A stretch of 38,129 nt of DNA from Rhodothermales bacterium (lineage in GTDB: Bacteria > Bacteroidota > Rhodothermia > Rhodothermales > Bin80), in assembly GCA_022822185.1 (NCBI GenBank), contig JAJECE010000087.1:1-38129 (forward strand), written 5' to 3'. The notes beneath the pieces were generated by a model. The model had not been told where the DNA came from and ran no database searches. It saw nothing but the letters and a program-made list of their open reading frames with translations. Of the stretch, positions 1 to 38,129 are shown one piece after another; position 1 is the first letter of the stretch, and each line of letters begins with the position of its first letter. The translations under genes and the position numbers were made by a program.

Positions 1-344
1 GGACCAAAAATTTCCGACATTCGCCCTGCCGCTACCCGGCTGATAAAATCCATCTGGAACAGCCTGTCCTGCGCAGTGACGTACCCTAGTGCAGCAATGG
101 CCTCCCGGTCACTGGTCGCAAAAATGTGAGGAACTCCACGATCATCCCGTTCAATCGTCACAGTGCCATTCAATACAGATACAACCTGGGTATCCCTTGC
201 ATCATGCTCAGCAATCCGTGCAGTATGGTAAAATCCGCGTGCAGGGTCAATCAGATCGCCCAGCGGTGCAATGCCTCCCGGACCGTAATGCAATCCCCAG
301 AGCAAACCAACTGTCCAGATCAAATGCAGGAGAAACTTCCACAT
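1..344 (-). CDS. Penicillin acylase family protein, N-terminal part (runs off window)
   Basis: Only the first 114 or so residues lie in the window; the gene continues beyond base 1. The protein starts with a hydrophobic segment (MWKFLLHLIWTVGLLWGL), probably a signal peptide or anchor. It then shows the N-terminal pattern of the S45 penicillin amidase family: a V-x-I-x-R-D-D-x-G-V-P-H-I strand at about residues 62-74, followed by GYVTAQDRLFQMD and R-V-A-A-G-R-M-S-E-I-F-G. Family members are periplasmic N-terminal-nucleophile amidases that split amides such as beta-lactam side chains or acyl-homoserine lactones; the natural substrate cannot be told here. The catalytic serine lies outside the window. 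The ATG shares one base with the TAA stop of the upstream parA-like gene (TAATG), which suggests translational coupling. Confidence 0.8.
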   Translation of the reverse strand, partial: MWKFLLHLIWTVGLLWGLHYGPGGIAPLGDLIDPARGFYHTARIAEHDARDTQVVSVLNGTVTIERDDRGVPHIFATSDREAIAALGYVTAQDRLFQMDFISRVAAGRMSEIFG

Positions 345-1126
345 TATTCACCTTCGAGCCCCAATTTTGCAGGGGGTAATACATGCCTGATCAATTCATC
401 CGCAACGGACGAATAGTCAATGGCTCCGCGCGAATCCAGATATGTCTCAAATACCGTTGTCCCATTCTGGCATACCACCGCAAGTGAAGCACAGGTACGA
501 ATTACCGTGTCCATTACAAGATTCCCGTAGGTCTTGCGCATGTATTGACCATACTGACGATGCACTTTCTTGCGCCCATGAACATTCGTTAGAAGAAACA
601 TCGCCGTTTTCAAACCGGGGTTCCATTTTTTTCGAACCTCTTTCGCAGTATCCCAGGTCTGCTCTGCGCCATGTACCGACTGAAGTTCGGGGGTCACAGG
701 AATCATCAATGTATCTGCTGCAATCATGGCGTTCAATACATACACCGAAACCGCGGCTGCCGTATCGATGATAATCGTATCGTAGATATTCTGATCCTGA
801 AGAACCTCCCTGACCCTGAACATATCCGGGGCCTGCATCAATTTGCGTGCAAAGTGACCGAGTCCTCCCGTGCAGGGAAGTAAATCAAAGGATGGTAATT
901 TCAGCACTTCCAGATCCGACAGGCGACTGCCAAGACGAAACAAGTCAACTGATGTACTGGAAATATCAGCGGTCTCTACATCCATCATGCATGTCAAAAA
1001 TGCCTGTGGATCCAGATCCATGATCAAGGTCTTGTATCCCACCAGATTTAATGCCGCGGCAATATGGATAGATGTTGTAGTTTTGCCGGTACCACCTTTA
1101 TGATTGCAAACCGTAATGACTGACAT
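344..1126 (-). CDS. ParA/Soj-family ATPase without a visible ParB partner
   Basis: A 260-residue P-loop ATPase of the ParA/MinD class. The deviant Walker A motif KGGTGKTT is at residues 10-17, DLDPQAF near residue 37 is the switch region, and IIIDTAAAV is the Walker B-like strand. Such ATPases position chromosomes, plasmids or protein clusters by dimerising on DNA or membrane. No parB-like gene adjoins it. Its only same-strand neighbour is the penicillin-acylase gene, whose start overlaps this stop codon, so it may be an orphan positioning ATPase rather than the chromosomal Soj. It is divergent from maf, with 63 bases between the two starts. The family call is firm; the role is open. Confidence 0.85.
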   Translation of the reverse strand: MSVITVCNHKGGTGKTTTSIHIAAALNLVGYKTLIMDLDPQAFLTCMMDVETADISSTSVDLFRLGSRLSDLEVLKLPSFDLLPCTGGLGHFARKLMQAPDMFRVREVLQDQNIYDTIIIDTAAAVSVYVLNAMIAADTLMIPVTPELQSVHGAEQTWDTAKEVRKKWNPGLKTAMFLLTNVHGRKKVHRQYGQYMRKTYGNLVMDTVIRTCASLAVVCQNGTTVFETYLDSRGAIDYSSVADELIRHVLPPAKLGLEGE

Positions 1127-1189
1127 TATATATTATTGCTCAGTTACGCGTATACAGGAAAATTCAGACCAGTGCACTAAGTCCACTTC

Positions 1190-1783
1190 ATGCAAAGCAA
1201 CACTGACTTTATACTTGCCTCCCAGTCTCCGCGAAGACGTAAACTCCTTCGACAGATCGGAATATCCTTTATTCAGGTTTCCCCGCGTGTGGACGAAACC
1301 GTCTTGAAGAATTTTCCCCCCGAAGAATTGGTAGAACATCTGGCAATCAGGAAAGCAATTTCGGTTGCGGCAAGAAAAACCAACGCGCTGATCCTTGGGG
1401 CAGATACCCTTGTGGTTTCCCGTGGTTTGATCCTCGGGAAACCATCGGGAGCTTTTGAGGCAGCGGACATGCTGCGACAATTGAGTAGTTCCACTCATAA
1501 AGTGCATACTGGAATCGCATTAGTTCATAAGCAATCTAACCGGATTGTGACCGCCGTGGAGTCTACCGAAGTCACGTTTGGCCGGCTGACTGAAACAGAG
1601 ATCTCCAATTATGTCAAAACTGGCGCACCGCTTGATAAAGCGGGTGCATATGGCATTCAAGATGATCTGGGAGCTTTATTTGTTGAACGAATTCATGGTG
1701 ACTACTATAACGTAGTTGGGCTTCCACTTCGGAGATTGTATACACTGCTCCGAAAGTATTTCAGCGATCTGATGACGTTTTAG
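1190..1783 (+). CDS. maf: Maf-family nucleoside triphosphate pyrophosphatase
   Basis: A 197-residue Maf protein, a cytoplasmic house-cleaning enzyme that hydrolyses non-canonical or excess nucleoside triphosphates (usually dTTP/UTP in the YhdE branch) to the monophosphate plus pyrophosphate. The N-terminal motif LASQSPRRRKLL (residues 9-20) binds phosphate. D72 in ILGADTLV is the expected catalytic base. KAGAYGIQ matches the YhdE-type signature rather than YceF. The length is normal. The 3' end overlaps the convergent folB gene by 23 bases, so the two transcripts must be antisense to each other at their tails. The substrate subclass is inferred from the motif only. Confidence 0.93.
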   Translation: MQSNTDFILASQSPRRRKLLRQIGISFIQVSPRVDETVLKNFPPEELVEHLAIRKAISVAARKTNALILGADTLVVSRGLILGKPSGAFEAADMLRQLSSSTHKVHTGIALVHKQSNRIVTAVESTEVTFGRLTETEISNYVKTGAPLDKAGAYGIQDDLGALFVERIHGDYYNVVGLPLRRLYTLLRKYFSDLMTF

Positions 1784-2141
1784 CATTGTCTCTTCGGTAT
1801 ACCGCCTCAGCAAAGTCAACGCTCCCTCCCACGGGAGGATTCCGTTTACGGACGCAAACGTCAACGTATTCTATCTGCGCGGATAATTCCGCAACCTGAT
1901 TCGCGGTTAAATAGGCAATCCGTTCAATGAGTTCAATTTTTTTATCCTGCATCACTTCCGCTGCGATACGATAAACCGCTTCATAGCACAATGTTGCATC
2001 TAAGTTGTCTTCTTGTGCAGCTGCCTCAAAATCAAACCCCACCTCTACATCTACCTCGTACCTCCCCCCTGTCTGTCGCTCTTCAGAGGTTGCGCCGTGG
2101 TGCGCAAAGAAAATCGCGTTGACTAGTCTGATTCTATGCAT
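1761..2141 (-). CDS. folB: Dihydroneopterin aldolase
   Basis: A 126-residue FolB-type protein that converts 7,8-dihydroneopterin to 6-hydroxymethyl-7,8-dihydropterin and glycolaldehyde in folate synthesis. It begins with the typical RIRLVNAIFFAHHGATSEE, giving the active-site glutamate pair near residues 20-21. Y53 sits in the LCYEAVY helix and K99 lies in VCVRKRNPPVGG, the position of the catalytic lysine. The expected central strand pattern of DHNA aldolases is present and the length is usual. It lies downstream of the PfkB gene on the same strand after a 236-base gap, so co-transcription is uncertain. It converges on maf with a 23-base tail overlap. Confidence 0.9.
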   Translation of the reverse strand: MHRIRLVNAIFFAHHGATSEERQTGGRYEVDVEVGFDFEAAAQEDNLDATLCYEAVYRIAAEVMQDKKIELIERIAYLTANQVAELSAQIEYVDVCVRKRNPPVGGSVDFAEAVYRRDNAKTSSDR

Positions 2142-2377
2142 CCCCTATTATCCAGGTAACCTGATCATACTTAGCGGCGAAAAATTCAGTAGAGATCTGT
2201 TCGCTGTATCCCAGTATCTGATTCCGATATTACTGCAACCATATCCCGCATAATGTCGATTTGAAAGCATGTACACAAAACGGGGATGCTCCATAAATTT
2301 TTCTCTGATCAGAGTTAACTCAGACCACACCGCAAACAGGCATCCCATCAACCATCGTGTCCAGACTTTCGTGCGCA

Positions 2378-3304
2378 TTAAAGGCGCTCGTGCAGAGCGG
2401 GCCATTCGGTTACTCCTCGAAATAATTTAGATCGCTCCTGAATATCCGCATTGGTCAGGTCTGCCAGCTCGTATGGTCCAAGATTTTCAACGCAGAAGGA
2501 CGCAACGGTAGAACCATACACAACCGCACGCTTGAGTGCATCCAGCCCGATGACGGATTCATTTGACAGGCTGCCTGCAAAAGCTCCTAAAAATACATCT
2601 CCCGCGCCTGTCGGATCCCGAACCTCCTTCAGAGGGAAGCTGGGTACGATAAAAACCTGCTCCTCAATGAACAGGATTGCCCCATGCTCCCCTTTTTTTA
2701 TGATCAGTATTTTTGGGCCCAATTCTAAAACCTGCCGTCCCGCAGCATACAGATTATCTTCTCCGGTGATCTGCCGCGCTTCCTCATCGTTAATCAACAG
2801 GCAATCTATCCGTGAAAGCACCTCGTCTAATTCTTCCCGCATATTCTCAATCCAATAATTCATAGTGTCACACGCGGAGAATACCTTGTCACTCACTTGA
2901 TCTAAAGTATCACTTTGTGTTTTTGGCGGTAAGTTCCCAAGACAAATAACGTTACTGTCCGCATAGGCATCGGGAACCAGCGGATTGAATTCTGCCAAAG
3001 CATTCAGATGTGTAAACGTGGTGTCCCTGATATTCATATTAGTTCTATAGCGCCCTCCCCAGGCAAATGTATCCTGATTTTCCAGGGTTTCGAGACCCGT
3101 TAAATCCAGATCACTTGACTGCAACAGCTGCCGATACTTATCGGGGAAGTCTCCACCAACGACTGCAACGATTCCCACCGGGGCCGTCAGTAATCTGGCG
3201 GCCAGCGCAATATAGGTGCTACTCCCGCCAAGTACATGTTTGGCATTTTCCCAGGGGGTTTCAATATCATCCAAAGCTAATGTCCCTACAACAAGTACAC
3301 TCAT
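2378..3304 (-). CDS. PfkB-family carbohydrate kinase
   Basis: A 308-residue ribokinase-fold kinase. The N-terminal strand MSVLVVGTLALDDIETP and the GGSSTYIALAARLL segment (residues 26-39) are the sugar-binding half. The C-terminal signature DPTGAGDVFLGAFAG (residues 230-244) carries the anion hole and the catalytic base D236. N172-D173-E174-E175 is the NxxE-like metal motif. PfkB proteins phosphorylate sugars or nucleosides in the cytoplasm; I cannot name the substrate, and no sugar-specific neighbour fixes it. The gene is divergent from the HU/SPOR gene across a 143-base gap. Confidence 0.88.
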   Translation of the reverse strand: MSVLVVGTLALDDIETPWENAKHVLGGSSTYIALAARLLTAPVGIVAVVGGDFPDKYRQLLQSSDLDLTGLETLENQDTFAWGGRYRTNMNIRDTTFTHLNALAEFNPLVPDAYADSNVICLGNLPPKTQSDTLDQVSDKVFSACDTMNYWIENMREELDEVLSRIDCLLINDEEARQITGEDNLYAAGRQVLELGPKILIIKKGEHGAILFIEEQVFIVPSFPLKEVRDPTGAGDVFLGAFAGSLSNESVIGLDALKRAVVYGSTVASFCVENLGPYELADLTNADIQERSKLFRGVTEWPALHERL

Positions 3305-3447
3305 TCAGAAAAAAATCAATTTATTGAAAGCCATGATGCCTAAAAGGTGCATCTGGAAGTAAAATTGAGCGATTGAACTAGGATAGATTCAAAAGCTTTA
3401 ATTAAATTACGGCATTCTAGGCTAATCCAAACCATTTCGTCAGTATT

Positions 3448-4506
3448 GTGAACAGTAAATCAGTTCTCAGAGAGTTCACGGTGGTCATACGTGAGGTACT
3501 CCTTCGGAACGATCAATTGAATATTTCTGGCTTGGGGACTCTGAAAGTGGAATCTCTTTCCAGTGAGCGTGAGCAGATAACAAATCAGAGGTTCCTCCTT
3601 CATCCGCCCAGAAAGCGTGTCGTGCTTGAGGGAGATCCATCCGATTCTACAGATCCAGCGCTGATTGCGGAACTGGCATCAAATCTGCGCACATCTGAAG
3701 AGGAGGCTGCCGCAATCCTTGATCTTCTGATAAAGGAGATCTTAGTTCAGGCCCCGGTCCATATCCCCGAAATAGGTGTCCTCAAACAATCGGAGGGCAA
3801 ACTCGAATTTTTATCTGATCCCGAACTGGAGGCATTTCTCCTCGGAACTCGTGCAAACCTGAACTCTCTGGATGTTAAACGAGAGAGCATAGCAACGCCG
3901 AAAACGCGTCGCCGGAAACTCGCCTGGGCAATCTCAATTCCGATTGCAGTCGGTGCTGCAGTCGCCGGTTATTTTGCGGTTCAAAATAATTTTGGGCCCT
4001 CTCAACAGGCTTCAAGCAATACGGAATCCCCTGCCCTTCTGCCAATAGCCCCGGATTCCATGACCGCTGACTCCGCGGTCAATATCACCTCCATTGACAA
4101 TTTTGATCCTGTGGATCAACCTATTACAGACGGCTTCCGGGTTCGACCGGAACCGAATCCAGAGCAACCTTCGATCACACTGGAGAGTGCAGCAGATCCA
4201 CCGCCAGTTGAAACTCCGCCAACACAAGCGGATCCAGAGACACCTTCATTAAATCGGGAATCTGGGGGCTATACCCTCATCATTGGCTCATTTGACACAT
4301 CGGCACAGGCATCCATCCTGATTGCCCAATATCGGGACATCTACCCTACCGTTCCGATCAGTACGCTTCAAAACCGTAACAACACTCTCTATCGCGTGGC
4401 CATTGGACAGGTCCCTACAATTCCTGAGGCGCTGGCCTTAAAAGAGAGACTGACCGAGCTTCCGGCGGATGCCTGGGTGCTCAATATCTTGAACAACGAC
4501 CTCTAA
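3448..4506 (+). CDS. HU-like N-terminal / transmembrane / SPOR-domain envelope protein
   Basis: A 352-residue protein with three parts. Residues 1-140 resemble the HU-CCDC81 type of HU fold found in Bacteroidota (I-S-G-L-G-T-L-K near residue 26 and I-P-E-I-G-V-L-K near 106, two related halves). Residues 158-178 form one transmembrane helix after the basic stop-transfer KTRRRK. A proline/acid-rich linker leads to a SPOR domain at about 272-350 (GGYTLIIGSFDTSAQA, then LYRVAIGQVPT), which binds denuded peptidoglycan at division sites. The cytoplasmic HU part with a periplasmic SPOR end suggests a septum-linked protein. The start is GTG; no ATG lies in frame before residue 206. The SIS gene follows after 6 bases. 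Confidence 0.85.
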   Translation: MNSKSVLREFTVVIREVLLRNDQLNISGLGTLKVESLSSEREQITNQRFLLHPPRKRVVLEGDPSDSTDPALIAELASNLRTSEEEAAAILDLLIKEILVQAPVHIPEIGVLKQSEGKLEFLSDPELEAFLLGTRANLNSLDVKRESIATPKTRRRKLAWAISIPIAVGAAVAGYFAVQNNFGPSQQASSNTESPALLPIAPDSMTADSAVNITSIDNFDPVDQPITDGFRVRPEPNPEQPSITLESAADPPPVETPPTQADPETPSLNRESGGYTLIIGSFDTSAQASILIAQYRDIYPTVPISTLQNRNNTLYRVAIGQVPTIPEALALKERLTELPADAWVLNILNNDL

Positions 4507-4512
4507 TGCTTT

Positions 4513-5289
4513 ATGACGGCCGCTGCCGATTATTTTGACCGAACCATTGAGCGGCTGCACCGTCTCCGAGAAACACAGTCACAAGAAATTGAGCGTGCGG
4601 CAGAACTGTGTGCGGTTCGGATTGCCAGAGGCGGTCTCATCTTCTGCTTCGGATCTGGCCATTCACGCATGATGTGTGAAGAAATGACTCCCCGGCAAGG
4701 CGGGTTTGTTGGCTTTTATGCACTCATTGAGCAGGCGCTTTCCAATCATTCTGCAATCATTGGACCAAATGGATTGCGCGGGCCGCTTCACCTTGAAAAG
4801 ATTGACGGGTACGCGGAGGAGATTCTTAGGAGTTTTCGTTTTGGCCCTCATGATGCTTTTATTATTATCTCAACCAGTGGGATCCGCCCACTTATTGTAG
4901 AGATGGCACTCGGGGTAAAAGAGCGGGGGATGCCTGTGATTGCGGTTGTTTCAAGGGAACACTCTGAAGCTACCAGTGCGTCCCATTCGTCCGGCAGGAA
5001 ACTGATTGACATTGCAGATATCGTTCTTGATAATAAATGCCCGCCTGGCGACTGCATTAGTGAACTTGATGGGCTTGAATGGCGCACCGGTCCAGTCTCT
5101 ACGGTCACGGGAGGAATGCTGATGAACATGTTGCGGGTCGCGGTCGCAGAGCAACTATTGCAGCTTGGACATACGCCCGTCCTTCTTCCTAGTCACCAAT
5201 TTATTGGTGATACAACCGCGGAAGAACAGCTTGAGGCGTTCTACGAAGCCTATCGAAAAAGTCTTGCTCACCTGTTCGTAGATGACTGA
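4513..5289 (+). CDS. SIS-domain protein, UPF0309-like
   Basis: A 258-residue sugar-isomerase (SIS) fold protein of the UPF0309 type. The phosphosugar-binding loops are visible: FCFGSGHSRMMCEEM (residues 44-58) in place of the usual GxGxS, and IIISTSGIRPLIVEMALG (about 116-133) for the second loop. SIS proteins bind phosphorylated sugars and act as isomerases, etherases or regulators. The middle region around residues 178-200 (KCPPGDCISELDGL) is a family insertion. Its start lies 6 bases after the HU/SPOR stop and its 3' end overlaps the ROK kinase start by 8 bases. The pairing suggests a kinase plus SIS enzyme acting on one sugar, perhaps an amino sugar, but the substrate is not shown. Confidence 0.82.
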   Translation: MTAAADYFDRTIERLHRLRETQSQEIERAAELCAVRIARGGLIFCFGSGHSRMMCEEMTPRQGGFVGFYALIEQALSNHSAIIGPNGLRGPLHLEKIDGYAEEILRSFRFGPHDAFIIISTSGIRPLIVEMALGVKERGMPVIAVVSREHSEATSASHSSGRKLIDIADIVLDNKCPPGDCISELDGLEWRTGPVSTVTGGMLMNMLRVAVAEQLLQLGHTPVLLPSHQFIGDTTAEEQLEAFYEAYRKSLAHLFVDD

Positions 5290-6247
5290 ATATGTAATTG
5301 GGGTTGATGTCGGTGGCACCCGTATAAAAACGGGGGCAGTCCTTCGCGATGGTACGCTTCTAAACAATCGTGTGCGTTCATCAGGCTTTGCATTGTCAGC
5401 AGAAGCACTGGAGGCTGCAATCATTGAAGAGATTGTCGGGACCCAGTCCAATACAGGCGGTACTCCGATGGGAGTAGGATTGGGATTTCCAGGTGCTGTA
5501 GATCCTGAACAGGGCATTGTCCTGCTGCCCGGCAAACTCCGTTTGGAGGGCTATCCGATTGTACCCAATCTCGCTCACAGATTGCGCCTGCCGGTGATTG
5601 CTGAGAATGATGGTCGCCTCTCAATCATTGCGGAAGCCCATTATGGAAAAGCCCGTGAGTATCGCTGGGCAGTTTCGATCACACTAGGAACCGGTGTTGG
5701 TTCAGGCGTGATGCTGGACGGAAAGATTCTGAGGGATCCGCATCTTCAGTTCGGAACCCAGGCAAGTCATGTAGTCCAGCAATCGAATAGCAACCGGTTA
5801 TGTATCACCCGGGCCCGTGGAACCGCAAATATCCTCTGCTCCGCTACCGCACTGGCGATCATTGTCCGGGATAATTTAGCCCGTGGACTCCCTTCCGTCT
5901 TGAATGAACGTTATTTTAATGACCCGGCAAGTGTGGATTTTGAGGCCGTCATTGAGGGAGTTGCACAAGATGACCCATTGTGTCTGGATGCATTCAACAC
6001 CTGGAAGACAGAACTGGCATGGTTTCTGGTCAGTGTTGTTCACATGTACGCACCGGAGATCGTTATCCTCAGTGGAGGGGCAGCGTCTGCGGCCCCCTAT
6101 TTTATGGACGACCTGCGCACCCATGTAAACAATCATACATTCCGCTATCCCCCTGGCGATGAGATACGGATTGAATTATCTGACATCGCCACATTCAGCG
6201 CGGTCTTGGGGGCAGGTGCATTGGCCTGGGAGCAGGCAGGATGTTAG
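5282..6247 (+). CDS. ROK-family sugar kinase lacking the zinc-binding cysteine motif
   Basis: A 321-residue actin-fold kinase. D-V-G-G-T (residues 9-13) is the ATP phosphate loop, AENDGRLS carries the catalytic D110, LGTGVGSG (135-142) is the second phosphate loop, and LSGGAAS is the adenosine loop. In most ROK sugar kinases a histidine is followed by a C-x-C-G-x2-G-C-x-E zinc site. Here H163 is kept, but the following segment has only two isolated cysteines (C174, C186) and reads as a G-T-A-N-I-L-C-S-A loop. It may belong to a zinc-free ROK branch, so the substrate should not be assumed to be glucose. It overlaps the SIS gene by 8 bases and is therefore probably translated with it. Confidence 0.85.
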   Translation: MTEYVIGVDVGGTRIKTGAVLRDGTLLNNRVRSSGFALSAEALEAAIIEEIVGTQSNTGGTPMGVGLGFPGAVDPEQGIVLLPGKLRLEGYPIVPNLAHRLRLPVIAENDGRLSIIAEAHYGKAREYRWAVSITLGTGVGSGVMLDGKILRDPHLQFGTQASHVVQQSNSNRLCITRARGTANILCSATALAIIVRDNLARGLPSVLNERYFNDPASVDFEAVIEGVAQDDPLCLDAFNTWKTELAWFLVSVVHMYAPEIVILSGGAASAAPYFMDDLRTHVNNHTFRYPPGDEIRIELSDIATFSAVLGAGALAWEQAGC

Positions 6248-6268
6248 AATTCACCGATTACCTGCCTG
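6233..6268. terminator. 8-bp inverted repeat between convergent ROK and DprA-like genes
   Basis: CAGGCAGG at 6233-6240 and its exact complement CCTGCCTG at 6261-6268 enclose 20 bases that include the ROK stop codon. The position between convergent genes suggests a shared transcript end. There is no clear U-run on either side, so this is a weak terminator call. Confidence 0.35.
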
Positions 6269-6275
6269 ACAAAAA

Positions 6276-8240
6276 TCACTTCCCTGCATACAATGGACCC
6301 TGAAGTTGCTGCAACCATTCTGAAACAGACCTATCCGTATATTGAACATGGGTTTCGACATCTTCTCCATTTGGCAGCCAGCATCCGCCTCCCCGTTCAA
6401 AAATCAATTGATTGCCCGGTATTGGTTCACCTGCCTCTCTAATCCAGATGGGCAGGTCCTCTCTTTTCCGCCATTCGCTCACACAATTAGCAATTATACC
6501 TTTCTTGCCTGAACGTACAACAACCACCGCGGTAGATAAAGCACATGCGATATCGCAGTCCTGCTTAGATGCCTGAACTTTAGTATGGGGGGCAGATATT
6601 GATAAAAGTACAAGTTGCTGATTCCCCAGATACTCATTGTAGTCACCACTAGATAAGAGTTTCTGCAATCTTCCGGGCAGTATAACGATGCATTTCCCAT
6701 CATTCTCAAGGGAGCCTTTTACTGCCTCTTTCTCAATCTTACTGTGATTCGTGGAAACCAGTAGTCCTCCTTTCTGAGCCAGCGCAGCACCGAACGAATG
6801 GGCATAGTTCAGATCCGTTTTACCGTCATTTTTCCTCAATCCCAGAATGGCAACTTTTTTTTGTTCGGAAACGAGCAGTTCCAGATTCCCCACTACAAAC
6901 ATCAGAGGGGGGCTATCATGCCGCAGTTTAATCTTTAGCGGCTGCGGATACCCCTTGTCGCCTCTCGTTAATATTGAGATACCCGCATCCCGCCAACTTT
7001 CTTCTTCCTGAGAAAGTCGGTTGATTCGATCCGGGTTCAGCAGTCCCTCAATTCGCCTGATTGAGAAACATCCTTGATCCTCCTCCTCAAGGACTTGACC
7101 AAAAGGCTCGTAGATTAAATCCGCAGGGGTTTTCTTTTTATTCAACAGATCCTTGGCAAATTGCCCCCATTCCTTAAAATTCAGGGGATCTGCTCGATTA
7201 GATTGATCACTGCTCAAATTGACTGTGAGTAAAATGGTCGCCCTGCGAATGTCTCTTTGCCTAAGGGACAATCGGAGATGGTCATTTACATCCTTATCCT
7301 CGGGAAACCATTTTGCACCTTTTTCTACAATAATTTTGTTTGCTGCTTCAGTGTCATGCTCGCTATCCTTCTTCATCCAAAGCGGAACCCAAGACTCCTG
7401 CAAGTTCTCTACTGCTCCACTCCAGGTGCCGCCTTTCTTATCAGATCGAATCACTACAGCGGCATCGGATAAGCAGTAAATGTACTTGTTCCGCTGCATT
7501 GCGGCAGAGCCATAAGCGTAACGATCAACCTTGAACAAATTGATTTCCGGGTCAACCAAAGACACCAACGCTAACTGCCCTCCTTCCAAATAATCACGAT
7601 ATATCCGGCTGCTGGACTTTTCCAGAAGTTGATGTGTCAGTACGCCTACGGCATTCCCGTCTTTCTCAAGAGCACCCGTCATAGCTTTGATATCCACTCC
7701 CCGGGCGCCACCGGAAATAACCGTTACCGCCTCAGCAGCGGCGGCCTCACCTAACGATTGGGTATAGTCAAGGTAATACCCCTCTAACTCCGCAGGGGGC
7801 TTACGTGAACCCACTACGGCAAGCCCTCCGTCTTGAAGCAATGACCGGTCTCCTACTCCATAAAGTACTGGAGAAAAATCAGATCTGTTCGATAATCGTT
7901 CTTTGAGTCTCCAGGGATAATCATGGTCCAGATAGGTCATGACCCAAATATTCCATTTCGCCCACTGTGTTACGGCGTTGGCCAAAGCGGCCCCGTGCTG
8001 CAGGCGTTTTACGCACTTCTCGGCATCCTCCAACCGATACCACCTGTCCTGATCCGCCCATTGGCGAAGAATTTCTTCCTCCCTAAACAAATTTCCAGGA
8101 GACTTTCCGATCTGCTCAAGATATAGACGGAGCCGGTTCCACTGCTTTGAGTTGAGCAGTCCCAATTCCTTCGATTTTTTCTTCGCTCTGAGGTGTCCTG
8201 TCAAAATCAGGATTGCCCTAGCATCGTCAGAAAGTGTCAT
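6276..8240 (-). CDS. Tandem-duplicated DprA/Smf-like protein
   Basis: A 654-residue protein made of two related halves of about 325 residues. Each half has a helical N-terminal part, then a YP-x-x-LK-x-x-L...P-x-L...G...LL entry (residues 103-135 and 424-456), then a DprA-like Rossmann fold. Half one keeps the family signatures AVVGSRKP (141-148) and VISGGARGVD (174-183). Half two reads AILGLRKN and VSTNHSKIEKEAV at the same places, so its loops look degraded. Both halves end in a matching module (AAVVIRSDKKGG and AVVVVRSGKKGI). DprA protects incoming single-stranded DNA and loads RecA; DprA-like proteins also occur as the antitoxin-like partner in ShosTA. The gene is 130 bases downstream of the RecQ-phosphoribosyltransferase gene on the same strand. 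A defence role is inferred from context, not shown. Confidence 0.8.
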   Translation of the reverse strand: MTLSDDARAILILTGHLRAKKKSKELGLLNSKQWNRLRLYLEQIGKSPGNLFREEEILRQWADQDRWYRLEDAEKCVKRLQHGAALANAVTQWAKWNIWVMTYLDHDYPWRLKERLSNRSDFSPVLYGVGDRSLLQDGGLAVVGSRKPPAELEGYYLDYTQSLGEAAAAEAVTVISGGARGVDIKAMTGALEKDGNAVGVLTHQLLEKSSSRIYRDYLEGGQLALVSLVDPEINLFKVDRYAYGSAAMQRNKYIYCLSDAAVVIRSDKKGGTWSGAVENLQESWVPLWMKKDSEHDTEAANKIIVEKGAKWFPEDKDVNDHLRLSLRQRDIRRATILLTVNLSSDQSNRADPLNFKEWGQFAKDLLNKKKTPADLIYEPFGQVLEEEDQGCFSIRRIEGLLNPDRINRLSQEEESWRDAGISILTRGDKGYPQPLKIKLRHDSPPLMFVVGNLELLVSEQKKVAILGLRKNDGKTDLNYAHSFGAALAQKGGLLVSTNHSKIEKEAVKGSLENDGKCIVILPGRLQKLLSSGDYNEYLGNQQLVLLSISAPHTKVQASKQDCDIACALSTAVVVVRSGKKGIIANCVSEWRKREDLPIWIREAGEPIPGNQLIFERGGGCWLPNGEDVETHVQYTDRSVSEWLQQLQGPLYAGK

Positions 8241-8370
8241 CAGAGATAAAGCTTTTGAGTCTGTGTCTATATCCTCAGGAAGGAACTCTGTATTGTGTTT
8301 GACTACTCAATCTTGAAAATATCCCCCTTAAACACCGAAACCGCCAGTTCGCTGCAAGCTAGTGTGCATT

Positions 8371-10485
8371 TCAGGAATTGGCCGTAGAAGTAAGTGCCAC
8401 AGGATAAACATTCCCACTGCCCGAATATCTTAAAAGAGCCGCTGCAATTGTAAACGTTGCGCCAGAATCTACCGTATCGTCAATTAAAAAAACAGGGTCA
8501 CTTGGAATGCTTGTATTTCCAATTCTAAAAGCTCCGTCTAGATTGTTGAATTGACGAAATGGGTTCCTCTGTTGCTTTTGAGGTTCGCTACTGCCAGTGG
8601 CAATCAACGCTTCAATAAACGGCAACATCATTTTCGCCGCAAGTCGTTCGGAAAACGAACGTACCAAAACAGGATTTCTGGCTGACGGTATGCAGGTCAT
8701 CCATTTTGGAAACGGTGCTGGATGCCACCGAACCGTTATCATTTCCGCAACTGCCTCTACGAGTTGATCGTCAAAATAGCCGGCATTCTTGCCCTCCTTA
8801 ACGAGTCCACCCCAACCAGCATCTGCCCAGCGCGACAAAACTCTTCCCTCGGATGCGACTAGGTGATACTGCAAAGACCCAAAAAGGCCGTATCCGGGAC
8901 ATGCACCGGTGGGTATTTTTCTGAGAGGTCTAATCGGGAATTCCGATTTCTTCAGGAAGTCCAGCGTCTGAAGCATGAGTTTCTCGCTAAATTCTGGATT
9001 GACAGGGAATCTGCCGGTGCAGTTCTCACAGCAGCCACAATCTTGAATATCAGAGTCATTCAGGGCTCGCTGCAAAAATGCCATCCGACAATCTTTCGTG
9101 CGGATATACCTCTGGATCTGCTTCCATTCCGCTTCTCTTTGCTGACTGAGCCGCTGAATTGCAGATTTATCCATCGTAAAGTGCACAGGAGTACCTCTCC
9201 ATTTACCATCTATCTCAACAATTGGGGATTGAGTCTGTACAGACAGGTACTTGATAATTTGCTCAATCTGTTTTTGACTTAGATTTAATTCTGACTCAAT
9301 TTCTGATTCTTTTACACCATCGCGCCCCCGTACAAAAGCTAGAAAACGATCTACAATGTCCTCTGAGGGGAAAGCGTTGTTCCGAAAGAATTCAATGATT
9401 TCAGCATCTTCTTCACCGGACAGTAATACACCCGCTGCCTTAGGTAAAGCGCGACCTGCGCGCCCTACTTGTTGATAATATGCTATTACTGACCCTGGAG
9501 TTTGATAATGGATCACAAAGCCAACATCAGGTTTGTCATAACCCATCCCAAGTGCAGTGGTTGCAACCAGTACTTTGACCTTATTCTCAAGGAACAAATC
9601 CTCAATATGTCTACGATAGTCATCGCTGTTTTTAAACTCATTATCCACCATCCCTGCGTAATAACTGCACGCATTAATCCCCACGGATTTGAGCCATTTT
9701 TCCACGCTTATTGCATCTCTCTTTGTGAGTACATACACAATACCCGTTCCGTTAAGGTTTGGAATTTGCTCTGCCAACCAAGCCATACGTGATGCTTGAT
9801 CGGGAATAATAATCGCCTGGAGTTCCAGGCTTTCACGAGTAAGCTTTCCTCTCTTAACGATAATGTTACCCAACTGCTGCTTAATATCATTAACGACCCT
9901 GTCATTTGCGGTAGCCGTAGTTCCAACTACCGGTAGATTCGGGGGGAGTTGCTTAAGTAAAGCTACAATTCTACGATAATCCGGCCTGAAATCATGTCCC
10001 CAATCAGAAATGCAATGCGCTTCGTCTACGACAATTAATCCAAAACTTACCAACTGTACTACTTTGCTCTGAAATCTTTCCTTTGCGAGACGTTCTGGAG
10101 AAACCAGAAGTAAATCAACCGTATTCCCGTATAAGTCTTTTTCAATTGTATCCCATTGCCGGTAAGTAGATGAGTTAATTGCCCTCGCATTCAAATTGAT
10201 GCGCCTTGCGGCCATTACCTGATTTCTCATCAATGCTAAGAGTGGCGAGATAATGAGAGTAGGTCCGCGTCCTTGATCTCTCAATATCCGGGTAGCTAGG
10301 AAATAGACCATGCTCTTCCCCCACCCCGTACGCTGCACAACCAATACACGGCTACGATCATTCACTAATGCATCAATTGACTCCCACTGCCCTTCACGAA
10401 ATCGGGCATTCGGATTACCCAGGCTGCGTTGTAACAATTGCTCAGCATTGTTTCGCGGGGATTTAATGGGATCGGAACGTTTCAT
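8371..10485 (-). CDS. RecQ-type helicase fused to a ComF-like phosphoribosyltransferase domain
   Basis: A 704-residue fusion. Residues 30-350 are a RecQ helicase core: Walker A variant QRTGWGKS (51-58; usual RecQ has a P-T-G-x-G-K-S form), VVDEAH (152-157), GTTATA (188-193) and QQVGRAGR (338-345). A zinc-binding cluster follows (C466, C483, C485, C486, C489). The C-terminal 110 residues form a phosphoribosyltransferase-like domain: NPFRQFNNLDGAF (641-653) recalls ComFC, and the PRPP loop DDTVDSGAT is at 669-677. The HRDC domain of long RecQ proteins is not evident. A helicase with a ComF-like tail beside a DprA-like gene resembles the ComFA-ComFC-DprA set of transformation and the ShosTA pair. 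It probably acts on DNA ends or single-stranded DNA; whether the phosphoribosyltransferase is catalytic is unknown. Confidence 0.85.
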   Translation of the reverse strand: MKRSDPIKSPRNNAEQLLQRSLGNPNARFREGQWESIDALVNDRSRVLVVQRTGWGKSMVYFLATRILRDQGRGPTLIISPLLALMRNQVMAARRINLNARAINSSTYRQWDTIEKDLYGNTVDLLLVSPERLAKERFQSKVVQLVSFGLIVVDEAHCISDWGHDFRPDYRRIVALLKQLPPNLPVVGTTATANDRVVNDIKQQLGNIIVKRGKLTRESLELQAIIIPDQASRMAWLAEQIPNLNGTGIVYVLTKRDAISVEKWLKSVGINACSYYAGMVDNEFKNSDDYRRHIEDLFLENKVKVLVATTALGMGYDKPDVGFVIHYQTPGSVIAYYQQVGRAGRALPKAAGVLLSGEEDAEIIEFFRNNAFPSEDIVDRFLAFVRGRDGVKESEIESELNLSQKQIEQIIKYLSVQTQSPIVEIDGKWRGTPVHFTMDKSAIQRLSQQREAEWKQIQRYIRTKDCRMAFLQRALNDSDIQDCGCCENCTGRFPVNPEFSEKLMLQTLDFLKKSEFPIRPLRKIPTGACPGYGLFGSLQYHLVASEGRVLSRWADAGWGGLVKEGKNAGYFDDQLVEAVAEMITVRWHPAPFPKWMTCIPSARNPVLVRSFSERLAAKMMLPFIEALIATGSSEPQKQQRNPFRQFNNLDGAFRIGNTSIPSDPVFLIDDTVDSGATFTIAAALLRYSGSGNVYPVALTSTANS

Positions 10486-10791
10486 TTTAGCAGGGGACTT
10501 CTACGATGATATGCTGAAACAATCTGTCTACGGAAACTTGTGTTTAGGGGCTAATTTTGGATGTGGTCACCATCAACGAAATGTGTTCAGAATTGCTCTA
10601 CCCCGTTCCTCTACTGCTATGAGACGGCCACAGATTGACTGACAAAAGTCTGCAGGCGCATGCCTGCATGATGCGCCATCCGACAATAAAGACCGAACAC
10701 GCCCTCCACAAAGCTCCGACCAAACGCCTACTTGGTGTCGCATTTCCATAGACTTCAAATTTACAGCGTGAGGTGATGAGTTGGCATTTTA
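10486..10791. other. 306-base gap between Res and RecQ genes, with a small hairpin
   Basis: No convincing gene is seen. A perfect 7-base stem TGCAGGC/TGCCTGCA-type hairpin lies at 10651-10668 (stem TGCAGGC and GCCTGCA, four-base loop). Read on the minus strand, it is followed within a few bases by ACTTTTG. It could end the mod-res transcript, leaving the rest of the gap as the promoter region of the recQ-dprA pair. The U-run is short, so this is tentative. Confidence 0.35.
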
Positions 10792-13347
10792 CTACTCGAA
10801 TCTCTTTTCAGATTTACGGTCATCGGAAAAGAGTATTCCGTTCAGTCGTTCTTCCCACTTATCTTCGTCTACAACCTCAAAACGCACTCCCCTTCCGTGC
10901 ATTGCTGGAGCAAACTTGCTCCAGTCTGCCCTCTGTGCATGCTCATTACAAATGTCGAACACTGATCGCTTGTAATCGGAATCCTCTGATTTCGTTAAAT
11001 GAAGTCCCTTCGTTTCCACCACAAATACCTCATGAAATTCATCCTTTTGCTCAAATTCTTCGTCCTTTAGGGTCATGATGAAATCTGCATAGATTCGATG
11101 CGGGCGCCAGCCCTGCACGAAATAATCCTTGCGGGGGCGATTGCGGTACCAGAAAAATAACCGCGCCTGCTGATCTAAATAGGTCGCCACCTTATTCTCG
11201 AGTTTATTCAGGTCATCTTCTGGAATTACGTCAAATAGACTCAGTTGATATTGGGAGCCGTCTTCCCGATTCGCCCGCTTCACTTTCGGCATATCAATTT
11301 CCTCCGGCGGGCGATTGAACTCTAGTTCTTCTGCCACAATGAGAAATCGGACCGTCTCCGACTCTAACAGAGAATGAAAAACCATTCTGGACAATCGGTC
11401 ACGTTCTCGCTCAAGAACATGACGAAACTGCTCCAGAATAAAACCATAATTGGATGCCACATACTCAAGTGGATGACGCTCAAGTAGAGCCTCGAAAGTC
11501 CGTTGAACCAAATCATAGCCATGCCAAGGATTCGGCACCAAATCAAGAATGTGACTCGCTGCGGTTACGTAGTCTATGACGCGGTCATTCCCGGAATCCA
11601 CTAAATTTTCGATCCGTACCGGCTCATTAAGACTCATACGTAACAGAACATTCTCCGCTTTCCTTTCGCTGATACTCAGGGTGCTGAGAGTTGAGATATC
11701 AATCTCTTTCCACGGTAATCGTGAAAGAATATCCGTCTCGTATTGAACCAGCCTCCACCCGCCCCTGTCTTGAATCATAAAAGCTGGAAGGATCAGATTC
11801 CGAGCTGCTGCACGAAAACGAGGCCTTTGTCGAGTTTTTAGCCGCTCCGTGGGTTTGATTACATCATTATTTTCCACGATTCTCCCCTCTAGCCCCTGCA
11901 ATCCCTCAAGTCCGAATCCTTTCCTGACTTCACGCAAAAGATCTCTCCCACGCCGACTAAAACAAAAGACATAACTCTCGTCCAACCAAGGTACACCTGT
12001 CTTGTGTGCATAGGGTTGGCGCAGGATCCGGCCCACAAGCTGGGTTAAACCCGTACGAGATGTTGGATTCGTGAGAATCGTTAAGACATAAGCAAACGAA
12101 CAATCCCAACCTTCCTGCAATGCCTGCTTGGTAATGATGAATCGAATCTCACAATTACGGGACATCAGACCGCCTGTGTCATCCACTTCTTTAAGTTCGT
12201 CCCTCCCACTTGTCTTAACCGCTATATGCTCTGATCTAATTCCATGGCACTCCAATAAATATTCTCGAACATCCTCCGTGTGAATATACTCTGGCTTTCT
12301 CTGTCCCCGTCCCGTTCGCTCCACCTGTATCACACAGATCGGCCGAATATAGATGCCCGACTCGGCCTCGTAGCGCCGTGCTTCCGATTCAAGAATTTCA
12401 CGGTGATGGACTGACTCCAATAGCGTGTCACGCCAATCGCCGCTTTCCTTGTTTTGAATATGAAGGTCAAGCTTGATCATTTCCTCGGCGTTAAGTTCTA
12501 CACCTCGGATCTCTACCAAAACATTAGAAAGATCGGTAGGAGTGGCAGAAAGTTCTACAACCATGCAAGGATTAAACCCCTCCAACGTCATTTTTGCATT
12601 GCTACTGTATGCTTTATGCCCTTCGTCGAGGATAATCAACGGCCTTAAAAGACGTATGGTATTTCCAAGTGAAGTCTTAACCAGTCGACCACCGAATCCG
12701 GCCTGCTGCTCAAACGTGTCAAGGTTGGGATGACTTTTCAGTAATTCTTCATGTGCTGAAGGATGATCAGCATCAGGGAAGAATCGGTCAAATGCCCCGC
12801 TGTCTTGATATATTCTGAGCTTATCTCTCTGCGTTAGTCCACGATTGGCCGAAGGGAGCATCAGCAGGAGAACACAAAGATTTTCTGCGACATCCTGTGG
12901 GCTAAAAGATGAAGTCTTCTCAAAAATACGAGTTCGCTGTCCAGATGAAAGATCAATCTGCTGACGGTAAGGATGATCTAAGTCCTTTAGCGCTTTGAGA
13001 GTTTGTCTGTAGATCTGGGTTGTAGGTACAATCCATAGCACCAGTCCACGCCGGCTATGTCGAAAATGTGTGTTCACAAGATCAATCACACGGGTTGCAA
13101 GCAACGTTTTTCCACCGCCAGTCGGGATTTTGAGACAAAAGAAAGGAAGACGCTCCCCTAGTCCATTCAGACGGCTGTTGTATCTCCTATAGGGCAAGAT
13201 TTTTTCCCAGGCCCGCTCCACCCAATTGAATCCCCACTCAGGATCATGGCTCCTGGCTTGATGATCCTTTTCCCTAGCCTCCGATAAGTGTTGCAAAAAA
13301 CTGGTGACCGCGGCCAGGGTCTGCTTTTGGTAATCCTTCAGAATCAT
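10792..13347 (-). CDS. res: Type III-like restriction helicase-nuclease (Res)
   Basis: An 851-residue superfamily 2 helicase with a C-terminal nuclease. PTGGGKT (75-81) is Walker A, DEGH (241-244) is the DExH box, SATP (267-270) is motif III, KQALQEGWDCSFA (407-419) is motif V and QLVGRILRQP (436-445) is motif VI. Near the C-terminus, D755 in YADFIM and E778-x-K780 in VVETKG form a PD-(D/E)xK nuclease core, as in EcoP1I-type Res subunits. Such enzymes translocate or signal along DNA from unmethylated sites and cut after two complexes meet. It starts 5 bases after the mod stop, so the pair is one operon and very likely one enzyme. It is somewhat shorter than classical Res proteins, but all motifs are intact. 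Confidence 0.88.
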   Translation of the reverse strand: MILKDYQKQTLAAVTSFLQHLSEAREKDHQARSHDPEWGFNWVERAWEKILPYRRYNSRLNGLGERLPFFCLKIPTGGGKTLLATRVIDLVNTHFRHSRRGLVLWIVPTTQIYRQTLKALKDLDHPYRQQIDLSSGQRTRIFEKTSSFSPQDVAENLCVLLLMLPSANRGLTQRDKLRIYQDSGAFDRFFPDADHPSAHEELLKSHPNLDTFEQQAGFGGRLVKTSLGNTIRLLRPLIILDEGHKAYSSNAKMTLEGFNPCMVVELSATPTDLSNVLVEIRGVELNAEEMIKLDLHIQNKESGDWRDTLLESVHHREILESEARRYEAESGIYIRPICVIQVERTGRGQRKPEYIHTEDVREYLLECHGIRSEHIAVKTSGRDELKEVDDTGGLMSRNCEIRFIITKQALQEGWDCSFAYVLTILTNPTSRTGLTQLVGRILRQPYAHKTGVPWLDESYVFCFSRRGRDLLREVRKGFGLEGLQGLEGRIVENNDVIKPTERLKTRQRPRFRAAARNLILPAFMIQDRGGWRLVQYETDILSRLPWKEIDISTLSTLSISERKAENVLLRMSLNEPVRIENLVDSGNDRVIDYVTAASHILDLVPNPWHGYDLVQRTFEALLERHPLEYVASNYGFILEQFRHVLERERDRLSRMVFHSLLESETVRFLIVAEELEFNRPPEEIDMPKVKRANREDGSQYQLSLFDVIPEDDLNKLENKVATYLDQQARLFFWYRNRPRKDYFVQGWRPHRIYADFIMTLKDEEFEQKDEFHEVFVVETKGLHLTKSEDSDYKRSVFDICNEHAQRADWSKFAPAMHGRGVRFEVVDEDKWEERLNGILFSDDRKSEKRFE

Positions 13348-13352
13348 GCTTC

Positions 13353-14945
13353 CTAACGGCCAATCGCTTTGTATATTTGATAAGGCAACTGCTGGAAGTC
13401 AATACTGTACTGGTGCAGAAACTCTCGGTCCAGGTATTTGACCGGTGCGAAGACGAGCTTTCTTCTTGATCCTGAAGGCAGTTCACGGGCCACTTTTAAC
13501 GAAAGTGCAAGCGTCTTGAGTGTCTCCACATCAGGCTCATAAAATAGGAACACATCATGAGAGGCTGTCCGCCCGATAAACCTAGTATCGCTGTTGATCA
13601 CATCAGGGTCAAACTCCTGTCCGGTTGCGGTAAAGAAGACATATGAAGCCAATTCTTCCCAGACGGGAAGATGGGATCCATTGAGAAGCGATTTCTTCTG
13701 CATGGGCTGCCCTAACTCAAAATAACTGAATGTACCTCCAAGTCCGGCCCTAAGAATTTCATCTTTAGCACTGGGAACCCCCTGAATAACACGCCGGACA
13801 CGCTCGGCGGTCGTAGAGTCGGCATAATCCTCACATTCAACTAAAATGAAACGTCTATTTCCGTCATCTTCCCGATTTTGAGCAAGTACAGCATGAGCGG
13901 TAGTTCCAGATCCGGCAAAAGAGTCAAGAATGATGGAGTCAGGGTCCGTGGAAAGAAGGATGATTTTTCTAATTAAATCCGTTGGCTTCGGAGTTGGAAA
14001 CACATTCTTCTTCCCGAAGATCTGATTCAGTTCCTGTGTTGCATTCGTTGCTGTTCCAACATCTTGCCAGATCGTAGAAATTGAACGCCCCTTCTCCTTG
14101 GCTTCATCTAAATATCGCTTATAGCAAGGTTTGGCCCGGCCACTTCTCCCAAACACGATGCGCCCTTCCTCAAACGCTTTTTTATACTTCTCTTTGCTAA
14201 ATCGCCAACACCTGCCTGGAGGTGGATAATATCCCTTACCAGTTGTTGGATTGACAATTTCGTAGGTCAGGTTCGGGCGTATATTGGGAGCATCCATGGG
14301 ATCAAGCGTCCAGGGGCCACGCGGATCATTGTCGGGATTCGAGAAAACATCCCCATTAACAGGTAATGCACGGATTTCAAACTGATCTGTCTTCGTGTAT
14401 GCCAGGATATGATTATGGCTAAGAGATACTCTAATGTCATTCTGTTTGCTTTTCCGGTGATGCCATACAATGCTCACAAAAAAGTTCTCCTCGCCAAATA
14501 TCTCGTCCATCAAACAGCGCAGATGATGCACCTCATTGTCATCAATGGAGACGAAAATCACCCCGTCTTCGCTGAGTAATTCTCGGAGCAGCTTCAGGCG
14601 TGGCATCATCATACTGCACCACTTGTCGTGTCTTGTCAGGTCGTCGCGATCCACAACCTTGCCAATCCAGTCCTGAATCAGGGGGGAGTTCACCCCATCA
14701 CTATATACCCAGCCCTCATTGCCCGTATTATAGGGTGGATCAATGTAGATGCATTTTACTTTTCCACGATAGATTGATAAAAGAGACTTCAGAGCCGCAA
14801 GATTATCTCCATGAATGACGAGATTGTCGTGTAGACTTGCCTTATCACTTAAGCCCTTTTCTCGCATTGGCAGCAGTTCATGAAAAGGGACGGACAAATG
14901 GTGATTCTCCACCAGTGATTTCCCCTTGAATTCCATCTTCGGCAT
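13353..14945 (-). CDS. mod: Type III-like DNA adenine methyltransferase (Mod)
   Basis: A beta-class methyltransferase of 530 residues from the chosen start. IDPPYNTG is the catalytic DPPY motif, and SFAGSGTTAHAV about 270 residues later is the SAM-binding motif; this order defines the beta class. The segment between them holds the target-recognition region. The start ATG at 14945 gives MPKMEFKGKSLVENHHL, which matches the usual N-terminus of Mod proteins (K-x-x-V-x-N-H-H). A longer reading from GTG at 15032 would add 29 residues with no family support. Mod modifies adenine at N6 in an asymmetric site and gives Res its specificity. The res gene follows after 5 bases. Confidence 0.87.
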   Translation of the reverse strand: MPKMEFKGKSLVENHHLSVPFHELLPMREKGLSDKASLHDNLVIHGDNLAALKSLLSIYRGKVKCIYIDPPYNTGNEGWVYSDGVNSPLIQDWIGKVVDRDDLTRHDKWCSMMMPRLKLLRELLSEDGVIFVSIDDNEVHHLRCLMDEIFGEENFFVSIVWHHRKSKQNDIRVSLSHNHILAYTKTDQFEIRALPVNGDVFSNPDNDPRGPWTLDPMDAPNIRPNLTYEIVNPTTGKGYYPPPGRCWRFSKEKYKKAFEEGRIVFGRSGRAKPCYKRYLDEAKEKGRSISTIWQDVGTATNATQELNQIFGKKNVFPTPKPTDLIRKIILLSTDPDSIILDSFAGSGTTAHAVLAQNREDDGNRRFILVECEDYADSTTAERVRRVIQGVPSAKDEILRAGLGGTFSYFELGQPMQKKSLLNGSHLPVWEELASYVFFTATGQEFDPDVINSDTRFIGRTASHDVFLFYEPDVETLKTLALSLKVARELPSGSRRKLVFAPVKYLDREFLHQYSIDFQQLPYQIYKAIGR

Positions 14946-15171
14946 GGTGTGCAGTACTGATCCAGTTTTTTCTTCGTGTATGGCCTTCAACAAGCGAATC
15001 GAACTTCGTTCGTGATCTAATTGGCAAAACACAAGTTACGACTATTTACCTTCTCACAAACTATCCGCTGAAAGGATAGATCCCCATTCCCAGAGGCTTA
15101 TCTAACTCGCCGTCTGTAACGGAACCGAAATCATCCGCCAACCCTAAAGTTGAAGGTAACAAAATTTTCAC

Positions 15172-16647
15172 TCAGGAACCGGCTAACCTTTCCCTTACCC
15201 GATCCTGCCACTTCAAAAGCTTTTCCGCCTGCGAGTCATTCAAATTTCCCTGGGGCTCTGTGCAGTCTCTCAACTCATAACTGAAGATCTGATCTGCAGT
15301 TACCTCACGTTTTTCCCGATCCTGCAACTGCCGCCTGCGGCAATAGGCCTCCCAGCGCTCTTTTCCTATACCATCTCGAATTTTCGGGTAATTGCGTGCC
15401 AAGTATCTGAAGATGAGCGGCTCAACGCGGGCATCCTTTGACTGGACTGTACTCCAGTCATAACTTCCCCCCTCCTGTAATACCTCCAGTACATGATTCA
15501 TCAATTTCCGATCCGCCGGATCATCAATAAATCCATCGTACAGAGCTGCATCCGGATCTGCTTGGAGGGAAGAATAATAGCGTCTGGATTCTGTTTCTCT
15601 AGCCTTGATGTACTGTTCGAATGGATTGTAAGATTCCTGTTCAAGAAACTCCTGAACCATCTCATGACGGGTAAAAATGTCGGGCTCCTTCAGCTGTATC
15701 CTATCTAGAACATCCTCAAACGATAGTTCCGGGGATAATAGATTCTCCACTTCGAACCACCCGCAAACAAATGGAGATTGATTGCACTTGAAGGACAAAA
15801 CCGCATTCCAGGCTATAGACTTATCTTCCGATGTCCATTCTTCATAAGGCTTCAACAAAGGAGTTGGATCGTAAAACAGATCAAACGCAAAATCTTTATT
15901 CTTGCGCCTCTTAATTCCCATGTTCGTCAGAAAAGTTGAGCAGTGTCGTTTCGTATGAATCTTTCCACCAGCCGTATAAAGGACCGGGTCACTGGATTCT
16001 ACGATCCGCTGGACCTCCTTCTTGTAGCGCAACTTCAACGCATAATCCCATAGAATCTTCGCCCGCCCATGAATTAACTTCGCCAATTCCCACATATAGA
16101 GGGTATCCTTCTTCGCATCATGCGGCACTATCGATTTCACATCGGAGAGATTTGCAGACGCTAAATCCAACAACCGAAACGAGGGGTGACCATTGTCTTT
16201 TTTCGGCCACTCCTTCAGGGCATCCGGCTGAAGGAGATAGGCGGCCCGCATCAATTCCAGCATATCCCAGCAAGTATTCCCATTCTTCCATGCCCATTCA
16301 TAGGGATCACGCAGGTTGCGATAGAACAGTACGCGGGTGAACTCGTGATCAAAACCCATCCCATTGTAGGCCACGCTACAGGTGCCTTCCTTACTCAACT
16401 CATTATGGATTCTCTCGGCAAACTCTGACTCTGGAACTCCATGGTGATACGCATCCATAGGCATGATTCCGTGAACATTCACTGCACCCGGGCCGATGAG
16501 CGTATCCAGCCCCGGCTGGCATTTCAACTCAATTGGCTCGCCAATGATTTCCAGTTCCTCGTTCGTCCGGAGCCCCCCAAACTGCACAATACGGTCACGG
16601 TGTGGGTTCTTGCCCCAGGTTTCGTAGTCGTACCAGAAAAATGTCAT
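15172..16647 (-). CDS. sbcB: Exonuclease I (single-stranded DNA 3'-5' exonuclease)
   Basis: A 491-residue DEDDh exonuclease close in layout to E. coli ExoI. D7 and E9 lie in WYDYETWG, D100 in AYNGMGFDHEFTR, and H176 and D181 in VPHDAKKDTLY, with the same five-residue spacing as the E. coli H/D pair. NLRDPYEWAWKNGNTCWDML and the SH3-like and helical C-terminal parts follow in order, so the protein is complete. ExoI removes 3' single-stranded tails in recombination and mismatch repair. It sits between dsbD and the Mod/Res genes on the same strand, with gaps of 66 and 139 bases. It may be the first gene of the accessory block rather than a core locus; ExoI is best known from gammaproteobacteria. 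Confidence 0.9.
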   Translation of the reverse strand: MTFFWYDYETWGKNPHRDRIVQFGGLRTNEELEIIGEPIELKCQPGLDTLIGPGAVNVHGIMPMDAYHHGVPESEFAERIHNELSKEGTCSVAYNGMGFDHEFTRVLFYRNLRDPYEWAWKNGNTCWDMLELMRAAYLLQPDALKEWPKKDNGHPSFRLLDLASANLSDVKSIVPHDAKKDTLYMWELAKLIHGRAKILWDYALKLRYKKEVQRIVESSDPVLYTAGGKIHTKRHCSTFLTNMGIKRRKNKDFAFDLFYDPTPLLKPYEEWTSEDKSIAWNAVLSFKCNQSPFVCGWFEVENLLSPELSFEDVLDRIQLKEPDIFTRHEMVQEFLEQESYNPFEQYIKARETESRRYYSSLQADPDAALYDGFIDDPADRKLMNHVLEVLQEGGSYDWSTVQSKDARVEPLIFRYLARNYPKIRDGIGKERWEAYCRRRQLQDREKREVTADQIFSYELRDCTEPQGNLNDSQAEKLLKWQDRVRERLAGS

Positions 16648-16713
16648 CGCACTTCGGTGGATTTGCCAGGAAAATTGTCCGTAATCTGTATAACTGTCGC
16701 CGTATCTCCGGGA

Positions 16714-18642
16714 TTAGTCTCCATACTGTCGTAATCCCCGCTGCAAAAATTCTTCAAATGCCTCCGAAGAAACGACCCCGCTCAACTGAACCAGCGGATC
16801 CTCTACCCAATTTCCGTTCATGATTGCGTAGGTGGGAAGAGCACGGGTACCCGTCAGTTTCTCCTGGAATTCCTGAAATTGCCGCCCCTCAGAGCCGTCT
16901 GTGTACAGGCGGCTGAGCACAAAATGATCCGCCAGCAATCGGCTTACCTCCCCACGCTCAAAGACATTGACTTCCATCTCCCTGCAATTGGTACAGGTAT
17001 ATCCCGAAAAATCAATGAAGAGCGGCTGGTCATGAAGTACCGCCTCCGAAAATGCCCTGGGCAAGTCATCCGTAATCCATTCCTGCTCCTGCTGCATTCC
17101 CGTATCAAACAGACTCACACTGTCCAGAGCACGTGGAGGCAAGTAGGCATCCAACCGTCCGAGACGGCCGCCAAAGAGTCCCGGCAGCAGATAAACGGCA
17201 AGCCCAAAAAACAGGACCCCAAACAGGAGCCTTCCTGCACCGATGCGTGCAGTCGGAGCGTTTTCCAGGAAGCGTAAATGGCCGATCAGATAAAACCCCG
17301 CCAACGAAGCCAGCACCATCCAGAATGCAATGGCCAAAGGCCGGTCAATCAGACCAAGCCCCCAGACTAGATCCGCGTTGGAAAAAAATTTGACCGCCGC
17401 TGCAATCTCCAGAAAACCAAACACAATCGCTACATCACGCATCCAGCCTCCACTGCCGGGAAGTGCCTTGAGTGCCCTTGGGAAGCACGCAAACGCCACG
17501 AACGGGAGCGCAAAGGTCAGACTGAAAGTCGCCATCCCCAGGATGCCATAAAACCAGGCCCCCGAAGCAATACTCGGAAGCAGTAATCCGACAAACGGAA
17601 CCGTACAGGTAAAAGATACCAGCGTAAGTGCCAACCCCATAAACAGCACCCCAATGTAATCCTGCCGCTCCGTGCCTTTCCGGTCAAACCAGGTGACAAG
17701 GGATGACGGAAGACGAAGATTGAATACACCAAGCAACGACAGACCAAAGACAAGGAAGGCGGTGGCAATTCCAAGATTAACCCAGGGATTCGCGGCAACA
17801 ATCTGCGCACCTGCACTTCCTACAAGAATTGAAAGTCCAACCCCAAGCCCCGTGAAGGTGGCCACAATTGCCAGCCCATACAATAGCGCCATACGGATCG
17901 GCGTACCCTGCGCATGCCGCGTAAAATACGAAACCGTCAACGGGATCATCGGATAGATGCAAGGCATCAACAACGCCCCAAATCCCGCACCAATCGCTAA
18001 CAGCAGGAACCGCCACAATCCAGCCGAAGCATCCGAATCCATATCAGAACCGGGCAGACTCTCCATGCTCAGGGGAACCGAGATGGCTGCAGCATCAACA
18101 GGGAGCGAAGCGGGGATCGGAATCGCCGGGAACGGGGAGTCCACCCCCGTAAATGAACTTGAAAACGCCGCCGAATCGGGGGGATAGCAAATCCGATCAT
18201 TACAGATCATAAATTCAATGCTCCCCATAACAACCCCGCCAGAAAAATCCTGTGCAACCGTATAATCCGCCCAAACCAGCGCCCTCCCCCGAAAATAGGT
18301 CACCACCTTGTCAAAATTGGGATCAAATCCAGACTGCACATTCAACTGACGCAGAGAATCCAGCGGCACGAATCCCGCCGGCAAAGAGTCAATCCGCAGG
18401 ACCAATGCCCGACTAGGTCGGGGAGAATCCAGCGCGTACATCCGCCATGCCCCTCCAGATGGATCATCCGGGGGTAACATCCCTTCAACGACGATACGCG
18501 CGGACGCATTATGATATTCCGCCCGAACATCCCATGACACCGCAGGCTGAGCCGCCGTGACACCGACAGACAGCAGTGTCAGGATAAGCGCAATCCCGAA
18601 TGAACCTGACGGTCTACGCCAGGCTGTCCGCCGGAACCACAT
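16714..18642 (-). CDS. dsbD: Thiol:disulfide interchange protein DsbD
   Basis: Three-domain transporter of reducing power from cytoplasmic thioredoxin to the periplasm, 642 residues from the ATG at 18642. A basic n-region and hydrophobic stretch (WFRRTAWRRPSG, then IALILTLLSV) form the signal peptide. The N-terminal alpha domain has the cysteine pair in ICNDRICYPPD. The membrane beta domain has about eight helices with the paired cysteines in LLMPCIYPMIP and VSFTCTVPFVG. The C-terminal thioredoxin-like gamma domain has CTNC at about 550-553. A longer reading to 18720 would lie deep inside rplI and lacks a signal-like start. The chosen start overlaps the rplI tail by 29 bases, implying coupling to the ribosomal operon. 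Confidence 0.9.
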   Translation of the reverse strand: MWFRRTAWRRPSGSFGIALILTLLSVGVTAAQPAVSWDVRAEYHNASARIVVEGMLPPDDPSGGAWRMYALDSPRPSRALVLRIDSLPAGFVPLDSLRQLNVQSGFDPNFDKVVTYFRGRALVWADYTVAQDFSGGVVMGSIEFMICNDRICYPPDSAAFSSSFTGVDSPFPAIPIPASLPVDAAAISVPLSMESLPGSDMDSDASAGLWRFLLLAIGAGFGALLMPCIYPMIPLTVSYFTRHAQGTPIRMALLYGLAIVATFTGLGVGLSILVGSAGAQIVAANPWVNLGIATAFLVFGLSLLGVFNLRLPSSLVTWFDRKGTERQDYIGVLFMGLALTLVSFTCTVPFVGLLLPSIASGAWFYGILGMATFSLTFALPFVAFACFPRALKALPGSGGWMRDVAIVFGFLEIAAAVKFFSNADLVWGLGLIDRPLAIAFWMVLASLAGFYLIGHLRFLENAPTARIGAGRLLFGVLFFGLAVYLLPGLFGGRLGRLDAYLPPRALDSVSLFDTGMQQEQEWITDDLPRAFSEAVLHDQPLFIDFSGYTCTNCREMEVNVFERGEVSRLLADHFVLSRLYTDGSEGRQFQEFQEKLTGTRALPTYAIMNGNWVEDPLVQLSGVVSSEAFEEFLQRGLRQYGD

Positions 18643-19069
18643 GCACACTGAGTTGCGCCTGTACTTCCGCATGCAGTTTAATCGTCGCTGTATATTCACC
18701 AAGGACCTTGATGTCCTCATTCATGGTAATGATGCGACGATCAATTTTGAAGCCTTGCACTGCCAATCCGAGAGCAACCTGCTGTGGAGTGATCGTGCCA
18801 AAAATTCGGTTTTCCTCACCTACTTTAGCTTCGATTTTGACAACCGCATTCTCCAGTTGATTTTTGATTTCTTCGGCATTATTGCGCTCTTGAGCACGCC
18901 GTCTCGCCTGCTGGCGCATTTGTTCCTCAAACGCCCGCACCGTACCGGGGGTTGCCATCCGGGCAAGCCCCTGTGGAATAAGCCAGTTACGCCCGTAACC
19001 GTTCTTAACACTTATTATCTCCCCCTCACCGCCGAGGTTTTGGATGTCAGTTAAGAGAATGACCTTCAT
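18614..19069 (-). CDS. rplI: 50S ribosomal protein L9
   Basis: A 151-residue L9 of normal length. The N-terminal globular domain begins MKVILLTDIQNLGGEGEI and has the GYGRNWLIPQGLA rRNA-binding segment. A long charged connecting helix follows (about residues 42-75), then the C-terminal domain with IFGTITPQQVA. L9 binds 23S rRNA at the base of the L1 stalk. It follows rpsR by 27 bases and overlaps dsbD at its 3' end. Confidence 0.97.
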   Translation of the reverse strand: MKVILLTDIQNLGGEGEIISVKNGYGRNWLIPQGLARMATPGTVRAFEEQMRQQARRRAQERNNAEEIKNQLENAVVKIEAKVGEENRIFGTITPQQVALGLAVQGFKIDRRIITMNEDIKVLGEYTATIKLHAEVQAQLSVHVVPADSLA

Positions 19070-19096
19070 CGAAGAATTGCTTTCTATATCTGAGTT

Positions 19097-19282
19097 CTAA
19101 CGGACTGAATCGGCAACATAAGGCAGTAATGCAAGATGCCGGGCACGCTTGATGGCACGGGCAATCGCCCGCTGCTTTTTCGCCGGCACGTCCAGTACCC
19201 GCCTAGGGAGCATTTTACCCTGCTCGTTAATAAAGCGCTTCAGGTACTCAGTGTCCTTGTAATCAATGTATTTTTGAGCCAT
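19097..19282 (-). CDS. rpsR: 30S ribosomal protein S18
   Basis: A 61-residue S18 starting [17 protein letters not shown], with the invariant [12 protein letters not shown] and [14 protein letters not shown]. Starting at 19282 leaves one base after the rpsF stop and places GAGG about 10 bases upstream. An in-frame extension to 19378 would lie wholly within rpsF and is not family-like. The protein is shorter than many S18s because the basic or zinc-binding N-terminal tail before the KYIDYKD strand is absent. Confidence 0.95.
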
Positions 19283-19283
19283 C

Positions 19284-19661
19284 TTATTTTTCCTCACTTT
19301 CAGCTTTTTCCTTAACTGCCGCTTTTTTGCTTGCTTTATTTGCCTCATAATGGGCAACCATACTCTTATCCATCGCAAGAATTAGGGAACGCAGTACATT
19401 GTCATCAATGGTCAGTGCACGCTCAATGCGTGGAATCAATGTACCCGGCCCCTCAAAGTACAGGTTCACATAGTAACCGTTCCTTTTCTTGTCTACCGGA
19501 TATGCAAGCTTTCGGGTTCCCCATTCGTCGACTTCAATGATGGTGCCACCGGCCCCCTCAATCATTTCGTTCACTCGTCTTACCACCTCGGCAATCTGCG
19601 CATCTGCGAGCACAGAGGTGAGGATGTACGTAAGTTCGTACATCTTTCGTTTCATGGTCAT
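19284..19661 (-). CDS. rpsF: 30S ribosomal protein S6
   Basis: A 125-residue S6, the partner of S18 on the platform of the small subunit. [12 protein letters not shown] is the first strand, [20 protein letters not shown] the central signature. A charged C-terminal tail ([14 protein letters not shown]) is usual in this group. The start has an AGGG ribosome-binding site. It heads an rpsF-rpsR-rplI operon with no ssb gene between, a common arrangement in Bacteroidota. Confidence 0.96.
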
Positions 19662-19771
19662 GCTTATCCCTACGGAATGACTTGGTTATAAGATTGTCAT
19701 GCCCCCGTGTCTCGCAGGAGCAGGGCAAGAAAAAACGGTTCTACACGCCATGAATCATGGGGTTCCAATTT

Positions 19772-20848
19772 CTACACATTTGCCATACGATCCGCGTGAT
19801 CCGCGGTCTGCAATGCATTCACAAGCTCATCCAGTTCACCTTCAATGATCTTGCGCAAGGGATGATTTTTATGCTCCCCTTCCAGGCGATGATCCGTAAC
19901 ACGATCCTGCGGGTAATTGTAGGTGCGGATTTTTACCGAACGGTCTCCAGATCCAACCGCCTCTCTTCGCACCGCATCACGCTCTGCATTCATCTCACTT
20001 ATTTTCTTTTCATACAGACGTGAGCGAAGCACCCGCATTGCCTTGTCCTTGTTTTTGTGCTGGCTCTTTTCATCCTGACACGTCACCACGAGACCTGTAG
20101 GGGTATGAGTAATCCGTACCGCAGAATCCGTCGTATTCACACTCTGTCCTCCCGGTCCACTAGACCGGTATACATCAACCTTGAGCTCATTCGATGCAAT
20201 CTCAATCTCAACATCGGTCGCCTCCGGCAGAACGGCAACACTTGCAGCAGAAGTGTGGAGCCGACCGCTGGACTCGGTCTGCGGAACCCGCTGAACCCGA
20301 TGAACCCCGTTTTCATACCTCAGATTGCCAAATACATGACGGCCGGCAACCCCGAACACAATCTCCTTGAATCCCCCGACACTCCCTGCAGAACTGTTCA
20401 TGATCGTAAGTTTCCATCCCTTCCGTGTCACATAGCGGTCATAAAGGCGAAAAAGATCCGCCACAAATAATGCAGCCTCATTCCCGCCTGTGCCTGCACG
20501 GATCTCAATAATCGCATCCCGGGCATCTGCCGGATCCTTCGGAGTAAGGGCCTGCTTCAATGCCGCTTCCATCTGTGGCAGCCTCGCTGTTAATGCGTCC
20601 AGTTCTTCCCGTGCAAAATCCACCAGCTCCGCATCTTCCTCTGCACGGATCAGTGCCTGCATCTCTTCCGACTCCCTGAGTGCCGCTTCATATCGTTCAA
20701 CGGCATGCACAACCTCCGCCAACTCCCGGTGCTCCGGCCCCAGAGCCGCCATGCGATTGGAATCTGCAGCAGTCGTCGGATCCGCAATGACCTCATTGAG
20801 AACACGAAACCGCTCCTTTACCTCCTTTAATTTTTCTAAATCAATCAT
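19772..20848 (-). CDS. prfA: Peptide chain release factor 1
   Basis: A 358-residue class I release factor, which reads UAA and UAG and triggers peptide release. [20 protein letters not shown] holds the catalytic GGQ. The stop-codon reading loop is [13 protein letters not shown], with the PxT tripeptide of RF1 rather than the SPF of RF2. The start at 20848 ([14 protein letters not shown]) fits the family; an extension to 20878 adds ten unrelated residues. It lies between the DAHP-synthase homologue (68 bases upstream) and rpsF (110 bases downstream) on the same strand. Confidence 0.95.
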
Positions 20849-20916
20849 TCTATCGGCGGTGTGATCCCCCGTATACACACCAGTTAACTACATCACGTAT
20901 ACAATGTCACCGACCG

Positions 20917-21936
20917 TTACGGTTGCAAACGACGCCCAACTGCATCGGCCACCTTGCGAACCTGTACAATGAGTTCGGAAAACTGGTCAAAATTCAATGC
21001 CTGTAATCCATTGGAGGACGCGCTTGGAGGATCGTGATGAACATCTACTGCAATCCCATCCGCCCCCGCCGCGACCGCTGCGCAAGCCAATGAGGTCACA
21101 TAATCCCGCATCCCCGTCCCCTGACAGGGATCAACAAAAATGGGCAGATGACTTTTGATCTTCGCAACCGATACCGCAGACAGGTCCAGCGTGTAACGCG
21201 TCGCCGATTCAAAGGTACGGATTCCGCGCTCACACAAAATCACATTTTCATTTCCAGATCGCATAATATGTTCGGCCGCCATGAGCCATTCCTGCACCGT
21301 AGCAGCAAGGCCGCGCTCAAGCAGGATGGGCTTCTTTGACTGTCCCAACCCCCGTAACAACTCAAAATTTTGCATATTATGCGCCTGCACCAGAAGCACA
21401 TCTGCATGCTCTGATATAGGCTCCACCTGCGCCATGCTGCTCACCTCCATCACCAGTTTCAACGCGGATTCATCTGCCGCTCGACGCATCATCCTGAACT
21501 CTTCTTGTTCCACGCCCTGAAATTCATAGAAGGATGTGCGCGGTTTTAGCGTACTTCCGCGAAAGAGTGAGGCCCCGGAAGCAGCGATCCGGGTGGCGGC
21601 TTCGTTGACTCTCGTTTCACGCTCAATGCTGCGAAGGCCCGCCATCACCGTAATGGCAGATCCGCCAATCTCCAAGTTCCCCACACCAACCACCGAAGAG
21701 GCCCCCCGGCCTACACGGCTTGCAAGCTTGTAGGGCTCGGTAACCCGCTGGACATCTGCGACCCCGCTCAGTCCCCGGATGATCCGGTGATTGAACCCCG
21801 GACGAACCCCGATTGCACCCAGTACCGTCTGGTTGATGCCACTAGAGCGGTGGACATCAAAGCCAAAGGCATTGAGATTCGTAATCACAGCTTCGATATC
21901 CTCTTCCGAAGCTTTTTTCTTCATTATGACGACCAT
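20917..21936 (-). CDS. DAHP synthase (AroA I-beta) homologue with all four metal ligands replaced
   Basis: A 339-residue TIM-barrel protein of the short I-beta DAHP synthase type, with the N-terminal ferredoxin-like domain (about 1-70) seen in the Thermotoga enzyme. The fold signatures are clear: LKPRTSFYEFQG (130-141), AHNMQNFELL (185-194), CERGIRTFESATRYTLDLSAV (235-255). DAHP synthase condenses PEP and erythrose-4-phosphate with a metal ion. Aligned by motif with T. maritima, whose ligands I recall as C102, H272, E298 and D309, this protein has R102, Q272, D298 and N309; the usual K in L-L-K-R-G is E207. K131 is kept. It is therefore probably not a normal DAHP synthase. The start at ATG 21936 gives MVVIMKKKASEED; the longer reading starts at TTG. 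lptB is 50 bases upstream. Confidence 0.8.
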   Translation of the reverse strand: MVVIMKKKASEEDIEAVITNLNAFGFDVHRSSGINQTVLGAIGVRPGFNHRIIRGLSGVADVQRVTEPYKLASRVGRGASSVVGVGNLEIGGSAITVMAGLRSIERETRVNEAATRIAASGASLFRGSTLKPRTSFYEFQGVEQEEFRMMRRAADESALKLVMEVSSMAQVEPISEHADVLLVQAHNMQNFELLRGLGQSKKPILLERGLAATVQEWLMAAEHIMRSGNENVILCERGIRTFESATRYTLDLSAVSVAKIKSHLPIFVDPCQGTGMRDYVTSLACAAVAAGADGIAVDVHHDPPSASSNGLQALNFDQFSELIVQVRKVADAVGRRLQP

Positions 21937-21986
21937 ACCCGCCGACTGGTTGTGTGGCAAATTCTACTTTGGCCTCGGAAAGGCGT

Positions 21987-22727
21987 TCAGCGATAACGGT
22001 CAAGCGCAAATTTTTCGCCAAGATAGTACTGACGTACCTTCGGGTCAGATGCAAGTTGTTCGGCTGTCCCTGACCGCATGATCTTCCCGTCAAACAACAG
22101 ATACGCCCGGTTCGTGATCGCTAACGTTTCATGGACATTGTGGTCCGTAATCAGCACCCCGATATTCAGATCTGCCAATTGGACGATGATCTCCTGAATA
22201 TACTCCACGGTAATCGGATCTACTCCGGCGAACGGTTCATCCAGCAGAAAAAAGTCGGGTTCCAGAACCATTGAACGGGCAATCTCCGTCCTTCTACGTT
22301 CTCCCCCGGAGAGCGTATAGGCTTTGGCGGTCCGGACCGTCTCCAGACCAAACTGGTGAATCAGCTTGTCTACGCGCAACTCCCGCTCTTTTCTGGATAA
22401 TTTCTGAAACTCCAGCACCGCGTGAAGATTTTGTTCCACGGTCAACTGCTGAAATACGCTCGTCTCCTGCGCAAGATAACCTAATCCACGACGCGCCCGC
22501 TGATACATGGGAAGTGCAGTAATGTCCTCCTCACCCAAATAAATACGCCCCTGATTCGGCCTTTCAAGCCCTATAATCATGTGAAATGACGTAGACTTTC
22601 CTGCCCCGTTAGGCCCCAGCAGTCCGACAACCTCTCCACACTGCACTTCAAGGGAGACACGGTCTACCACCGTACGCTTCCTGAAGCGCTTGGTTAAACC
22701 TTTGGTGCGAAGTTTTAAGGCATCCAT
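21987..22727 (-). CDS. lptB: LPS export ABC transporter ATP-binding protein LptB
   Basis: A 246-residue ABC ATPase that powers extraction of lipopolysaccharide from the inner membrane with LptF/LptG. GPNGAGKST (about 38-46) is Walker A, TLSGGERRRTEIARS is the signature, FFLLDEPFAGVDPI is Walker B, and ITDHNVHETL contains the switch histidine; the last two are characteristic of LptB. The start at 22727 (MDALKLRTKGL) overlaps the lptA-like stop by 13 bases; a longer reading to 22793 is embedded in that gene. LptF and LptG are not in the window. Confidence 0.95.
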   Translation of the reverse strand: MDALKLRTKGLTKRFRKRTVVDRVSLEVQCGEVVGLLGPNGAGKSTSFHMIIGLERPNQGRIYLGEEDITALPMYQRARRGLGYLAQETSVFQQLTVEQNLHAVLEFQKLSRKERELRVDKLIHQFGLETVRTAKAYTLSGGERRRTEIARSMVLEPDFFLLDEPFAGVDPITVEYIQEIIVQLADLNIGVLITDHNVHETLAITNRAYLLFDGKIMRSGTAEQLASDPKVRQYYLGEKFALDRYR

Positions 22728-24115
22728 TTGAATATATCTGTTGAAAAATCCCGAAGAAGTTCTCCCTTCACAGGCTTTTGGAGCGGGCTCCATTTTAGCC
22801 CTTCAAGCCCCAGCCCCTCCGGAATGGCATCCTCCGGGTAACGGGTTCCCAGTATATCGGTACTGAAGGTTAGCGTTTGAAGAGAATCGCCTTTAAACTG
22901 CATCCGAATCTCATCCCCGGATGCCTCCAGAGCACCATCCGGCTGATTATCCGCGTCCTTACTAAAATAAACCGCCTCTGCATTTGGGCCAACGATAAAA
23001 ATACGTACCGAATCGCCTGACAATGTGCTGACAACATTCCGCCCCTTCACCTGATTGATCCGTTTCATTAAACTGTCTTCCTGGGCAATGAATGCATTGC
23101 CCCAGATAAACAATGAATCCATCACACCATTCTTCATCACCACCTTCATCGTATCCCCTGTCAATTGCGTGTCGTTCATCCATACAAAAGGTTCGCCGTA
23201 CAACCAGATCAGCTGGTTTGCATCTTCTTTGGACCGATCATAGATCATGGAATCCGCCAGGGCCGCCAGCGAATGATTCCATACCCGGACCCTTTTGCTG
23301 GCACTCAGATGACGTTTCCCCGCACGATCCTGCATTCGCAGCAGTTCGGCCTGGATCATCAGTGTATCCACTGAGAGTGAGTCATGCGCCAGGTGCATCA
23401 AAAATGGAGCGCCACGAATCACACTCAACGAGTCATCGGCATTGTATTCCACACGCTCCCCTGCAACCCATGTTGAATCATTCTCTGCAGTGATCAGATA
23501 GCGCACAGATCCACGAGCAAGTGAGATCGAGAAATTCCGATAATGCATCAGTGAATCCGCAATTAGCCTGACATCCCTGGACTCCATCTCCACTGCCCCC
23601 GCAAGATCCGCCACTTTATCATCAACCCAATAGAGCCCATTCTGTCCTGTCAGCGTAGTGGTCGAATCCTGCAACCGCAGCCCTTCCGGGAATTCAATGC
23701 GTTTCTCGTCAACATAATGAATCCCGACAGGCGACCGTGTCACCACCTCTCCATCGGAGAGTCGCACATTGCCTGTCGCCCGCCCTATTTCCAGTTCTTC
23801 ATCATAATGCAACGAATCTGCCCGCAGGGTATCCCCTTCGTCAATTAATACTGCCTCATGCATGAACGAGGTTCTGCGCCGCGTAACATTCCGAACTGCC
23901 TCATCAGATGTAATCTGCGTCGGGCCGTAAATAACATGCACATCTCCACTGACATACTGAAAAAAATCTTCTCGCACCTGCGTACCTACAAGAGAATCGC
24001 CTGCGACAGACACAGAATCCGTATCTGCATGAACATAAAAATGGACTGGATGCTCACCTCCATCGGCTCTCGGCATGGAGAGTATCACAAAAAGCCACAG
24101 TGCAACTGCTCTCAT
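22715..24115 (-). CDS. lptA: OstA-like LPS-transport protein (LptA-type repeats)
   Basis: A 466-residue exported protein. An N-terminal hydrophobic stretch (MRAVALWLFVILSMPRADG) is a signal peptide. The body is a run of short beta-strand repeats of the OstA/LptA kind: D-S-V...G-D-S, L-R-A-D-S-L-H-Y, E-I-G-R-A-T-G-N-V-R-L, L-T-G-Q-N-G-L-Y, repeated G-D-S-V/L units. It is longer than the E. coli LptA bridge protein and resembles the enlarged OstA-like proteins of Bacteroidota. It should form part of the periplasmic lipopolysaccharide bridge. It overlaps lptC by four bases (ATGA) and lptB by 13. The gene symbol is by role. Confidence 0.8.
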   Translation of the reverse strand: MRAVALWLFVILSMPRADGGEHPVHFYVHADTDSVSVAGDSLVGTQVREDFFQYVSGDVHVIYGPTQITSDEAVRNVTRRRTSFMHEAVLIDEGDTLRADSLHYDEELEIGRATGNVRLSDGEVVTRSPVGIHYVDEKRIEFPEGLRLQDSTTTLTGQNGLYWVDDKVADLAGAVEMESRDVRLIADSLMHYRNFSISLARGSVRYLITAENDSTWVAGERVEYNADDSLSVIRGAPFLMHLAHDSLSVDTLMIQAELLRMQDRAGKRHLSASKRVRVWNHSLAALADSMIYDRSKEDANQLIWLYGEPFVWMNDTQLTGDTMKVVMKNGVMDSLFIWGNAFIAQEDSLMKRINQVKGRNVVSTLSGDSVRIFIVGPNAEAVYFSKDADNQPDGALEASGDEIRMQFKGDSLQTLTFSTDILGTRYPEDAIPEGLGLEGLKWSPLQKPVKGELLRDFSTDIFKWMP

Positions 24116-24666
24116 TGCTCAATCACAATCTCGGCCTGGAACCGGCCAATCTGATAGGTGGATAAGTCTTCGGTTGCCTCCAGTCCCATTCCCGAAACCA
24201 CTTCCTCCGGTGTCGTAATACGCACAAACGCGTTCGTTCGAAGAAGTTGATCCCGCTCCCACCATTCAATGCGTTCCGTCACCAATGTTCGCTGATCCTC
24301 TGTTTCGATCTGCACGCCTCCCTCCGCGATAAAATATTCCTCGTCTTTGTAGTACGTCACAAGATCTGCCTCAAGCAGTGCGGAAAACGCTCCAGTAGAA
24401 TCATGAATCACCACTTCCACCTTCTTCTCCAACCCCTGCAGATGCTGAACGGTCGTATCCCTTTCACCAATCCACTGCACATGATCTGCGAAGATTTTGA
24501 GTCTGGGCAGACTTTCATCCGACTCCGAATTTGCCTGCGAGATTGTGATCGCAACATTCCAGCTTTCTCGGGCGGGCCCTGATGATGCTGCATCCCCCTC
24601 TGCTAAATCCTGACGCGCACAGGATGCCAGCATCAGCACCCATAGCAGGGCAAGGCCGCAAAGCAC
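24112..24666 (-). CDS. lptC: LptC-family LPS export lipoprotein
   Basis: A 184-residue protein with a lipobox LMLASC near residue 16 and a beta-jellyroll of the LptC/LptA type: LPRLKIFADHVQW, DSTGAFSALLEADLVTYYKDEEYFIAEGG and RIEWWERDQLLRTNAFVRITT. LptC anchors the LPS bridge at the inner membrane. Here it looks like a lipoprotein rather than a single-pass membrane protein, as in many Bacteroidota. The annotated start is GTG and the signal peptide is unusually short with no basic n-region; the frame stays open upstream without an ATG, so the true start is uncertain. Confidence 0.75.
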   Translation of the reverse strand: MLCGLALLWVLMLASCARQDLAEGDAASSGPARESWNVAITISQANSESDESLPRLKIFADHVQWIGERDTTVQHLQGLEKKVEVVIHDSTGAFSALLEADLVTYYKDEEYFIAEGGVQIETEDQRTLVTERIEWWERDQLLRTNAFVRITTPEEVVSGMGLEATEDLSTYQIGRFQAEIVIEQ

Positions 24667-24760
24667 CTTGCAGGATTCGGCGAGGCGGAAGATTGAAGTA
24701 AGTGGAAGCGGCGAAATCAGTAATACAGGACAGGAGAAATGCCCGCAATGTGCGCTCTTG

Positions 24761-24833
24761 AGCGGGAAACGAGACTCGAACTCGCGACCTTCTGCATGGC
24801 AAGCAGATGCTCTACCAACTGAGCTATTCCCGC
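24761..24833 (-). tRNA. tRNA-Gly (anticodon GCC)
   Basis: A complete 73-base cloverleaf read on the minus strand. The acceptor stem GCGGGAA pairs with TTCCCGC and is followed by discriminator T. The D arm is GCTCAGTTGGTAGAGC, the anticodon arm TCTGC-TTGCCAT-GCAGA gives GCC, and the T arm is GCGAG-TTCGAGT-CTCGT. The CCA end is not encoded. It lies 26 bases downstream of asd on the same strand. Confidence 0.96.
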
Positions 24834-24859
24834 AGACTCAGCACTCTGGTACGTGAATC

Positions 24860-25942
24860 CTAGGTCAAGGGTTCCGATGGATTGGTTTTGTCCGCACGGG
24901 CATGCAGCAGGCCCTGCTTCACGAGTAATTCCGCATTCAGGATTGCCCCGCCCGCCGCACCTCGAACCGTATTGTGAGACAGCGCAATGAATTTATAATC
25001 CAATACCTCACAGGGGCGAATCCGCCCGATGCTTACGGTCATTCCTCCGCCCAAGTCCGAATGCCGGCGCGGCTGCGGAAACCGCTCATCCTCGAATACA
25101 TGCAGCAACTGATCCGGCTCGGTCGGTAACCCCAAGTCCTTGATCGGGCTGACGAAGGATTCAAATGCGTCAACTACTTCCTCCCGGCTTGCACTTGCAC
25201 TCAGTTTGACCGAGATACATTCCAGATGTCCTTCCAGAACAGGAACGCGGTTACACTGGGCGCTGACACGAATGGAGGTCGGCTGCAGTACACCGCCGGT
25301 TACGGTCCCCAACAATTTATTTGGCTCGTGAACCAGTTTATCCTCCTCCCCTCCAATGAATGGCACCACATTCGCCAGAGCATCCAGCGAAGATACACCC
25401 GGGTACCCGGCACCGGAAAGCGCCTGCATCGTCGTGACCTGCACGGCCTCCAGACCAAACCGGCGGTGAAGTGGCTTCAGTGCACAGGTAAGGCCCACAG
25501 TGGAGCAGTTCGGGTTGGTAACAATATATCCGCCACTCTGCCAATCCTGGTTTTTGATCAGAGATGTGTGCTCTGGATTGATTTCGGGGATCAGCAGCGG
25601 CACATCCGGATGCATCCGAAAACTCTTCGCATTGGAAATCACCGGATACCCCGCCCGGGCCAGCGTTGGCTCGGCATGATCTGCGACTGAGGCATGTAGT
25701 CCGGAGAAGATCACATCGCAGGGCAGATTATCCCTGAATGGAAGCACATCCATAGAGGCAACCGATTCCGGAATCCCGGTCGTACCAATCCAATTGACCG
25801 CGTCACGGTACGCTCTGCCGACGGACCTGTCGGATGCAACGAGGGCCGTAATTGTGAACCAGGGGTGCCCCTGGAGCAACGCAACAAATTTCTGACCAAC
25901 TGCGCCGGTCGCCCCGACGATTCCAGCCCTAAGCATACCCAT
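24860..25942 (-). CDS. asd: Aspartate-semialdehyde dehydrogenase
   Basis: A 360-residue cytoplasmic NADPH-dependent enzyme that reduces aspartyl phosphate to aspartate semialdehyde, the branch point to lysine/diaminopimelate and to homoserine, methionine and threonine. GIVGATGAVGQKF (8-19) is the nucleotide-binding loop, NPNCST has the catalytic C146, and RVPVLEGHLE carries the active-site histidine. The length and the longer EEDKLVHEPNKLLG segment suggest the archaeal/fungal-like type rather than the E. coli type. It is the third gene after metY and metX on the same strand, 146 bases beyond metX, and may share the SAM-controlled transcript. Two Met codons two residues apart make the start ambiguous by six bases. 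Confidence 0.93.
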   Translation of the reverse strand: MGMLRAGIVGATGAVGQKFVALLQGHPWFTITALVASDRSVGRAYRDAVNWIGTTGIPESVASMDVLPFRDNLPCDVIFSGLHASVADHAEPTLARAGYPVISNAKSFRMHPDVPLLIPEINPEHTSLIKNQDWQSGGYIVTNPNCSTVGLTCALKPLHRRFGLEAVQVTTMQALSGAGYPGVSSLDALANVVPFIGGEEDKLVHEPNKLLGTVTGGVLQPTSIRVSAQCNRVPVLEGHLECISVKLSASASREEVVDAFESFVSPIKDLGLPTEPDQLLHVFEDERFPQPRRHSDLGGGMTVSIGRIRPCEVLDYKFIALSHNTVRGAAGGAILNAELLVKQGLLHARADKTNPSEPLT

Positions 25943-26088
25943 GCAATTTTGAATGTATCACAAATATCAAACGGGCCTGCTACGCATATCGGCGACAATG
26001 GTGCCAATATGCTCTACCACGGGAAGGCCCTATGGATCAAATTCGGCGGCATGGAACGGTGATGGCATTGCATCCCGGCTACTGGCTC

Positions 26089-27165
26089 TCACACGCATGG
26101 ACTGTATCCCGCCTCGTACGTTTTTAAGGATGCAATCTGTGGATCAATATGATGTCGCCGCCATGCCAGTACCATCTCGTTTAGCTCGTCCTGATCAATT
26201 AGAAAGGTATCGTGACCGTGTGGACCTTCCATGACAGCCAACTCGGATTCAGGAATACACCGGCAAAGTTCCTCCATTTCTTCCAGTAAATAGAGAACAT
26301 CCGAGCGGATCCCGATCGCCAGCGTTGGCTGCGTAATTGATTTCAGCGTGCCCCCATATTCATCTCTGCCCCGCGCTATATCATGCGTATCCATCAACCG
26401 GGTCAGATATACATAGCAGGCAGGATCAAATCGGTTAACAATCTTGTCTCCATGGTGATGAAGCCAGGTCTCCGCCCGGAATGCACCGGCCCGATTCCGG
26501 CCGCGCCCGAACCGTGACTCAAAGGATCCCAGAGATCGATACGACACCATGGCCATCATACGTGCCACCGCCAGCCCGTTTTGCGGGGGAGCATCCAATT
26601 TGTAGATCCCCCCTTTCCAGTTTGGGTCTGAATAGATCGCCTGTCGCTGCGCTTCGCTCCACGCAATGCACCAGGACGAATGGCGGCCTCCTACGGCAAT
26701 GGGCACAATCCCCTGAACATACTCCCTGCCATAGTATGCCCACTCCAGCACCTGCATTCCCCCCATGCTTCCCCCAATCGCAAATGCCACCTTCCGAACG
26801 CCAAGGTGATCCAGCAACCGCCTATGGAGTCGAACCGTATCCCTTACACTTGCCTGAGGAAGTGTATCCCGGTACGCTACACCGGTCTCCGGATTGATGG
26901 AGATTGGAGAAATGGTGCCGTATGGAGAACCGATCACATTCGCACAGACGACAAAATATTTGTCCGTGTCCAATGCCTTGCCCGGACCAATGCATCCGGG
27001 CCACCAGGACTGGACATCCGGGGTACTGGTCAGGGAATGTCCAACCACAATCGCATTATCTCCCGCCTCATTCAAACTCCCCCAGCGCTCATAGCCCACA
27101 GGGACTTCACGCAACACCTCACCGCTCTCAAACTCAAAGGTCGGTATGTTGACAATTCTTGGCAT
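26089..27165 (-). CDS. metX: Homoserine O-acyltransferase (acetyltransferase type)
   Basis: A 358-residue alpha/beta hydrolase that acylates homoserine in methionine synthesis, most likely with acetyl-CoA. AIGGSMGGMQVLEW has the nucleophile S133, the aspartate lies in IGIRSDVLY, and GPHGHDTFL supplies H318. The oxyanion region VGHSLTSTPD (41-50) and GSPYGTISPISINP (79-92) are typical MetX segments. Acyl specificity cannot be read with certainty from the family, but the MetY-like partner next door favours the acetyl form. It starts 55 bases after metY, with a strong hairpin just before its ribosome-binding site. Confidence 0.93.
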   Translation of the reverse strand: MPRIVNIPTFEFESGEVLREVPVGYERWGSLNEAGDNAIVVGHSLTSTPDVQSWWPGCIGPGKALDTDKYFVVCANVIGSPYGTISPISINPETGVAYRDTLPQASVRDTVRLHRRLLDHLGVRKVAFAIGGSMGGMQVLEWAYYGREYVQGIVPIAVGGRHSSWCIAWSEAQRQAIYSDPNWKGGIYKLDAPPQNGLAVARMMAMVSYRSLGSFESRFGRGRNRAGAFRAETWLHHHGDKIVNRFDPACYVYLTRLMDTHDIARGRDEYGGTLKSITQPTLAIGIRSDVLYLLEEMEELCRCIPESELAVMEGPHGHDTFLIDQDELNEMVLAWRRHHIDPQIASLKTYEAGYSPCV

Positions 27166-27173
27166 CAGGCCTC

Positions 27174-27206
27174 AGGCGGCGTACCCGAAAACCGGATACG
27201 CCGCCT
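27174..27206 (-). promoter_or_regulatory. Strong hairpin in the metY-metX gap, just before the metX ribosome-binding site
   Basis: AGGCGGCGTA at 27174-27183 and TACGCCGCCT at 27197-27206 form a perfect 10-base stem, extended by inner CCG/CGG pairs around a TTTT loop. In the transcript, the stem ends eight bases before the metX ATG and abuts GAGG. It has no U-run. It may tune metX translation, protect an mRNA end or cause partial termination. Confidence 0.6.
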
Positions 27207-27220
27207 TCACGGAAATCAGG

Positions 27221-28600
<1,380 letters not shown>

Positions 28601-28695
28601 TCAAGAAGAAACTGACTTCCCATAGATGCCTTTCCCTGGTGAGATGACGAAAAAGGCTGGACTGGAGTTGGGTTAAATCAACTCACGCCCCCTCG

Positions 28696-28812
28696 CTCAT
28701 CTATCCCTGCATAGGCAGGGCAGGAAGTGGCACCTTCCGCATGAGGCGTCCAAACCTCATGGGGGGTTGCCAGGGCTTCACGGGGCCTGAACCCTCCACC
28801 CTTCTCGATGAG
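28696..28812 (-). promoter_or_regulatory. SAM-I (S-box) riboswitch aptamer upstream of metY
   Basis: Read on the minus strand, the segment has the S-box pattern: P1 strand CUCAUC followed by GAGAAGGGUGGAGGG, then GGCCCCGUGAAGCCCUGGCAACC, a perfect P3 hairpin (AUGAGG/CCUCAU around GUUUGGACG-like loop), GGAAGGUGCCACUUCC, and the closing GAUGAG strand at 28696-28701. SAM binding stabilises P1 and normally switches downstream genes off. It lies 143 bases upstream of metY, so metY, metX and perhaps asd should be repressed when SAM is plentiful. A canonical stem followed directly by a U-run is not seen between aptamer and gene. Confidence 0.92.
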
Positions 28813-28864
28813 TCGCACGGACATCGTGTCAACTGATACAATGATACGGCTTTTTTTTGAAAAG

Positions 28865-28897
28865 TTCCAACTTTTTGAGAAAAAAATTGGAATTTTT
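28865..28897. terminator. AT-rich inverted repeat, probable bidirectional terminator after gltD
   Basis: TTCCAA (28865-28870) with a following T-run pairs with an A-run and TTGGAA (28887-28892), giving a stem flanked by T-runs in both directions. It lies in an unusually A/T-tract-rich gap between the gltD stop and the metY leader, both on the minus strand. It probably ends the gltBD transcript. No gene is seen between 28813 and 29110. Confidence 0.45.
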
Positions 28898-29110
28898 CCT
28901 GGAAAAAACCAAAAATCCCCGTTTAAGCCCCCCGGGAGCGCGAAAAAAAACTTATCAAAATGTGCAAAAAATCATCCCTGTCCACGATTTAATGGTGCAC
29001 TTCCACCCACGGGCCCATAATTTACACCAGCAGATTCACCGTACATGGTTTCGTTTTTCGGGCATAATTCGACCAAACGAAGTTCCAATGACATGTGTCA
29101 GATGCTCCGC

Positions 29111-30565
29111 TTACCTGCGTGGCAGGTCACCTGCTCCCTTAGTTGGGAGAGCAATAAAGCCGGATAAGTATGCATCTGCATGACGAGCCGCTTCCCGCCC
29201 CTCACTGATCGCCCAGACGACCAGCGATTGACCGCGCCGGGCATCACCTGCAGCAAAAATGCCCGGCACATTGGTCTGATAGTCATTGCCCGTCTTGTAG
29301 TTACTCCTGTGATCCAGTTTCAGCCCAAGCGGATCGGCAACCCCCTCGGTCTCTGGCCCCGTGTACCCGATCGCCAGAAGTACAAGGTCCGCAGCCCAGT
29401 CCTTTCGTGTCTCCGGATGTTCAATGATTTTTCGTCCATCCAAATCTACGCAGACGGTCTGGAGGCTTTTCACCTGCCCGTTCTCACCTTCAAACGCTTT
29501 CGTCATAATACTCCAGTGCCGGTCCGCTCCCTCTTCATGGGAAGAACTGCTCCGTAGAACCATCGGATAATAGGGCCAGGGTTGATCTGCTGGGCGCGTG
29601 TCGGGCGGTGTCGGGAGCAGTTCAAATTGTGTGATTGACTTTGCTCCCTGCCGATTTGCCGTACCTACACAGTCGCTCCCGGTGTCCCCTCCCCCGATCA
29701 CGATCACATCTTTACCCGCAGCGCTGATGTGTTCAATACTTTCGCGCACCAAGTCGTCTCCCTCATTGAGTTTGTTCTGTTGGCGCAAATAGTCAAATGC
29801 GTAATGGATTCCTTTGAATTTTCGACCGCGAACGGGAAGGTTTCTCGGCTTCGTCGCCCCGGTGCATACAATCACCGCATCAAATTCACGCAGCCTTGAG
29901 CAGGCATACGAGCCCCCCACTTCTGCGCGGGTTACAAACTGAATCCCGCTTTTTTTCATCACTTCAAGACGGCGATCCAGAACCCATTTTTCCAGCTTGA
30001 AATCTGGAATACCATACCGCAATAAGCCACCAATCCGATCATCTCGCTCCAATACCGTCACACGATGCCCTGCACGATTTAACTGATCCGCGGCAGCCAG
30101 TCCAGCGGGGCCGGATCCAATCACGGCCACTTTTTTGCCGGTCCTTCGCGGGGGTTGCTCCGGCTTTACCCAACCCGAGCGGAATGCATACTCAACAATC
30201 TCCTGCTCAATGCGCTCAATCGTGACCGGATCATCAATGATCCCCAGAACACAGGCAGTCTCGCAGGGCGCAGGACAAATGCGTCCGGTAAACTCTGGAA
30301 AATTATTGGTTGCATTCAACCGCTCATAGGCCGCTTTCCAGTCCCCCCGATAGACGAGGTCATTCCAGTCAGGAATGACATTCCCGAGCGGACAGCCCGA
30401 CTGGCAGAACGGGATTCCACAGTCCATACATCGGGCCGCCTGCTTCTGCAGCCGGCGCTCACTAAACGGCACATACACCTCCCGCCAATCCCTGATCCGC
30501 TCCTCGACGGGGCGGTGTGCCGGCAACTCCCGCTGGTATTCAATAAATCCTGTCATCTTCCCCAT
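29111..30565 (-). CDS. gltD: Glutamate synthase small subunit
   Basis: A 484-residue flavoprotein that passes electrons from NAD(P)H to the large subunit. The N-terminal iron-sulfur region has C46-x2-C49-x4-C54-x3-C58 (MDCGIPFCQSGCPLGN) and a second group in ICPAPCETACVLG. VAVIGSGPAGLAAADQL is the FAD dinucleotide-binding fold, VIVIGGGDTGSDCVGTA the NAD(P)H-binding fold, and GIFAAGDARRGQSLVVWAI the C-terminal FAD motif. It begins 5 bases after the gltB stop, so the two form one operon with the large subunit first. Confidence 0.96.
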   Translation of the reverse strand: MGKMTGFIEYQRELPAHRPVEERIRDWREVYVPFSERRLQKQAARCMDCGIPFCQSGCPLGNVIPDWNDLVYRGDWKAAYERLNATNNFPEFTGRICPAPCETACVLGIIDDPVTIERIEQEIVEYAFRSGWVKPEQPPRRTGKKVAVIGSGPAGLAAADQLNRAGHRVTVLERDDRIGGLLRYGIPDFKLEKWVLDRRLEVMKKSGIQFVTRAEVGGSYACSRLREFDAVIVCTGATKPRNLPVRGRKFKGIHYAFDYLRQQNKLNEGDDLVRESIEHISAAGKDVIVIGGGDTGSDCVGTANRQGAKSITQFELLPTPPDTRPADQPWPYYPMVLRSSSSHEEGADRHWSIMTKAFEGENGQVKSLQTVCVDLDGRKIIEHPETRKDWAADLVLLAIGYTGPETEGVADPLGLKLDHRSNYKTGNDYQTNVPGIFAAGDARRGQSLVVWAISEGREAARHADAYLSGFIALPTKGAGDLPRR

Positions 30566-30570
30566 TCCGC

Positions 30571-33500
30571 TTATGCTGCAATTGCTAAGGCTTCCTTCTC
30601 TTCAGCTAGACGTCTGAGTGCATTCCGGTATTCAATCGGCATGACCTGCACAAAGTCCGCTAGCGCAGCCTCCCAATTATTCAAAATCCATTCTGCGGCG
30701 GCACTTCCCGTGTAATGGAGATGATTTTCAATCATCGTCCGCAGTTCCTGAATATTCTCCTCCTGATCCATCTCCAGTAACTCAACCGACTCCAGATTGC
30801 ATCGACCGTTGCGGAACTCCCGTGTTGCATCAATAACATAGGCAATCCCCCCACTCATCCCGGCGGCAAAATTCCGCCCCGTCTCCCCTAGAACCGCCAC
30901 ACGGCCTCCGGTCATGTACTCGCAGCCATGATCGCCAACCGTCTCCACTACCGCGTGAACCCCGCTATTACGCACACAAAAGCGTTCTCCCGCCCCTCCC
31001 TGGATATATGCCTCTCCACTGGTTGCCCCATAAAAGGCAACATTCCCGATCAGAATATTCTTATGGGGTTCATAGGTCGCTTCCGGTGGAGGAGAAATAA
31101 TCAGTTTTGCCCCCGAAAGCCCTTTCCCGAAATAATCATTCGCATCACCCTGGATATTAAACGTGATCCCCTTGCAGGCAAATGCTGCAAAACTCTGCCC
31201 TGCCGAACCATTGCAATTGAGGATAATCGTGTCATCTTCTAGTGGGTTCCCGCGAAAACGCTGTGTCAATGCATGACTCAGCATGGTCCCAACCGTTCGG
31301 TTCGTGTTTTTGATTAGAACATCGGCCACAACAGGTTTACATTTTTCCAATGTCGGTCTAGCCAATGCAATCAACTGATGATCCAGTGCATGTTCCAGGC
31401 CATGATCCTGTTCGGTGGTTGCGAACTCCTTTAATCGATCCGGCACCTCGGGATGCACAAGAATGCGAGACAAATCCAAATGCCGGGCTTTCCAGTGTTT
31501 GATCCCGCGCCGGGGCTTGAGCAAGTCTACACGTCCACACATCTCGGAGAGAGTACGGAAACCTAATTTTGCCATGATCACGCGGAGTTCTTCGGCCACG
31601 AAGTGCAGATAATTCACCACATGCTCCGGCTCACCCTTAAACTTTTTGCGTAACTCGGGATCCTGTGTGGCAATCCCTACCGGGCAGGTATTGAGATGAC
31701 ATTTGCGCATCATGATACACCCGAGTGCAACGAGTGGTGCTGTAGCAAAGCCAAATTCATCTGCTCCCAGCAGTGCCGCCACTGCCACATCCCGCCCCGT
31801 CTTCATTTGCCCGTCACATTCTACGATGATGCGTGTGCGTAATCCGTGATTCACAAGGGTTTGATGGGTCTCTGAAAGCCCAAGTTCCCAGGGCAGACCT
31901 GCATGCATAATCGATGTCTTGGGAGATGCCCCCGTCCCCCCATCTGTTCCACTGATCAGTACGACATCCGCCTTCCCCTTGGCAACTCCCGCTGCAATGG
32001 TTCCCACCCCTACTTCGGATACCAGTTTTACGCTGATCCGTGCATTTTTATTTGCATTCTTGAGGTCATGAATCAATTGCGCCAGATCCTCTATCGAGTA
32101 GATATCGTGATGCGGGGGAGGTGAAATCAGACCAACATAGGGAGTGGAATGACGTAGTTTTGCGATCCACGGATAAACTTTCTTGCCTGGAAGCTGGCCT
32201 CCTTCCCCCGGTTTTGCTCCCTGAGCAATCTTGATCTGAATCTCGTCAGCACTTTCCAGATATTCAATGGTGACCCCAAACCTACCGGAAGCAACCTGCT
32301 TAATCCGGCTCCGCCGCGGGTTATCCTGCCCATACCGCTCCGGCCCCTCTCCCCCCTCCCCGGTATTGCTCTTCCCGCCAATCATATTCATTGCAATTGC
32401 AAGAGACTCATGCGTCTCCCCGCTGATGGATCCATTGGACATTGCTCCGGTCTTGAAGGATTTAACAATCTCCGTCCAGGGCATTACTTCCTCCAACTCT
32501 ACCGGCGCAGCATTTACATAATCAAATGTTAAAAGCCCCCTGAGGGTATTTGCAGCCCCTTTGTTGATCTCGTCTGAAAAGGCTTTATAGGAGGCCTGAG
32601 AATTCGCCCGTGATGCTTCCTGAACATTTGCAATTGCGGTTGGACTGAAGGCATGCCGTTCACCTCCCCGCCTCCACTGATACTGTCCTCCGACATCCAG
32701 ATGATAGATGCCACTGATCTGCTTATTTGGAAACGCACGCTCATGGCGCATCATCACTTCCCGGGCGAGAACATCCAGACCGACTCCTCCAATTCGGGAT
32801 GGAGTACCGCAAAAATACTGTTCCACCACCTCCGTACTAATTCCAACAGCCTCAAAGATCTGTGCCCCCCGATAACTCTGCAGCGTTGAAATGCCCATCT
32901 TGGACATTACCTTCAGGAGTCCATACCCGATCGCCTGAACATATCTGGTTTCTGCCTCGGATTCAGAAATCTCTGTGATCATTTGCTTACGGACCATCTG
33001 CCGTACGCTAGAAAGTGCAACATAAGGACAGACTGCTTCCGCACCATACCCAATCAGCATGGCAAAATGATGCACCTCCCGGGGCTCACCGCTGTCAATA
33101 ATCAGCCCGCACCGGAGGCGAAGTCCCTGTTTGATCAAGTAGTGATGAACCGCCCCGGTGGCCAGCAGTGCCGGAATGGGCAGTTGATTTTCGCCCGCCT
33201 CCCGATCCGAGAGCACAATCAGACTGGCACCGTGGCTGATCGCCTGTGCCGCTTCTTCCTGGAGCCGCTCCAGCGCCATTGAGAGTTCTCCCGTCTGAAA
33301 ACACATATTGAGGGTTTTTACGCCATCGCCCCCTGCTTCAACAGATGCCAGATCTGTGTCTGTGAGAATCGGTTGTTCCAGCCGCAATTTTTCGCAATGC
33401 CTTGCACCCTCATTAAAGAGATTCCCGCTACTTCCCAGATTCAATGCCAATGAGGTAACCATGAATTCACGGATTGCATCCAGCGGAGGGTTGGTGACCT

Positions 33501-35028
33501 GTGCAAAGAGCTGCTTAAAATAATCATAGAGCAATCGCGGCCGGTCGGAGAGCACCGCCAGCGGTGTATCATTGCCCATCGCCCCCAGGGGCTCTTTGGA
33601 ACTCTGTCCCATCGGCCCCATCAACAGGCGCAGGTCTTCCAGCGTATATCCAAACATCTGCTGTTTGGATAGCAATGATCCCTCCATGGCTTTGGGCGCA
33701 GCGGATGGAAAAGAATCCAGCGTGCGCTGATGATTATTGAGCCAGATACGGTACGGTGCCCGTGAGCAGATACGTCCTTTAATCTCTTCATCTTCAATAA
33801 TGCGCCGCTCTTCCAGATCAATGAGGAACATCCGTCCAGGCTTGAGCCGACCTTTGCGCAGCACATTTGATTCAGCAATTTCGCCGACTCCGGTCTCGGA
33901 GGCCAGAACCACATACCCATCCTTGCTGATTGTGTAGCGGGAGGGACGCAACCCATTCCGATCCAGCACTGCTCCAACATAGCGACCATCCGTGAACGGA
34001 ATATCCGCCGGGCCATCCCAGGGATCCATCAGATTGCTGTGATACTGATAGAAGGCACGTTTCTCATCCGCCATTTCTTCGGCCCGTTCCCAGGCTTCTG
34101 GAATCAGCATCATCATCGCATGTGGAAGAGACCGGCCCGTGTGATAGAGGAGTTCCAGCGCATTGTCCAATGCCATGGAATCACTCCCGCCCTCCCGAAT
34201 CACCGGTACGAGATTACGGGTATCGTCTCCAAACTGCTTACTTCGAAACATGACCTCCCCTGCACGCATCTGATTGATATTGCCGCGCAGTGTATTAATC
34301 TCTCCGTTGTGGCACAGAAACCGGAATGGCTGTGCCAGAGACCATTCTGGAAATGTATTGGTACTGAAACGTGAATGTACAATGGCAAGTGCGCTCTTGA
34401 AGCGCCGGGAACTCAGGTCTGGATAATACTCCGTCACCTGTCTGGATGTCAGCATCCCCTTGTACACCATCGTTCTGGTGGACATACTTGCAACGTAACA
34501 ACCACTGAGTTGCTCTTGCAGTACCTGCCGCTGAAATATTTTTCGGAGCACATAGAGCTGGCGTTCAAATGCATCCGGTGCGACTTCCCGGTTACGCTCA
34601 ATAAAGCATTGCCAGATTTCGGGCTCGGTCATCTTGGCCCCTGGGCCAATCGCCTCGGATCTTACCGGAACTCTCCGCCAGCCGAGCAATCTCGCATGAT
34701 TCTCCCGGAAGATCCCCTCCATCAAGGATTTGCAGGCTCTCACATGTTTCGGGGCACTAAATACGACTCCGATCCCATAATCGCCCGGCTCAGGCAGGGA
34801 TGGAATCTCGCGCTGGAAGAATTCATGGGGCAGCTGCACAAGAATTCCTGCACCGTCTCCTGTCGTCTCATCACAACTGCACGCTCCCCGATGATCCAAG
34901 TCCGCAAGCACCTGGAGTCCCTTCTCCACAACATTATGGGAGGGCGTTCCATCTACACGGCAATAGAGTCCAACTCCGCATGCGTCATGCTCAAATGCAG
35001 GATCGTATAATCCTTGCTTTTCAATCAT
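30571..35028 (-). CDS. gltB: Glutamate synthase large subunit
   Basis: About 1485 residues; it makes two glutamates from glutamine and 2-oxoglutarate. The class II glutamine amidotransferase domain begins HDACGVGLYCRVDG; the cysteine (C17 from this start) becomes the N-terminal nucleophile after propeptide removal. The central domain and FMN-binding barrel follow (ISVKLVSEVGVGTIAAGVAK and ISGTDGGTGASP). The cysteine cluster CIMMRKCHLNTCPVG binds the 3Fe-4S centre. The C-terminal GXGXG-type beta-helix is complete (GDANDYFGKGLSGAKL). The start at ATG 35028 has AAAAAGG at good spacing; the GTG at 35037 lies within that site. Confidence 0.97.
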   Translation of the reverse strand: MIEKQGLYDPAFEHDACGVGLYCRVDGTPSHNVVEKGLQVLADLDHRGACSCDETTGDGAGILVQLPHEFFQREIPSLPEPGDYGIGVVFSAPKHVRACKSLMEGIFRENHARLLGWRRVPVRSEAIGPGAKMTEPEIWQCFIERNREVAPDAFERQLYVLRKIFQRQVLQEQLSGCYVASMSTRTMVYKGMLTSRQVTEYYPDLSSRRFKSALAIVHSRFSTNTFPEWSLAQPFRFLCHNGEINTLRGNINQMRAGEVMFRSKQFGDDTRNLVPVIREGGSDSMALDNALELLYHTGRSLPHAMMMLIPEAWERAEEMADEKRAFYQYHSNLMDPWDGPADIPFTDGRYVGAVLDRNGLRPSRYTISKDGYVVLASETGVGEIAESNVLRKGRLKPGRMFLIDLEERRIIEDEEIKGRICSRAPYRIWLNNHQRTLDSFPSAAPKAMEGSLLSKQQMFGYTLEDLRLLMGPMGQSSKEPLGAMGNDTPLAVLSDRPRLLYDYFKQLFAQVTNPPLDAIREFMVTSLALNLGSSGNLFNEGARHCEKLRLEQPILTDTDLASVEAGGDGVKTLNMCFQTGELSMALERLQEEAAQAISHGASLIVLSDREAGENQLPIPALLATGAVHHYLIKQGLRLRCGLIIDSGEPREVHHFAMLIGYGAEAVCPYVALSSVRQMVRKQMITEISESEAETRYVQAIGYGLLKVMSKMGISTLQSYRGAQIFEAVGISTEVVEQYFCGTPSRIGGVGLDVLAREVMMRHERAFPNKQISGIYHLDVGGQYQWRRGGERHAFSPTAIANVQEASRANSQASYKAFSDEINKGAANTLRGLLTFDYVNAAPVELEEVMPWTEIVKSFKTGAMSNGSISGETHESLAIAMNMIGGKSNTGEGGEGPERYGQDNPRRSRIKQVASGRFGVTIEYLESADEIQIKIAQGAKPGEGGQLPGKKVYPWIAKLRHSTPYVGLISPPPHHDIYSIEDLAQLIHDLKNANKNARISVKLVSEVGVGTIAAGVAKGKADVVLISGTDGGTGASPKTSIMHAGLPWELGLSETHQTLVNHGLRTRIIVECDGQMKTGRDVAVAALLGADEFGFATAPLVALGCIMMRKCHLNTCPVGIATQDPELRKKFKGEPEHVVNYLHFVAEELRVIMAKLGFRTLSEMCGRVDLLKPRRGIKHWKARHLDLSRILVHPEVPDRLKEFATTEQDHGLEHALDHQLIALARPTLEKCKPVVADVLIKNTNRTVGTMLSHALTQRFRGNPLEDDTIILNCNGSAGQSFAAFACKGITFNIQGDANDYFGKGLSGAKLIISPPPEATYEPHKNILIGNVAFYGATSGEAYIQGGAGERFCVRNSGVHAVVETVGDHGCEYMTGGRVAVLGETGRNFAAGMSGGIAYVIDATREFRNGRCNLESVELLEMDQEENIQELRTMIENHLHYTGSAAAEWILNNWEAALADFVQVMPIEYRNALRRLAEEKEALAIAA

Positions 35029-35473
35029 CTGTGTCACCTTTTTCAGAACTGATCATATACACTCACGACCTGATTTTCCGCTCAGATCGTCTCTTTCCCC
35101 TTATAATTAAACGATTTTTGGGCTAATTTCCTAAAATTTCCCTTTACACCTGAAACCAAGCATCGGCGAAATTGTTTGCTGTCCTAAATAATTTTCGTAT
35201 ATTTGACTGTTTACCTCAATTATTGCAGCATTTTTGCCAAAAATTCTGTATTATTAAGAATTCGTGTTCTTTTGCGGGAAATTACTTCATACAAAATTCA
35301 CGGAATTTCCGTTTCATATTTTTGATTTACCGGGCATCTTTGGCCCGATCATGCTTATGCTGACACCTACCCCTGAGGATTCAACGGGCATCTTGCTGTG
35401 CAGGCGGCAACCCTCTGAAGTGATTCAAATGGGAGCAGTGTCGTTCTTTTCAACATCAACCTTATTTAACCTG
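35029..35473. other. 445-base divergent intergenic region between gltB and the TorF-like gene
   Basis: The half next to gltB is AT-rich; TAATTATAA around 35100-35108 is a possible minus-strand -10 region. On the side of the TorF-like gene, the 10-mer CGGGCATCTT occurs twice (35331-35340 and 35385-35394), the first inside a CGGGC/GCCCG hairpin. The segment 35341-35440 is GC-richer than its surroundings and may be a structured leader. I recognise no known riboswitch in it. Confidence 0.3.
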
Positions 35474-36190
35474 ATGACAAAGCGTTTCTCTTTCTTTTCA
35501 CTTGCATTACTCACCTCCTTGTTGTTCACGCCCATGCTGGTTCAGGCGCAATCATTTGGCTTTGGCGCGGATTTCGTCAACCGCTATGTATGGCGCGGCT
35601 ATGACTTTGGGGATTCCTTCAGTATTCAGCCCGATTTCTCCTTTAGTGCGGGAGGATTCACGCTGGGCAGCTGGGGATCCTACTCTATTAGTTCGGACGG
35701 TGCAGATGCCAATGAACATGACCTCTATGCCGGCTACAGTGTTGGCCTTGGATCTTCTGCAAGCCTGGATCTCACGATCACCGACTATTATTTCCCAAGT
35801 GCCGAAGGCAGGGCTGGCGAATGGTCCAATTTCGATGGAGATAGCGATGGGGCCCACTGGATTGAACTGATGGGAACTGTGACCCTTCCTGAATCCTTCC
35901 CCTTAAGCATTACTGCTGCCTTCATGGCCCATAATGACCCGGACAATTCACTCTACCTTGAGGGAGCGGTCCCATTCACCGTCTCGGATGTCGAACTAGG
36001 ATTTCACCTTGGCATGGTGGCTGGGAAAAGCGATTTTTATGGAGTTGAGGCGGCATCTGTGGTGAATTTAGGTCTTTCTGCAAGTAAAGATGTGCAGATC
36101 ACCGAAAATTTCTCGCTGCCGCTTAGTGCTTCCTACATCATGAACCCAACCACAGAGAAGACCTACCTTGTCTTCGGATTCTCGCTCTAG
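35474..36190 (+). CDS. TorF-family putative outer-membrane porin
   Basis: A 238-residue exported beta-barrel-like protein. The ATG at 35474 gives a clear signal peptide (MTKRFSFFSLALLTSLLFTP, cleavage after VQAQ); a longer reading from 35264 has no signal at its start. The mature part opens FGFGADFVNRYVWRGYDFGDSFSIQPDFSFSAGG, which matches the N-terminal signature of the TorF/Gcw_chp family (dYvfRG...qpai). Alternating short strands (LDLTITDYYFPSAEG, HWIELMGTVTLPESF, YLVFGFSL) end in an aromatic/hydrophobic terminal strand, as in barrels. The transported solute is unknown. Confidence 0.75.
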   Translation: MTKRFSFFSLALLTSLLFTPMLVQAQSFGFGADFVNRYVWRGYDFGDSFSIQPDFSFSAGGFTLGSWGSYSISSDGADANEHDLYAGYSVGLGSSASLDLTITDYYFPSAEGRAGEWSNFDGDSDGAHWIELMGTVTLPESFPLSITAAFMAHNDPDNSLYLEGAVPFTVSDVELGFHLGMVAGKSDFYGVEAASVVNLGLSASKDVQITENFSLPLSASYIMNPTTEKTYLVFGFSL

Positions 36191-36208
36191 TTTGCAGTCT
36201 GATCCATG

Positions 36209-36250
36209 TGACGGGAGGTCTGGAATAACAATATGCCTGACCTCCCGTCA
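36209..36250 (+). terminator. Long hairpin downstream of the TorF-like gene
   Basis: GACGGGAGGTC at 36210-36220 and GACCTCCCGTC at 36239-36249 are perfect complements, extended by one T-A pair, with an 18-base loop. It begins 18 bases after the stop codon. No U-run follows, so it may be a Rho-dependent or 3'-end-protecting structure rather than a classical terminator. Confidence 0.5.
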
Positions 36251-36609
36251 TGTGCCTGCAAATACTCTGCGCATTGTTTTGCACACTTGATCACGGGCTA
36301 GGCCTGCTGTATTGAATCTGGCTCATTTCGGGGAACAGCGTGTCTGATATCCTTCCGTACCTGACTTATGTCACATGGACTCGTGAGTCACGTTATTTGC
36401 CCTGTTCCCCCCGATCCAACTGAAGCAAAACCTTTACTGACTGGTCTCTCTCTGCCTTCAACGGACTGTTAGAGTCTCTCCTCACTGTGCACCCGTTCTG
36501 GCATCCGTATGGATCACTTTGTGAATTTTTGATGAACTTAACATCTATGTTGGATGCATACGGTATACATCAAGGTTTCTGTGTATAAGTGCCTTCGTTG
36601 GACTGTACA
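36251..36609. other. 359-base non-coding stretch upstream of the HTH-PP2C gene
   Basis: No gene is seen. The short palindrome GACTCGTGAGTC lies at 36378-36389, next to TGACTTATGTCA (about 36362-36373). These could be protein-binding sites but are too short to assign. A T/A-rich step just before 36589 may hold the promoter of the phosphatase gene. Confidence 0.25.
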
Positions 36610-37632
36610 ATGATTGACACCCTTAACATTCCTGCATTGGAAGAGATGATCCCGCTTGCCGGTCACCTCTCCCGTCAGAAAATATTTGATCGTTACCGCC
36701 AGACTACCGGCGCACTTGCCCGGACTCACTGGCAGGTAATTTATCTGAAAAGCCAAGGCAAAGTCGTTCGGGACATTGTTGATGTCACCGGATATAGTGA
36801 AGACTTTGTCCGGCAGATCATCCTGCGCTACAATGAGGCGGGGGCGGATGATTTTATTGAGGATGTTGATTTTCCCGATGAGATCAAATCCGATTATCTC
36901 CGCAAGTCCAGTGAACTGGATACCGCACGTCAGGCGCAACAGGAAATGCTTACCGCCAGAATTCCTGTTCACCCGGAACTGGAAATAGATGCATTCCTTA
37001 AAACTGCAACCGAACTCAGCGGGGATTACTATGACTTTTCTCTTTCTGACGATGGGGTCCTGACCATGGCAATCGGAGATGCAACCGGTCATGGCACCAC
37101 TGCGGGGATGATGGTCATTGCAACCAAAGCACTGTTCAAGGACTCAGCAGACGATTCCAATCTTCTGAACCTGATCCGTCGCATGTCAAAGGCCATCAAG
37201 CGCGTGAACCTTCGAAGTACCTATATGCACATTACACTGGCACGCTATCATCAAGGCATACTGCAACTCGTGGGTGCAGGCATGCCTCCGCTTTTGATGT
37301 ACCGGTCCGAAACTCAAACCGTGGAGGATATTGTTCTGAAAGGAATGCCGCTGGGAAGTTACACGGCATTCCCTTACGAGCAATTAGAGGTTTCTCTCAA
37401 TCCCGGTGATACCGTTTTCTTTATGAGTGACGGCCTTTTGGATCTACAAAGTCCGTGTGGTGAAATGCTACAATTGGATCGTGTCCGAAAAATCTTCGCC
37501 GAGACGGGTTCCCGTTCTCCATGCGAAATTATCGCCCATATCCGAAAAGCTGGCATTGCCTGGCGTGCTGGAAGGCCTCTGAGAGATGATGTAACCCTTC
37601 TGGTGCTTCGGCGATCCGAAGTCAGCGGATAG
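36610..37632 (+). CDS. HTH domain fused to a SpoIIE-type PP2C protein phosphatase
   Basis: A 340-residue protein in two parts. Residues 20-85 form a homeodomain-like helix-turn-helix (ARTHWQVIYLKSQGKVVRDI, then GYSEDFVRQIILRYNEAGAD), of the type found at the N-terminus of IS630-family transposases. A short linker helix leads to a SpoIIE/RsbU-like phosphatase at about 115-335. Metal-binding aspartates are in place: LSGDYYDF (D139, D142), GDATGHGTTAGMM (D157), MSDGLLD (D274) and RDDVTLLVLR (D326, D327). Such phosphatases dephosphorylate serine on anti-anti-sigma factors; none is visible here. The HTH suggests direct DNA binding. The ATG at 36610 is preferred; an in-frame GTG at 36589 would add seven residues. 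Confidence 0.85.
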   Translation: MIDTLNIPALEEMIPLAGHLSRQKIFDRYRQTTGALARTHWQVIYLKSQGKVVRDIVDVTGYSEDFVRQIILRYNEAGADDFIEDVDFPDEIKSDYLRKSSELDTARQAQQEMLTARIPVHPELEIDAFLKTATELSGDYYDFSLSDDGVLTMAIGDATGHGTTAGMMVIATKALFKDSADDSNLLNLIRRMSKAIKRVNLRSTYMHITLARYHQGILQLVGAGMPPLLMYRSETQTVEDIVLKGMPLGSYTAFPYEQLEVSLNPGDTVFFMSDGLLDLQSPCGEMLQLDRVRKIFAETGSRSPCEIIAHIRKAGIAWRAGRPLRDDVTLLVLRRSEVSG

Positions 37633-37653
37633 CGAATCCATCCGGAAACAGCA

Positions 37654-37691
37654 GATGCAGATCCTTTGTCTGCATCATATGTCTGTTTTTG
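37654..37691 (+). terminator. Intrinsic terminator after the PP2C gene
   Basis: GATGCAGA (37654-37661) and TCTGCATC (37669-37676) form a perfect 8-base stem with a 7-base loop. A T-run lies at 37687-37691, about ten bases after the stem. It begins 21 bases after the stop codon. Confidence 0.55.
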
Positions 37692-38008
37692 GGGAATTAT
37701 CACCGAGACTGTACGGGGTTCATAGACGGGTGTGCCTCGATGTTCATGCATCTTTGAAAATCAAACGAAGATGTGAGCGATGAATGGGCATATTTGCAGA
37801 TCTTTCAAAAGTGTGCCCCATTTGGACTTTTCATGTTAGTTTGTCGTGTCAATGAACCTGACGCTCATGCTGCTTGTCGCTTAAAACCTTTTTAGCAGGT
37901 TGCAAATACTACAAAATGGCCAGCAATTGTCGTTTTCGTAACAGATGTCAGATAACCATCTGGTTGATGTGGGTTTTCTCCAATAATCAGTGCTATTTTG
38001 GCCACAAA
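37692..38008. other. 317-base gap between the PP2C terminator and the right-edge gene
   Basis: No gene or RNA recognised. A 6-base inverted repeat CATCTT/AAGATG (37748-37773) is the only small structure noted. The sequence is AT-rich and probably holds the 3' end of the right-edge gene's transcript. Confidence 0.3.
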
Positions 38009-38129
38009 TTATTGCTCCAGCAACGGATGTTTCATTTTTTCGTAGAGGACAAAAAGGTGGTCAACCCGGTCCCGTTCTGAATCAAAACGCGGACGGCGAT
38101 ACAGTTTATCCACGGCCCGGTCAAGCTTC
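38009..38129 (-). CDS. C-terminal end of an MmeI-like DNA methyltransferase / restriction enzyme (partial)
   Basis: Only the last 39 residues are in the window; the gene runs off the right edge. They read KLDRAVDKLYRRPRFDSERD and then RVDHLFVLYEKMKHPLLEQ before a TAA. The pattern L-D-x-A-V-D-x-x-Y-R...F-x-S-x-x-x-R-V-x-x-L-F-x-L-Y is the typical end of large single-chain DNA methyltransferases and type IIL restriction-modification enzymes of the MmeI class. A small plus-strand reading frame over the same bases is its antisense shadow. The family call rests on this tail alone. Confidence 0.6.
   Translation of the reverse strand, partial: KLDRAVDKLYRRPRFDSERDRVDHLFVLYEKMKHPLLEQ

Follow-up and report, generated by a model that had tools for sequence, protein, structure and literature searches.

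An IS630-type helix-turn-helix joined to a SpoIIE/PP2C phosphatase in one family of Rhodothermales

What does a transposase-type helix-turn-helix (HTH) do at the head of a SpoIIE-like phosphatase? The question is raised by a plus-strand gene in the 38,129-nucleotide stretch of DNA analyzed here (the window). Its open reading frame starts with an ATG at 36610 and stops at 37632. An in-frame GTG at 36589 would be a longer alternative start and is not kept in relatives. The features of the gene are as follows.

36610..37632, plus strand: HTH-phosphatase coding sequence, 340 aa, with an IS630-type HTH, a linker helix and a SpoIIE/PP2C phosphatase
36649..36858, plus strand: homology to the N-terminus or ORF-A HTH of IS630-type transposases, residues 14-83 (tblastn and profile searches)
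36712..36840, plus strand: three-helix HTH, helices 35-48, 53-60 and 64-77 (AlphaFold models)
36799..36840, plus strand: recognition-type helix, residues 64-77, with 64, 65 and 69 hypervariable and R68, R73, Y74 and N75 kept
36877..36951, plus strand: predicted linker helix, residues 90-114, as in RsbU/RssB-type phosphatases (AlphaFold)
36979..37614, plus strand: SpoIIE/PP2C catalytic domain, residues 124-335 (Pfam, AlphaFold and fold search)
37024..37026, plus strand: D139, in an invariant GDYYDF motif (alignment)
37078..37080, plus strand: D157, equivalent by motif to SpoIIE D628 (alignment, PDB 5mqh)
37429..37431, plus strand: D274, equivalent by motif to SpoIIE D746 (alignment, PDB 5mqh)
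37588..37590, plus strand: D327, equivalent by motif to SpoIIE D795 (alignment, PDB 5mqh)

The joined architecture is real and is conserved in one family of mostly uncultured bacteria. When 244 genomes of the class were searched, the full-length protein was found in all 16 genomes of its Rhodothermales family (G000 and G132-G146). The fusion is not a matter of chance, because the full length is kept in every one of them, with one copy split over two frames. Most of the genomes are metagenome assemblies, which could favor an assembly or gene-calling artefact that merged two genes. Against this, the 16 genomes with the fusion include G144, which is a single contig, and G141, which is in four, and the upstream gene order is shared in all nine named records. 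We consider such an artefact extremely improbable and excluded in practice. The split copy (G140; L009/L030) also has glycine in place of Trp41, which is invariant elsewhere. That copy therefore looks decayed, and loss of the gene seems to be under way in its lineage.

The catalytic part is well defined. The initial annotation had described an intact phosphatase with all its metal-binding aspartates, and this was borne out. The Pfam SpoIIE family (PF07228) covers residues 148-335 with an E value of 1.1e-33 and 117.3 bits against a cut-off of 25. Asp139, Asp157, Asp274 and Asp327 are invariant in 14 of the 14 aligned sequences and fall on the SpoIIE motifs in an alignment with PDB 5mqh. The alignment sets held 14 of the 16 family sequences, leaving out the split copy of G140 and the G136 sequence, which is a 98% copy of that of G000. 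In SpoIIE itself, metal is bound by D628, D746, D795 and the carbonyl of G629, as given in the accessible part of PMC5468089. The full-length AlphaFold model, a single-chain prediction like the other models used here, contains the HTH, helix 90-114 and the PP2C fold with a mean pLDDT of 82.5, and its nearest solved folds are Rv1364c and RssB. The linker helix is predicted with moderate confidence (block pLDDT of 63-68 for residues 81-110).

The identity of the head needs more than one line of evidence. Pfam matched HTH_29 at residues 41-80 (E 4e-4) and HTH_23 at about 41-81 (E 1e-3), both under the gathering cut-off, and on Pfam alone the assignment would be doubtful. The HTH call is firm because tblastn, a profile of the family HTHs and AlphaFold all support it. 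When residues 1-95 were compared with plasmid records by tblastn, IS630-type proteins matched across residues 14-83, among them one from Stanieria (E 3e-9) and the ISAva6 IS630 transposase of Trichormus (E 1e-6, 37.5% identity). The profile built from 14 family HTHs found a stand-alone IS630-type HTH protein in G147 (E 8.5e-19), for which Pfam HTH_32, HTH_29, HTH_23 and HTH_28 are all over the cut-off. In the AlphaFold models the HTH has three helices preceded by an additional one (22-31, 35-48, 53-60 and 64-77; block pLDDT of 74-90). The IS630-type origin proposed from the initial reading thus held up. On plasmids of Methylocystis, Deinococcus and Thermus, annotated HTH ORF-A homologues overlap or precede the transposase ORF, and in ISAva6 the homologous HTH lies within a one-ORF transposase.

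Other comparisons set limits on this assignment. The IS630 transposase model NF033545 matched only at positions 4-44 of its 299 (13.7 bits against a cut-off of 100). With the HTH alone, Foldseek returned no match below 1e-3, and VIA-align gave Z scores of about 5 to sigma region 4, IstA, KorA and Mos1. Since these matches reflect the common arrangement only, the HTH family is argued from sequence. A PHROGs search gave no match. Local IS630 transposases are unsupported as the direct donor: only L066 and the stand-alone L065 reached E 10 in the default profile search, and a more sensitive run of the fusion HTH profile brought the IS630 loci L096 and L097 no lower than E 0.015-0.04. For comparison with the fusions we used 10 donor-type HTHs, namely those over the profile inclusion threshold from 17 loci offered.

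HTH modules of this type also occur in a different setting in the same family as the window genome. A 588-aa protein of G145 (L139, 1125-2891, minus strand) and an 819-aa protein of G146 (L140, 847-3306, plus strand) are built largely from tandem HTH modules of the IS630/HTH_29 type, roughly six to seven in number, and the 819-aa protein carries a lysine-rich tail. With this beads-on-a-string layout they look like DNA-binding proteins, and no catalytic domain is obvious in either.

Among the matches listed, the fusion is confined to the family. The HTH profile matched 18 of the 244 class genomes, namely the 16 family genomes plus G147 and G198, where the HTH is present but not fused to a phosphatase; in no class genome beyond the family was the fusion seen. 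In 394 genomes drawn evenly from the phylum, with at most five candidates scored per genome, none of the non-family matches listed for the full-length profile begins before residue 57; most start between 80 and 100, and their frames are mostly 380-1300 aa long. Beyond the phylum, the fusion was sought by one scan of genome contigs, which finds close relatives. Among 30 listed of the 244 plasmid-record matches to the full-length query, all were to the SpoIIE region apart from two, a Listeria PP2C covering residues 11-311 at 25.6%, which is probably RsbU, and a match in Streptomyces that starts at residue 55.

In a tree of 45 phosphatase domains, 15 fusions form one clade with support of 100/100, which gives them a single origin. 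In turn, the clade is nested among seven rows from the same order (five distinct phosphatases) in a group supported at 91/91; the bootstrap of the tree is not fully settled, and the own-genome paralogues are long branches. Of the five same-order relatives, three have an N-terminus of Reg_prop/Y_Y_Y or 7TMR-DISM-like type (the latter below cut-off), and the remaining two have longer N-termini without a clear Pfam match. In a wider Pfam set of ten relatives and paralogues, 7TMR-DISM was found in five (three below cut-off) and Reg_prop with Y_Y_Y in one; two had no clear N-terminal family, and the two paralogues from the own genome carried HAMP (below cut-off) and GAF. The simplest history is a single replacement of the sensor by a transposase N-terminus in the ancestor of the family.

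The surroundings of the gene bear on its possible partners. In all nine named records the upstream order is conserved as two long minus-strand genes, named by eye as glutamate synthase subunits (gltB, gltD), and a plus-strand barrel-like gene. Downstream neighbors vary among subgroups. Two upstream features of the window are relevant here.

35264..36190, plus strand: syntenic upstream gene, a secreted barrel-like protein by eye, with no Pfam match
36209..36250, no strand: inverted repeat with 19-nt arms, 3' of the upstream gene, terminator-like and without a T run

The repeat at 36209-36250 was not listed by the terminator scan. Because it follows the upstream gene, the phosphatase gene is likely to be transcribed separately. 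Farther off in the window, positions 344-15032 hold by eye a ParA-like ATPase, a DprA-like gene, a RecQ-like helicase and a type III-like restriction/methylase gene pair, and this region is possibly a defence or mobile island.

Partner-switching genes usually, though not universally, adjoin their phosphatase. With six query proteins and flanks of up to 8 kb, as far as contig ends permitted, no STAS or HATPase gene was found beside the phosphatase in any of the nine named loci. STAS and HATPase_c_2 are each over the cut-off in all 16 family genomes. The partner-switching link suggested at the outset thus stands as co-occurrence within genomes and fails at the level of adjoining genes. The own genome has three HATPase_c_2 and five STAS genes over the cut-off. 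Two of each lie on contig C75 beside two other SpoIIE phosphatases, and the HATPase gene on C23 and the STAS genes on C127, C15 and C13 have no adjoining phosphatase. The two SpoIIE-HATPase-STAS sets of C75 in G000 are about 9 kb apart, at 2490-5888 and 14697-17727. In the Marinimicrobia loci L010 and L011, a HATPase and then a STAS gene directly follow related phosphatase ORFs. L010 (2-4922) itself has two SpoIIE phosphatase ORFs within a few kb; the second precedes the HATPase and STAS genes, and the first has about 100 N-terminal residues without an assignment.

Work on related enzymes offers a frame for these observations. RsbU-type phosphatases are activated when crossing helical linkers dimerise their PP2C domains, and N-terminal domains like PAS, receiver, GAF and HAMP have been proposed as exchangeable, according to the available sections of PMC12143880. 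STAS substrates are tied to phosphatases of RsbU type in PMC11418112. With a probability of about 0.6, we favor the reading that the protein is a cytosolic, dimer-gated STAS phosphatase with a swapped-in IS630-type HTH as its input head. The swap took place once, in the ancestor of the Rhodothermales family, when an IS630-type transposase contributed its N-terminal HTH in place of a sensor domain. The paired HTHs would form the input head, and their docking state, passed via helix 90-114 to the switch region, would cause the enzyme to dephosphorylate a STAS anti-anti-sigma protein whose gene lies elsewhere in the genome. Dimer gating is proposed by analogy with RsbU and RssB, and the role of the HTH as input is putative. 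The STAS substrate is a guess, because no STAS or HATPase gene lies beside the phosphatase in the nine named loci.

Whether the head has any ligand can be judged first from selection. For the HTH (residues 35-82), the NG86 estimate of dN/dS comes to about 0.04-0.09 in six of the seven close pairs, and the enzyme domain is similarly low. The seventh pair, G000/G136, gave 0.018 against 0.031, with too few differences to judge. These ratios indicate that the HTH is under purifying selection. In the N-terminal part, 19 positions are invariant across 14 sequences from six genera. Both results argue against a vestigial cap, in which the HTH would only stabilise the start of the linker and have no ligand. 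The cap would be consistent with the lack of an upstream site conserved beyond the genus and with the downstream neighbors that differ by subgroup, but we regard it as quite improbable.

Conservation is uneven within the recognition-type helix. By analogy with Hin and homeodomain-like HTHs, positions 64, 65 and 69 are presumably the base-reading ones. Their mean entropy is 2.65 against 0.89 for the remaining HTH positions, counted in 15 family sequences (all but that of G140), and permutation gave 0.0016 for the 15 fusions and 0.015 within the genus. Positions 64 and 65 are both acidic in six of the nine genus genomes (G136 counted), against none of the 10 donor-type HTHs. Arg38, Arg68, Arg73, Tyr74 and Asn75 are kept in the fusion HTHs. 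The initial annotation had held that loss of DNA-contacting residues in homologues would speak against DNA binding; such loss is seen in part, as these five residues stay while the reading residues drift. Such variation at the reading positions speaks against one stable, specific DNA site; it speaks for a specificity that turns over quickly or for a head that faces a protein. DNA reading is unproven, since the likely base-reading positions are the most variable and often acidic.

A protein-facing role would mean that the transposase HTH was co-opted for dimerisation or partner binding and lost the reading of DNA sequence. The residues fixed in the fusions and not in the donors include Phe26, Asp27, Thr39, Tyr45, Lys47 and Arg73, and such positions lie mostly on helices 22-31 and 35-48. 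Position 47 is mostly leucine in the 10 donor-type HTHs and lysine in the fusions. Together with the drift at 64, 65 and 69, these substitutions make a protein-contact head possible, if somewhat doubtful, and the retention of Arg68 and Arg73 in the recognition helix counts against it.

A head that reads DNA should have a site, and two candidates lie upstream of the gene.

36362..36389, no strand: two palindromes noted in the initial annotation, not kept in the closest sister genome G136
36564..36587, no strand: inverted repeat TATACA-N12-TGTATA, conserved, a candidate promoter and/or operator

The two palindromes, TGAC-TTAT-GTCA at 36362-36373 and GACTC-GT-GAGTC at 36378-36389, were found by eye and had been suggested as the phosphatase's own sites. 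Their arms are only 4-5 bp, under the 6-bp limit of the inverted-repeat scan. They are rejected as its own operators because G136, a 98%-identical sister, does not keep them.

The second candidate is part of a conserved stretch, GTATACA-N10-TGTGTATA, at 36563-36587. Both halves, as TATA[C/A]A-N12-TGTATA, are present in seven of the nine genus genomes and TGTGTATA in all nine; the paired halves were found in none of six genomes from other genera. The seven repeat-bearing genomes have Asp or Glu at position 65, and the two lacking the repeat have Asn or Ser. This association is a lead only, because the latter two are one clade and G141, outside the genus, breaks the rule with Asp65 and no repeat. 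A genome-wide scan for the pattern gave one exact match and, with up to two mismatches allowed, nine matches in total, against four in a reversed control, so that a regulon-wide role for it is unsupported.

These data bear on a DNA-reading phosphatase, in which an HTH dimer would bind an inverted repeat and DNA occupancy would gate phosphatase activity or gene expression. The site would then most likely be TATACA-N12-TGTATA in its own promoter. Transposases are the source of the donor HTHs, the HTH fold is retained with its five conserved residues, and the repeat accompanies Asp or Glu at position 65 in the genus. The acidic and variable reading positions, the exception of G141 and the sole exact match in the genome weigh against this reading. 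Moreover, the TGTATA half could be merely a −10 element, and the half-site centers are 18 bp apart, so that the halves do not lie on the same DNA face. We hold DNA reading as a tentative but credible account. As the ligand of the head, we give DNA and a protein partner or dimer surface nearly equal odds, DNA being very slightly ahead, and consider a head with no ligand improbable. A bolder proposal is that the transposase head, domesticated once, makes a partner-switching phosphatase depend on the occupancy of DNA sites, its own promoter first. The protein-phosphorylation relay would then be tethered to, and its output taken from, a promoter that co-evolves with the recognition helix, which we regard as unlikely in this full form.

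Several known systems share parts of this architecture. IS630 N-termini and stand-alone winged HTH ORF-A proteins (ISAva6; ORF-A of Thermus, Deinococcus and Methylocystis; L065) are homologous over residues 14-83, but unlike the IS630 transposases, the HTH-phosphatase has no DDE catalytic domain and continues into PP2C. The closest phosphatase domains belong to SpoIIE phosphatases with 7TMR-DISM and Reg_prop/Y_Y_Y domains from the same order, class and phylum, the best being L031-L034 with 44-49% identity. This homology begins near residue 92, and the relatives have membrane or propeller N-termini in frames of mostly 480-1150 aa. A presumed DNA-binding domain likewise stands on the bacterial PP2Cs that bear MerR or zinc-ribbon domains, some of which may be activated by DNA as suggested by the authors; in the available part of that paper, these domains have other DNA-binding folds and no transposase origin (PMC12088040). 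The terms 'HTH' and 'helix-turn-helix' are absent from its main text. No paper on an IS630-HTH/SpoIIE fusion was among those listed by our searches of open-licence literature. DNA-binding-type domains on bacterial PP2Cs are thus already published, and the IS630-HTH/SpoIIE pairing, not met in these searches, would be a further combination of that sort.

With the SpoIIE-domain (PPM) class of RsbU, RsbP, Rv1364c and RssB, the protein has in common the catalytic fold, the metal aspartates and a helical linker before the domain. The difference lies in the head, an IS630-type HTH here, where the accessible sections of PMC12143880 list RsbU, PAS, GAF, receiver and HAMP domains. The fusion represents a single-origin capture of a bacterial transposase domain by a signaling enzyme whose close relatives still have other sensors. 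Its interest is moderate unless DNA gating is shown. It is a natural test of DNA control over a protein phosphatase and, because the capture was single and the relatives keep their sensors, also of exchangeable PPM input domains on a common helical linker, as proposed in those sections (PMC12143880).
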